A stretch of DNA of 48,932 nucleotides from a virus. Positions 1 to 48,932 of this stretch are shown one piece after another. The notes under the pieces are model-generated. The model had not been told where the DNA came from and did not search any database. It saw only the letters and a program-made list of their open reading frames with translations. The position numbers and the translations under genes are program-made. Position 1 is the stretch's first letter, and each line of letters begins with the position of its first letter. The stretch covers positions 1 through 48,932 of the IMG/VR virus record IMGVR_UViG_3300010151_000019; one strand, written 5' to 3'.

Positions 1-32
1 AAATATACAACACCTAAATTTTAAGGACTAAT

Positions 33-1655
33 ATGAGCGGATTTTTTATACCAAAATATACAGGTGGGGAAATAATATCATCAGGGATAGGCTCTGGATT
101 AGATCGTGGATCTAAACTGGTCCTCAATAGAGCTAACCTTAAATTTAAGGAAAAAGATCTTGAGGCTCGTACCAATATGAATGCTGCTAAGCAATTGTTG
201 GCAGAGGAGAGCCTTGCATTACAGACTAAAATGAGTGAGCAGACTATGAATCTAAAGACATATGCTCATGAAAAAGAATTAAAGGAAGATCGTAGAATAC
301 GTAACCTTAAAACTTGGTCTAATAAGTTGTGGGGAGATTATCCCCAATTGATTGATCCTGATGGCAGTATTAATAATGTTATGTTTAATGGCCTAAATGA
401 TTTAGACTCTTGGAAATCTTATAAAGAAACCCTGGGAGAGGATGCCAGTTTTTCTGACTTTCATCAGGTTTATCCTGGTATGTCTCAAATGTATGATATG
501 GAAGTTGGGAATCAATTACACGACTATACTGGTAAATTAAGAGCAAAGGGTATGAGTAATGATGCTATTTGGGATAATCTTAAGGTTATGCCTGGGTTTG
601 CTTCTTGGTATCAACGTGCTGCTGTAATGCCTAATGGTCTACAGTCTTTAACGCAGATGGGCTTTCCAACCGATCAAGAAGCCCTATCTAAAGATGTGGG
701 CTTTTGGTCTAATCTCCCTGATATGAGCACTGGTGGTAAAGTGTTTACTACTAGTTTAGTTACTGGTGGTGGTTTTGCTCTTAATTCTATGGCTAATGCT
801 TCACATAATACCATGGTTCAGAATGCTGATGACTTTTTACGAGCGGTAACTAAGGAATATCAAGGTGCTAAGTCTGCCTATGGTAGATATCATATGCAAG
901 GTTATATTGATGATGCAGGGAAGGCATTAGAAACAGCTAAAAAGACTGGTAAATGGAAACACTTTATGAGTAAAAGTGGTTATTTAACTAAGCTCATGAA
1001 AAAGCCAGGCAAGTGGGGACTCGTTGCTGCAGGTATTTATGGAGGTTTTGAATTATTAGATTGGTCGACTACATCTCCTGACGAAAGTCAGTTAAGCTTT
1101 AATCAAAATTTTAGCAGCCCTACTATAGGTGGGAGTTCTAATATTGGTAGTGGTGGTGGAGAAAAGAAGTCTGGTGGAGAAATGGCAATGGATACTGCTT
1201 TAACTGGATTAAGTTACTCAATGTTTGCACATCCTGCTGTTAAAGAAGGGTTAAAACAATACAGGGCTACAGGTCAAATTACTCCTGGTTTGAAAAAAAT
1301 ATTGCAAGCTCCTACTAAATCAAATTGGCCTAATGCATTGCGTGCAGAAAAGAATATGGCTAAAGCTATGAATTTAACTAGTAAAACTGGTGCTATGGCA
1401 TCTAAGTTTAAAAATCAACCCATTAAAGCATTGAGACATCTTGTGGATAAAAAAGGATACAGCTGGGTAGTTAAACAAGTGGCTAAAAAGAAAGGTTGGT
1501 GGTTCGCCACTAAACAATTAGCTAAGTTAGGGCTTGGTACTGCTGGTGCTGTTATACCTGAGCCTGCTACTACAGCTCTTGGTGCTGGCATGATTGGTAT
1601 TACAGCTTGGGAAATATATGATCTTATAAGTGATATCCCTGAATTGCTAGACTAG
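33..1655 (+). CDS. Probable internal virion (ejection) protein, 540 aa
   Basis: No recognised enzymatic domain. The N-terminal third is charged and helical (residues about 30-95, rich in K, E, A and L). The middle and C-terminal parts carry Gly/Ala-rich hydrophobic patches, for example around residues 328-345 and a longer one near 505-535, with basic Lys-rich stretches between them. The ATG follows AAGGA at a normal distance. The stop lies 2 bases before the giant RNA-polymerase gene, so the two are translationally linked. Context and composition suggest a partner that is packaged in the head and ejected with the polymerase, helping it cross the envelope. That role is inference; no family match was recognised. 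Confidence 0.6.
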   Translation: MSGFFIPKYTGGEIISSGIGSGLDRGSKLVLNRANLKFKEKDLEARTNMNAAKQLLAEESLALQTKMSEQTMNLKTYAHEKELKEDRRIRNLKTWSNKLWGDYPQLIDPDGSINNVMFNGLNDLDSWKSYKETLGEDASFSDFHQVYPGMSQMYDMEVGNQLHDYTGKLRAKGMSNDAIWDNLKVMPGFASWYQRAAVMPNGLQSLTQMGFPTDQEALSKDVGFWSNLPDMSTGGKVFTTSLVTGGGFALNSMANASHNTMVQNADDFLRAVTKEYQGAKSAYGRYHMQGYIDDAGKALETAKKTGKWKHFMSKSGYLTKLMKKPGKWGLVAAGIYGGFELLDWSTTSPDESQLSFNQNFSSPTIGGSSNIGSGGGEKKSGGEMAMDTALTGLSYSMFAHPAVKEGLKQYRATGQITPGLKKILQAPTKSNWPNALRAEKNMAKAMNLTSKTGAMASKFKNQPIKALRHLVDKKGYSWVVKQVAKKKGWWFATKQLAKLGLGTAGAVIPEPATTALGAGMIGITAWEIYDLISDIPELLD

Positions 1656-1657
1656 CC

Positions 1658-4600
1658 ATGCCTGTTTGGGATAATGAGAATTTACCTCAGCAGTATGCTA
1701 ATATTGCTAGTAAAAAAATAGATTCTGACACATTCTCACCATCTATGGATGCTAAAGGTACTCTGCAGATGGTTGGAACCTACCGCGAAAACCCCAATAG
1801 ATTTACTGAAAAAGATAAGAAGAATATTGAAAATCATGCTGATTGGTATGGGCTTGGTATGGATGCTGTTCTCCCTGAAGATCGTGGTCTTCTAGCTAAA
1901 ACTGTAGGTGAATTTGGTAAAGGATTCTTTCATGGCTTTACTACCTGGAACCCTGGTTTTACTGAAGGTATGTCAGATATGGAGAAGATCTCTCGTAATA
2001 TAGGACATCTAGCTGGTTTTGCAGGGTGGCTACCTGGTGCAGCTAAGGTTTTAAGGGGGGTTGGAGCACTTAAGCTAGCTCAAGTAGCAGAAGCAGGTAA
2101 TCTAACGTCTGTGCCCATGTGGGGCGCTAAAAAGATTACTGGATATGGTGGCAAGATCTCTAAAGAAATCTTACGAAGTTCTATTGATAAAAGAGCTGGA
2201 GCATCTAGTGCTGTTGCTAAATTTCTTCTTGCAGATAAGCCTAAACATGTCCTTGAAGGAGCTTTTAATCTTGGTATAGCATCATCTATTGGTTCTTGGC
2301 AATATGGTGTTGATGAAATGCTTCATTCTGGTATGCATGGAGCTATGTTTGGTGCTGTATTTAGATCTCTTGGAGAATATGCTCCTGGAGGTCCTCCTAC
2401 CTTAGTTAGGGATGCTGCTGGTAAACGTATCATTACTCTCGAACAGAAGACCGACATGGCTGTTAGGGGCATGGCTGGTTCGCTGTTTACTGGTCTACCA
2501 TCCACTATGCGAGGCGACACTACTCCCGAACAGGTTTATCAATATCTCCTCGGTGGATTTTTTGGTGCAATGGAGACATCTGCTGTAGCTGCAGGACGTA
2601 ATAAGTTTCTTAAGAAAATGGATGTACATAATAAAGGCGTTATCGGCAAAAAGCCTGAAGAATTAAATTTCGATCCTGAATTAACTCCTGGTTGGGGAGA
2701 ATTATCTCCTGCTGTTAAAAAATCTGTTAGAGAAGAATCTCAACGCATCTGGGGTACTGCGGCTGAAGCTGGATTAGCTTCTTTCATTGTTATGAATAAA
2801 ACAGATCGATTAGATACTCCAGAGGGATTTAAAGATGAAGGGAAAGTAAACAAATATGGAGAAACTCTTCTCAAGCCTGAGTCTGTTGAAGATCATGAGG
2901 GTGGTAGAATTGAATGGGGTTCAACTAAAGAGCTAGAAAAGGATCCTGAAGCACAAAAGATACCTGGAGAAAAAAGTGACGATTTAGATAAGCCTAATCT
3001 TACCAGTAAAATGTCTGATAACGATATGGAACAGGTAGCTGCGCCTGAAATTACTCAAAAGGCAGTTAACTTTGTTACTTACCATATGGAGTCTACTCAC
3101 AATGGAAATAGACAAAAAATTGTTAATAACGCTGTTAAATTGGATGTATTGCTTGAAAAATATCAAAATAGAGAGACTCCTGAGCTTAATAGGGCCCCAG
3201 AATTAATAGAGGCCATCCAATCTAAAGATGGATTTAATATTACTCTTAATTCTGAACAAAAAGGCAACTTAAGACAGTGGGTTAATACTCGTAATTCTGG
3301 TAGGAATGTATTGCAATTTTCTATTGTAGCTGAAGGGAAATATAGTAAGGATGATAAGGGGGCTCTTACTTTAGCGTCTTCTGACTCCAAGGCTCTTACG
3401 CTCAATCTAAATAATCCTATTAATTTAGCTAATAATAGAAAACATAATCCTACTCCTGAAATGCCAATAGAGTTAGCATTAAAGAATGCTGATTTACGTG
3501 AAGGAAATGTTAGAGATCCAGCAGATCGAGGTTATGGAGTGATTGATCATGTGGTTATGAAAGATCCTGAACGTGGGAATATGATGGTAGAGTACACTTT
3601 AGGTGGTTATAAGGAGAAGGTAGGTAGCGAATCTTACAATAGACAGGTAGGTAATTGGTTTAAGTGGCTAGAAAAAAAGGGCTATCATTATTTTAGTGGA
3701 CGTGGTGATGCTAATCGTATGATCTTTGTTAAAACTCATCCCAGTGTTGAGAAGGCTTCTGTTGGAACTATTACTAATACTATTAAAAATGCTGTTGAAA
3801 GCATGCCCTCTAATAAGCTGTTTAACAATAAGAAGGCCTTTGAACAGGCTCAGCAGGAGTTTGCAGATGAATATGCTGTTAAAAACGGTCGTTTAACAGA
3901 ACGTCAGGCCAAAGTATTGTTTAATAAAATTTATATGTCAAATATTATGTGGGATGCTGAGTTAAATGGGCTCATTACAGATCCTACTAAAGTTTTTGGT
4001 GATCAATTTATAGGTGACGCTGTGCAGTTTAATAAGCGGGCCCAAATATGGTTTACTAATGGTTATGCTGCTAACCCTGAGTTTATAAAGAAGCGTTTTA
4101 CTGCTGTCAATAAAGGTGTCAAACTAGGTAAAAAAGAGGACCGTGAATCAATCAAGGCAGGTCGGTTACGTTATATTATTCAGAATGATGATCCGCCCTC
4201 TGGAGAGCGTTTAGCTACAGATCCAGCATCTTGGTATGGAGAGTCAACTGATGGAGCTATTCCTCTTCGTGGTGATATAATGAAAATTATTAATGAAGAC
4301 TTTGGAATGCCTGAATCTGGACAAAATAAGTCTTTTATAGTCTCTCCTGATGCTTCTCGTGGTGCATTGCTTGGTAAATTTATGTTCCATGCTGACGTAC
4401 CAGAGGCTGATGCTTTTATGCGCAAACACGGTATCCATATGATTATCCCTAAGTCAGCAGCTAAACAAATGGGTTTACGTGATATGTATACTTTAGAAGA
4501 CGTTATTAATGGTAAGGTAGATCCTACAGTATACGAGTTAGATATGACCCATCTGAAAGGTATCTATTCTGAAAAACAAACTCATCATATGCTGCAACCG

Positions 4601-7600
4601 CAACGCGTTCCTAAGCAGCTGCTAACTAATTTGACCGCTTTCTCCAAAAAGCCTCTTCAGCAAGAGGTTCTCGACGAGATGTTTCATGAAATTGTAGAAA
4701 CGTCCTGGAAGGGAGAACCTGAATATAATAATATGGTTCGTGAATTGATGCGTACTAAGGGAAAGTGGGATGAAAAAACTATGGATCTCATAGCTCGTAA
4801 CGTAGATCGATTGGACATGTCTCTTGTCTTAGAAGCCATGCGTTTACCTGGTAAAGAGCCCGCAAAGCTAGCAGAACGGCTGTATTCAGAGATTCTTAGG
4901 GTTAATGCCCAACAAGCTCAAGATATCGCTTCAGGGCGCGATGTAGACCCTGAATTAGCAGAAAATTATATTGGTGAACAATCCGATTATAGCTCTCCGA
5001 CTGAACGTATGATGAAATTAGGTGATCACATTGGGTCTTATATGCATAAATATGTACGAGATTATCGTATGCAAGCAATGAAAAATTATATCACTAATCA
5101 GGTATTCAGACCAAGATTACCGAATAGTGTCTCAGCACGTATGCGTCCATATACTTATTGGATGAAGAAAAAGTTTCCTGATTTGGAAGCTCGTGATGAT
5201 ATCTTTTATTTAGATGAATCCTATAGGAAGACTATGTTACAGTTGCCTGAGGGACTTATTGAAAATAGAAATAAAATGGAATTAGGTGAATTATGGGATA
5301 GTTATGGAACTGAACCTAAAGTTAAAGACTTTCTAACTAGTGTTTCTTTACGTGTTCCAATGGATTCGATCTCTGGAGCACATGTGTTAAAATTTAAAGG
5401 ATTTACTGGTGTAGTTGGTCATGGCATTCTTCTCCATCCACGCTCTATGCGCGCATTAGGTGGTGCTGATCTAGACGGTGATAAAGCACATGTATTCTTT
5501 GGATTTAAGAAAAAATGGAGAGACGCCTATGATTCAAACAAAATGGAATTCCTCGACGAGCAAGGAAGAATCAGTGATAGTAAAACAACGGTTGTGCCTG
5601 AATGGGTTCGTAAAAAATACAAACTTAAGCCTGGTGCAACATATCAAGACCTTCTTACGACAACGAATGAAGGTACTCCCAAAGAGCGGGCGCTAAAGAA
5701 GTCTCAAGTTTGGATGTATTCTCCCTTACATCGAATGAACATTTCATCTGCAGCATCATCTGGACGTGATCAACTTGGTCCTTCAGTAGTTACTAAGCAG
5801 ATATTAAACTCTACTTATGCTGAAATTAAAAATTCAGAAAAGGGCTATGAAGAATATACTGTTGGTGGTGGTAAAAATCCTACCATAGTAAGGATAACTC
5901 CCAGAGAAGATTTAGATTATGCGCGTGAATTAATGCGTGCTGAGGTTGCATTTCCATCTGATCCTTTAGATGAGCTTGGACTGCGTCCTAGGGAAGAATT
6001 TTTTGAAAAAGCTTTTGAATCATATTTCAAAGTTGATATTAAAAATCAAGGGAAGCGTAAGGTGTCTAATCTATATAGGCAAGGCACTTTTCAAACAATG
6101 CATAACCTTAATAATGCCTATTATGGTAAGAATTGGGGGGAAGGTAGGCATCATTCTTATGACGAGGTTAAAGTATTAAGTGAAAATATAAATGATTTGT
6201 CTGGTCATTCAACTATGCTTCCTAAGATGGCTAATTTAATGAAAGATGTAGACTGGAGTGATAGTCCTTTTATGAGGATTGAGCCTGTGGAAATCCAAAA
6301 GATTTATGCTATGCATAGTAAAAAATTAGGTGTTTATGATCGATTAAAGAAGATGCTTGGTAGAAAAACGTTTGATGTACAACTCTCTGGTGAGGGTGGA
6401 AGAATGATCCATGAGGTATATTCAAAGAATTTAATGTTTCAGGAGAGTAGGGAAAAGATAGCCATTTGGGAAAAAGATGTTTACAAGGCAATGTTTAAGG
6501 GGACTCAATGGGATACAGCTAGTTTCTGGGATCGTTCTTATAAAATAGGTGGATTAAAAAAGCAAGAGGCCTTTAGGCGTCATGCTATGGTTCGCTATGT
6601 AAATACAGCAGAAGATTTCTTAGTAAATGATTTATATGATATGGTTAGCGCAGATTTAGTGTCGGATTTGGCAGCAGAAATTCCCAATACGGATTTTGGA
6701 AGAGACTTTATTAAGACTACATCTAGGTTTGCACAACGTATTAAAGATTTAGACCAACTTGCATTTTTAAAGCGAAATCCAACTTTAGCTAAAACTTTAA
6801 AGTCTGTGGGCAAAAAAGATTCAAAAGTTGAGGTTGAAGAAGAATTTTCCATTGGTGAGTTAAAATCTGCGCAGCAAGATAAGAGCAATCTAGATCTTCG
6901 TATTCGAGAGTTTAAGTTTAATGAAGACCATGGCATTACCTCTCGTGAAAGCAATGGTAATGTTCAAGGCAATAAATGGAATAGGCCTCTGACAGCACAA
7001 GAGGCAGAGTTTGTTGATATTATGTTAATATCTTCTTTGAGTCGTGGACCATTTGAGCGTATAGATAAAATATTGCGCTCTAAGAAGAAACTTACTGACA
7101 AACAAAGGATGGAATTAGAGGAACTTAAAAAGGCTGCTAATGCTACCAATATGACACGTACTGCATTAGGTAGCTCTGCTGTAGCAGATAGTAGTATTAA
7201 AAAATTTTTACAAAGATATAGTGTGTTATTTAGGCAGGGGCATCATACTGTTCCCAGGGAAACTGTTAAAAAAATTGAAAAAGAGGTAGATCAAGATTAT
7301 AAAAAGCCCCAGAAGGATCCAGCTACTGGAGTTGAAACTGTGCTAGATCCTTTTGAAGATCCTTATGCTGGGTTACATAATATTCCACGGAAGCCAAATG
7401 GAACACTGTCTAAAGCAAATAGGCAAATTACCGACGAGGCTATTGACCATATTAATTATTATAATAACAGCATTGGTGCTGATTTAAACCTTATTGCTAG
7501 AGAATGGGTCGGTAAAGACTTAGATGCTTTTAATCTAGAAGATTGGCGTGTATTAAATCGTAATTTTAAAGAATTGCGTTCTGGCACCTGGTTTGCACGT

Positions 7601-10432
7601 ATGTTTCAACACTTTACAGGTAAAAAATTATCTAAAGAATTGTCTCAACGACACTGGTGGATGTTTCCTAGGGCTGTTAATAGAGAGCTTATGATGCATG
7701 AATTTCAAAAAGCTTATAATCAGGGCTGGTTTCAAAACTATAACGGTGAGATGGTATTGGGTTCATTGGCTAAGCCTACATTTTATTTGGAAAAGCAGCA
7801 ATTTATTCAAGGTAAGACGACTGATTATGCTATTCGTATGGATGAATATGAAAAAACTGAGTTAGCTGCTGAATTACATGCGACAGGTTATGATTCTATC
7901 CCTGAAGGTCCAGATATTTATCGTGCTGCTGCTATTATTAGAGAGCGTAATCTTCCTGAAGAAATGAAGGGTTGGGATAAATCAGATCCAATGACTCATT
8001 ATCATGAACAAGCTTATAAGGATATGCATGCTAAAATTTTAAAAGAAGTTAACTGGGAGGTAATCAAAGATCAGGAGTTCAGTGTTTCGACAGCTACAGG
8101 TACTGTAAAGCTTACTGGTGAAAAATTGGCTGAACAGATTAATGAAGTTATTACGCAGCGTAATTTAAAAACTTATGGTTGGATCGTTGGTGATGAATAT
8201 TTTTATGATAAAGGAGTAAAGGATTGGATTAAACAAGATTTTGAAAAAACTACTCTATCTGATTATGTTATAAAGAAGAATGGTAGGCCTCAGTTTCATG
8301 ACGAGGCTATGACTCAGCCTAAAATTGATGTTAATAAATTTATAGAATATGTTACTGATCAATTTAAATTAGGTAAGAAAATTGAAATAGAAAAATTTGG
8401 AATGGATGGTATACGTAAGATAAGTCGTTCTGTTTTCTTACAATCAGGACTTATTAATAAGAAATTTAAACGAATCTTGCAACGTAATGGTATTGCTCCA
8501 ACAGGACATTTTCCTGCTGATTCTTATTTTCCACATTTTTTCGATCAAACTGGTCGTAAAATGGCAGGAGAACATATTAAAAATGTAGTTAAGCTTATTA
8601 ATGATCGTGCAGATTGGCCTGAAACTAGAGAAAAAGCACCTACGGGCTATAAGGGTAAGGTAAAGGCTGAAGAGATACAAAAATTAATGTGGAAATATCA
8701 TAGCATTCGAGGAGAATGGCTTACTGGTGATATGGATGAAAATCATCATTTCTCAGGAGCTTTACAAGAAATTGCTAACAATAAGTCTGGGGAACATATC
8801 AGGTGGTTTGAACAGAACCCATCTACTGGCAACATGAAAAAACGCGCTTCACATATTCCTGGATGGAGAACTGATCCTGAAGCTTATGAGGTTTATCAAA
8901 AGAACCTTATTGACACCTTTCATAGACAAGTAGCTCAAATTATGGTACGAAGATCTATGGAAGATTTTTACAGTCAGCATATAAAGTCCTGGGGAGCTAA
9001 AACTGTTCAAGCTTGGTATAATTATATGGACTTATATGCACAAGATTCAATGGGATATCCTAGTATTATCCCTGATTATATGATTGAAGATCCTAAAATG
9101 GCTTTAAGTGGTACTCCTTACAAGTGGTTTGCTGATAATCGTGTGGCTGCAAGACTAAATAAAATTAAAGAAGGCTTAGGGTTTAAATCTGATACAATGC
9201 TTCCAGAGGAGCTCCGCGGCATTAATGTGCAAGATATCAGGCACTGGTCCAATCTGGAGGCTCAATACGCTATGGCTTCACTACTCGCTCATCCTAAATC
9301 TGCAGTTGCCAATCTATATGGAGGTACATTGCATACTATGATTAGCACTGGTTGGAAACATTTTAAGAATGCAAGGGATGTTTCTTACCTAAATACACAT
9401 TTACCACATCGTGTGGTAGATGGTAAGGCTATGCCTTGGACTGAAGAAGCTTTTAATGAATGGGTAGTGGGTCATGGTGTTATTCCATCTATGTTAAGAC
9501 AGGAAATTGGAATTAATCCTAAATATAAAAATGTGAAGTATAAGAAGGTTGTTGAGGATTTAATTAAGAAGGTAAAACAAGATCCTGATGTAGCTGATAG
9601 TACCTTGTGGGAGATTGTAATGACTAAACATGGTGTTAGTAGGCAGGCAATGGAACATTTATCGTGGTTTATGCATCGTCCTGAGCGTACTTTAAGACGA
9701 GATGCTTTTGTAAGTCATTATTTGGCTGCTAGAGAGAGGATTGGTAATGCTGATATGCCATTAGATCATCCTTTTCTTATTAATATGGCAAAGAAAGGTG
9801 TTCAAGCTACTCAGTTTTTATATTCAGCTCCCTATAGGCCCGCGTTTGCTCGTACATCACTTGGTAAAGTATGGACGCGTTTTCAACTCTGGGCTTGGAA
9901 TTCTGTGCGCTTTAGAAAGGATTTAATAGATGCAGCACACATCAAGGGCTTTAGACAGGGCACACCAGAGTTTGAAGCTTTTAAGCGCATGGCTATGGTG
10001 GATATGTTAATTTTAGGACTTGCAAATGTTTTTGCATATTCTTTATTTGAATCAGCGTTACCTGCGCCATATAGTTGGTTTCAGGATACAGCTGAATGGT
10101 TATTTGGTGATGAAAATGAACGCGATCGTGCATTCTTTGGAGCTTGGCCATCCCAGGTTGCTCCATTACAAATGGTAACTCCTTCTATATTGAGAATGGG
10201 TCCTCCAGCAATTAAAGCTATTTTAAGCGATGATTGGAGTAAACTCTCTGGATATTATGTGTGGACTATGTTTCCTGCAGGTAGAATGCTGCGCGATGTT
10301 AAAAAAACAATAGAAAACCCTACGAGAGGAGTAGAGCATGCAACAGGAATCCCTTACTTGCAGTTTGGAAGAGAAGTCAAAAAATATCGAGACGAAAAAT
10401 CCCCCTACGGATTTAAATCTCCCTGGGAATAA
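1658..10432 (+). CDS. Giant virion-type two-barrel DNA-dependent RNA polymerase, 2924 aa
   Basis: The key motif is GGADLDGDKA, with the catalytic DxDGD aspartates at D1271, D1273 and D1275. It is preceded by RVP at 1232-1234, then a His, and then ILLHP. This is the order R-x-P...H...L-x-P...ADxDGD seen in beta'-type double-psi beta-barrels, and it resembles the crAss-like phage virion polymerase (R-I-P...DFDID) and YonO. A candidate first barrel lies at about 865-1000 (DGA at 865-867, IIPK ending at K932, EKQ with K973, and a QPQRVP segment). Residues 1-330 contain Gly-rich hydrophobic segments. The C-terminal part (about 2700-2870) has aromatic and hydrophobic segments typical of ejected phage proteins. 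The size recalls the N4 virion polymerase, which belongs to an unrelated fold. It probably enters the cell with the DNA and transcribes early genes. The polymerase call is strong; packaging is inferred. Confidence 0.85.
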   Translation: MPVWDNENLPQQYANIASKKIDSDTFSPSMDAKGTLQMVGTYRENPNRFTEKDKKNIENHADWYGLGMDAVLPEDRGLLAKTVGEFGKGFFHGFTTWNPGFTEGMSDMEKISRNIGHLAGFAGWLPGAAKVLRGVGALKLAQVAEAGNLTSVPMWGAKKITGYGGKISKEILRSSIDKRAGASSAVAKFLLADKPKHVLEGAFNLGIASSIGSWQYGVDEMLHSGMHGAMFGAVFRSLGEYAPGGPPTLVRDAAGKRIITLEQKTDMAVRGMAGSLFTGLPSTMRGDTTPEQVYQYLLGGFFGAMETSAVAAGRNKFLKKMDVHNKGVIGKKPEELNFDPELTPGWGELSPAVKKSVREESQRIWGTAAEAGLASFIVMNKTDRLDTPEGFKDEGKVNKYGETLLKPESVEDHEGGRIEWGSTKELEKDPEAQKIPGEKSDDLDKPNLTSKMSDNDMEQVAAPEITQKAVNFVTYHMESTHNGNRQKIVNNAVKLDVLLEKYQNRETPELNRAPELIEAIQSKDGFNITLNSEQKGNLRQWVNTRNSGRNVLQFSIVAEGKYSKDDKGALTLASSDSKALTLNLNNPINLANNRKHNPTPEMPIELALKNADLREGNVRDPADRGYGVIDHVVMKDPERGNMMVEYTLGGYKEKVGSESYNRQVGNWFKWLEKKGYHYFSGRGDANRMIFVKTHPSVEKASVGTITNTIKNAVESMPSNKLFNNKKAFEQAQQEFADEYAVKNGRLTERQAKVLFNKIYMSNIMWDAELNGLITDPTKVFGDQFIGDAVQFNKRAQIWFTNGYAANPEFIKKRFTAVNKGVKLGKKEDRESIKAGRLRYIIQNDDPPSGERLATDPASWYGESTDGAIPLRGDIMKIINEDFGMPESGQNKSFIVSPDASRGALLGKFMFHADVPEADAFMRKHGIHMIIPKSAAKQMGLRDMYTLEDVINGKVDPTVYELDMTHLKGIYSEKQTHHMLQPQRVPKQLLTNLTAFSKKPLQQEVLDEMFHEIVETSWKGEPEYNNMVRELMRTKGKWDEKTMDLIARNVDRLDMSLVLEAMRLPGKEPAKLAERLYSEILRVNAQQAQDIASGRDVDPELAENYIGEQSDYSSPTERMMKLGDHIGSYMHKYVRDYRMQAMKNYITNQVFRPRLPNSVSARMRPYTYWMKKKFPDLEARDDIFYLDESYRKTMLQLPEGLIENRNKMELGELWDSYGTEPKVKDFLTSVSLRVPMDSISGAHVLKFKGFTGVVGHGILLHPRSMRALGGADLDGDKAHVFFGFKKKWRDAYDSNKMEFLDEQGRISDSKTTVVPEWVRKKYKLKPGATYQDLLTTTNEGTPKERALKKSQVWMYSPLHRMNISSAASSGRDQLGPSVVTKQILNSTYAEIKNSEKGYEEYTVGGGKNPTIVRITPREDLDYARELMRAEVAFPSDPLDELGLRPREEFFEKAFESYFKVDIKNQGKRKVSNLYRQGTFQTMHNLNNAYYGKNWGEGRHHSYDEVKVLSENINDLSGHSTMLPKMANLMKDVDWSDSPFMRIEPVEIQKIYAMHSKKLGVYDRLKKMLGRKTFDVQLSGEGGRMIHEVYSKNLMFQESREKIAIWEKDVYKAMFKGTQWDTASFWDRSYKIGGLKKQEAFRRHAMVRYVNTAEDFLVNDLYDMVSADLVSDLAAEIPNTDFGRDFIKTTSRFAQRIKDLDQLAFLKRNPTLAKTLKSVGKKDSKVEVEEEFSIGELKSAQQDKSNLDLRIREFKFNEDHGITSRESNGNVQGNKWNRPLTAQEAEFVDIMLISSLSRGPFERIDKILRSKKKLTDKQRMELEELKKAANATNMTRTALGSSAVADSSIKKFLQRYSVLFRQGHHTVPRETVKKIEKEVDQDYKKPQKDPATGVETVLDPFEDPYAGLHNIPRKPNGTLSKANRQITDEAIDHINYYNNSIGADLNLIAREWVGKDLDAFNLEDWRVLNRNFKELRSGTWFARMFQHFTGKKLSKELSQRHWWMFPRAVNRELMMHEFQKAYNQGWFQNYNGEMVLGSLAKPTFYLEKQQFIQGKTTDYAIRMDEYEKTELAAELHATGYDSIPEGPDIYRAAAIIRERNLPEEMKGWDKSDPMTHYHEQAYKDMHAKILKEVNWEVIKDQEFSVSTATGTVKLTGEKLAEQINEVITQRNLKTYGWIVGDEYFYDKGVKDWIKQDFEKTTLSDYVIKKNGRPQFHDEAMTQPKIDVNKFIEYVTDQFKLGKKIEIEKFGMDGIRKISRSVFLQSGLINKKFKRILQRNGIAPTGHFPADSYFPHFFDQTGRKMAGEHIKNVVKLINDRADWPETREKAPTGYKGKVKAEEIQKLMWKYHSIRGEWLTGDMDENHHFSGALQEIANNKSGEHIRWFEQNPSTGNMKKRASHIPGWRTDPEAYEVYQKNLIDTFHRQVAQIMVRRSMEDFYSQHIKSWGAKTVQAWYNYMDLYAQDSMGYPSIIPDYMIEDPKMALSGTPYKWFADNRVAARLNKIKEGLGFKSDTMLPEELRGINVQDIRHWSNLEAQYAMASLLAHPKSAVANLYGGTLHTMISTGWKHFKNARDVSYLNTHLPHRVVDGKAMPWTEEAFNEWVVGHGVIPSMLRQEIGINPKYKNVKYKKVVEDLIKKVKQDPDVADSTLWEIVMTKHGVSRQAMEHLSWFMHRPERTLRRDAFVSHYLAARERIGNADMPLDHPFLINMAKKGVQATQFLYSAPYRPAFARTSLGKVWTRFQLWAWNSVRFRKDLIDAAHIKGFRQGTPEFEAFKRMAMVDMLILGLANVFAYSLFESALPAPYSWFQDTAEWLFGDENERDRAFFGAWPSQVAPLQMVTPSILRMGPPAIKAILSDDWSKLSGYYVWTMFPAGRMLRDVKKTIENPTRGVEHATGIPYLQFGREVKKYRDEKSPYGFKSPWE

Positions 10433-11648
10433 ATTACCGCATACTATCTGTTTAAATATGATCGTTAAAGACGAGGCATCTAATTTGCGTCGTATCTTTG
10501 ATTCTGTTTTACCATATATCAGTACTTATTGTATCTGTGATACAGGCTCTACAGATGGTACTCCTGATCTTATTAAGGCCTATTTCGATGAAAAAGGGGT
10601 AGTAGGCGAGGTTTTACACCATAAATGGAAAGACTTTGGACATAACCATACCTTAGCTTCTAAGGCTGCATTTGGTAAGGCAGATTTTATTTTAACTATG
10701 GATGCTGATGATTATTTTGAAGGAACTCCAGATTTTAGTCAATTAGAAAATGGTACTGTATATAATGTTAAATTAGGATGTGAAACTGACTTTTATTATA
10801 GACCATTATTATATCCTGGTGATTTAGAGGCTTATTGGGTTGGCCCTTTACATGAATATATGACTTGGGATGATCAAACTATACCAAAAGATCATTTGCC
10901 AGGGCAATATGTTGTTACTTCTTATAGGGATGGATCAAGACAGAAGGAAGATACGGATAAATTAGCAAGAGATAGTGGCCTTCTTTTGCAGGCTATTGAA
11001 GATGAAAATGGTCCAATTGATCGGAATACATTTTATTTAGCTAATACTTATAGGGATCATCAACTGTATGAGGAAGCTTTAAAGTGGTATAAAAAAAGGA
11101 TTGCATTAAAGGGATGGGTTGAAGAGGTCTTTATTTCAGGATTAAGGGCTGCTAATTGTTATGATTGCTTGGGTGAAAAAGAAAAGGCTATATATTCTTA
11201 CATTCAAGCAGCAAATTATTATCCTATTAGGGCATTAGAAGCATTGCATCCTGTTATGGAGCATTATAGGAGCATTGGTCTATATGATTCTGCATATGTT
11301 TTTGGTATGCAGGCTTTTTTTATGCCTTCTACCCTATTTGTAAAGGGTTCTAAAAATTATGTTGATTCTAAACACTGTGAATTATTTGTTACAAATAGTA
11401 TTTATGATTGGAAATATTTTGATGAATTATCTGTCATCTCATCTTGGCTAATGCCAACTCAATATGAGCTATCTATATTGCTTAGTCAATTAGCTTTACA
11501 GTCTATTCACATGCAGGATCATGAGAGAGATAGAATAGAAAAAAATATAAGTTTCTTAGAAAAAAGGATAAAACAGACGGATAAAAAAGAAATACCAAGA
11601 GGAATATTAGACAGCATAAAAGAAATGAAGGCCTATTCTACAATTTAA
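10338..11648 (+). CDS. GT2-family glycosyltransferase with TPR-like C-terminus
   Basis: The sequence starts HTICLNMIVKDE at about residues 35-46, the usual first strand of GT2 enzymes of the TPR-linked subgroup. DTGSTDGT follows at 68-75 for the sugar nucleotide, and DADD at 122-125 is the metal-binding DxD motif. The C-terminal half (about 215-430) is helical and repetitive, with YKKRIALKGW-type TPR helices. The start is fixed by a very good GAGAGGAG site 6 bases upstream, so the gene overlaps the end of the polymerase gene by 95 bases in another frame. It probably transfers sugar to a virion protein, host surface glycan or DNA; the acceptor cannot be told from the sequence. It is the last gene of the left plus-strand block. 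Confidence 0.85.
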   Translation: MQQESLTCSLEEKSKNIETKNPPTDLNLPGNKLPHTICLNMIVKDEASNLRRIFDSVLPYISTYCICDTGSTDGTPDLIKAYFDEKGVVGEVLHHKWKDFGHNHTLASKAAFGKADFILTMDADDYFEGTPDFSQLENGTVYNVKLGCETDFYYRPLLYPGDLEAYWVGPLHEYMTWDDQTIPKDHLPGQYVVTSYRDGSRQKEDTDKLARDSGLLLQAIEDENGPIDRNTFYLANTYRDHQLYEEALKWYKKRIALKGWVEEVFISGLRAANCYDCLGEKEKAIYSYIQAANYYPIRALEALHPVMEHYRSIGLYDSAYVFGMQAFFMPSTLFVKGSKNYVDSKHCELFVTNSIYDWKYFDELSVISSWLMPTQYELSILLSQLALQSIHMQDHERDRIEKNISFLEKRIKQTDKKEIPRGILDSIKEMKAYSTI

Positions 11649-11715
11649 ACATATTATGGCTCAAGTCTTTTTATTGTTAAAAAGTTCAGTTGAATTATGG
11701 ACTGTTACCTCCACC

Positions 11716-11758
11716 ATGATGTTAGCGTAAACCATACATCATAATTTAAGACTTTTTT
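11716..11758 (+). terminator. Possible terminator between convergent gene blocks
   Basis: A perfect 7-bp inverted repeat (11716-11722 with 11736-11742, 13-base loop) is followed, after a short AT-rich gap, by ACTTTTTTAT. It sits exactly where the left plus-strand block meets the end of the minus-strand block. The T-run is not immediately next to the stem, so this is a weak call. Confidence 0.35.
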
Positions 11759-12066
11759 ATCGATTCTTCAACATCTATATATCCCCACAGTAAGATTAGA
11801 TAGGTTATAGCGTCCTTTAGCCTACCACGAACATCTTCTCGTTGAGATTTATGTCCCTCATTGTAAGAAGCTATTCCATCTACATGTTTAAAGAAGTAGG
11901 TCATAATTACTGTTTTAGGGTCCTGGCCAGTTAGAGCAGCAACGCGTCTAAAGTTAGCGTGAACGTCATCTTCAGTGCGTGCATACTCTTTTTGGCCAGC
12001 ATCCCTTGTCTTCCTCACCTCCTCGAAAATCTCCTCCATTAGAGAAGTCATCTCCGTATATCTCAT
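11746..12066 (-). CDS. Small helical phage protein, MazG-like / DUF1599-type (Nmad1-like) candidate
   Basis: An all-helical 106-aa protein with the pattern K...EYA...DD...NF...A...G...V...YF.KH.DGI, then EDVRGRLKDAITYLILL. That layout of acidic and His/Lys positions resembles the small DUF1599 / nucleotide-modification-associated domain 1 and MazG-like helical families found in phages, where members act on nucleotides or accompany base-modification genes. No partner for base modification was recognised here. It is the last gene of the minus-strand block, and its start overlaps the stop of the upstream gene (ATGA-type junction). Family placement is from pattern only. Confidence 0.5.
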   Translation of the reverse strand: MRYTEMTSLMEEIFEEVRKTRDAGQKEYARTEDDVHANFRRVAALTGQDPKTVIMTYFFKHVDGIASYNEGHKSQREDVRGRLKDAITYLILLWGYIDVEESIKKS

Positions 12067-12317
12067 TAGAAAGGAAGATCGGGATCTTGTTTTTCTTTTT
12101 CAGGCATACTTAATGTAAAATATAGCCCCGTAATGTTTTCTTCTGTGCGGTCTTTATTAATCCATCCTGCAAGGAAGATTTCGTCACCTTCCTCTATTTT
12201 TTGTTGTGCAGGTAAGATTCCACGAAAATGAGGTTGTTTATTAGCTTCAGTAGCATCATCATTAAGATTTAATCGTACTTTACCAATATCTATCCAGATT
12301 GTTTTTGGTTTAGCCAT
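12066..12317 (-). CDS. Small beta-rich protein with SSB-like acidic C-terminal tip
   Basis: An 83-aa protein with strand-rich segments (IWIDIGKVRLNL, GDEIFLAGWINKD, ITGLYFTLSM), compatible with a small OB-like or related barrel. It ends QDPDLPF. Bacterial SSB proteins end in an acidic tip of the type DDDIPF that docks partner proteins, and this end is very close to that. Whether the body binds single-stranded DNA is not evident. It starts inside the end of the upstream zinc-motif gene and stops at the start of the next, so the three are coupled. An alternative is an unrelated protein whose tip mimics SSB. Confidence 0.5.
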   Translation of the reverse strand: MAKPKTIWIDIGKVRLNLNDDATEANKQPHFRGILPAQQKIEEGDEIFLAGWINKDRTEENITGLYFTLSMPEKEKQDPDLPF

Positions 12318-12532
12318 TCTTCTGTTCTCCTTACGATATTATCGTCTAGCTTTTTCTTTTGTTTTGACCCAACTTCGCGTTGAGCGCATTTTTTACAAAT
12401 TCTATGTTCGGTATATGGGTGTTCAGGAAGGATCTCAAAATTTCCCCAAATATAACTGGGAGAAACGGATCTTGTTTTACACATATAACATTCAAAGAAT
12501 TCTTTAGGTAATTTAGCATTTATACCATACAT
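12290..12532 (-). CDS. Small zinc-motif protein
   Basis: Two CxxC pairs (CYMC and CKKC, about 40 residues apart) suggest one zinc site in a protein of about 80 aa with a Lys-rich C-terminus. The reading frame extends to a TTG at 12562, but neither that nor the ATG at 12532 has a clear ribosome binding site; I use the ATG. The 3' end overlaps the next gene by 28 bases. Function is unknown. Small zinc ribbons of this type are frequent in phage early regions. Confidence 0.55.
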   Translation of the reverse strand: MYGINAKLPKEFFECYMCKTRSVSPSYIWGNFEILPEHPYTEHRICKKCAQREVGSKQKKKLDDNIVRRTEEWLNQKQSG

Positions 12533-12568
12533 AAGGCTATTATTATTATTCCAATCCAACAAGCTAGA

Positions 12569-12736
12569 CTAAAGATTCCTAGAGTTCCGAAGGTTAGTAT
12601 TCTTTTTAGCATATTCTTCCATCCTTTCTTTGTTTTCTAGTGTACGTTGATATTTTTTAGCAAGTTCTTTATCTAAAAATTTTGTGCCATCTCCTGCAAT
12701 ATACACAAAGTCTAATTCATGTTGTAGGGGTTGCAA
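12569..12736 (-). CDS. Small hypothetical protein with TTG start
   Basis: A 55-codon frame that starts with TTG at 12736, preceded by AAAGGA at about 5 bases, and overlaps the end of the glycosyltransferase gene by 20 bases. The product contains FVYIAGDGTKFLDKELA followed by a charged helix rich in K, E, R and N. It fills what would otherwise be a gap of about 150 bases in a tightly packed operon. Function is unknown. The non-ATG start and short length are the main doubts. Confidence 0.5.
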   Translation of the reverse strand: MQPLQHELDFVYIAGDGTKFLDKELAKKYQRTLENKERMEEYAKKNTNLRNSRNL

Positions 12737-13799
12737 TTGTGTCCTTTAGTAGCGTATACCATTGTGCTGCAGTGTGATTAATAGTTTGTTTTAGTGCCCA
12801 TTCCTTAGCTCTTTTACGATATGGAATGGTTTGATTAGGGTTTTGTAAATAATGTTCTAGTTGCCATGCCATAGTGGGCATAAATTTATCATTATCTGGA
12901 TCAACATGACATACGATCCCTCTATTGGCCACTATATCTTGCAATGCTGCTATATTAGTAGTTAGGCAGAAACAACCTGCTTTTTGAGCTTCTAGGGCTG
13001 TTATACAATAAGTTTCAGGATAATGTGTAGGATAGAACCAAATATCAGTTTCAGCCCATTTTTCTTGGATAGTTTTATTATCTACATACGGATGAATATT
13101 AATTTGGTGTGGAGATTTATCAATATCTTTTTGCATGCCATCCCAGTGTGATATTTGTCGGGTCTTGCTACTTCCTTCACCGTAAATATTAAATTCGATT
13201 TTATGCTTTGCATCGATTAGATTTAAAATTTTTATTGTCATGTGTAGACCGCGCTCCCAATCTGATGTCCACATTAGTGAGTTGGGCTTTTTCTTTATCT
13301 TTATGGGTTTGGTTGGTGTTAAGCCATGCCCAATAATAGACATCTTTTCATCTGGAAATTTATTTAATTGGCTTTGTATATGTCTTTTATGCCAGTTGGT
13401 TAATGTGACTATGTGGTCCAATCGAGGGAGATTACTAACTAAATTGCTACCAGCTCTAAACATGCGAGCATTTAATACCCAGTCTATAATTTGGGTATCG
13501 TGTAGCCATAAAATAGTAGGACATTTAGCAATATTATAAATAAAATAATTTATATACCTTGAAACGACAACTGCATCAAATTGTGAAGTATCAATATCAG
13601 GAGTATAAGCAGAAAAAATAGTAATTTTACAGTTATATTCATTTATTAGTGCCTGTCCTAATTTAATTAATGATAATTCACTACCATAACAGGCAGCATT
13701 TTCATATTTGGGATCAGAATCGTTAGCTAATTCCCATATTTTTGGATTTAAACCGCCTATAGTTAAATTAACATATCCAGTATAGAATCCTATATTCAT
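12717..13799 (-). CDS. GT4-type (glycosyltransferase group 1-like) enzyme
   Basis: A GT-B-like protein of 360 aa. The N-terminal Rossmann-like half begins MNIGFYTGY and contains ILWLHD near residue 100. The C-terminal half has MWTSDWERGL (about 176-185), IYGEG (205-209), and the retaining-transferase E-x7-E motif at E262 and E270 within PETYCITALEAQKAG. It is the second glycosyltransferase in the window; the other is the GT2 enzyme on the opposite strand. The substrate is unknown. Its ATG overlaps the TGA of the small cysteine protein upstream (ATGA), so they are cotranslated. Confidence 0.85.
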   Translation of the reverse strand: MNIGFYTGYVNLTIGGLNPKIWELANDSDPKYENAACYGSELSLIKLGQALINEYNCKITIFSAYTPDIDTSQFDAVVVSRYINYFIYNIAKCPTILWLHDTQIIDWVLNARMFRAGSNLVSNLPRLDHIVTLTNWHKRHIQSQLNKFPDEKMSIIGHGLTPTKPIKIKKKPNSLMWTSDWERGLHMTIKILNLIDAKHKIEFNIYGEGSSKTRQISHWDGMQKDIDKSPHQINIHPYVDNKTIQEKWAETDIWFYPTHYPETYCITALEAQKAGCFCLTTNIAALQDIVANRGIVCHVDPDNDKFMPTMAWQLEHYLQNPNQTIPYRKRAKEWALKQTINHTAAQWYTLLKDTIATPTT

Positions 13800-13918
13800 T
13801 TATTTTTTCCTCTTGCTATTACTGCTGTTTTACAGCGTTTACAGTTCCTTTTATGATTATGCATTCCCCAGTATTTACCACAATTGCATCTAATATGTTT
13901 TTCAAGATTTTTCTTCAT
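13796..13918 (-). CDS. 40-aa zinc-finger-like peptide
   Basis: A 40-codon frame with a CNC and CKRC arrangement plus HNH-like histidines between them (CNCGKYW...HNHKRNCKRCK), compatible with one zinc site. Its ATG lies inside the last codons of the 70-aa gene upstream, and its TGA overlaps the ATG of the glycosyltransferase gene downstream. The frame therefore closes the gap in the operon. It is strongly basic, so nucleic-acid binding is possible. Too short for firm assignment. Confidence 0.55.
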   Translation of the reverse strand: MKKNLEKHIRCNCGKYWGMHNHKRNCKRCKTAVIARGKNK

Positions 13919-14114
13919 CAGGTTCATTATAGACTATCCAGCCTTCAGACAGTATATTTAATGTATTTTCATTTAATTTAACATGTTTAATAAACTTACC
14001 ATCACCAGTATACATAGATACCATCTTTATTTTAAGATGTTTTCCATACTTATCTGGTTCTAAGCTTATTTGTTTGAGTCTATAAAAAATAGAGCTACCG
14101 TAATTACTTTCCAT
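13902..14114 (-). CDS. Hypothetical protein, 70 aa
   Basis: Starts with ATG preceded by a consensus AGGAGGT. Strand-rich sequence (HLKIKMVSMYTGDGKFIKHVKL) with an acidic C-terminus ending DEEKS. No family recognised. It is the first gene after a 205-base gap that holds a long G/C hairpin, and it overlaps the zinc-finger-like peptide gene by 17 bases. Confidence 0.65.
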   Translation of the reverse strand: MESNYGSSIFYRLKQISLEPDKYGKHLKIKMVSMYTGDGKFIKHVKLNENTLNILSEGWIVYNEPDEEKS

Positions 14115-14135
14115 ATTACCTCCTGGTTAAATAAG

Positions 14136-14186
14136 GGGGGAAGGACATTTCGTTTCTAAAGTATCCCATGTTCCGACCCTTCCCCC
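14136..14186 (-). promoter_or_regulatory. G/C-rich hairpin in 205-base intergenic region
   Basis: A 9-bp perfect stem pairs 14136-14144 with 14178-14186; ACAT/ATGT can add inner pairs. It lies just upstream of the ribosome binding site of the 70-aa gene, within the non-coding stretch 14115-14319. No T-run follows it on the minus strand, so an intercistronic processing or stability element is more likely than a classic terminator. Confidence 0.4.
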
Positions 14187-14319
14187 AACTGATCATCCAC
14201 TCTTAGGTAGATTTCCTTGTCTGCTTGCTTAAGGTGAAGCGCAACCTTTTATTGTTTCATAGCCCAAAACAATATAACCATTACTAATTTATCTAATATC
14301 CAAAGATAAAGAATCAGAT

Positions 14320-14487
14320 TTATTTTATTTTCGATTTGCAATTTGGACATTGTCCTATTGCTTTCCTTAATTTAATATTATCGTTACTAATATTGTTTAA
14401 ATCAAAGGACAAGCGGTCTACTAGCTTTCTTAGCTGGATAACCGAGGTCCCCCTTGATGGTTTCTTGGTGTTTGTGTCGTCGTTCAT
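14320..14487 (-). CDS. 55-aa coiled-coil protein with CxxC end
   Basis: The ATG at 14487 is preceded by GAGGAGA at 5 bases, one of the better ribosome binding sites in the block. The frame runs 86 bases inside the end of the 114-aa gene and then beyond it. The product has a Leu/Asn-rich helical heptad region (LRKLVDRLSFDLNNISNDNIKL written in two halves, about residues 19-40) and ends AIGQCPNCKSKIK, a half zinc site suited to dimerisation. Similar short helix plus CPxC proteins occur in phages. Function is unknown. Confidence 0.6.
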   Translation of the reverse strand: MNDDTNTKKPSRGTSVIQLRKLVDRLSFDLNNISNDNIKLRKAIGQCPNCKSKIK

Positions 14488-14746
14488 AAAGTTCTCCTCT
14501 AGTTTCAGGGTGATCTTCTTGACATTTCCTTCTAGATCGGGTAATGTTTTCCCAACTAGAAAGCTTACTATCTTTTAACATTTTGAGTAAATCTTTTGCG
14601 AGTAATTTGGACACATCTATTGGCGGCTTTAAGCGCTTACCTTGATATGCCCAAATATTCCAAATTAGATTTAATTCATCATCTGCTAAAGAGTTGTCTG
14701 CTTGAATAAAACCACGACATAAATTAACCATATTTACTCTAATCAT
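14402..14746 (-). CDS. Hypothetical helical protein, 114 aa
   Basis: Begins at an ATGA junction with the HNH gene. The N-terminal half is helical (LADDELNLIWNIWAYQG). The C-terminal half has the pattern SSWENITRSRRKCQEDHPETRGELYERR, a basic helical motif that I have seen in small phage proteins of unknown role and that could contact nucleic acid. No catalytic motif is visible. Confidence 0.65.
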   Translation of the reverse strand: MIRVNMVNLCRGFIQADNSLADDELNLIWNIWAYQGKRLKPPIDVSKLLAKDLLKMLKDSKLSSWENITRSRRKCQEDHPETRGELYERRHKHQETIKGDLGYPAKKASRPLVL

Positions 14747-15225
14747 GTGAACATGTCTCCTTTAGCTAATTTACGTAGAACGTAAGATTTCATATCAGGA
14801 TGTCTATTTAAAAATTCAAGCAATGCTTGGAAATCTTCATCTTTTAAGCTGCCTTTTCTTGTGTTGCAGGACTTACATATAATCTGTAGGTTGGAAATTA
14901 AAGAAGTTCCACCCATACTTATTGGATAAATATGATCACAAACAATATTGCTTACATCTAATACTTTCTTACAATATCTACATGGTTGTCCATAGTGCTG
15001 AAAGAAAAGTGCCCTTACTTCATCGACGGTCAGAATGCATTTTACTTCATATTCTTTCGACCTCCGTTTTAAAGATGATTTCAGGGTTACTGATTTTTTC
15101 ATCAGTCTATGGAAGACTTTTTTGGCATGATTGCCATGCAATAGCTTGAGCTTAGGGAAGAACTTGTCTTCCCATAAGCCCAGCTTGCTACGTTTATCCT
15201 TCGAGTGCAAAAGTTGTGTATGCAT
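14743..15225 (-). CDS. HNH endonuclease
   Basis: 160 aa. The basic N-terminal 65 residues are followed by a zinc-bound HNH domain: C82 and C85, the catalytic segment CDHIYPISMGG with D97/H98, NLQ at 112-114, and the second pair C117 and C120 in CKSCNTRKG. HNH enzymes of this size in phages include free-standing homing nucleases and packaging-associated nickases. Its place among early genes, far from the terminase, favours a homing or early nuclease role. Its 5' end overlaps the upstream membrane-peptide gene by 32 bases. Confidence 0.85.
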   Translation of the reverse strand: MHTQLLHSKDKRSKLGLWEDKFFPKLKLLHGNHAKKVFHRLMKKSVTLKSSLKRRSKEYEVKCILTVDEVRALFFQHYGQPCRYCKKVLDVSNIVCDHIYPISMGGTSLISNLQIICKSCNTRKGSLKDEDFQALLEFLNRHPDMKSYVLRKLAKGDMFT

Positions 15226-15376
15226 TTATTCTCCATAAGCCTACATTAATACTACATGAAAACCCATTTCGTAAATGTTCATCTTCTTTTTTTACTCTTA
15301 CACCAAAGTGGAATATTGATAACAATGTTATCGATACTCCGTATTTTAACCATACTATTTTTAATAGTGGGTCCAT
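15194..15376 (-). CDS. Small membrane-segment protein, 60 aa
   Basis: The ATG is preceded by AGGAGGG at close spacing. The N-terminal segment from about residue 3 to 26 (LLKIVWLKYGVSITLLSIFHFGV) can form one membrane helix, followed by a basic tail. No family recognised. Its last 32 bases overlap the HNH gene. The opposite strand is also open here, but without a comparable ribosome binding site. Confidence 0.55.
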   Translation of the reverse strand: MDPLLKIVWLKYGVSITLLSIFHFGVRVKKEDEHLRNGFSCSINVGLWRINAYTTFALEG

Positions 15377-15384
15377 ATTCCCTC

Positions 15385-15960
15385 CTACGTCTTTCGGACG
15401 CGTTTCTTTTTATTTATGGCAAATCCAGAAATTCCAAGCCCTGATTCAGTTGCTGCAATCACAGGCTTTCTGGCTTTCTTTTTATCTATTTCTACCTTGT
15501 ACCGTTTGTAATCATCTGGTACACGGTCTTCGTCCACTACTTCTAAAGGTCCCCAAGCTTCGTAAAGTTTATAACGTGCAGCATCTGTTTTAAAGACACC
15601 GTCGTTACCACAAGTTTCAATTATCATAGGTAAGATAACGCTCTTAAAATATTCCATAGAGCGCGTTACAGCCTTTTTACGATTTAATAGTCGCGTAAGC
15701 TCTGTTCTGATAGCTTGTATTTCGCCTTCAATAACACCTTCCTGACGAGATAATTCTAATGAAAAACTATCTACAGCATCTGTTTTTCTCTTAATAATAT
15801 CTCTTGTTGAGTCAATTTCTGCTGTCAAGGCAGTCATTGTGTCAACTTTGTCTTCATCAGGTATGGCGCTATCTAACTCAAGATATTCTTTCTCGAGTTC
15901 TAGTTCAATATAGCTTTCAATCAGCTCGCGCGAAGTCATGCGTTGTGTTGGTCCCGACAT
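15385..15960 (-). CDS. Siphovirus Gp157-like protein
   Basis: 191 aa. A long coiled coil (about 15-110) contains IEGEIQAIRTELTRLLNRKKAVTRSMEYFK and is followed by the small beta domain (YKLYEAWGPLEVVDEDRVPDDY), then the Lys-rich segment KVEIDKKKARKP and a final ISGFAINKK. This order matches the Gp157 family (PF05565), widespread in phage replication and recombination loci; the founding member was linked to phage resistance when expressed from a plasmid in Streptococcus. AAGGAG precedes the ATG, and the gene overlaps the end of the primase-helicase gene by 44 bases. Confidence 0.8.
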   Translation of the reverse strand: MSGPTQRMTSRELIESYIELELEKEYLELDSAIPDEDKVDTMTALTAEIDSTRDIIKRKTDAVDSFSLELSRQEGVIEGEIQAIRTELTRLLNRKKAVTRSMEYFKSVILPMIIETCGNDGVFKTDAARYKLYEAWGPLEVVDEDRVPDDYKRYKVEIDKKKARKPVIAATESGLGISGFAINKKKRVRKT

Positions 15961-17752
15961 TAGTGCTCCTTTGCAATCTAAATGAAGTGTTAAAGGTTAA
16001 TTTAGTTTCAAACAGTTCACCATCAGTATTTTTAAAACAAGATAAAGTTTTATCATCGTTTCCTGCTATCCCATTAAGTCCAATTACCTTTCTAGAAGCA
16101 TTTTCTATTGCTCCACTACCTTTGCCAGCATAGAGATCTAAGATTTGATTTCTAGAGTAATCACGACTTACTTGGGAAATTTGGATGATTACTATATCTT
16201 CGTTAACTGCTAAAGATGATAAACTATGTGAAATGTATTTGACTTGTTCATATTCTCCACGTATATGAGGTGGTGTTTCAACCAAATCAATGTAATCTAC
16301 TACTAAAAGGGCAGGTTTTAACTCTCTAACCTTTGCTCTAATAGTATCGACAGTAGGAGTTACGGTTTGCACAGCCATATGGGCCAATTGATCTTTACAT
16401 TGATCAAAAATGCTTACATAATTAGTGTTTACTGCCTCTTTATTCATTCCTGATATAATTTGTAAATTTCTTCTATGCATAACCCAATCAGCCAACTCTA
16501 ATGAAAGATAGAGTGTTGGTACTTGATAATTAGAGCTAATAGTATCATTTACGAAATCATAACCAAGGGCAATATTCTGTGCTAACGTAGTTTTATTTGA
16601 ACCTGTAGGGCCAAAAATAGTGATGAGTTCACCTGGATAAAATGTGCAGTCACTAAGCAATCCAAGCATACCAGCAAAATTAATAGCTCTACCTGTGAAA
16701 TCCGTAGTTAAGCGTTCATCTAATGAATCTTGCATTTGATCAGCATTTTTAATTTCTACATTATAATCCTTGTTTTTATAATATATACATCGAGGACTAC
16801 ATACGGATTTAAGGACTTTATCCTGGCATCCATAACGATATGTCTTTCTATATATATCTTCAACTTGGAAAATAATTTCACTTTCTTCTAAACTATTGTT
16901 ATTCCATTTCAATAAAGCTGCTTTTGTAGCTATTGATGGGATACCATGTCTTTTAAAGTGAGAAATTATTCTTAATAGATGATGATGACGACTTCCCTCC
17001 ATTGGTCCACTATTATACAGCGTTTGGATACAGGTAGCCATGTGTTTTGGCTCTACTGTAGTTCCGAAGCTATATATTTCGTTCTGAACTTTTTTATAAG
17101 TAAAGGATTTTAGTGCACCTTCTGACCACATTCTAGTATAAGCAAAACTTAAACGTGGTTCTTTTGCCAATTCATGTATGGCGTCTGGGGAAAGAGTCAT
17201 TAATTCATTATAAGTTAGAGGGATTTTATATAACTGAGTTTTATGATTAATGGTGTGAGGAGCTCTATATAGTCCTGTTGCCATATAAATCATATGATCA
17301 ATCTTAGTTATATCATTACACAGTCCTTCCATAGTATTTTTTATTGTATATGGGAGTCCTGGGCTTGGCTCTAAATCAAATAAATTACGATCTAAAAGCA
17401 TATGATAACCTGTACCAGAAAAATAGATTCTAAAATTACATTCTTGTAGATCTAGTTCATCAGTTAAATAGTAAGCTAAGGCTTGTGTGCCTGCTAATAC
17501 CCATTGATCACTGTTCTGACCTTTATCTATATCGATTGGAATTTTATCTATATCTCTGGCTCCAGCAAATTTTGCAATGCTATTATGTGTTTGAGCATAA
17601 CTTAAACCTAAGTCATCATAAGTATATACAGATCGATAGAGTTCTTTTTTAGTATCTATTGCATTCTGTATGCATCGTGCAAAATCATTGGAATGAATAA
17701 AGGAGCCCCTGGATCGGGGCCCCCCTATCGCTACTTCCAGATTGTTATACAT
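15917..17752 (-). CDS. Fused AEP-type primase and DnaB-like helicase
   Basis: The N-terminal domain shows archaeo-eukaryotic primase motifs: PIDIDKG (D74, D76), FSGTGYHMLL (H117) and IDH (D152) followed by the R-x-P-H-T-I-N-x-K-T-x-L-Y-K segment. A cysteine linker (C309, C318, C322) follows. The C-terminal half is a RecA-fold helicase with Walker A GPTGSNKTT (about 381-389), Walker B LLVVD (482-486) and the IVIIQISQVSR strand. It would unwind and prime the replication fork. Here the primase part is AEP rather than the TOPRIM/zinc type of T7 gp4. ATG 17752 is chosen over the preceding TTG; it overlaps the upstream stop by 8 bases, so it is translationally coupled. Confidence 0.85.
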   Translation of the reverse strand: MYNNLEVAIGGPRSRGSFIHSNDFARCIQNAIDTKKELYRSVYTYDDLGLSYAQTHNSIAKFAGARDIDKIPIDIDKGQNSDQWVLAGTQALAYYLTDELDLQECNFRIYFSGTGYHMLLDRNLFDLEPSPGLPYTIKNTMEGLCNDITKIDHMIYMATGLYRAPHTINHKTQLYKIPLTYNELMTLSPDAIHELAKEPRLSFAYTRMWSEGALKSFTYKKVQNEIYSFGTTVEPKHMATCIQTLYNSGPMEGSRHHHLLRIISHFKRHGIPSIATKAALLKWNNNSLEESEIIFQVEDIYRKTYRYGCQDKVLKSVCSPRCIYYKNKDYNVEIKNADQMQDSLDERLTTDFTGRAINFAGMLGLLSDCTFYPGELITIFGPTGSNKTTLAQNIALGYDFVNDTISSNYQVPTLYLSLELADWVMHRRNLQIISGMNKEAVNTNYVSIFDQCKDQLAHMAVQTVTPTVDTIRAKVRELKPALLVVDYIDLVETPPHIRGEYEQVKYISHSLSSLAVNEDIVIIQISQVSRDYSRNQILDLYAGKGSGAIENASRKVIGLNGIAGNDDKTLSCFKNTDGELFETKLTFNTSFRLQRSTNVGTNTTHDFARAD

Positions 17753-18338
17753 CAAAGTTTGAGAGTTCTTTTGCTAATTCTTCATTCTTTGCTGTAAGTT
17801 TGACACCATTTTGTGATGGAGCTACTCCTGTTGATTCTTTCAAATATCCATTGTCTTTCATATATTTGATATAATCTAAGAGAGCTTCTTCAGCACCAGG
17901 TTTGTTTTTAAAGATCCTAGGATGTACACGGGTATATTCTTTCCCATTTTTTCCCATTTCTTTAAATACATAGACTTTATATGGTCTGTCGGTATTAGTA
18001 AAGTGTTCGTTGAGATATGCTGCGATATCCTCAATTGGACTTTCATCAGCAGTTACCCATTTACCATTTTGATTAACTCCACCATCGAAACCTAAAGCAT
18101 CACATACTTGATTAATACGACGAACTAAGCCAGTAGGCTTAACTGTTCCGTCAACATTAAATTCAAATGATCCAGTAATTCGCATTGGTCGAGTGTAATC
18201 ACTATTATCGACATTCATATTAAATTGAAGATATACATCAGCCCAATCATACTTTGCTGATAAGTCTTCTATGTCTTTAATTCCTGCATTTTGTACTCCT
18301 AGCCAACCTGGCCCAGAAGCTGCGCGCATAATACTCAT
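17745..18338 (-). CDS. Putative ssDNA-binding protein
   Basis: 197 aa. The central segment has WADVYLQFNMNVDNSDYTRPMRITGSF as strands, then RRINQVCDALGFDGG and KVYVFKEMG...YTRVHPRIF, and a C-terminal helical part. The strand-rich core next to a RecA-like ATPase and a primase-helicase fits the single-stranded-DNA-binding proteins that accompany Sak4 ATPases in phages, although there is no acidic DxPF-type tip. The gene starts on the stop of the ATPase gene and ends on the start of the helicase gene. Role is inferred mainly from context. Confidence 0.55.
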   Translation of the reverse strand: MSIMRAASGPGWLGVQNAGIKDIEDLSAKYDWADVYLQFNMNVDNSDYTRPMRITGSFEFNVDGTVKPTGLVRRINQVCDALGFDGGVNQNGKWVTADESPIEDIAAYLNEHFTNTDRPYKVYVFKEMGKNGKEYTRVHPRIFKNKPGAEEALLDYIKYMKDNGYLKESTGVAPSQNGVKLTAKNEELAKELSNFDV

Positions 18339-19207
18339 TATTCTGCTCCTTTTTCTTTATAGGATTTTATTGTTTTCATTACATTACCGTAATCAAACAG
18401 TAATTTCTGTTGAGATAAGGGGCGCAGTCTAGATCCAACCATTCGTTCATCATAAGCTTCAAATGAAATTTCCATATCACCTGTTTCTTTATCTGCACTA
18501 GTATAGCCAATAATATCAGCTTTTGCAGTTAAGCCATATGATAATCCTCGAGGAAGGTTAGGGCCTAATTGTGCCTTATTATCTACAACCATTGTTGGTT
18601 TTGCATGGCTAATGATAATAAGATTTCCTCCAACCATTTTTAAGAATCGTTGCATTCTAACTACAATGTCAAGATTCTTTTTCCTAGCTGTGGCCCAATC
18701 AGATCCCCATTGTCCTTCTCCCATTGCACTAATACCTAAATCATCGACAACTGCGTCTTCAATCCAGGCATTTATTTGATCAATAGTGTCAAGAACAATG
18801 GTATCTATTTTGTAGTCTGCCCAGTTAGTTTCTAGGTCTTTGAGGATTTCTCCCAATGAATAGGTCTTCAGTGGTGTTCCTGCATTAGATCCATTGCGGT
18901 GGAAATAGCCACGTTCTTCTGGTGGTATTATTTCCTGTTGTGGTTCGCCATTTTTTGTAACAGCGATACCATCTTTTGTTACGGCTCTTATGGGTGGCAT
19001 GAGAGATGTGCATGTTATTACTTTAGCACCATCGACAAAATCAGAGCCAAGATCTGTGTCAATTAAAAGTACGCCCTCACTACCTTTTGGGGACCAACTA
19101 GCTGCTTGTGTGGTTTTACCAGTCTTTGGTTGTCCAATAAAATACCACGTTAAGCCTGCGGGTACCCCGTTCGTCCAGTCTGTTTTGACCGTTTGAATAT
19201 CTAACAT
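18338..19207 (-). CDS. RecA-like ATPase, Sak4 type
   Basis: 289 aa. Walker A GQPKTGKTT (25-33), then LLIDTD and Walker B TIVLD (136-140) within a single compact RecA-fold core. A later strand reads GNLIIISHAKP, as in AAA_24 / Sak4 annealing-linked ATPases. Sak4 proteins act in phage recombination together with an SSB. It is followed directly by the putative ssDNA-binding protein and the primase-helicase, forming a replication-recombination cluster. The ubiquitin-like module lies immediately upstream in the same transcription direction, 36 bases away. Confidence 0.8.
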   Translation of the reverse strand: MLDIQTVKTDWTNGVPAGLTWYFIGQPKTGKTTQAASWSPKGSEGVLLIDTDLGSDFVDGAKVITCTSLMPPIRAVTKDGIAVTKNGEPQQEIIPPEERGYFHRNGSNAGTPLKTYSLGEILKDLETNWADYKIDTIVLDTIDQINAWIEDAVVDDLGISAMGEGQWGSDWATARKKNLDIVVRMQRFLKMVGGNLIIISHAKPTMVVDNKAQLGPNLPRGLSYGLTAKADIIGYTSADKETGDMEISFEAYDERMVGSRLRPLSQQKLLFDYGNVMKTIKSYKEKGAE

Positions 19208-19243
19208 TTCGTCTCCTTTATGTAGAAATGTGGGGGTTGTAAG

Positions 19244-19897
19244 TTACGGATTCCAACGCTTCTTTTCAAGCATCATTGTTGGAAAATGAAAAGAAATTTG
19301 CCCGTGCCATGGTTGGCTCGTTACTAATTTCCGTACAGTATTAGAAATAAAACTTCCGCTCATATTACTACAATAGCTTGTTGCTTTTGCATTGCATGGT
19401 TCTATATTTCCAGCACTGTCACTATACCATTCTTTCAGGTATTTGGTTTTGGTAGGGTTCTTAAAAGTATATTGTTGATAATGTTCAGCTCCCATTCTTC
19501 CATCAATTAAGAAATCTGGTTGTTTAAGGGCCAAAATGGCCTCTACAGCCTCTTTTCTTGAAGTCATTGAATCAAAGCCTAAGATTATTATATTATCATC
19601 TTCAGGGTAATATGTAGAAAATTCTCCATTATAACACTTAATTTGAATATCAGTGTTAATATCATACAACATAGACATTAATGCGTGTGTTTTAGCTTGT
19701 CCAACATGATGTCCACAAAATTGTGAAACACCAATATTTTCTTCGCTTACTATGTCCCTGTCATATAATTTAAGAGAATCTGCACCCATACGTACCAATT
19801 GCATAGCTGCGGAACTTCCAATAGCCCCGCAGCCTAAGATATGATAAGTATAATCATTGAAATTATCTACAATGCCTTCATATCGTTGGTTCATCAT
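19244..19897 (-). CDS. E1-like (ThiF/MoeB/UBA superfamily) adenylating enzyme
   Basis: 217 aa. The Rossmann glycine loop is GCGAIGSSAA (22-31), followed by LKLYDRDIVSEENIGVSQF with D46, N54 and Q59 in the order D-x-D...N...Q that binds ATP in E1 enzymes. Then come GFDSMTSR (D109), LIDGRMGAE (D132, R134), and a Cys-bearing segment EPCNAKATSYC (C168, C176), either of which could be the thioester cysteine. It is short compared with MoeB (about 250 aa), has no rhodanese domain, and lacks the usual second CxxC zinc pair. The start overlaps the JAB stop (ATGATGA). It presumably activates the GG end of the small protein encoded at 22521-22742. Confidence 0.85.
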   Translation of the reverse strand: MMNQRYEGIVDNFNDYTYHILGCGAIGSSAAMQLVRMGADSLKLYDRDIVSEENIGVSQFCGHHVGQAKTHALMSMLYDINTDIQIKCYNGEFSTYYPEDDNIIILGFDSMTSRKEAVEAILALKQPDFLIDGRMGAEHYQQYTFKNPTKTKYLKEWYSDSAGNIEPCNAKATSYCSNMSGSFISNTVRKLVTSQPWHGQISFHFPTMMLEKKRWNP

Positions 19898-20859
19898 AGA
19901 ATGTAGTCCTCCCGATCTAAGGGTGGTGTATATTCAGCATCTAAAATACTAGTTTCTACTGCATTTTGAGCGTTCCATTTATGTTCATCGTCTACTGTGC
20001 AAATATATCTTTCAGATTCAATATAATATACAATACCATCTAATTCATCAGCAGTTTTGCAAAGTCCCACACGGTAGTTTAGCTTTTTCTTAGCTGCTTC
20101 TTTGTTAAGGTCTTTAATTACATCTTGATATACTTTAAAATCAATAGTTCCAGTGCAATAATCAGAATTAATATCATCTAATTCACCACATAAGAACTCA
20201 TATGCAATTTGCCTTTCTGTATCTTCAGGGCTAGCTCCAGCATATGAATCATTAAATAATGCAATTTGTCGAGCATCGTAAGTATATCCTTGATCACTAG
20301 ATAAGCCTATTCTATTTTCATATGTTGGATAATTTGCTGCCGTTTTCCATTGATGAGCTGTACATTTCTTTTTAACTTCATCAGTAATACTTTGTGGTAT
20401 AGTCTTTTCTTTGCCCAAGATATTTAGTGTAACATCTTGTTCAAGAGTAACTGGCTGCCAAATATTAACTCTGAATTTATATTCTTCTTTTAAGTTAACT
20501 ACTAGTGACATAGACATTTGTCCACTTGACATTTGGTCTATAGCATTCAGATCAGTTGGACTCCAAAAGGCGTCCATTGTGTGATGTGAGTGCCACCATA
20601 CGAATTGTAAGCTATCTAATTTCTTATGTTTCATAGCGGTCTTAACGTAATACTGTGCTAATTCTTCCTTATCTAATGTACAATGTGCAGCTGTAACCCT
20701 TTGTTTAAGGATTATTGGATCGCTTAATATGAAATCACCATCATCATCGCGATGGGCAATCATCATACCACCGATTTCAGCTTTAAATTGATCATAAGAA
20801 GATTTAGCATAGTTTATAACTTTATTCCAGCTTTTTTCAGCTATATAGAATTTAGCCAT
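19894..20859 (-). CDS. JAMM/JAB (MPN+) metallo-isopeptidase
   Basis: 321 aa from ATG 20859, chosen because GAAGGAG lies just upstream; the longer open frame overlaps the E2-like gene without a ribosome binding site. The JAMM signature is complete: E28 in AEIGGMM, H90 and H92 in WWHSHH, then exactly seven residues to S100 and D103 (SPTD). That is E...H-x-H-x7-S-x-x-D, the zinc site of deubiquitinases such as Rpn11 and of bacterial BilD/Cap3-type enzymes. About 200 further residues of unknown fold follow. It likely removes conjugated Ubl from targets. The gene overlaps the upstream E2-like gene by 8 bases and the E1 gene by 4. Confidence 0.88.
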   Translation of the reverse strand: MAKFYIAEKSWNKVINYAKSSYDQFKAEIGGMMIAHRDDDGDFILSDPIILKQRVTAAHCTLDKEELAQYYVKTAMKHKKLDSLQFVWWHSHHTMDAFWSPTDLNAIDQMSSGQMSMSLVVNLKEEYKFRVNIWQPVTLEQDVTLNILGKEKTIPQSITDEVKKKCTAHQWKTAANYPTYENRIGLSSDQGYTYDARQIALFNDSYAGASPEDTERQIAYEFLCGELDDINSDYCTGTIDFKVYQDVIKDLNKEAAKKKLNYRVGLCKTADELDGIVYYIESERYICTVDDEHKWNAQNAVETSILDAEYTPPLDREDYIL

Positions 20860-22444
20860 TGTTAGTATCTCCTTCTTGTTGTTGAAGATTAAGGATACGT
20901 CTAGTTCCATGAGTATCTGCCCACCATTGCATTCGTTCTGCAATTTGTTCCCTACTAGGTGTGCCATGGGGTGTATCATCATCTTCAGGTTGATTGTTTG
21001 AGTTGTTTGCTTCGTGTTCTGCCACTCTTTGAGCAACGACCTCTTCAGCCATTTCTTCATCAACAGTGAAAGTTCGTTCTCCTACTGTGTCTTCAATGTG
21101 ACGATCTAAGTCTGCTCGAATTCTATCGTGGATCTCTTGTCGTTGTTGTTGTTGGGTTGGTGTGAGTGGTGTTTCTGTGCCTTCAGGTGGTGGAGTAGGT
21201 TCAATGTCAGCTTCGCTTACAATAGATGTTTCATGACCGCTTGTAACGGTTAGTTCTTCATCAGTAATAATAGGATCTTCCATATATCTATCACATCTAT
21301 TTCTTAGTTGGCATTCAATGTCATCACAGTAATCATTTAAGGCAGCCTTTGTTTCATTATTTTCAGGAGCTAATATATTTTCGTAACTGTCATTAGTACC
21401 ACCTACATGTCTCCATAGACGTCGAGCACATCTTTCAGTATCTTGTCCCACTGAATGTTTAAATGTCTCAGAATAATGTCCTGGAATACCATATAATGCT
21501 AACCTAATATTATTTAAAGGTCGTGTACCAGGTATATTGTATCTGCACCAAGATCTAAAATGAGTGTATAATGCAACAAAGTCCATTCTTAGTGCTGCAT
21601 TAGATATGTGCGTTTGATAGTCACCTAAGCATGCATGAAACCATCCATTACTTGTGCCATTACTCCAAGGTCTTGAAATATATGGGAAACTAAGCCGCGG
21701 ATCATCTGTCGTTCGGACGATTTCATGCGTCCCTTCGCATCCTAACGCGGCATACATATTAGCCATTTCACCTATTGGTCGTATACATAACTGATTCAGA
21801 TACCTATTTAATTTAACATATAGTCTCATCTCTAAGTCTTCAAATGGAATGTCACCAATATGAGTGTTAACATTATATACTGGAATAATTACATCTTTTA
21901 GTTTTAGATTAATCATAATTTCATACTTACTCCATTCATTATTAAGAGGTTCTTCACGATGGCTGCCAATAGATACACTGATTTCAGAAGGGTTTGATTG
22001 ATTGCTTATAAAATTATTAAATGCTGTTAATTGATGTGATATAGTGTCTTGCAATGAAATGAATTTCTCTTGTAAAAGATCAGTATTATCTTGAAAAGTA
22101 ACACCTTCTCTTCTTAAACGAGCCATCATGCTATCAATTTCTATGACCTGTTCTTTCATTCTATTCCAATTCCAACTATTATTGTCACGTCGATCAAATA
22201 TTTTACTGATATTGCCACGTTTATTCCATTGTAGTATATTCTTTTCTACCATGGCACAAACGCTATCAAAAGAACCTGGTGACCATCTAAAGGTTTTTGT
22301 ACATTTCAAAGGTTTAACTTCAGGAAATCTATGTAAATAAGTACGATTGTAAGTATCTATTTTTTCAACTACTTCAGCCTGAGGTCCTAAAAGTATGTTT
22401 TCAGCTAATTCACGTATATTCGGATTAAAGTCTTGAATTAACAT
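20852..22444 (-). CDS. E2-like (UBC/RWD-fold) protein candidate with long acidic tail
   Basis: 530 aa from ATG 22444, which has GGAGG at good spacing; the open frame extends further but without such a site. The central part has strands (WSKYEIMINLKL, DVIIPVYNV) and then FPYISRPWSNG...WFHACLGDYQTHI with C272. Bacterial and phage E2-like families carry an HPH/PYI-type segment followed by CLG, then a helix and a YN motif; here WCRYNIPGTRPLNNI follows. C272 is therefore the proposed thioester cysteine. Residues about 410-530 are acidic and Pro/Thr/Gln-rich, probably disordered. The assignment rests on this motif plus the E1 and JAB neighbours; it could instead be a substrate or adaptor. Confidence 0.6.
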   Translation of the reverse strand: MLIQDFNPNIRELAENILLGPQAEVVEKIDTYNRTYLHRFPEVKPLKCTKTFRWSPGSFDSVCAMVEKNILQWNKRGNISKIFDRRDNNSWNWNRMKEQVIEIDSMMARLRREGVTFQDNTDLLQEKFISLQDTISHQLTAFNNFISNQSNPSEISVSIGSHREEPLNNEWSKYEIMINLKLKDVIIPVYNVNTHIGDIPFEDLEMRLYVKLNRYLNQLCIRPIGEMANMYAALGCEGTHEIVRTTDDPRLSFPYISRPWSNGTSNGWFHACLGDYQTHISNAALRMDFVALYTHFRSWCRYNIPGTRPLNNIRLALYGIPGHYSETFKHSVGQDTERCARRLWRHVGGTNDSYENILAPENNETKAALNDYCDDIECQLRNRCDRYMEDPIITDEELTVTSGHETSIVSEADIEPTPPPEGTETPLTPTQQQQRQEIHDRIRADLDRHIEDTVGERTFTVDEEMAEEVVAQRVAEHEANNSNNQPEDDDTPHGTPSREQIAERMQWWADTHGTRRILNLQQQEGDTNNG

Positions 22445-22462
22445 AAGTACCTCCATATTAGA

Positions 22463-22500
22463 GAAGGGTGAATAAAATAATGTTATCTTACTCACCCTTC
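22463..22500 (-). promoter_or_regulatory. Hairpin between Ubl and E2-like genes
   Basis: A 13-bp stem with one G-U pair joins 22463-22475 to 22488-22500 around a 12-base loop. It sits 20 bases after the Ubl stop and upstream of the E2-like ribosome binding site. No T-run follows on the minus strand. It could stabilise or process the upstream message and so raise Ubl above the enzymes. Confidence 0.5.
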
Positions 22501-22520
22501 AAGGTTATTTATTAAAGCTG

Positions 22521-22742
22521 TTAGCCCCCTGTCTTATCTTCGGTTACTACAGCAACATGGTCTGCTTTGTCAGGATCTGTGGTATCTTTAAAGATTGTAG
22601 AATCCTTAGCAATTACACCATTTACATTAACAGTTGAATCAGCAGGAATATTCTTCTCCCCACGAAAACCTCCAACATTAACAGCATCAATCTGACAGTC
22701 TGCAAAGTTGGTGGTATTATTCATAAGTTTAATTAGTGGCAT
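22521..22742 (-). CDS. Putative ubiquitin-like modifier ending in Gly-Gly
   Basis: 73 aa, close to ubiquitin (76), ThiS (66) and MoaD (81). The protein ends exactly at KTGG-stop, so no proteolytic trimming would be needed. The last 36 residues follow the ThiS/MoaD pattern: a strand VNVNG, a loop, IFKD, then ADHVAVVTEDKTGG, matching the family's NG...L.DGD.V......GG. The N-terminal half is less typical and its helix is not obvious. It is encoded first in the E2-JAB-E1 gene set, has a very strong AAGGAGG site, and is bracketed by RNA hairpins. The Ubl identity is inference from the terminus, size and operon; an unrelated small protein with a chance GG end remains possible. Confidence 0.6.
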   Translation of the reverse strand: MPLIKLMNNTTNFADCQIDAVNVGGFRGEKNIPADSTVNVNGVIAKDSTIFKDTTDPDKADHVAVVTEDKTGG

Positions 22743-22777
22743 TGATGTGCCTCCTTATTATTGTATGGTTTATGGTT

Positions 22778-22857
22778 TAAGTTCACAATCGGTTGGTAGC
22801 TTTGTTTTATACCGATAAATCATTCCCCTTAGCGTTGTGTCGACGCTTGTGAACTTA
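22778..22857 (-). ncRNA. Three-way-junction RNA element upstream of the Ubl gene
   Basis: An 11-bp perfect inverted repeat (22778-22788 with 22847-22857) closes a region holding two further hairpins on the minus-strand transcript: GCGT/ACGC near 22832-22846, and TCGGT/ACCGA spanning roughly 22789-22815. The closing stem begins on the stop codon of the 84-aa gene, and the element ends about 35 bases before the Ubl start codon. It has the look of a structured 5' leader (processing site, riboswitch-like or protein-binding element). Confidence 0.5.
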
Positions 22858-23109
22858 TTTTACACGAAATACGCGAGTACATTTGCCAATATGACCTCTT
22901 CCTACAACCTGTTCAGTAATAAACTTTGTACCCTTATTACGCTTATTATAAGCTGCAATACGGGAACTAACTGTACCTGGTTTAAGCTCAGCATGACGAA
23001 TATCAATGAAATATGTACTTCCTTCTTTTGATACTTGAAGGTCAGCAAGAGGTAATCTCATTAACCTGCCGCGTGTTGGGAGTTTAGTCCCTGTTTGTAT
23101 TTTGAACAT
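22855..23109 (-). CDS. Hypothetical basic protein, 84 aa
   Basis: The ATG is preceded by AAGGAG. The product is strongly basic, with strands and a segment VSSRIAAYNKRNKGTKFITEQV before a C-terminal GKCTRVFRVK. The SRI-AYNKR-KGxKF spacing suggests a small nucleic-acid-binding fold, which is my inference. The gene overlaps the upstream 62-aa gene by 26 bases, and its stop forms part of the junction RNA element. Confidence 0.65.
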   Translation of the reverse strand: MFKIQTGTKLPTRGRLMRLPLADLQVSKEGSTYFIDIRHAELKPGTVSSRIAAYNKRNKGTKFITEQVVGRGHIGKCTRVFRVK

Positions 23110-23272
23110 AATGCTCCTTATTTAGTATGTGATAGTTTCTAACGACCATCTCCAGAGCAGCTAGATAACCTTGGTTATATTGCCACTCTCCTTGGAGTCT
23201 AGATGGAACTGAATCACCGTAAGCTTGGTCTACCTTACGACAATGTTTAATGATTTGAGTTATTTCAACCAT
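23084..23272 (-). CDS. Hypothetical protein, 62 aa
   Basis: Starts after a consensus AAGGAGG. Helical, with WQYNQGYLAALEMVVRNY, a pattern (YNQGYxxALE) I have seen in short phage early proteins of unknown role. It follows the 480-base non-coding stretch and has a branched hairpin region just upstream of its ribosome binding site. Confidence 0.65.
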   Translation of the reverse strand: MVEITQIIKHCRKVDQAYGDSVPSRLQGEWQYNQGYLAALEMVVRNYHILNKEHYVQNTNRD

Positions 23273-23753
23273 TATTACCTCCTTATTTATAAAATAGATA
23301 GGGAGAGTATGAAGCCTCTGAATTCATCAGAGAACAGATACTACGTCTAGCATCCATCTGCAACACAGCCTCTCCCAAGTTAGAGTGGGTGATTTATTTA
23401 TACTGATACACCCACGCCTCAGTAACAGTCAGGCTAATTATAGCCCCTGATGTCAGCATTCAAGTAAACGTTAGCCCCTCATCCCGCAAACAGGATGTTA
23501 ACCGTGTGTGTTTATAGTCTAACATATAATAGGACGCTAGCTTTATTACAGCAATAACCTATCAGGGATGCCCAGCATTTTTACTTCATAATCCTGGAGT
23601 AGGTATCCATAACGGAATCAAATCGGCAGGAAAGAAGTTCATCGGTGCGTTTACAATAAATGGGGCTAAAGACCAAGGGAGATCTCTAGCCCCTGAGGTA
23701 CACGGCACTGTCACGACAATCGCAACTTTGCCTTGTTTGGCATGTGTGCCTGA
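23273..23753 (-). ncRNA. 480-base non-coding, hairpin-rich segment
   Basis: I find no gene with start and ribosome binding site here. What is visible is structure. A GGGAGAG/CTCTCCC closing stem (23301-23307 with 23370-23376) encloses two hairpins (23316-23332 and 23335-23360). A 7-bp hairpin lies at 23385-23415. A hairpin pairs TCAGG-CTA with the first TAGCCCCTGA (about 23429-23450). A 7-bp hairpin lies at 23662-23693. TAGCCCCTGA occurs at 23441 and 23687, with a one-mismatch copy at 23472. This could be one or more small RNAs or long structured leaders. Strand is assumed from the flanking genes. Confidence 0.4.
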
Positions 23754-23945
23754 TTACCACGCTTTCGCAGGAAATAATCTATTTGTGTCCTTGCGGTGGT
23801 TCCCCTGTTTGTGGTATATTGCATATAATTGGCTTAAACTAAATGCTTGGAAGCGTGACTTTGGTTCATTTGGCCATCGTTTACATGCCCACGCTACGAG
23901 TTCATACTTATATTTATAAGGACATACATCACTCATCTTTGACAT
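23754..23945 (-). CDS. Hypothetical protein, 63 aa
   Basis: AAGGAGG precedes the ATG, which lies inside the last codons of the 66-aa gene upstream. The product is basic and aromatic (YKYELVAWACKRWPNEPKSRF, then LSQLYAIYHKQGN), a pattern typical of very short phage helical proteins. The opposite strand is also open but has no such site. The same frame stays open for 55 codons after its TAA stop (see findings). Confidence 0.6.
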   Translation of the reverse strand: MSKMSDVCPYKYKYELVAWACKRWPNEPKSRFQAFSLSQLYAIYHKQGNHRKDTNRLFPAKAW

Positions 23946-24129
23946 TATTAAGGCCTCCTTTTATAAGTTCAGCGACTTGGAGCACTTTATCAAATGGAAC
24001 ATAAGTGTCTTTAAAATAAACCTGTTGCTTTTCTTCATCAATTTCCACAGTTATACGTGGTTCAGTTGCTATTATTTCCACTTTATCAAAGTTATTACGA
24101 ATGCGCTTAAATGTCAATTTATTAGCCAT
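23929..24129 (-). CDS. Hypothetical protein, 66 aa
   Basis: ATG after TAAGGAGA. Two strands with charged residues (DKVEIIATEPRITVEIDEEKQQVYF) and a C-terminal helix (FDKVLQVAELIKGGL). No family recognised. It shares a 17-base overlap with the 63-aa gene downstream, so the pair is coupled. Confidence 0.65.
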   Translation of the reverse strand: MANKLTFKRIRNNFDKVEIIATEPRITVEIDEEKQQVYFKDTYVPFDKVLQVAELIKGGLNNVKDE

Positions 24130-24266
24130 GTTGTCTCCTTATGAGTTGTTAGTTAAAAGAAATGTGAAAGGAGCAGGCTAAGTCTATGAGGATGATCAGT
24201 TGCCCATATTCTATGTCGCCTACTCCCAGTTACGGTCGGTCATGACCTGAAATATAAAGAAATGTG

Positions 24267-24295
24267 GCCACTTTTGGGTTTGAAGGATAAGTGGC
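24267..24295 (-). terminator. Possible weak terminator hairpin
   Basis: A 7-bp perfect stem (24267-24273 with 24289-24295) lies downstream of the 51-aa gene on the minus strand and is followed by a T-rich but interrupted stretch. The surrounding 24130-24360 holds no gene that I can support. A 10-bp palindrome (GGTCATGACC) lies at 24238-24247. Confidence 0.3.
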
Positions 24296-24360
24296 AGAAC
24301 CCCCGCGTTTATGTCAATACATAGATGGCATATAGTCTCCAAGTTAAGAGTTATGTATTA

Positions 24361-24516
24361 TTAGTTACGATAGTAATCTCTTGCAGATTTCGCTGCAATG
24401 CCAAGGTCTTTATTTTCATTAACCTTTGCCACTTCTACCACTTGATGATTGAATACATTCAAAAAGCGAAAGTAAGAGATTTTCTTGCGTTTAACAGTCC
24501 CAAGATAGTGTATCAA
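24361..24516 (-). CDS. Small hypothetical protein with TTG start, 51 aa
   Basis: The frame starts with TTG at 24516, preceded by GGAGG at 5 bases. The product is basic at the N-terminus (GTVKRKKISYFRF) and ends in a helix reading LGIAAKSARDYYRN, which looks like real protein sequence. It lies between a strong terminator and a weaker hairpin, as an apparently separate transcript. A plus-strand frame covers the same bases but lacks a ribosome binding site. Confidence 0.55.
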   Translation of the reverse strand: MIHYLGTVKRKKISYFRFLNVFNHQVVEVAKVNENKDLGIAAKSARDYYRN

Positions 24517-24553
24517 GTGTACCTCCACATATTAGGGGTGTGTGTAATAAAGT

Positions 24554-24582
24554 AAAAAAGGAGGGCCGTTAAGCCCCCCTCT
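24554..24582 (-). terminator. Intrinsic terminator
   Basis: On the minus strand a 10-bp G/C-rich stem (24573-24582 with 24557-24566, two G-U pairs) closes a 6-base loop and runs into six T residues. It lies 25 bases after the stop of the 128-aa gene, ending that gene as a single-gene transcript. It is the clearest terminator in the window. Confidence 0.85.
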
Positions 24583-24606
24583 AGGATGTTGCGTACTATC
24601 GCACTG

Positions 24607-24993
24607 TTACCAAGTTACAGGAGTAAGTGGTGGGCGATAAGTAACTTTGAAGCACTCGTCTTTGTCATCTTTGGCTTCAAAGTAGGTGATTGAGTCCATT
24701 TTGGTGGAGTAACAGCCATCTGCAGTATTGAGTTTGCCAGACTTCTGCTGTTTCCAATCACTAATACGACTGGCTTCGATAGTTAATGGTACCTCAAAGC
24801 CTTCTGCAGGATTCACAAAGCGTACTACGATGTTCTGTGTGTACTCTACAGGGTCGTTAATCTCAAAACGCTCATTACGAGTACCTTCGTTTATCAGTAC
24901 GCCACGCTTTGTGTTAGCTATGGTAATGCTTTCGCATAATGGAGCACCATTGAGGTTATGAGTAACAGGGTGTTGTTGTGTATCGTTTGACAT
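24607..24993 (-). CDS. Hypothetical protein, 128 aa, first gene of the leftward block
   Basis: AAGGAG precedes the ATG. The sequence is mostly strand-like (SITIANTKRGVLINEG, NIVVRFVNPAEGFEVPLTIEASRI, CFKVTYRPPLTPV) and suggests a compact beta protein. No family recognised. It is the gene nearest the control region, with a GC-rich structured leader upstream and a strong terminator downstream. Its codons look more G/C-rich than its neighbours. These features fit an abundantly made early protein, which is an inference. Confidence 0.65.
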   Translation of the reverse strand: MSNDTQQHPVTHNLNGAPLCESITIANTKRGVLINEGTRNERFEINDPVEYTQNIVVRFVNPAEGFEVPLTIEASRISDWKQQKSGKLNTADGCYSTKMDSITYFEAKDDKDECFKVTYRPPLTPVTW

Positions 24994-25039
24994 TAGTATG
25001 TCTCCTTAGTTAGTGTAGGTTAATTGGTCGTGAGTTATG

Positions 25040-25215
25040 CTATTGGGGTTGACCAAGCCCCAAGCGTAAGGGGCACAGCGCGAGCCAACAGCCGTGAGGC
25101 TGATGTTGCGAGCGCAAGGGTTCACCTTGGTATAGCAAAAGGCCAATTTCAACGGCATTGACCCCCCACGGCCCTTTGCCCAAGGGGGGCCCTGCTTTGT
25201 TATACCTCACACACC
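25040..25215 (-). ncRNA. GC-rich structured leader or non-coding RNA
   Basis: The segment stands out as G/C-rich in an AT-rich genome. It can fold into GGTATA/TATACC and ACCAAG/CTTGGT closing stems that share three bases and so may be alternatives. Inside are a GCCCC/GGGGC hairpin, a CAAC-AGCC/GGCT-GTTG hairpin and a CCCCCC/GGGGGG hairpin. It lies between the candidate promoter area and the 128-aa gene. The open frame across it (25040-25360, minus) has an implausible protein sequence and is not called. Confidence 0.5.
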
Positions 25216-25240
25216 CAGTGTAAAATAATTTTTCACGAAT

Positions 25241-25276
25241 CCTCCCACCTATCCTCCCACTTAGCCTCCCACTTAG
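25241..25276. repeat. Three tandem 12-bp repeats
   Basis: Units begin at 25241, 25253 and 25265. The unit is CCTCCCACTTAG; the first copy ends in CTAT rather than TTAG. On the minus strand they read as repeated GTGGGAGG. Their place in the divergent intergenic region suggests protein-binding sites, a phage-polymerase promoter element, or origin iterons. Confidence 0.7.
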
Positions 25277-25345
25277 CGGTGAACCACCCAAATCTATTAA
25301 AACAAAAGTACTCGTATTGACACTATTTTTTATAGAGGGGAACCT

Positions 25346-25363
25346 CGTACGCACGCGCACGTA
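25346..25363. other. 18-bp alternating pyrimidine-purine tract
   Basis: Strict alternation over 18 bases, rich in CG and CA steps, nearly palindromic. Such tracts can adopt left-handed DNA under negative supercoiling. It lies between the two tandem-repeat families. Confidence 0.6.
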
Positions 25364-25367
25364 ATAT

Positions 25368-25391
25368 ACTTAGACTACTAACTTAGACTAC
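25368..25391. repeat. Direct repeat ACTTAGACTAC, two copies
   Basis: Perfect 11-bp copies at 25368-25378 and 25381-25391 (13-bp period), ending 11 bases before a TATAAT box. The spacing puts them over the -20 to -45 area of a rightward promoter, so they may bind an activator or repressor. Confidence 0.65.
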
Positions 25392-25408
25392 GTGTAAACA
25401 TTTATAAT
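25380..25408 (+). promoter_or_regulatory. Candidate rightward promoter
   Basis: A perfect TATAAT lies at 25403-25408 with no good -35 hexamer but with the tandem ACTTAGACTAC boxes upstream. A second weaker candidate is TTGTTT (25430-25435), 17 bases, TATGTT (25453-25458), closer to the endolysin gene. Confidence 0.35.
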
Positions 25409-25496
25409 ATTAGATTGCAGGTTACTAAGTTGTTTTGGTCTTTGATAAGTACTATGTTATATAGTAAACTTACAACGAAGAAAATCGGAGATATTT

Positions 25497-25850
25497 ATGA
25501 ATCTAACAAAAAACTTTACCAGGAAAGAGATGGAATGCCCATGCTGCAAGGCATGTGAGATGGATGAGGTGTTTATGGAAGCTCTTCAGTCAATACGTAC
25601 TATGTGCGGTTTTGGCTTTAAGGTTAATTCGGCTTATAGATGTGCGGCATACAACGCAGAAGTATCAAGTAATACTCGTGGTCAGCATGCTACAGGACAG
25701 GCGGTTGATATACATGTTACCAATCGATATAAGCGACATGCTGTCTTAAAGGAGGTCATTTTGAGTGACTATTTTAAAGATGTGGCCTTAGCTGATACTT
25801 TTATACACTTAGGTGAGGGTAATGTTAATCATGGAATTGGAATCTATTAG
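25497..25850 (+). CDS. Peptidase M15-type endolysin (D-Ala-D-Ala carboxypeptidase-like)
   Basis: 117 aa, a complete single-domain M15A enzyme. SAYRCAAYN (45-53) is followed by QHATGQAVDIH with zinc ligands H64 and D71, and FIHLG with H104 as third ligand. A short cysteine cluster near the N-terminus (CPCCKAC, 14-20) is typical of the family. There is no signal peptide, so release would need a holin; holin-like genes lie far away at 36860-37155. The enzyme cleaves stem-peptide bonds in peptidoglycan. Weak GGAG-type ribosome binding site. It is the first gene of the rightward block. Confidence 0.88.
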   Translation: MNLTKNFTRKEMECPCCKACEMDEVFMEALQSIRTMCGFGFKVNSAYRCAAYNAEVSSNTRGQHATGQAVDIHVTNRYKRHAVLKEVILSDYFKDVALADTFIHLGEGNVNHGIGIY

Positions 25851-25983
25851 TCGTGTGGTTGAGGGGTCACTTTTCAATGAATACGACTGGGAATATGATT
25901 TTTATATTAAAAGCTCAGGAGGGACGAAAGATATGAGTGGAGTTATGGAATCTATTATTTGGTTTATCATTTTTAGGACTTAA
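25831..25983 (+). CDS. Possible 50-aa small protein with hydrophobic end
   Basis: The frame starts inside the last 20 bases of the endolysin gene (GAGG-type site upstream) and ends inside the TerS-like gene. The product has an acidic, aromatic middle (FNEYDWEYDFYIK) and a hydrophobic end (VMESIIWFIIF). It fills the gap between two genes, but length and overlap make it uncertain. Confidence 0.35.
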   Translation: MELESISRVVEGSLFNEYDWEYDFYIKSSGGTKDMSGVMESIIWFIIFRT

Positions 25984-26851
25984 TTGGTATGGCGATTATA
26001 TTACTGATGAATGCCCGCAGAAAGGTTACGCATGTCCCGCCATATGTGACGTGGATCACATTCATCTCCCAAAAAAGGACTGCAAAGTGTACACAATACC
26101 AATAGCTCACAAGGACAAGGGAACCGTAGTATACAACATATACACCAAGGACGAAGCTGATGAAAAGAAAGTTATTTATAGTCATTGGACTGAAGCATCT
26201 GCTGGAGACTATGCCCTCAGTGATGATAACTACGTGGCAAAGCTTATCTCGCGTAAGGATTATCCAGGCGATAAAGGAACTATCAATACTTATATTAGGA
26301 TGCCTTGGGGCTATTGTTTCTATAATCCTGATAGGAAGCCTAGACCTTTTAAAGCTTCTGGGCGAGCGTCTAATACAACATATTCGGGAAAGCGACCAAT
26401 AGAGGTTAGGGCTGGACAAAAACCAATGAAGGACCTCGCTATTGCATATTCGGTCAGTTGGGATTATGATCTGGCTATTGACACTGTGTTTAATGATGTT
26501 ACACCGTCCAATAGACGAAAATACACTAGATACATGAAATCGGAGATATTTAAAACTATGGTACAAGACAACTTATCGGCACTTTTGGTAGAAAAAGGGT
26601 ATACTGAGGGTGATATAATTGATTTATTAACTGCTGCTATGAAAATGGCAAAAAGTAAGAAGGATATTACTAATTATATTCGTGTAATTGAAAATATCCA
26701 AGATATGCTAGGCATGAGAGATAAAAAAATAGTTAAGACTGAAAATAAGCTTACCGCAACCAACACTCAACAGCTCTTACAAGAACTAAGGGCAGAAGAA
26801 GCTAAGCTAGAAGCACGGCAGATAACGACGGAGACAACCAAACGTGACTGA
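25937..26851 (+). CDS. Terminase small subunit-like protein
   Basis: 304 aa. The C-terminal half (about 195-290) is helical: FKTMVQDNLSALLVEKGYTEGDIIDLL, then AAMKMAKSKKDITNYIRVIENIQDMLGMRDKK and a charged tail. This helix pattern recurs in small terminase subunits. The N-terminal half is strand-rich with several Cys and His and is unusual for TerS. The start is uncertain: GTG 25937 lies within ATGAGTGG after AGGAGGG. The gene overlaps TerL by 8 bases, the standard TerS-TerL arrangement. It would recognise DNA for packaging. Confidence 0.65.
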   Translation: MELWNLLFGLSFLGLNWYGDYITDECPQKGYACPAICDVDHIHLPKKDCKVYTIPIAHKDKGTVVYNIYTKDEADEKKVIYSHWTEASAGDYALSDDNYVAKLISRKDYPGDKGTINTYIRMPWGYCFYNPDRKPRPFKASGRASNTTYSGKRPIEVRAGQKPMKDLAIAYSVSWDYDLAIDTVFNDVTPSNRRKYTRYMKSEIFKTMVQDNLSALLVEKGYTEGDIIDLLTAAMKMAKSKKDITNYIRVIENIQDMLGMRDKKIVKTENKLTATNTQQLLQELRAEEAKLEARQITTETTKRD

Positions 26852-28337
26852 TTATGAGGATTTATATGCAAAGAAAAGCATATTAAAGAAACTCAAAGGT
26901 AGTATGGCGTTATTTGGAAGACATTGTTTCCCCACTGCCCTCCGCAAAACCACACCCCCGTTTCATAGGGACATATATGCTGCATTGAATAGGGAAAGTG
27001 AGAGAAGGGTGCTAATTGCGGCACCTCGGGGAACGGCCAAATCGACTGTTACCACCCTTATCTTACCTCTTCACCGTATTGCTTTTAAGGATCCCGATAA
27101 AGATGAGTTTATTGTCATTGTTTCGGAATCTCAGGCGCAATCGGTTAACTTTTTAAGTAGAATTAAGTATCATTTACTGCATTCTCAAGAATTTAAGAAC
27201 ATTTTTGGGGATCAGGGACCGAATACAGCATCTAGATGGGCTCAAACTGATATAGTGACTGCAAATGGAGTTCGTATTGTAGCTGTAGGCACTGGACAGA
27301 GGGTTCGTGGGTTTATTGAAGGTGATACACGGCCTACTTTGATTATTATTGATGATTTTGAGTCAGAATTGAATGCCTTTACTCCCGAAGGGCGTACTAA
27401 GAATAGAAAATGGATAACTGAGGCTGTTATTCCTTCTCTTGCTGATGATGGTAAGATAGCAATGATCGGTACGGTGATCTCTGAAGATTGTTTCTTGTGT
27501 TGGGCCAAAGGATCGAGTGCGTGGTCAGTGTTGTGGTATGCCATCGTAGATGAAAATGAGGATAGTATCTGGCCTGAACGATTCCCACAGAAAAGAATCA
27601 TGCAAATTAAAGAAGAGTACCAGTCAGTGGGCAATATTAACGGGTTTTATCAGGAATATATGAATATTGCACAGTCTCCTGATGAAGCCCCATTTAAACC
27701 AGAATGGATAAAATTACATCATTATGATTATGAAAGAATAAAGGGACAGCCTTGCTTGGTAAAAGAAACTGGTAGTGGGAAGGATATAGTCCCCATTGAA
27801 TTGTATGGAGGGATAGATCCTGCTAGTTCATTGTCTCAATTGGCCGATTTCTTTGTTATGGTTACTTTAGGCATTGATCATGCAGGCAATAAGTATATAG
27901 TAGATATTGACCGTGGAAGAATCACACCATCTGAACAACCAGATCTAATAATTAACAAATTTAAAAAATATCATCATAAAAAGATAAAGATTGAAACTGT
28001 TGCTTACCAAGAAGCGCTAAGATCACAGGTGAAGAAAATGATGACAGAACAGAATCTATATATACCAGGACTAGAAAAAGGTGTAAAGCCGAGAAACAGG
28101 AAATCAGAGCGGTTGTTATCATTAGTTCCTATGTTAGCCAAGGGTGAGTTCTTTTTTAGACCACAAGATACAATAGCTCAGGGTGAGTTCCTATCTTATC
28201 CAAAGGGTCGAAATGATGATATTATGGATGCTGTTTGGACTGCTCTTGAGGGAGCAAGACCATGTAGAATAGAGAGTTTTGATCCAAAAAGAATGAAAAA
28301 GAAAGAAAATAAGTTGTTAGATTGGATGACAAGGTAA
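26844..28337 (+). CDS. terL: Terminase large subunit
   Basis: 497 aa. ATPase domain with Walker A APRGTAKST (60-68) and Walker B LIIIDDFES (166-174). The C-terminal RNase H-like nuclease has YGGIDPASS (D325), YIVDIDRG (D354, D356) and NDDIMDAVW near the end. Both halves are complete, as expected for a packaging motor that pumps and cuts DNA. The start is GTG 26844 after GGAG, overlapping the upstream gene by 8 bases. The portal gene follows. Confidence 0.95.
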   Translation: MTDYEDLYAKKSILKKLKGSMALFGRHCFPTALRKTTPPFHRDIYAALNRESERRVLIAAPRGTAKSTVTTLILPLHRIAFKDPDKDEFIVIVSESQAQSVNFLSRIKYHLLHSQEFKNIFGDQGPNTASRWAQTDIVTANGVRIVAVGTGQRVRGFIEGDTRPTLIIIDDFESELNAFTPEGRTKNRKWITEAVIPSLADDGKIAMIGTVISEDCFLCWAKGSSAWSVLWYAIVDENEDSIWPERFPQKRIMQIKEEYQSVGNINGFYQEYMNIAQSPDEAPFKPEWIKLHHYDYERIKGQPCLVKETGSGKDIVPIELYGGIDPASSLSQLADFFVMVTLGIDHAGNKYIVDIDRGRITPSEQPDLIINKFKKYHHKKIKIETVAYQEALRSQVKKMMTEQNLYIPGLEKGVKPRNRKSERLLSLVPMLAKGEFFFRPQDTIAQGEFLSYPKGRNDDIMDAVWTALEGARPCRIESFDPKRMKKKENKLLDWMTR

Positions 28338-28376
28338 TATATTAAGATGATGGGGTATACAGATAAAGAGGGAGAT

Positions 28377-30746
28377 ATGGCCAATCCTGACGCAAAGGTT
28401 GATCCGCTCGTCGAGGAGACACATATGCTATTTAAGCTATATCGTGATAAACGATCCGAATGGGCAACTCATGCACAGGAAGATCGTGAATTTCGTTTAG
28501 GCAAACAATGGACCGAAGACCAAAAGCGTGTCCTAGAGTCTAGAGGACAGGCTCCTATTGTCGTAAACCGTATCCATCCTGCAGTAGAATCAGCCAAAGC
28601 AATCATTACAACCAATCGACCTTCTTTTAGATGTGCTCCACGAGAAGATAGTGATAACAAGATAGCTAATGTGCTTAGTGGGATGCTTTCTTATATGTAT
28701 GACGTATCAGATGGACAGCATCATATTCGTCAAATAGTTGATGATTACTATGTGACTGGAATAGGTTTTGCTCTTTGTTACCAAGATCCAAGCAAGGATA
28801 ATGGTAAGGGCGAGGTATGTTTTACATCGTTGGATCCCCTAGATGTTTATGTAGATCCTAATGCTCAGTCAAGATATTTAGATGATGCGGAAAATATTAT
28901 ATACAGCAAGGTATTTACAAAAAATCAGGCCGAATCTTTATATCCTTTATATAAATCAGCTATTGGTAATGCTTCTTCTGAAAATGCTACAGGAGAATTG
29001 GGTTTAAGTGGTCAATATGCACAAACTAATAGAATCAGTGAATTTGCTACTAATGCAGCTGTTTTTCCAGGCGATCAGGATACTGCTGGCGACGGGGAGA
29101 CTGAATATGTACGGGGTTATGAGCGTTACTATAAAGAGTTTGTTACTCGTGCCAGAGTCCATCAAACATGGGATAATCGTGAATTAGTTTTAGATGATGA
29201 GGAATTAAATGAATATCTGCAAAAAACAGGAGGCCTTTATGAAGGGAAGGTCATTGAAAATGATCAGCAAGTGGATACTATTGAAAAAGAGTTGGATCGC
29301 AGAAAAAAAGGTTTACTACAAAAGTCAACTTCTAGAATTGATAAGGAGCTGGATCAATTAGAAGAGGAGCTCATTGTACAATTTAAGGAAAAACAACATG
29401 AATTAGCTGAAGCTGTGGCAAGAAATGAAATCCTTCCTGAACGGGCTCAATTAACTTTAAAACAGATGGAAGAACAAAATAAAGCCCAAATCAAGGAACA
29501 TAAGGAAGCAGCGTATACAGAAGCTGGTATGGCCTTTTCTATGCCTGGTGTTCAAAAACTTACTTATGAAGAGCTTGCCGACCAAGGTTATATCAAAGTT
29601 GCAAAAATTGAAGTAGAGCGTGTTAGAGTATGCGTTATTGTTGGAGATGTGAAACTATATAGTAGATCATTACCAATGGATAAATACCCCGTTATACCAT
29701 TTATGAACTTACATACACGCTGTCCATACCCTATGTCCGACGTGAGGCTTGTAAAGGGTTTACAGCAGTATATAAATAAAATTCGCTCCTTAATAGTGGC
29801 CCATGCTACTACATCTACCAATTTAAAGGTTTTGGTACCAACAGGTTCTGTTGACATGAAGGAATTTGAAGAAAAGTGGGCCCAACCTGGTGTAGGGATT
29901 GAAGTAGATTTTGACATGGGTCAACCTTTAGTTGCTCAACCTGCACCTCTACCAAATGAATTATATCAAAATGAGCAGACTGCTAAAAATGATATCGATC
30001 ATGCTCTTGGGTTATACGGATTAATGATGGGTGATAGTACTGTAGCCCCTTCAACTTATAAGGCTACAATTAGCATCGATGAATTTGGGCAACGAAAAAT
30101 CAAATCTAAGCTACAGGATATTGAGGGAGCTTTAGTTAGATTGGGTCAGGTGGCTATTAAATTAATGCAACAATTATATACTACAGAAAAAGTATTTAGA
30201 GTTACTAATCCAAATAACTCTATTACAGAGTATGCGATCAATAAGAAATTATTTGATGATAAGAAAAATGAAATTAAGATTTTTAACGATATAGCGGTAG
30301 GCTCTTATGATGTCGCTGTTGTCTCAGGGAGTACCCTACCGTCTAATCGTTATGCTGAATTAGAATTTTATATGGAAGCCATGGAAAAAGGCTTAGTCGA
30401 TAAACAGGAAGTATTAAAGAAGACAGAAATCTTTGATATGGAAGGTGTATTGCAAAGAACTGACACTATCGCTCAACTTGAGCAACATTTAGAACAACAG
30501 GTAGAAGAGAACAAAAAGCTGCAAGGCGATATGCAAACTCTTACCCGTGAAAATGTTCACCTCAAACAAAAAGTTGAAGTGGAGAAGTTTAAAACTAATC
30601 TAGATGGTGTAGAAAATAAGGTCAAGGCAGCTGGCACTGTCTGGGAAAAACGCCTAGACGATGTACTTACAGAAGCTAAGACAATTGTACGTGAAGCTAA
30701 ATCAACTAAAGATACCTCTAAGAACGGTGTTCGGAAGAGCTCTTAA
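28377..30746 (+). CDS. Portal protein, P22-like
   Basis: 789 aa from ATG 28377, which has GAGGGAG just upstream; an earlier ATG at 28347 has no such site. The N-terminal segment EDREFRLGKQWTEDQKRVLESRG followed by VNRIHPAVES is the hallmark of P22-type portals, as is SLDPLDVYVDPNA near residue 150. There is a long charged helical insertion (about 285-375). The C-terminal 110 residues form a coiled coil with a basic end. It forms the dodecameric DNA gate at one capsid vertex. Confidence 0.9.
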   Translation: MANPDAKVDPLVEETHMLFKLYRDKRSEWATHAQEDREFRLGKQWTEDQKRVLESRGQAPIVVNRIHPAVESAKAIITTNRPSFRCAPREDSDNKIANVLSGMLSYMYDVSDGQHHIRQIVDDYYVTGIGFALCYQDPSKDNGKGEVCFTSLDPLDVYVDPNAQSRYLDDAENIIYSKVFTKNQAESLYPLYKSAIGNASSENATGELGLSGQYAQTNRISEFATNAAVFPGDQDTAGDGETEYVRGYERYYKEFVTRARVHQTWDNRELVLDDEELNEYLQKTGGLYEGKVIENDQQVDTIEKELDRRKKGLLQKSTSRIDKELDQLEEELIVQFKEKQHELAEAVARNEILPERAQLTLKQMEEQNKAQIKEHKEAAYTEAGMAFSMPGVQKLTYEELADQGYIKVAKIEVERVRVCVIVGDVKLYSRSLPMDKYPVIPFMNLHTRCPYPMSDVRLVKGLQQYINKIRSLIVAHATTSTNLKVLVPTGSVDMKEFEEKWAQPGVGIEVDFDMGQPLVAQPAPLPNELYQNEQTAKNDIDHALGLYGLMMGDSTVAPSTYKATISIDEFGQRKIKSKLQDIEGALVRLGQVAIKLMQQLYTTEKVFRVTNPNNSITEYAINKKLFDDKKNEIKIFNDIAVGSYDVAVVSGSTLPSNRYAELEFYMEAMEKGLVDKQEVLKKTEIFDMEGVLQRTDTIAQLEQHLEQQVEENKKLQGDMQTLTRENVHLKQKVEVEKFKTNLDGVENKVKAAGTVWEKRLDDVLTEAKTIVREAKSTKDTSKNGVRKSS

Positions 30747-30761
30747 TAAGGAGATAAACTA

Positions 30762-31691
30762 ATGGCAGATCAGGAGATACAACCACAAGTAGAACAACAG
30801 CCAACCGATACCCCTACAGACCAGGGCTCGTTTGAAGACTTGTTTAATGACTACGAGGTCACCCCGAATCAGGCGGCATTTGGCGAGACAGAGGCTTTTA
30901 CAGACGAAGTAGCACCTGTAGAAACACCCGAAGTCGGAGCGGAAGAACAAACACCTGAAGATAACGAACAAGTGCGTTCAACGTACTGGCAATCACAAGC
31001 GGACAAACTTAGGAATGAGTTGGAAGCAAAGGATAATTATATCCGAAATTTGCAACAGCAATCTAGGGAAGCAACTCCGACAACAGAAGTCAAGGAAGAG
31101 CCAAAGGAAGAATTTTTTCCTGCTCCTCCTGGGAGGCCTAACAAGCCTCGTAATTTCAGTAGAGAGGAAGCTTTTAGTGATGCGCGAAGTGAAAGTGGTC
31201 AATATATGGATGACTTGGAAGAATGGCGAGATCAAATGGGTGAATATAATAGACTTCATTCTCAATGGCAAATCGCAAAAATGCAAGAAACACAGCAGGA
31301 ATATCAAGAAGAGGTTAAACAGGCCGATTTGAAAAGACAGGCAATTGATAATCAAACTCGTGAAACTCAACAAATCTTGGGACATGTTACTGAAAAGTAT
31401 GGTATGTCTCAGGAAGAGGCTAACGACTTTATGCAGAAAATGTCTGACCCTAATTCAATTTCAATGGATAACCTAGTCGAGCTGTATAAAATGCAAAAAG
31501 GTATTGCACCTGCGCAACCACCAGTAAATACTCCTTCACAGGAATTTACACAAGTGCAAAGAGCGCAATCAGTACCGCGACCCATGGGAATAAGTACTGG
31601 AGTAAACAGCCAAACTAGTCAGCAGACTGATCCAGTGGATGAACTTGCTGATTGGATGATCAATACCCATAATAACTCATCACAATTCTAA
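30762..31691 (+). CDS. Capsid scaffolding protein candidate
   Basis: 309 aa. The first 70 residues are very acidic, with Pro and Gln. They are followed by charged helices (about 75-105 and 150-235) and a Gln/Ser/Pro-rich end. Low complexity, no catalytic motif, AAGGAGA site, and location directly between portal and capsid all fit a scaffold. No protease gene is evident nearby, so removal of the scaffold may be P22-like (exit without cleavage). Confidence 0.75.
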   Translation: MADQEIQPQVEQQPTDTPTDQGSFEDLFNDYEVTPNQAAFGETEAFTDEVAPVETPEVGAEEQTPEDNEQVRSTYWQSQADKLRNELEAKDNYIRNLQQQSREATPTTEVKEEPKEEFFPAPPGRPNKPRNFSREEAFSDARSESGQYMDDLEEWRDQMGEYNRLHSQWQIAKMQETQQEYQEEVKQADLKRQAIDNQTRETQQILGHVTEKYGMSQEEANDFMQKMSDPNSISMDNLVELYKMQKGIAPAQPPVNTPSQEFTQVQRAQSVPRPMGISTGVNSQTSQQTDPVDELADWMINTHNNSSQF

Positions 31692-31709
31692 TTATGGAGG
31701 TCATAACTA

Positions 31710-33155
31710 ATGGCTAATAATAACCAAACAGATGCTTTTAAATCGAATTCGTTCGGTGTAAATGCATCCACTGCGGGTATTGGTAGTTTTGACAACACCA
31801 GACGGCTATACAACTTCGGGGACCGTGTCGCTGAGCTTGCTCCTGAACAATCTCCTTGGTTTGTTTATCTGTCTAAAGTTGCAAAAAATCCTACCAACGA
31901 CCCAGTGTTTAAATTTCTTGAACACAGACATCAATGGCAACGTCGTAATTTTCAAATAGCAGTCACAATTGAATCTGCAGCTTCTGTGGGCGGGGCAATG
32001 CCTGTCGACTTAGCAGCAGTCAATATTGATTGTCTATATAACAAGTTCGGCAAAACAGTCACAACTGCTGTAAAACCAGAATACCTCATCATAGGACAGG
32101 TTCTAGCAATAGAAGCTCAGTATGATGCTGCTGGTGATGATGTAGCTTGTATCGCTAACTGTAAAGTAGTGGCACAGGGTACTGATACTGCTGCGGCTGC
32201 AAAACCAACTCTGAAATTCTTATCTTTAAGTAAGAAAACAGGTGGTGAGCAGGCCGTTGCAGCTGGTAAAAAGATCAAATTTCTCGCTGATGCAGACGGA
32301 GAAGTAATTGGTTCAGCTTTTGCTGAAGCATCTTCTTTCCCTGCAGGTTGGAAAGATGAACTTTATGCCAGGGAAGGTTACACGCAGATCTTTAAAACTG
32401 CTATGCAAATGATGTCAAACACCGCTCGTGCTACAGTAAATCGTGGCTACGCTAATGAGTGGGCTCGTATCTGGAAAGAAAAGCTCATTGAGCATAAAAT
32501 CGATCTGGAAAAGGCTATGCTTTATGGTGTAGGTGCTGATGATTCTGGATCAGGTGCTGGTGAACCTGAGAGATATTCTTGGGGTCTTGTACCTTATGTT
32601 GAACGGTACGGCAATGTTTACCAAATGGATTGGGGTTCTACCCAGGGTTCTGGCGATTACAATGCCAGCTTTGATGGTTTTCTGGAATTAATGGAAAACT
32701 TTTATGCCCCTGAGGTTGGTAACTCTGGTAGAAAGCTGGCTCTTTGTTCTAGGAGTGTGATTTCATACTTCAACAAACTGAGTTCGGCTGTTGGAGGTTC
32801 TTTAATTGGATCTTCTGGTGCCAGTGCTTCATCTCCATTTAACATCGATACCAGAATTGTCAATGGCAAGTTTGGTCATCGTTTGATGGAAGTAGACACC
32901 GTGTTTGGTAGTTTTACCTTAGTTCAGGAACCACTTTTCCGTGGTCCCTATGCTGATATGATGGTATTTGTCGATATGGCAAATGTTAAGTATCGTGTAT
33001 TGAAAGGTAACGGTATAAGCCGTGATACTTTCATTGAAACTAACGTTCAAACTCCTGGTACTGATGGTCGAATCGATCAGATAATCACAGAAGCTGGACT
33101 CGAGATTTCTAATCCCGAGACGCATGCGATTATTAAGTTTGCTGATTATTCGTAA
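31710..33155 (+). CDS. Major capsid protein candidate (HK97 fold expected)
   Basis: 481 aa, GGAGG site. The N-terminal arm (Asn/Gly/Thr-rich) leads into NFGDRVAELAPEQSPWFVYLSKV, a typical capsid N-terminal segment. A middle region with a strand-rich Ala/Val insertion (about 85-205) and a C-terminal segment with DTRIVNGKFGHRLMEVDTVFGSF and MMVFVDMANVKYRVLKGNG fit the peripheral domain of HK97-fold capsids. It follows portal and scaffold and precedes a strong hairpin. I cannot place it in a named capsid family. Confidence 0.85.
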   Translation: MANNNQTDAFKSNSFGVNASTAGIGSFDNTRRLYNFGDRVAELAPEQSPWFVYLSKVAKNPTNDPVFKFLEHRHQWQRRNFQIAVTIESAASVGGAMPVDLAAVNIDCLYNKFGKTVTTAVKPEYLIIGQVLAIEAQYDAAGDDVACIANCKVVAQGTDTAAAAKPTLKFLSLSKKTGGEQAVAAGKKIKFLADADGEVIGSAFAEASSFPAGWKDELYAREGYTQIFKTAMQMMSNTARATVNRGYANEWARIWKEKLIEHKIDLEKAMLYGVGADDSGSGAGEPERYSWGLVPYVERYGNVYQMDWGSTQGSGDYNASFDGFLELMENFYAPEVGNSGRKLALCSRSVISYFNKLSSAVGGSLIGSSGASASSPFNIDTRIVNGKFGHRLMEVDTVFGSFTLVQEPLFRGPYADMMVFVDMANVKYRVLKGNGISRDTFIETNVQTPGTDGRIDQIITEAGLEISNPETHAIIKFADYS

Positions 33156-33166
33156 ATCATAACTTT

Positions 33167-33195
33167 GTAGGGGGGAGCTAATACCTCCCCCTTAC
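33167..33195 (+). promoter_or_regulatory. Strong hairpin after the capsid gene
   Basis: An 11-bp stem with one G-U pair (33167-33177 with 33185-33195) and a 7-base loop lies 11 bases after the capsid stop. No T-run follows. It is probably a 3'-end stabiliser or partial terminator that keeps capsid message abundant. Confidence 0.6.
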
Positions 33196-33212
33196 ATAAC
33201 AAGAGGGTACAC

Positions 33213-36176
33213 ATGGCATTACAATCTCAGATTGAGGATTATACTGGTCCCATAGCTGATGGGGAAACAGCTTTGGCGGGGCGAGCATTTACAGAAGGCA
33301 TTCATGCTTCTGTAGCGCTTGTACGTCAATTTGATCCAGATAAACTGCATTTATTTGCTACTGCTACTAGTGCTACTGGAATACCTAACGATGATACGAT
33401 TTTAGAGGTTAGACGCGGTACTACCCCTGCAATTGAAATCCCACAACATCTAGGTCCAAGGGCATCTGATACAGGTAGTATCTATTATGCTACTGATGAA
33501 TCTCCTGTTTATTATAAAAAGAATGGTTCAATCAATATTGTCCCAACTGGGGGAACTGCATCCATAGATATAGTAGAAACACATGCATCAGTTGATATAG
33601 CAGCGTCTGGAGCAGGTGATCTAACTTTCCCAGATAACTGGACAATTTTACCTACCCTATACGCAGCCAAGATTGTTTTACATCGTAGATTAGAAAATCA
33701 ATCTATAACTGCCTTAGCTACGGGAGGATCAACTGCATCTATGCCTACAACAGTCTCACTTAGTACTGGAGCAACATTACCAAGTTATACCCTTCCTACA
33801 GCCTTAAATTTATCAGGAGTAACTGCTTTAAGTGCTCCTAATTCAACTGCATTGAGTTATACATTGGCATCCGCTTTAGGTGCTACTGCAGCCAGTATTG
33901 GTAATATAGGCGCAGAACTCAATTATATTGCCCCAACTGCCTTTGCTTTTCCTACAGCAATTGGGATTACTGCTCTTTCTATTCAAGCTAGTGCACCTAC
34001 TGGTCCTGGGGTTACAGGTGGATATACGGCAGCTGGGACTGCTGCAGCTGGTACAGCTAGTGTTGGAACGGTTTGGGGAACTACTGGACCAAATTATTCT
34101 GCCCCTACAGCTTCTATACCTTCATTTCCTAGTGGTGATACTGCTTTAGCTATTTTAGATGTTACAAGTGCAGCTAGCGGGATAAGTGTGCCAACGCTAA
34201 CTCTAGGAACAGGTACATATGGAAATGCAACGGGAGCAATGGCTACGGCATCAGCTGTTGGTACTCTAGCAACTGCACCCGCTTATTCGTTAGCTACTGC
34301 TTATAGTCCTATCGATTTTCCAAGTGGGGCCACTGCTTTAGCTACGTTAGATATAACTAGTGAAGCCAGTGGAATATCTGTTCCTTCGTTAACTTTAGGT
34401 ACTGGAACATATGATGCTGCTACAGGCTCACTTGCCACAGCATCGGCTGTAGGAACTTTAGCTACCGCCCCTGCTTATACAGCAGCAGGCGTTAGTTGGT
34501 TTGCAACAGGTGCTACAGGAGAACAAACCCATGCTGACTGGGAAACCTTAACAAAGATCATTGTTTCCGACGAGGATGCTGAATTGGCTGGAGCGCAAAC
34601 TCAAAAGATTCAAACTATATTGCAGAAGTATCAATTGGATACTCAAAATAATTTAAATGATTTTAATAAAGAAAATGCTGAATATCAGGCAGAAATACAG
34701 AAATTAGTTACCAACGCTCAACTGGCAGCACAAGAATACCAGATAGAGGCTCAATTAGCAACTGACGTTAGTAAACAAAATCAGTTGCAAAAGGTAACCA
34801 CAGAAATGCAAAACTTTAGTAATGATCTGCAGAAATATGGCGCAGATATCCAAAATTACCAGGCTGAAGTCAATGCCAATATTCAAGAATGGACTCAAAA
34901 CGAATTTCAAGTTAAATATCAGAGGTGGCAAATAGAGAATGCTAATATGCTTCAACAATATCAATCCGATATGCAAGATGCTCTAAATATTTTCAATGCT
35001 GACAATTCTAGATACCAAGCAGAGATACAAAAAGCAGTCACTAATGCTCAATTAGCAGCACAGGAATATCAACTTGAGGCACAACTTGCTACTGATGTTA
35101 GTAAGCAGAACCAACTACAAAAGGTTACTGTAGAAATGAAGAATTTTGAAAATGATCTTCAAAAATATAGTGTAGATATTCAAAATTATCAAGCTGAAGT
35201 TAACACAAACATTCAAGAGTGGACACAAAATGAATACCAGGTAAAGTTTTCTCGTTGGATAAGTGAATGTAATAATGGACTTCAGGAATACCAGGCAGAC
35301 ATTCAAAATCAACTCAATAAATTCAATCAGGATAGTGCCCTCTTTCAAAAAGACCTTCAGGTGGCTATTGCAGATGCTCAGGCTCTTTCATCTAAATATT
35401 TACAAGATGCCCAATTAGCAACCAATGTTGATCTGCAAAATGCAGCTCAAGCTTCTTCTGCTATTCTACAGGAAGAGCAAATTACATTGTCTAAATATGC
35501 ATCGGAAATACAACAATATCAGGCTGAAGTAAATGCGGAAGTACAAGAATATACTACTAATACTTTACAATATAAGCTGGCAGAATGGTCTACAGATTAT
35601 GGCAATAAATTGCAAGAATATAGTGCACGTATTCAAGTTCAGGCTACTGACCTGCAGGAACAGACAGGTAATTATCAGATTAGAGTACAGAAGGCTATAA
35701 AACAAGCAGAGTTAGATATTGCAAAATATACGCAAGATGCTCAAACTGCTACTACTACAGATCTGCAAAACAGGGCAGCAGAGGCGGCTGCCGAAATGCA
35801 ATCTCAAAAAGACGTTCTTACTACTTATCAGATAGAAGTACAACAATATAATGCACAACTACAAAAGGCTGTGGCTCTTTTTACTAATGATTTACAACAA
35901 CAAATGCAAGACTTTTCTTCTGAAGATGCTATTTTTAAAGATCAATTAGCAAAGAATAGTGAGGAGAATCAGTCTAAATTAAATAAATATACTCAAGAAG
36001 TCCAAGCTTATGTTGCAGACATACAAGCTAATGTGGCAGAATTTGGGGCAAAATTACAGCAGGCTACTACAGAATATCAATGGATCCAGGGTCAGTTACA
36101 GAGTGTTGCTCAAGAGTATACTACACAGACACAAATACTAATTGGGATAAAACAGGAGGCTAATAATGACTCTTAA
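33213..36176 (+). CDS. Long virion protein: Ala/Thr-rich head and 110-residue coiled-coil repeats
   Basis: 987 aa. Residues 1-165 form a mixed domain containing SIYYATDESPVYYKKNG. About 170-430 is rich in Ala, Thr, Ser, Gly and Pro and includes two 64-residue tandem copies. From about 487 the protein is a Gln-rich coiled coil with an exact 110-residue period (units at 487, 597, 707 and 817) and shorter final repeats. GAGGG site before the ATG. Its position between capsid and adaptor suggests a head-associated or tail-length structural protein. Function cannot be fixed. It overlaps the next gene by 11 bases. Confidence 0.65.
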   Translation: MALQSQIEDYTGPIADGETALAGRAFTEGIHASVALVRQFDPDKLHLFATATSATGIPNDDTILEVRRGTTPAIEIPQHLGPRASDTGSIYYATDESPVYYKKNGSINIVPTGGTASIDIVETHASVDIAASGAGDLTFPDNWTILPTLYAAKIVLHRRLENQSITALATGGSTASMPTTVSLSTGATLPSYTLPTALNLSGVTALSAPNSTALSYTLASALGATAASIGNIGAELNYIAPTAFAFPTAIGITALSIQASAPTGPGVTGGYTAAGTAAAGTASVGTVWGTTGPNYSAPTASIPSFPSGDTALAILDVTSAASGISVPTLTLGTGTYGNATGAMATASAVGTLATAPAYSLATAYSPIDFPSGATALATLDITSEASGISVPSLTLGTGTYDAATGSLATASAVGTLATAPAYTAAGVSWFATGATGEQTHADWETLTKIIVSDEDAELAGAQTQKIQTILQKYQLDTQNNLNDFNKENAEYQAEIQKLVTNAQLAAQEYQIEAQLATDVSKQNQLQKVTTEMQNFSNDLQKYGADIQNYQAEVNANIQEWTQNEFQVKYQRWQIENANMLQQYQSDMQDALNIFNADNSRYQAEIQKAVTNAQLAAQEYQLEAQLATDVSKQNQLQKVTVEMKNFENDLQKYSVDIQNYQAEVNTNIQEWTQNEYQVKFSRWISECNNGLQEYQADIQNQLNKFNQDSALFQKDLQVAIADAQALSSKYLQDAQLATNVDLQNAAQASSAILQEEQITLSKYASEIQQYQAEVNAEVQEYTTNTLQYKLAEWSTDYGNKLQEYSARIQVQATDLQEQTGNYQIRVQKAIKQAELDIAKYTQDAQTATTTDLQNRAAEAAAEMQSQKDVLTTYQIEVQQYNAQLQKAVALFTNDLQQQMQDFSSEDAIFKDQLAKNSEENQSKLNKYTQEVQAYVADIQANVAEFGAKLQQATTEYQWIQGQLQSVAQEYTTQTQILIGIKQEANNDS
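34128..34511 (+). repeat. Two tandem 64-codon repeats
   Basis: Copies at 34128-34319 and 34320-34511. Both encode PSG-TALA-LD-TS-ASGISVP-LTLGTGTY followed by ATASAVGTLATAPAY. The protein is nearly identical while many third codon positions differ. Confidence 0.7.
34671..35990 (+). repeat. Coiled-coil repeats with exact 330-base period
   Basis: Units start at 34671, 35001, 35331 and 35661. The first two encode almost the same 110 residues (QAEIQK-VTNAQLAAQEYQ through WTQNE-QVK). The later units are diverged but keep phase. A fifth, shortened unit begins near 35931. Confidence 0.75.
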
Positions 36177-36435
36177 GGAAATGGTTGAATTAGTACAACA
36201 GCATCATCCTTCTATGGGGGAGATGGAAATTCGTAATGCTTTAAATAGAGCTTCAGATCATTTTTGTGCTGAAACTGAACTCGTAAAAAGATCTTGGACA
36301 CAAAATACTATAGCAGATCAAAGGTATTATACTCTCGACGAGAGAATACAGGTAATAAAGGATATTTATCTAGATGATGTGAAGATCCAAAGGTTAATTG
36401 GACCTCTGGCAATGGAAGATGAGGATTATACATAA
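36166..36435 (+). CDS. Head-tail adaptor-like protein, N-terminal part
   Basis: 89 aa, AGGAGG site. Helical start (MVELVQQHHPSMGEMEIRNALNRASDHFCAETELVKRSW), then AGQ-like DQRYYTLDERIQVIKDIYLDDVKIQRLIG. This order of helices and the YYTLD...I..V..I.LDD segment are typical of phage adaptor (gp4/gp8-like) connectors below the portal. Usually the sequence continues in one chain; here a TAATG junction splits it from the next gene. Confidence 0.6.
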   Translation: MTLKEMVELVQQHHPSMGEMEIRNALNRASDHFCAETELVKRSWTQNTIADQRYYTLDERIQVIKDIYLDDVKIQRLIGPLAMEDEDYT

Positions 36436-36851
36436 TGGCTACTAAAACGTATTATTGGTATTTGCACAACAATCAATTGGCTATTGTTGAATCGCCTGCC
36501 GCAAGTCGTACAATTGATGGCGTGGTTGCACAGTATAGTTCTATTACCACTGCAGATAAGAAAATTAGAATACATACTATATCTCTTGGTACGCATTTTC
36601 CAGTTGGAGATGCCGCTACTGCAGGTGATCTAAGCTCTGGAACAGCGGGGCCAATTGATGATATTCCAATACAGTTTCATGAAGCTCTAGTTTATAGAGT
36701 GATAGCAATGGGTTACAAAAATAGAGCAACTTTTGATAAAGATCTTGCATTCTTCTTTGATAAAGAATATGGTTCTGTTGTTAGAGGTGCTAAAAAGTAT
36801 GCCCGCGCTGGTTATCAACGGGATGGACAAATAATACCACATGAATTTTAG
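36435..36851 (+). CDS. Head-tail adaptor-like protein, C-terminal part
   Basis: 138 aa, starting at the TAATG junction. YYWYLHNNQLAIVE resembles the strand pair that follows in one-piece adaptors. IPIQFHEALVYRVIAMGYKNRATFDKDLAFFFDKEYGSVVRGAKKYAR is the usual C-terminal helix pair. Together with the preceding gene it makes the length of one connector of about 225 aa, so the two halves may act together. Confidence 0.55.
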   Translation: MATKTYYWYLHNNQLAIVESPAASRTIDGVVAQYSSITTADKKIRIHTISLGTHFPVGDAATAGDLSSGTAGPIDDIPIQFHEALVYRVIAMGYKNRATFDKDLAFFFDKEYGSVVRGAKKYARAGYQRDGQIIPHEF

Positions 36852-36859
36852 GATGCTAA

Positions 36860-37003
36860 ATGAACTTTTTGACGGAATACTGGCAACAATTAGTGGCCTT
36901 TGTAACATTGGTCACCATTTTAACAAGGATGCGGGTTGATATAGACGTATTGAAGGATAAAGTGAAAATTATATTTGAATTATGGAATAATAGGGATAAA
37001 TGA
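36860..37003 (+). CDS. 47-aa single-span membrane peptide
   Basis: Too short for routine calling. One membrane segment (about 8-22, QQLVAFVTLVTILTRM) is followed by a charged helix (DVLKDKVKIIFELWNNRDK). Weak AGGA site. It overlaps the next small membrane gene by 4 bases (ATGATG/TGA). Pairs like this are common in phage lysis cassettes. Confidence 0.55.
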   Translation: MNFLTEYWQQLVAFVTLVTILTRMRVDIDVLKDKVKIIFELWNNRDK

Positions 37004-37155
37004 TGGAAGATACTTTAAAAACTTCAACTATTGGACTAGCTGGTTCTACATTTGGATGGACTGAATGGGCACCACCCCTTTTTAGTGCATTGGCTGCTAT
37101 TGCAACTTTGCTTTACATGTTACTTAAAATCTATAAGGAGTTGAAAAATGAGTAA
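37000..37155 (+). CDS. Holin-like small membrane protein, 51 aa
   Basis: A polar N-terminus with GLAGSTFGWTEWAPP, one membrane helix (about 27-43, FSALAAIATLLYMLLKI) and a charged tail. This layout is typical of small phage holins that let the endolysin reach the wall; the endolysin is at 25497-25850. Overlaps neighbours at both ends (ATGA with the 47-aa peptide, 8 bases with the next gene). Confidence 0.55.
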   Translation: MMEDTLKTSTIGLAGSTFGWTEWAPPLFSALAAIATLLYMLLKIYKELKNE

Positions 37156-37354
37156 TGAAAATATAATGATTAAGCGTTTAAATGACAATTCTCCTATCTG
37201 GAAAGATAAACCTGATACTTGGTGGTGGGAACATGTCTATGTTTCTAAAGAAGACGCAAAAAAGGCTGTAGATGCAGGAGATGGAGAATATTATAACGAT
37301 GAAATGCTCAAAGTACATCTTACAGGATATCTAGAGGCTAAAGGGCTTATATAA
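37148..37354 (+). CDS. Hypothetical protein, 68 aa
   Basis: AAGGAG site. Contains PDTWWWEHVYVSKEDAKKAVDAGDGEY and a C-terminal helix. Probably a small soluble protein. No family recognised. It lies between the holin-like gene and the fibre cluster with overlapping ends. Confidence 0.6.
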   Translation: MSNENIMIKRLNDNSPIWKDKPDTWWWEHVYVSKEDAKKAVDAGDGEYYNDEMLKVHLTGYLEAKGLI

Positions 37355-37698
37355 TGAGTTGGGAAAAAGATTCTAAAAGCGGTTGTGGATTTACCGAGGA
37401 CTCCACCGTATCTTCTGATGATTGGGTAACCGAAGTCACGACAATACCTGGGTGGAATAAGGATAATACTTCTAGCAGCAATTCCTCCTCCTTTGTTGCA
37501 GACAGTGTTAACATGGCCGCTTTTGGAGTAGAAAAAGATATAGCTAATGTAGGAATTAATGATTATTTTCATAAAGTCACACAGCATTTTAATGCTGTAG
37601 TAAAAGCATTTTACAGACCACTGTTTGTGCAGGAAGCAATTCCATTTGTTGCAGGACCGTGGGCTAAAGATACAACAAGTGTAGGAGATTGGTCATAA
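37354..37698 (+). CDS. Hypothetical protein, 114 aa, of the tail region
   Basis: Starts at a TAATG junction. Ser/Asp-rich first half (SGCGFTEDSTVSSDDW, then NTSSSNSSSF), second half helical (INDYFHKVTQHFNAVVKAFYRPLF). Unrecognised. Its position at the head of the fibre genes suggests a virion or assembly role. Confidence 0.55.
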   Translation: MSWEKDSKSGCGFTEDSTVSSDDWVTEVTTIPGWNKDNTSSSNSSSFVADSVNMAAFGVEKDIANVGINDYFHKVTQHFNAVVKAFYRPLFVQEAIPFVAGPWAKDTTSVGDWS

Positions 37699-38021
37699 TG
37701 GCGAAAACATTAACAGAAACGAAAATCGCAGACTGTTATCATAACTTAGTCTTTACAACTTCTGATTCAAGTAATTCTGGATTGTATCGTACTGATGAAG
37801 ACAGTTTATTAGATCAACCAATTACTACATTGGATGGATTGGCAACTTTAACCTTCGAGGTTCCGTCAACTAATACTATGTTTACATTACAAAATAGTGG
37901 TGCAGATGTATTTAATGTGAATGGAGATGGCTCAATCAGGCTATTGAATAATTCTACATTGGGGACGCCAGCAGTTGGCCAAATTAAAGTTAAAAATAAC
38001 GAACTATATATAGGAGTATAA
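37698..38021 (+). CDS. Small tail-fibre-like beta protein, 107 aa
   Basis: Start at TAATG with TAGGAGA upstream. Strand-rich with FTTSDSSNSGLYRTDEDSL and a final VFNVNGDGSIRLLNNST-LGTPAVGQIKVKNNELYIGV, the GTP-A-GQI-VKN-LYIG type of ending common in phage fibre and spike heads. Probably a fibre component or connector. Confidence 0.6.
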   Translation: MAKTLTETKIADCYHNLVFTTSDSSNSGLYRTDEDSLLDQPITTLDGLATLTFEVPSTNTMFTLQNSGADVFNVNGDGSIRLLNNSTLGTPAVGQIKVKNNELYIGV

Positions 38022-38023
38022 TA

Positions 38024-38863
38024 ATGGCAACTTGGAAAAAAGTAATAACAGAACAGGACAAGTTAAGTGAGCTCTCGAATGTAGGTTCTACTGTGGCTTC
38101 TCCGTCACAAAATGAAACATTAATCTTTGATGGGACTAACTGGCAAGCAGCACCAGAGGGAACAGAGTATAACTTTTCTATCACCAGTTTTGGAAGTTCT
38201 GGTTTTGTAGAAAATGGCACTCAATTGCAAGGTACCGAAAACACTGATCGTGTGACAAATATATCCTTTACTGCTAACTATGCTAATCTTACTGGTAATC
38301 CTGATTCCAATCCATCAGTTGCTGTTAGTGGGGACGTAGGCACTGGTCAAACAACAACATATGATATGGGTGCTGACGGTGATTCAGGGGCTTCAGACTT
38401 TGATGTAGAATTTCCTGTTGCAGACTGGTCGTCTAATGGTAGGCAATCAACAAAGTTTGAATTAACTGCTACTGAAGGTGGTGTTACTGATACTTCTTCT
38501 TTCTATTTGTATTATAAAAATCATAGATACTGGGGCGTTCAAGCTAGTCAGACCCTAACTTCTGCTGAAGTTCTTACTATGGGTAGTGCTTCTGGTGGAG
38601 GTTATAATTTCGCGGGGACGGATTATGAGCTATCTCTACAAAGTGGAGGCAGCTCTTTGGATGGTACAGGATACATACATTATGTTTATCCTGCTCGAAT
38701 AACAGGAACACCAACTTTTTGGATTAGTGGACTAGAGGTAGGATTTTGGTTGGTTGATGATGATCTAGAGGTAACCAATTCAGCAGGCTATATGGAAGAA
38801 TTTAAACATTATAGAAGCCCTCAATCATATACATCCGCTTCTAATACATTTCAAGTAACATAA
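38024..38863 (+). CDS. Tail fibre protein with MATWKKV head
   Basis: 279 aa. Begins MATWKKVITEQDKLSELSNV, a head segment shared with the fibre at 39993 and likely the docking site on the virion. The rest is a beta-rich Ser/Gly/Thr shaft and tip. AGGAGT site. Paralogy with the other MATWKKV gene suggests both plug into the same place. Confidence 0.65.
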   Translation: MATWKKVITEQDKLSELSNVGSTVASPSQNETLIFDGTNWQAAPEGTEYNFSITSFGSSGFVENGTQLQGTENTDRVTNISFTANYANLTGNPDSNPSVAVSGDVGTGQTTTYDMGADGDSGASDFDVEFPVADWSSNGRQSTKFELTATEGGVTDTSSFYLYYKNHRYWGVQASQTLTSAEVLTMGSASGGGYNFAGTDYELSLQSGGSSLDGTGYIHYVYPARITGTPTFWISGLEVGFWLVDDDLEVTNSAGYMEEFKHYRSPQSYTSASNTFQVT

Positions 38864-38875
38864 GGAGATAATGCA

Positions 38876-39805
38876 ATGGCAGTAAAACTAGGTGATATAG
38901 TCAGTCAAGCGGGAAATGATTCCTATAGACTGATGAGAGGAAAAGACCTTGATATTACTCAAGGTGCAACAGCGGTAGCTGTATTAAATGATACGGATAT
39001 CTTTTTAACAGATGTTGCTGCTGCAGGTACCCAAGCAAGTACAGGAAAAGTAACGGCTGCAGCGATGGCAACATATTTTGCCCAGTCTACTGATACTACA
39101 GCTGAACTGTCAGATGTTAGTGCTTCTGGTAGTAGTGCAGGACAAGTGTTGATTTACGATGCTACTAATAGTTACTATACGCCTGCAACACTAACGCAGG
39201 GTACTGGTATAACTATTACTAATTCAGATGCTGGTATAGAAGTTGCATATTCTGGTTCATCTACACTAGATATTGCAGCTGATAGTGGAACTGATGATGG
39301 TGTAGTACTTGGTACTGATACTCTAACAATAAGTGGGACAGCTAATGAAATAGAAACATCAGTTACTGGTGATACTATTACTGTAGGCTTACCAAGCAAT
39401 GTAACCATTGCTGGTAATTTGACTGTTAGTGGTACGACTGTCACTATGGATACTACTAATTTAATAGTTGAAGACAAGAATATCAAATTAGCTAATGTAA
39501 CTACTCCAACTAAGACTACTGCTAGTGGTGGTGGTATACAATTGGAAAGTAGTGGTACTGAAGCTGATTGGCCAGAAATAAAATGGATTGAAGATCAGGG
39601 CGGTCAAAATACGAATGGAGCAGGTACTGCAAATGGTTTAACTGGTTGGACTGTATCTAATATGCACACTTCTAATCAAGTTGATTTGCCTATAGCAGTT
39701 ATGGAGTTTTCAACTAATTCTACTGCGCCAGGTGGTAATGCAGGGGGTGTAGGTTCTTTTCATTATGATTCAGGAAATGATACTCTTTATTTAAGGACAG
39801 CATAA
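38876..39805 (+). CDS. Tail fibre protein, 309 aa
   Basis: Low-complexity beta sequence with VTIAGNLTVSGTTVTMDTTNLIVEDKNIKLA, a repeat segment typical of long fibres of marine and T4-like phages (GNLTVxGTTxTV...LxVED). It ends VGSFHYDSGNDTLYLRTA. AAGGAGA site. Structural, probably trimeric. Confidence 0.7.
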   Translation: MAVKLGDIVSQAGNDSYRLMRGKDLDITQGATAVAVLNDTDIFLTDVAAAGTQASTGKVTAAAMATYFAQSTDTTAELSDVSASGSSAGQVLIYDATNSYYTPATLTQGTGITITNSDAGIEVAYSGSSTLDIAADSGTDDGVVLGTDTLTISGTANEIETSVTGDTITVGLPSNVTIAGNLTVSGTTVTMDTTNLIVEDKNIKLANVTTPTKTTASGGGIQLESSGTEADWPEIKWIEDQGGQNTNGAGTANGLTGWTVSNMHTSNQVDLPIAVMEFSTNSTAPGGNAGGVGSFHYDSGNDTLYLRTA

Positions 39806-39993
39806 TGCCTATAATATCCAAAGACTCTCAAACTTTGGCTCAGCAAAAAGTTATTTGGTCAATTCAAGATACAGAATGGTTACTTAGATTAATAACGGAT
39901 GCGCAGATTTCAGGAAGAGATATTGAACAAGCTGCCATCACAATTACAAAAATCAAACACATACATTCTGAGCTATTGAATAAGGGGGTCTAA
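39805..39993 (+). CDS. Hypothetical helical protein, 62 aa
   Basis: Starts and ends at TAATG junctions between two fibre genes. All-helical (TLAQQKVIWSIQDTEWLLRLI, AITITKIKHIHSELL). Location suggests a fibre-assembly chaperone or small connector; that is inference only. Confidence 0.6.
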   Translation: MPIISKDSQTLAQQKVIWSIQDTEWLLRLITDAQISGRDIEQAAITITKIKHIHSELLNKGV

Positions 39994-41792
39994 TGGCAAC
40001 TTGGAAAAAAGTAGCCTTAGAAGATTCAAAGTTAACTGAAGCAAATTTCCCTGCCACGCTTACTGGTGATGAGCTGGAGATAAGTAGTAACGTTGTAGCA
40101 GGTGGAGGGAATTCAGGCTCTATAGATGCAGAAGTTCATGGGAATTCTAGTTACATTGGTGGCTACAATAATAGAACGTGGTCAATAGAAATAGATTCTG
40201 TTGGAACTCCAGATACCTTTAAATGGAAGGATTCAGTTACTGATGTCTGGACGGAGAATGTAGATGTCAGCGGGGGGATTCAAACCCTAAATTATGGTCT
40301 TAAAATAATATTCACTGCTACTACTGGAGCTGTTTTAGGTGATAACTGGTCTATCACAACAACTCTCGGGGAGATTACTGTAGAATTTGAAGAGCCAGAC
40401 GAAGATTCGACCATTACAATACCACAAGGCCAAACAGGAGAACTGTGCGTAAATGGGGGTACTCAGCTTTGGGAAACATCAGGTCATATTACTTCTGGTG
40501 GTCAATTAGGATGTTCTAGCCTTAAGGTTAACCCTGGTCAGTCAGCAGACCCTACTATCTTTTTTGAGGGTGCAACTCCTAGTGATCAAGTTTATCTCTC
40601 AGCCATTACTTCAAACATGAGCGGTTTGACAGTGAATGTACTGCAGTCGACAGGTGGAACTTTAGCTTATTTAACTGATATTACAGCCGCTATTCCTACC
40701 TTACATGATGATGATACTCTTTCAAATGCCTCAGCTACTACAGTGGCATCTGACGAATCAATTAAAACTTATGTAGATGCTGAAAATGGAACACAGGATA
40801 CTACAATAGCATCAAAATTAACTCATGTGTCTGAAGATTCCAGCCCAAGTTTAGGGGGCAATTTAAATACTATGAGTCATAGCATTCTTTTGTCTGGCGA
40901 TGATGCAAGCGGTGACTATATAGGACATGTTTCTGAATCTCAACAAGATAAATATTTAAATATAAGGTCTATAAATGGTGGTGCAGGGGATGCTTATATG
41001 AATATTAATGCTTCCACGATCTGGCTAAATGGACAAATCGATGCTGCTAATTCAACTGCCATAATTGATGACGATACCATGGCTACGGCAATTGACAATA
41101 AGCTAGCAACATCATCAAGCATAAAGGCATACGCTGATACTATGCTCCCTCTTGCTGGAGGTACTATGACTGGTCTTCTAGATATGGGTGACAAACGCAT
41201 AAATCATATTAACAGGATAGACTTTGAAGCTGGCGGTTCTGCATCGGATATACATGATGAAGATGATATGGCATCTGATAGTGCTTTCGCGCTTGCTACC
41301 CAGCAGTCTATTAAGGCTTATGCAGATACAAAGTCCATAGGATGGCATGGTTCTGAAACTAGAGTTAAGATATTGCCAAGTGACTTTATGAAGAATGGTG
41401 ATTGGTCTAGAGGTAATCTTACAATGAGGATGCCAGACACTTTAAAGCCTGTGTCTTTTTCAACAGACAACGATAATTTAGAAGCCTTTGCAATGGTGCC
41501 TATACCTACAGGATATAAAGCCACTAAGTTTATACTAAAGGGAAATGACAGCAATAATAGAGTATATGCTTGGGAAGCTTGTGTGCTTGGATGTACTGCT
41601 ATTGAATTGTTTGATGATGCGTGGAATTCAACTGCAGCTAATTTGATGACAGTGAATACAGAACACACATTTGATACCCAGCTTACATCAAATGCATCTA
41701 ATTATCTAATAGTATGGTGGGAATCAGAAGATGGAGCAGGTATAGGTATAGATTTATTATATGGTGGTTGGGCAACAATAGAGGTGGCGTGA
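39993..41792 (+). CDS. Tail fibre protein, 599 aa, with MATWKKV head
   Basis: Begins MATWKKVALEDSKLTEANF like the gene at 38024. The central part contains DDDTLSNASATTVASDESIKTYVDA and two more DDD..ASD.S....IK.YADT repeats (near residues 360-380 and 425-450) of the sort found in phage fibres, plus the LPLAGGTMTGLLDMG segment that is classic for tail fibres. The final 130 residues look like a compact tip domain. Likely receptor binding. Confidence 0.75.
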   Translation: MATWKKVALEDSKLTEANFPATLTGDELEISSNVVAGGGNSGSIDAEVHGNSSYIGGYNNRTWSIEIDSVGTPDTFKWKDSVTDVWTENVDVSGGIQTLNYGLKIIFTATTGAVLGDNWSITTTLGEITVEFEEPDEDSTITIPQGQTGELCVNGGTQLWETSGHITSGGQLGCSSLKVNPGQSADPTIFFEGATPSDQVYLSAITSNMSGLTVNVLQSTGGTLAYLTDITAAIPTLHDDDTLSNASATTVASDESIKTYVDAENGTQDTTIASKLTHVSEDSSPSLGGNLNTMSHSILLSGDDASGDYIGHVSESQQDKYLNIRSINGGAGDAYMNINASTIWLNGQIDAANSTAIIDDDTMATAIDNKLATSSSIKAYADTMLPLAGGTMTGLLDMGDKRINHINRIDFEAGGSASDIHDEDDMASDSAFALATQQSIKAYADTKSIGWHGSETRVKILPSDFMKNGDWSRGNLTMRMPDTLKPVSFSTDNDNLEAFAMVPIPTGYKATKFILKGNDSNNRVYAWEACVLGCTAIELFDDAWNSTAANLMTVNTEHTFDTQLTSNASNYLIVWWESEDGAGIGIDLLYGGWATIEVA

Positions 41793-42001
41793 TGTTCCCC
41801 TTTCCAATTATATTAAAACTTTTAACTCCTAAAGTAATAAGGGGCATCATTTCATATGTGTTTGAAAAAAATGATTTAGATCACAAGGTTGATGATTTAG
41901 AAAAGCGTATTAGAGATTTAGAAGCACATACACATGCTCCACGAGAGTTTGTAAGATGTGAAGTTTGTCACCAGCATATAAAAGAGAAGGAGTTAAAATG
42001 A
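41792..42001 (+). CDS. Small coiled-coil and CxxC protein, 69 aa
   Basis: Start at a TGATG junction with GAGG upstream. An amphipathic or membrane-prone N-terminal helix (FPFPIILKLLTPKVIRGIISYVF), a short coiled coil (LDHKVDDLEKRIRDLEAHTH) and an ending with CEVCHQHIKEKE, a half zinc site. Role unknown. Confidence 0.6.
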   Translation: MFPFPIILKLLTPKVIRGIISYVFEKNDLDHKVDDLEKRIRDLEAHTHAPREFVRCEVCHQHIKEKELK

Positions 42002-42177
42002 TACAACAAATAATCGTAGATTATTTATTTAATGATAAAATGAAGGCCAAGTTAGTTAATGAAATTAATAAAAACGTCGACATTCCGTTGCTTTCTGAGA
42101 AAACTGAGGCTAAAGTTTTCGACGCTTTATGGGATAGTGTCGAAGAAGTTCTTAAAAAAGCGATCCTTAAAGGATAG
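41998..42177 (+). CDS. Hypothetical protein, 59 aa
   Basis: AAGGAG before the ATG, 4-base overlap with the preceding stop. Helical (IIVDYLFNDKMKAKLVNEINKNVDIP, TEAKVFDALWDSVEEVLKKAIL). The next frame has a poor start and overlaps it, so this may be the first part of a frameshifted protein. Confidence 0.55.
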   Translation: MIQQIIVDYLFNDKMKAKLVNEINKNVDIPLLSEKTEAKVFDALWDSVEEVLKKAILKG

Positions 42178-42502
42178 CGAGACTGTAATTGGGCTTGTTA
42201 GCATCGATGACATTACTCATGGCTATCGTGGTTATAAATTAATAAAATATCTAAAGTTATTAGATAATGAATATACGAAAAAGAGGCCTAGTAAATGTAA
42301 AGTATGCCAACTAGAAACCATTACGGGTATATATCTTCTTGGAGCAAGGGATGGGATTTTATACTGGCAGTGTAATGAATGTCGTACAGACTATTTAAGA
42401 TACACTGTTAGAACCACTGAGAAATATTTACAAAAAGCAACGAAAGTATATACTAATCCACAGGATTGGCAAAACTTTCCAGATGATTCGGAGGTACAAT
42501 GA
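42137..42502 (+). CDS. Zinc-motif protein with unclear start
   Basis: The well-supported part runs from about 42180: VIGLVSIDDITHGYRGYKLIKYL, then CKVC and CNEC pairs forming a zinc site, and a C-terminal helix. There is no good ATG. GTG 42137 is the nearest reasonable start, and an ATG at 42059 would read through a region that looks coding only in the other frame. Fusion with the 41998 gene by a shift near the CTTAAAAAAG run is an alternative. Its stop overlaps the phosphoesterase ATG. Confidence 0.55.
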   Translation: MSKKFLKKRSLKDSETVIGLVSIDDITHGYRGYKLIKYLKLLDNEYTKKRPSKCKVCQLETITGIYLLGARDGILYWQCNECRTDYLRYTVRTTEKYLQKATKVYTNPQDWQNFPDDSEVQ

Positions 42503-43254
42503 ATAAGCGATATATCGTTACACCAGATAAACACTTTCCTTTAGCTGATACTCAAGCTATAAGAACCTTGTGTAAATCTATTGGCATCATTCGGCCAGAT
42601 GGATACATAGATTTAGGCGATACTGGAGAATGGAATACATTCTCTGCATGGAAATGGAAACGAAAAGCCAAACCAAGGCTTGAATGGTATTTGCCTGAAC
42701 TGATTACCGAAGTAGCTGAAGTCAATAAAGGTATGGATCTAATAGATGAAGCTCTTGATAAAGCACATGTCAAAGAACGACATTTTTGTCAAGGTAATCA
42801 TGAAGTGTGGATGGACAACTTTATTGAGGAATACCCTTATTTGCCCCAATATGGTACCTACAAGGCGTTAAATCTAAAAGGTAGGGGTTATGATTACCAT
42901 TTAGCAGGAAAGATGCTTAAAATAGGCAAGCTTAACTTTTATCATGGTCATTTATATGGGGGTATGCATCATGCTGCTAATCATCTTAGGCGTTACGGGA
43001 CCGATATTATGTATGGACATTTTCACGATATACAGGTATCTACAGGTACTAGCGACGAGGGGCCTGTCACTGCTTATTCTATTGGTTGCTTGAAAAGCTT
43101 ATTGGATGGGGACAATCAGTTTCTTAGAAATAGGCCAACCAATTGGAAACATGCTTTTGCTGTAGTGGACTTTATTGGCAAGGGTCATCATGTGTCTATT
43201 ATTGAGATTGTTAATGGGAGAGCCGTATGGGGCGATCAAATCATCGCAAGTTAA
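42499..43254 (+). CDS. Calcineurin-like metallophosphoesterase
   Basis: 251 aa with the full metal-site series: D10-x-H12 (TPDKHF), IDLGDTGEW (D41), QGNHEVW (N100, H101), FYHGHLYGG and YGHFHD. These are the dinuclear-metal phosphoesterase motifs. GGAGGT precedes the ATG. Its place among tail genes is unusual. Possible roles are nucleotide, RNA or cyclic-nucleotide cleavage during infection; the substrate is unknown. Confidence 0.88.
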   Translation: MNKRYIVTPDKHFPLADTQAIRTLCKSIGIIRPDGYIDLGDTGEWNTFSAWKWKRKAKPRLEWYLPELITEVAEVNKGMDLIDEALDKAHVKERHFCQGNHEVWMDNFIEEYPYLPQYGTYKALNLKGRGYDYHLAGKMLKIGKLNFYHGHLYGGMHHAANHLRRYGTDIMYGHFHDIQVSTGTSDEGPVTAYSIGCLKSLLDGDNQFLRNRPTNWKHAFAVVDFIGKGHHVSIIEIVNGRAVWGDQIIAS

Positions 43255-43559
43255 AATTCTTATGTTCAGAATGTGGCGCCTGTTGTAAAATAGCTGGAAA
43301 GTTAGGACTTATGCCTTCTTCTGATAATGGAAGTTGCGTATATTTAAATGCAGAAAATCGTTGTGATATCTATGATAGACGCCCAGAACACTGCAATGTA
43401 AATAGAATGTATTATGTTAATAGAAAGAAAGACATAATACCACAAACGATGAAAAAGATAGATTATTTAAAATTATCTACTCGAATATGTCATAAAATGA
43501 TTGACGAAGAGGGGATTGACGAGAGGTACAAGGTAGATATAGGAGATTACGATGCCTAA
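43227..43559 (+). CDS. YkgJ-type cysteine-cluster protein
   Basis: 110 aa. CSECGACC (CxxCxxCC) near the N-terminus, then SCVYLNAENRCDIYDRRPEHCNVNR. This is the C-x2-C-x2-C-C...C...C.IY..RP..C pattern of the zinc/iron-binding CxxCxxCC family (PF03692). GGGAGAG precedes the ATG, and the gene overlaps the phosphoesterase by 28 bases. Metal binding is likely, but the reaction is unknown. Confidence 0.85.
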   Translation: MGRSNHRKLKFLCSECGACCKIAGKLGLMPSSDNGSCVYLNAENRCDIYDRRPEHCNVNRMYYVNRKKDIIPQTMKKIDYLKLSTRICHKMIDEEGIDERYKVDIGDYDA

Positions 43560-46500
43560 AAAAGCTTTTGAATTAAGACAGTTTCTTCAAGGAAGCCAAT
43601 TATCCCCGTCTTCAACAGATATCCAGCCAGAAGCTGCGATCAATTCTTTAAATATAGATCCTGTTACTGAAATGGGAAAACTAAAAGGTGTTCCTGAAGA
43701 TATACGAGTTACTACTAAGGATGCATATCCTACAGTCAATATTAGATTGAATGCAGCAATAGCTGCTGGTGATACAATTATTGTTACGATTAATGGGACA
43801 TCGTTCAGTACACCATATGATACTTCTAATGATAAGACTTGGGAAAATCTTTATGAAACTTTGATAGATGAGTCTATTACTTGGAGTAGCCTTTCTGGTA
43901 GTAATTGGACTGATTCTACTTGGACTATTAATAGCACGTATGCAAGTTTATTAAGCAGTATATCTCCTGGTAATATGGAAAATAGTGATACTGATGGTAC
44001 AACTGCCTTTAGTTCTTTAAGGGGTATTATTTTAGTTGGTAAACCTAATGAGGAATTTACTGTTAGTGTCTCGACAACTACTGTTGCTGGATATTGGGGT
44101 ACCTCTACTAATGCTGTTGATTATGATCCTGAAGCAGTGCTCGTAGATGAATTTACATTAGATACAACTCCCTACTTATATGTTAACGCTACCGAGTTTG
44201 AATATATTACCAGCAAAGGTAAAGATAGCTTAGTATTTTATTGCCAAGAAGACCAAGGTAAAATTAAGTATATTGAAGATTTTTATGGAGGTAGGGGGTT
44301 GGTCGCAGGATATGATCAAGAAGTCTCTGATGGAGGGACTGGCGGTGATGTTACCAATTCAATTGTTCCTTGGAGTGTTCCTAGTGCCCCATCTGACATC
44401 TCTATGGAAGGAAGTAGAAGTACTGTTTACATTGGGGCTGGAGGATCAAATGCCAGTAAGGCTTTATGGTTTGGTCAGCCAAAAGAACAGTTTGCAACTG
44501 ATCAAGAAGGTTATAGATTAGAAGAAGCTCAAGCTTATCCAGTAGATCGGGAAGGGAAGGCTGCACGATTTATGAAAACAATTCGATTAAGAGCTACCAA
44601 CGGTGGAGCGTATACTGATTTTATTTATGGATTTTCTTTAGATTCTCAGTATATATATACTGTTGTATACGATGCTGCTTCTAGTACTTCAGGAGCAAGT
44701 GCAAAGGGGGATCGGTTACCATGTGATCCTAGCTGTATTGCTGAAAGTACTAGGGCTGAAAGTTTTTGGGTTGGTAGTCGATCAGATATGAATATTTATC
44801 GTTGTACTGTTGATACTGGTACAGGAACTATGAGCTCTATTGAACAATATATATTAACTGAAGAAAACAGTCGATCACACAATGGTGCCACAGGGGTAGA
44901 TGAACAGCGGGCAACAGGGTCTGTTATTACAGATATTTTAGAATCTAATGATGGAACTATTGGATGGGTTTTATTTAGTCAAGAGGGTGGAGGGTTTAGT
45001 TATAATGAAAGATGGTTATATAGTTTTGACATTCCTGCTAATCCTAGTACATCTAATGCGGTTACTTTAGATTGTAGAACTCCTGCTACTAAGAAGTGTG
45101 TCAAAAGTTCTGAAGGTAATTTTTATGAAGATCGATCCATTTATAAGTGGAGAAATCGATCTAGATATTTAGCTAATTGTGGTTTACATGAAAGAAAACT
45201 TTGGCGGTTTGAATATAACGCTGCTTGTAATTCTGATAATAGTAATGCTGGACAAATTGATTATATTGCCGAAGAGAATATACTCAATGGTGATAATACA
45301 GCTTTTGATCCTGATTATGCTGGTGATTGGTCTAAAATAGAACCTGGGCATACTACTTATTGGGATGGTTCTGGTAGCGATTCTTGGTCCATGATTTATG
45401 CAGGAGCATTTCCTGGTTGGGCTGACGATCCAAATTTAGAAATTCGTCCTTTTAGATTTGGTTTAATAGATTTAGGCAAATCAGGTTCTCAATACCGTGT
45501 AGGAGTTGTTTGTCATATTAAAGGAAAGTTGCTTAATAGTTCAGGTTATTTAAACTATTATCATTATGATACTGGTAGTTTAGATCTAGCTGAAAAGTAT
45601 AAATATGAAGTTACTGGTAGTCCAAGTTTTACAACATTAGATCAAGTTTGTGTTTTAACATCCTCTACGGATCATACGGGATTGGCTTGTTACGATGGAT
45701 ATAATACTGCACAAACATCTCGTTCTACACATGGCGATAGTTTAGGTTCCAATAGTAACTATGCTGTATGTTGTTTTAATGAATCTAAGTTTGTAATGTT
45801 GAAAAAATTCGCTACTAGTAATACTTTTAATTCTTCTAATGAGCAAGTGGATCAATTGATTGGTACAGGTTCTATAGTAGACCATTCGAGGTTATATTCC
45901 CCTATTATTACTGGTGGACATTTTACTATGTCAACTGTTGGAACAGATACTACGCGTTCGCATTTTCGATTTTATGATTCAGCAAATTTATTAGATAATA
46001 GTGGTGGTATAAATCAAACAATTGGTTTACATAGTTCAGCCTTTACACAGCCGCTTACTTTTAAAAGTTCTCGACCTACAACATCTGCTGTAAATTTTCA
46101 TGAAAGCTATACTACCAATGCAATGGAATATTTTTGTTCTACAACAGCAGGAGTATATGAAAATGGACGTATAGGTTTTAATACTTTAAATGGAGCAATG
46201 GTCAATAATTCAGTCTATGCCACACATGGTAATGGTACCTCTACCTATGGAATGACTTTTGCCCTTGGATCGGATGGAGATAATTTTTTAACTGGTACTA
46301 CTTATTTTTATAAGATGAGCCTACTTTATGATGGCTTTCAAGAGAGTCCATTAAATCAATTTTCGTTTCAATTAACCATTACAGGCGACTCTAAAGAGAC
46401 TCTTATTGGGACACTGTTTGTAAAAAAACCAGATAAAAGAGCTACCGATATGCTTATTTATCGTAAAAATGGTCCTGATGAATTTTACCGATTAGTTAAA

Positions 46501-47643
46501 GAAATTAAATTAGATGGTGCATGGCAATATGATGAGGCGGCAGATCTATATTCTAGTACCTTTGTAGACAGTGGAAACTTGGGAGCTACTTATGAGTCTA
46601 TTACTGGTATGTCTGAGGTATTAAGAGATACTGGCGTAAACTATGCATTAAGTACAAGTGGTAATAATTGTTTAATAGTAGCAAATTGTAATCATCCTGA
46701 GCTTACCAATGGGGACCATATGCTTTTAAAATCTAAACCAGGTACATGGTCAATATTTGATTGGACAGAAGATATTGTTACTTTGCCCAATGTTCCGACA
46801 GCCATTAAGTATTTTGCTGGTCGTATTTTTGCATGGGATAGGGCTAATATGCATAAGATAGGTTTCCAATCGATGTCTATTGAAGATTCTTATGAAGGAA
46901 TTGGTTGTTATGGAGAGAATTCTGTAATTGTTACAGACTTAGGAATGTTTTTTGCAGATAGAAATAATATTTATAAGCATGATGGTACTATTTGTACACC
47001 TATTGGCACTCCTATTTTAAAAAGTTCACTGGGTATTGAAGAGTCCTATCCTTGGCACAGTATTAACCATTATAAAGATCCTAAATTACTATATGATGCA
47101 GACAAGCAAAGTATATTTGTTTGTTTTGATCATTTAGCAAGTGATGGAACGCATGTTTATAGGGCTTGGTGTTATAATATAGCACGTAATCGTTGGGATT
47201 TAATTGAAATACCTAACCCTAAAGCTGTACAGTTAGGTGTTTATGGTGAAGCATTTTTATCTGATGGTATACATTTATTTGATCTACAAAGTTCTGATTA
47301 TAGTAAGAAAACATGGAGTTATTGGAGTCGTAGTCAAGATCTTGGTGTAAGGGGTGTAGCAAAAAAGGTTTTTAATGTAAAGGTTGTACATGATCCTGCT
47401 ATTGGTTCAGATGCTTTTAGTGGAGCAACTGCTAATTTTGAACTTAATCAGGATGGTACAAATTTAAATGCTGGAGGAAATCTTACTAAAACTACTTTGT
47501 CTAGCAATAGTTTAGCTAACATCTCTCAATTCAATTTGGATACTGATAAACGTGATACATATGCAATGAGTGTCCGTTTTAATGAGCAACAGGGTGAGGT
47601 AGATGCTGTAACATTTATATGGAAACCGAAGACAATAAAGTAA
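43552..47643 (+). CDS. Large tail protein, probably nozzle / stabilisation protein
   Basis: 1363 aa. The N-terminus FELRQFLQGSQLSPSSTDIQPEAAINSLNIDPVTEMGKLKG matches the start typical of podovirus nozzle proteins (P22 gp10 / T7 gp12-like): a list of initial values, then N-x-D...G.L.G. The C-terminal third (about 975-1290) has repeated strands such as FAGRIFAWDRANMHKIGF and NIYKHDGTICTPIG typical of the beta-propeller of these proteins. The protein is longer than the known examples because of a central Ser/Thr/Asp-rich insertion. GGAGAT site. It would plug the tail below the adaptor. Confidence 0.65.
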   Translation: MPKKAFELRQFLQGSQLSPSSTDIQPEAAINSLNIDPVTEMGKLKGVPEDIRVTTKDAYPTVNIRLNAAIAAGDTIIVTINGTSFSTPYDTSNDKTWENLYETLIDESITWSSLSGSNWTDSTWTINSTYASLLSSISPGNMENSDTDGTTAFSSLRGIILVGKPNEEFTVSVSTTTVAGYWGTSTNAVDYDPEAVLVDEFTLDTTPYLYVNATEFEYITSKGKDSLVFYCQEDQGKIKYIEDFYGGRGLVAGYDQEVSDGGTGGDVTNSIVPWSVPSAPSDISMEGSRSTVYIGAGGSNASKALWFGQPKEQFATDQEGYRLEEAQAYPVDREGKAARFMKTIRLRATNGGAYTDFIYGFSLDSQYIYTVVYDAASSTSGASAKGDRLPCDPSCIAESTRAESFWVGSRSDMNIYRCTVDTGTGTMSSIEQYILTEENSRSHNGATGVDEQRATGSVITDILESNDGTIGWVLFSQEGGGFSYNERWLYSFDIPANPSTSNAVTLDCRTPATKKCVKSSEGNFYEDRSIYKWRNRSRYLANCGLHERKLWRFEYNAACNSDNSNAGQIDYIAEENILNGDNTAFDPDYAGDWSKIEPGHTTYWDGSGSDSWSMIYAGAFPGWADDPNLEIRPFRFGLIDLGKSGSQYRVGVVCHIKGKLLNSSGYLNYYHYDTGSLDLAEKYKYEVTGSPSFTTLDQVCVLTSSTDHTGLACYDGYNTAQTSRSTHGDSLGSNSNYAVCCFNESKFVMLKKFATSNTFNSSNEQVDQLIGTGSIVDHSRLYSPIITGGHFTMSTVGTDTTRSHFRFYDSANLLDNSGGINQTIGLHSSAFTQPLTFKSSRPTTSAVNFHESYTTNAMEYFCSTTAGVYENGRIGFNTLNGAMVNNSVYATHGNGTSTYGMTFALGSDGDNFLTGTTYFYKMSLLYDGFQESPLNQFSFQLTITGDSKETLIGTLFVKKPDKRATDMLIYRKNGPDEFYRLVKEIKLDGAWQYDEAADLYSSTFVDSGNLGATYESITGMSEVLRDTGVNYALSTSGNNCLIVANCNHPELTNGDHMLLKSKPGTWSIFDWTEDIVTLPNVPTAIKYFAGRIFAWDRANMHKIGFQSMSIEDSYEGIGCYGENSVIVTDLGMFFADRNNIYKHDGTICTPIGTPILKSSLGIEESYPWHSINHYKDPKLLYDADKQSIFVCFDHLASDGTHVYRAWCYNIARNRWDLIEIPNPKAVQLGVYGEAFLSDGIHLFDLQSSDYSKKTWSYWSRSQDLGVRGVAKKVFNVKVVHDPAIGSDAFSGATANFELNQDGTNLNAGGNLTKTTLSSNSLANISQFNLDTDKRDTYAMSVRFNEQQGEVDAVTFIWKPKTIK

Positions 47644-47649
47644 TCAATT

Positions 47650-48932
47650 ATGGCAAGACAATCTAAAGCAGGAAGACTAAAATCTAAACACATTCCTATT
47701 AAGACTGGGAATCCTAGTGTAGATCGGTTGGCCATTGAAGTTTATAAACTAATTAATAATCTTCAAAACGCAGTTAACCGTCCATCTGGATTTAGAGCTT
47801 TGCGTCCATCTGAGGGTGGTGAGGGTGATTTACGACTCTATGAGGATGCAATTACTGCAACTGGTGGCACTCAATATTACCTTCAGGGTAAATTTCCCGA
47901 CGGATGGGCCTCTGTTAATCTAACTTTAAATAAAGCAGATCCTGAAGAGGTTTCTCTTGGTAATATTTCAGAAGATATAGTAGGAAATGAAGGTGCAGTA
48001 ATAGCCGACATTAATTATACCAATTTAAATATTAATCAATCAGTTGGTGGTGGTGCGGCTCAGGTTGCTCCTGGTCAACACGTTCATGATCATGCTACAG
48101 GTATTTTAAATGTAGGAACCAATACGCATGACGATATCGATACTCATCTTGGGGACGATACAATTCACTTTGTTCGTGGTGATACTTCCACTACTATGGG
48201 TACACTTACTCCAGCTGGTTTTACTGGTACTGGAGGCGCAGCAGGTAGTGCGTCTAGAGCAGATCATACTCATACAATTGGTATAGATACTCAGGCACCA
48301 GGGGCTGGTAGTGCTTCCTTAGATACTTCGGCTACAGGTACTGCTAATGCTTTCTCAAGAAGTGATCATACCCATAGTATATCACAGAGCATTACTCCAA
48401 CTTGGACAGGTCAGCATATATTTAATGGAGGAGCTACAGCCGCTGCAATTTTTGGTAAAGACACTGTTCATACGGGGGCACTATTTAGTACCGCGTTAAG
48501 GTTTGAAGCAGCTTCTGTTACAGATAGTATTAAGTTTTTTGACACTTCATCAAATGCTACGGCCACAATAGGAGCCAATGATTCAGGTAACCTTTTATTA
48601 GATCCTGCTGCTAAAGTTACAATTAAGGATACTAAGGGTGCTGGTTCAGAGGCTTTTGTGGGTGGCTACTTTGGTGCTGGTTGGGAGCTTAATTATGATT
48701 CTGGCACATCTGAGTATTCTATGACTGTGGATAACTTAACTGTACGTGGCACAATGAGTGTCTATGAGTTACTTATCCAACAGATTAGGGCTACTAATGG
48801 TAGTATTATAGTTGGTTCTGCTGATAGAATAGATGCAGTAGAAGTTATTGAAGCAGGAGCTACTGGAAAGTTTAAACTAACAGTTGCAAGTGATACTGAG
48901 GACGAGGAAGGAGATACTGATTCCTCTACTAC
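47650..48932 (+). CDS. Tail fibre or spike protein, truncated by window end
   Basis: Open from ATG 47650 to the last base (427 complete codons) with no stop. Basic start (ARQSKAGRLKSKHIP), then three His-x-His clusters (HVHDH, DHTHT, DHTHS) of the kind that bind metal in T4-like fibre tips and recur in phage fibres. Near the end comes VDNLTVRGTMSVYELLIQQIRATNG, a segment common in fibre or central tail proteins. No strong ribosome binding site; it starts 6 bases after the preceding stop. Confidence 0.7.
   Translation, partial: MARQSKAGRLKSKHIPIKTGNPSVDRLAIEVYKLINNLQNAVNRPSGFRALRPSEGGEGDLRLYEDAITATGGTQYYLQGKFPDGWASVNLTLNKADPEEVSLGNISEDIVGNEGAVIADINYTNLNINQSVGGGAAQVAPGQHVHDHATGILNVGTNTHDDIDTHLGDDTIHFVRGDTSTTMGTLTPAGFTGTGGAAGSASRADHTHTIGIDTQAPGAGSASLDTSATGTANAFSRSDHTHSISQSITPTWTGQHIFNGGATAAAIFGKDTVHTGALFSTALRFEAASVTDSIKFFDTSSNATATIGANDSGNLLLDPAAKVTIKDTKGAGSEAFVGGYFGAGWELNYDSGTSEYSMTVDNLTVRGTMSVYELLIQQIRATNGSIIVGSADRIDAVEVIEAGATGKFKLTVASDTEDEEGDTDSST

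Follow-up and report, generated by a model that had tools for sequence, protein, structure and literature searches.

A putative ubiquitin-like conjugation cycle encoded in the replication module of a phage, with a parallel gene set in crAss-like phages

Four adjacent genes occupy the minus strand at 19244–22742 of the window, which is the whole stretch of DNA analysed here (48,932 nucleotides, positions 1 to 48,932 of IMG/VR virus record IMGVR_UViG_3300010151_000019; Table 1). A preliminary description, made from the letters of this DNA and its open reading frames, read them as a conjugation and deconjugation operon comprising a ubiquitin-like modifier (Ubl), an E2-like protein, a JAMM zinc isopeptidase and an E1-type adenylating enzyme, and all four are present at the coordinates and on the strand it gave. 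It also called the genes partly overlapping, which is true of the E2-like, JAMM and E1 genes (overlaps of 8 bp for JAMM/E2-like and 4 bp for E1/JAMM) but not of the Ubl gene, which ends 76 bp before the E2-like gene begins. The Ubl gene opens with an ATG served by the ribosome-binding site AAGGAGG and its product ends ...DKTGG-stop; the ATG of the E2-like gene is preceded by TGGAGGT, giving 530 aa. Following the set on the same strand, at spacings of ≤36 bp, come genes for a Sak4-like ATPase, a 197-aa protein and a primase-helicase. Pfam and PHROG matches to the ATPase and the primase-helicase bear out the replication-gene setting proposed earlier; the 197-aa protein, then put forward as ssDNA-binding, had no significant match in either collection. 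Homologues of the 197-aa gene lie 3′ of the E1 gene in 56 loci, and primase-helicase homologues were found in 74.

Table 1. The four-gene set and its downstream neighbours in the window.
Feature	Coordinates	Strand	Description
Ubl	22521..22742	−	73 aa; ThiS/ubiquitin-like beta-grasp protein (predicted fold), C-terminal KTGG
E2-like protein	20852..22444	−	530 aa; P254 and C272
JAB/JAMM zinc isopeptidase	19894..20859	−	321 aa
E1/ThiF-type adenylating enzyme	19244..19897	−	217 aa; candidate catalytic cysteine C168
Sak4-like ATPase	18338..19207	−	Neighbour; PHROG 124, 3.8e-17
Conserved 197-aa protein	17745..18338	−	Neighbour; ssDNA-binding candidate of the preliminary description
Primase/DnaB-type helicase	15917..17755	−	Neighbour; Pfam DnaB_C 1.1e-14; PHROG 19 1.8e-29; PHROG 16345 primase 2.4e-16

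The small protein is predicted to adopt the beta-grasp fold. Its AlphaFold2 model (pLDDT 88) has the order E3-8 E14-17 H23-30 E37-40 E61-66 with a flexible GG tail, and Foldseek matches in the PDB are almost entirely Ubl and ThiS proteins, the best being Mth1743 (TM 0.70), the parkin Ubl, Caldiarchaeum ubiquitin, BfUbb and ThiS (probability up to 1.00, TM no higher than 0.70, every E-value ≥0.001). By sequence, 13 of 35 homologues match Pfam ThiS (best 1.9e-5). A profile match to WD-40 proteins in the PDB (E 3.7e-7) was discarded, as it covers a 13-residue stretch and fails as a domain. The Gly-Gly ending noted earlier is a family trait: K70, G72 and G73 are invariant among homologues, and K-x-G-G is kept in 89/89 distinct Ubl sequences. 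What follows the motif varies, with no further residue in 32 of these sequences, 1–3 in 40 and 5–126 in 17; thus it is the GG that is conserved and not the end of the gene, and the 57 sequences that extend 1–126 residues further show a pattern fitting precursors in need of a protease. Locus L002, with KTGG-DNA, and locus L004, with KTGG-KGK (one-letter amino acids), are examples of tailed Ubls.

The E1 and JAMM proteins are recognizable by conventional searches. The E1 matches Pfam ThiF above the cut-off (61.4 bits, 9.6e-17), has a ThiF model as its best curated match, and finds UBA5 (1.7e-14), MccB, UBA6, TcdA, MoeB, ThiF and BubCD in profile comparisons. The residues by which it was first recognized are in place (GCGAIG at 22–27, D46, N54, Q59), but Q59 is not conserved in relatives. 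GCGAIG, D46, K69, D109 and C168 are invariant in 81 E1s of the window group, and G22, G24, D46, K69, D109 and C168 are common to the aligned E1s of crAss-like and Flavobacterium phages; C168, being invariant in both sets, is the better candidate for the catalytic cysteine. The JAMM protein carries the full zinc site (E28, H90-S-H92-x7-S100-x2-D103), with E28, H90, H92, S100 and D103 conserved in 100% of 74 homologues. Its score against Pfam Prok-JAB (4.9e-5, 23.6 bits) falls slightly below the 25-bit cut-off, and its best solved match is the Caldiarchaeum Rpn11 homologue (E 8.9e-6), in agreement with the identity first assigned.

In the 530-aa protein, C272 lies in ‘FPYISRPWSNGTSNGWFHACLG’ and is invariant across full-length homologues, as are P254, P309 and C378. 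A helical N-terminal half (~10–146) precedes a beta-rich core (~154–304) that holds P254 and C272, and the C-terminal region is helical with disordered linkers; the AlphaFold2 model (pLDDT 81) has a beta-rich core, then the cysteine and helices. Within the motif [H/F]P[Y/F]I...C the proline and cysteine are invariant, and the position before P254 is Phe in the window and His in only ~62% of relatives, which argues against a conjugating role. The protein had no Pfam, PDB-sequence or PDB-fold match, and a whole-chain Foldseek search of the PDB with its model returned only noise and no UBC domain. The earlier choice of C272 as the key residue stands; the UBC fold proposed around it is conjectural, neither profile nor whole-chain fold searches having reached a solved E2. 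Sequence searches matched no known E2 family either with this protein or with its crAss-like counterpart described below, a further point against conjugation. We nevertheless infer that the protein is an E2 and a homologue of the UBC family.

Linkage of the four genes is near-obligate. All four occur in the same order in 47/47 IMG/VR loci found from the E1 gene, a count restricted to loci with sufficient upstream sequence, and a search begun from the JAMM gene recovered E1 in 69/69 loci, the E2-like gene in 65/65 and the Ubl in 58/60, both misses being truncated loci. The set is as complete and compact as originally described, the order being kept in every usable locus (47/47 from E1, 65/65 from JAMM), and relatives that keep E1 and JAMM alone were never seen where sequence was complete. 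One locus, L009, reads Ubl-JAMM-E1 with no E2-like gene in between, which counts against conjugation. The four genes are under purifying selection, with dN/dS of 0.03–0.29 for E1, 0–0.33 for the Ubl, 0.06–0.23 for JAMM and 0.18–0.52 for the E2-like gene, the highest of the four. Given the ThiF match, the conserved order and this selection, the locus is not a product of chance. How frequent the set is in uncultured relatives had gone unnoticed in the preliminary description. Searches of named phage records found nothing closely related to either the E2-like protein or JAMM, and a two-pattern search of 84,980 bacterial species genomes found no relative of the window-type E1. The best terminase relatives share <30% identity and come from many different hosts.

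Several known systems combine these activities. The PRTRC plasmid cassette consists of C (a Ubl), F, B (prokaryotic E2 family D), A (JAB) and ThiF (E1), so that its order, Ubl-(helical protein)-E2-JAB-E1, matches the corresponding roles in the phage set; both have a small separate Ubl and a stand-alone E1, both sit on mobile elements, and plasmid cassettes adjoin ParB and, in one plasmid, ssb. The preliminary description, to which gene order and 530-aa partner both looked different from known families, had missed this match in order. Curated PRTRC models gave matches far below cut-off: PRTRC_ThiF scored 28 against 145, and PRTRC_A was the sole curated model touched by the phage JAMMs (E 0.018, 0.075). 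Further differences are that the plasmid C proteins examined have no GG ending, and that the profile of the phage E2-like protein matches PRTRC-B with 0.5–2% probability. Any sequence kinship between the phage E2-like proteins and PRTRC-B is suggestive at most: the cysteines are in register, but the score is not clearly above shuffled controls. No ParB or PRTRC E/F gene was seen among the window genes inspected beside the set. The Bil (BilABCD) and Bub anti-phage operons have the same four activities, and BubCD is among the distant E1 matches, as is BilD for the crAss-like E1; however, the phage set is phage-owned and core, its Ubl and E2-like proteins match no defence models, and no Bil protein model is among the listed matches of any window protein. 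In type II CBASS, Cap2 is an E1-E2 and Cap3 a JAB, and the E1 and JAMM domains are distantly homologous to those of the phage set, which differs in having a separate small Ubl and a 217-aa E1 unfused to E2; no nucleotidyltransferase was seen in the operon. Membership of the phage set in PRTRC, Bil or CBASS is not established. The same parts list appears in operon type 6d, with Ubl, JAB, E1, E2 and an alpha-helical protein (Iyer, Burroughs and Aravind, 2006; PMC1779556), although that operon was listed from bacteria rather than phages and its E2 conserves a His on the C-terminal side of the Cys. The tail modules of lambda and T1 likewise encode a Ubl (TAPI) with the JAMM protein TAPK, but as described they have no E1 or E2 (PMC1779556), and the window set belongs to the replication module. 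We found no description of a phage Ubl-E2-JAMM-E1 set in the open-access literature, and an earlier report elsewhere is possible.

A parallel set, not remarked on in the preliminary description, occurs in crAss-like and Flavobacterium phages. Seventy-nine crAss-like E2 loci, including crAss001 gp79–gp76, have the order Ubl-like, HSH...C protein, JAMM, E1; in all 79 the Ubl-like gene stands immediately before the one for the HSH...C protein, after which come JAMM and E1 wherever the contig extends. Flavobacterium phage Fpv3 has an equivalent block (gp55–gp52). In crAss001 and Fpv3 the annotations read, in order, hypothetical, hypothetical, metalloprotease or hypothetical, and thiamine biosynthesis ThiF, and the main text of the crAss papers examined mentions neither ubiquitin nor ThiF; the block looks like an unrecognized tagging system of the same gene order as the window set. 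Its E1 and JAMM profiles match those of the window group (99.9%, E 1.4e-34 and 97%, E 3e-11, respectively), its Ubl-like and HxH...C genes occupy the same two positions, and it too lies in a replication module, with helicase, Sak4, primase, UDG, resolvase and exonuclease genes as neighbours. It differs in that the beta-grasp-like stretch of the Ubl-like protein ends K..[S/A]G, usually followed by a long tail (these tails are conserved), and its profile link to the window Ubl is insignificant. The E2-like families also lack significant sequence likeness, HSH...C being invariant in the crAss-like one. The link between their cores is a weak profile match, with the cysteines in register in a whole-protein comparison (22% probability; the score of 26.9 compares with at most 16.3 in 30 column shuffles and with 20.6 when the profile is reversed), and a viral fold search with the 530-aa model placed the crAss-like protein only tenth (E 0.23). 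In crAss-like relatives, inserts split the JAMM HSH, the E1 GGxG and IDGR, and the E2-like YMH/SH sites, and three were called as group I introns. Mobile introns are expected to insert where codons are best conserved and the gene is important, and the insert sites follow that pattern.

The predicted Ubl fold, the E1 and JAMM identities, the invariant catalytic residues, the linkage and the selection are established computationally, and we consider it likely that the four genes form a self-contained Ubl conjugation and deconjugation cycle belonging to the phage replication module. Such a cycle is probably a core phage function that acts on replication proteins; its transfer steps and substrates we infer. 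Where the Ubl is made as a tailed precursor, JAMM would trim it to the Gly-Gly end, which in the window protein is already terminal. The E1 would adenylate the C-terminal glycine and then hold the Ubl as a thioester, probably on C168, from which it would pass to C272 of the 530-aa protein. That protein, its flanking helical regions perhaps standing in for an E3 or substrate adaptor, would place the Ubl on a substrate – judging by neighbourhood, the only pointer, most likely a replication or recombination protein of the same operon (Sak4-like ATPase, 197-aa protein or primase-helicase) – and JAMM would take it off again.

An unlikely alternative is that the cascade serves anti-defence or host takeover, tagging host proteins or disarming a host Bil, Bub or CBASS system. 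Bacterial Ubl systems do act against phages (PMC10097602), the E1 and JAMM resemble CBASS E1-E2 and JAB models distantly (the crAss-like E1 also BilD), and dN/dS is highest for the E2-like gene; yet order and place in the replication module are fixed across very divergent phages, unlike sporadic anti-defence genes, and the Ubl and E2-like proteins match no defence component. Interference with Bil or CBASS, a role raised at the outset, is disfavoured, since the cassette forms an unvarying core block of the replication module and not a variable accessory locus. Of the original interpretation, the set, its Ubl, E1 and JAMM, C272 and the replication setting hold, and the UBC fold stays conjectural. 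Less probable still is a sulfur-carrier system, in which the E1 would adenylate a ThiS/MoaD-like Ubl for conversion to a thiocarboxylate that donates its sulfur to a pool of nucleotide, tRNA or cysteine; JAMM would then play the part of Mec+, and the 530-aa protein would be the acceptor enzyme. ThiS is the nearest Pfam family of the Ubl, ThiF the best curated model for the E1, and sulfur-carrier gene clusters include JAMM proteins (PMC1779556), but genes for a rhodanese, a cysteine desulfurase or sulfur assimilation were not seen among those examined, the E1, at 217 aa, lacks a C-terminal rhodanese domain, the set has replication genes as neighbours, and the gene with invariant P/H...C-x-G between Ubl and JAMM fits a transfer enzyme better. 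A structural or scaffold Ubl merely processed by an E1, E2-like and JAMM complex, as suggested by the Ubl and JAMM pairs of phage tail assembly (cf. lambda TAPI/TAPK; PMC1779556) and the long conserved tails of the crAss-like Ubl-like proteins, is very improbable given that E1, its ATP and cysteine sites intact, is a constant member of the set and that the cassette lies beside replication genes, not tail genes.

We see an even chance that the 530-aa protein founds a new E2 family and that a class of phages, crAss-like phages among them, runs its own Ubl cycle as an integral, core component of replicating its DNA. Ubiquitin-like conjugation was first held to be eukaryotic and later found in bacteria, mainly in mobile or anti-phage operons, and a complete set as a core block of phage replication modules would reverse the usual roles. 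The four-gene cycle is simple and genetically tractable, with a possibly new E2 family, and is immediately testable since crAss001 and DAC15 are grown on Bacteroides in the laboratory. In crAss-like phages, which are very abundant in the human gut, it would assign a function to genes labelled ‘thiamine biosynthesis’, ‘metalloprotease’ or ‘hypothetical’. If true, phages would have in it a viral equivalent of the control that SUMO and ubiquitin exert over replication, there by default rather than picked up as a weapon.

Terminase, portal and major head genes are present in the 48,932-bp window, an IMG/VR virus record, and all four genes of the Ubl-E2-like-JAMM-E1 set lie on its minus strand (see table). 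The E1 matched Pfam ThiF at 9.6e-17 and the JAMM protein matched Prok-JAB at 4.9e-5, slightly below the cut-off; the Pfam search gave nothing of note for the Ubl and the E2-like protein. Downstream of the E1, at short spacing, follow a Sak4-like ATPase, a conserved 197-aa protein and a primase-helicase. Elsewhere in the window, one protein has a PHROG 253 match (1e-8; Mu Gam-like DNA end protection), which fits the replication operon, and two glycosyltransferase-like genes lie close to an open reading frame of 2,924 aa.

Features of the window, of related loci (L handles) and of crAss001.
Source	Position	Strand	Feature
Window	22521-22742	minus	Ubl, first in transcription order
Window	20852-22444	minus	E2-like gene (530 aa), second
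Window	19894-20859	minus	JAMM, third; Prok-JAB match
Window	19244-19897	minus	E1, fourth; Pfam ThiF match
Window	15385-15960		Mu Gam-like match
Window	10338-11648; 12717-13799		glycosyltransferase-like genes
Window	1658-10432		2,924-aa open reading frame
L002	8829-9443		~200-aa protein, 'YTEVKDR...'
L009	1375-3359		Ubl-JAMM-E1
crAss001 gp79			225-aa hypothetical protein, before gp78
crAss001 gp78			444-aa hypothetical protein, before gp77
crAss001 gp77			JAMM protein, before gp76
crAss001 gp76			E1, annotated 'thiamine biosynthesis protein'
L178	4604-5613		tandem gp79-type genes
L089 (cr106_1)	1722-2925		split gp79-type gene
L117	4627-5902		split gp79-type gene
L082	4241-4918		conserved gp79-type C-terminus
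L106	7217-9509		insert-split JAMM/E1/E2-like set
L128	6929-9290		insert-split JAMM/E1/E2-like set
L146	7205-9602		insert-split JAMM/E1/E2-like set
L129, L167, L175, L178			insert in JAMM
L158, L160, L163, L169			insert in E1
L138			insert in E2-like gene

The four-gene set claimed in the preliminary description is real and conserved. An E1-based scan of IMG/VR gave 218 confirmed relatives, with 80 loci retained, and iterated profiles found the Ubl, E2-like and JAMM genes upstream of E1 in the same order as in the window: all four genes occur in 47/47 loci having more than 3.7 kb before E1, and JAMM in 70/70 having more than 950 bp. The JAMM-based scan recovered E1 in 69/69 loci, the E2-like gene in 65/65 and the Ubl in 58/60, the sequence stretch stopping within the E2-like gene in the two others. 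Purifying selection acts on each of the four, most weakly on the E2-like gene. At one locus (L009) the Ubl directly precedes JAMM and E1 with no intervening E2-like gene; the contig ends upstream.

Invariant in 81 E1s are GCGAIG, D46, K69, D109 and C168, and most invariant residues, C168 included, are common to the E1s of crAss-like and Flavobacterium phages; E1 profile matches comprise UBA5, MccB, UBA6, TcdA, MoeB, ThiF and BubCD. The 74 JAMM proteins share E28, H90, H92, S100 and D103, and their closest solved structure is the Caldiarchaeum Rpn11 homologue. Pfam ThiS was matched by 13 of 35 Ubl homologues (best 1.9e-5). In the AlphaFold2 model of the Ubl (pLDDT 88) the elements are ordered as in a beta-grasp fold and the GG tail is flexible, its closest PDB neighbours being Mth1743, parkin Ubl, Caldiarchaeum ubiquitin, Bacteroides fragilis ubiquitin and ThiS, with modest E-values (none <0.001). 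Lys-x-Gly-Gly occurs in 89/89 distinct window-group Ubls and is followed by no residue in 32, by 1-3 in 40 and by 5-126 in 17. Because the GG is kept wherever the gene ends, these sequences carry the signature of a processed precursor.

The E2 identity is the weak point of the four-gene reading. P254, C272, P309 and C378 are invariant in window-group proteins, and the model (pLDDT 81, 47 sequences) begins with a helical half, continues with five strands between 154 and 211 and another at 235-240, and after P254 has a short strand followed by C272 and a pair of helices, a predicted order of elements that resembles a UBC domain. Because a fold search with the full-length model returned no UBC protein and profile searches matched no known E2, we infer the name 'E2-like' from position, the invariant P...C-x-G and the partners.

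The set is more widespread than the preliminary description could see. Among named phages, an E1 of the window type occurs only in crAss-like phages, Flavobacterium psychrophilum phages and a few uncultured ones. The gp79-gp76 block of crAss001 recurs in Dulem virus 41, Fpv3, DAC15, cr111, cr128, cr85, Kolpuevirus and others. Scanning IMG/VR for the gp78 family gave 79 loci, with a gp79-type gene upstream in 79/79 and JAMM and E1 following wherever the contig was long enough. Invariant in 81 gp78-type proteins are Y-x-H-S-H, C198, E234-S235, G238 and P240; gp79-type proteins have an N-terminal Ubl-like stretch, ending K..[S/A]G in most, then a tail of 1 to ~140 residues. Profile comparison of the window and crAss-like groups found the E1s (99.9%, E 1.4e-34) and JAMM proteins (97%, E 3e-11) homologous. 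The E2-like cores gave a weak link (22%, score 26.9 vs ≤16.3 in 30 column shuffles and 20.6 for a reversed profile), with C272 aligned on C198 in the whole-protein comparison, and the Ubls no significant sequence link.

Many gp79-type proteins (L082 and relatives) conserve E-I-D/N-x-M-F at their very C-terminal end, well past the Ubl-like part, so the tail probably does not serve only as a disposable propeptide. One locus (L178) has two gp79-type genes ahead of a single E2-like gene, and in two (L089, L117) the gene is split right after KIKSG, parting the Ubl-like part from the tail; the splitter in cr106_1 is an annotated HNH endonuclease gene.

Inserts also split the JAMM, E1 or E2-like gene in several crAss-like relatives, and Rfam calls three of them as group I introns. 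The breaks lie at or near GLIH/SHNN in JAMM, within GGxG and within IDGR in E1 and within YMH/SH in the E2-like gene, mostly catalytic motifs. Since mobile introns tend to occupy the codons that important genes conserve best, this supports the HSH...C region of the crAss E2-like protein as a functional site.

Comparison with defence models placed the window set in neither Bil nor CBASS. PRTRC cassettes, C(Ubl)-F-B(E2)-A(JAB)-ThiF(E1), are ordered alike but contain one more protein, F, whose role might be filled by the N-terminal, helical half of the 530-aa protein. However, the phage proteins fall far under the cut-off of PRTRC models, the PRTRC C proteins that we read lack the GG of the phage Ubl, and the E2 profiles of the two do not match. 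Operon type 6d, listed from bacteria, has parts equal to those of the phage set, and the phage Ubl case in the same survey is the tail TAPI/TAPK pair (Iyer et al., 2006; PMC1779556). Our search of an open-access literature collection turned up no description of a phage Ubl-E2-JAMM-E1 block.

Among window-group loci, primase-helicase lies downstream of E1 in 74, Sak4 in 39 and the 197-aa gene in 56; at 19 loci where no Sak4 homologue was found (L002 and 18 others), a conserved ~200-aa protein of unassigned function (PHROG 11717) lies between E1 and the 197-aa-type gene. In crAss phages the block has primase on one side and uracil-DNA glycosylase, resolvase and exonuclease on the other. That its place in the replication module stays fixed over so wide a divergence favours a core function in replicating or recombining the genome over a sporadic anti-defence device. 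The analysis shows the component proteins, the conserved residues and the gene linkage, from which we infer the transfer steps and substrates of a proposed cycle: JAMM would trim the Ubl, E1 would activate it (C168), transfer would proceed via C272, replication proteins would be modified, and JAMM would take the Ubl off again. The phage set is a variant of the bacterial ubiquitin-like systems, phage-owned and core, with a previously unrecognised E2-like family.
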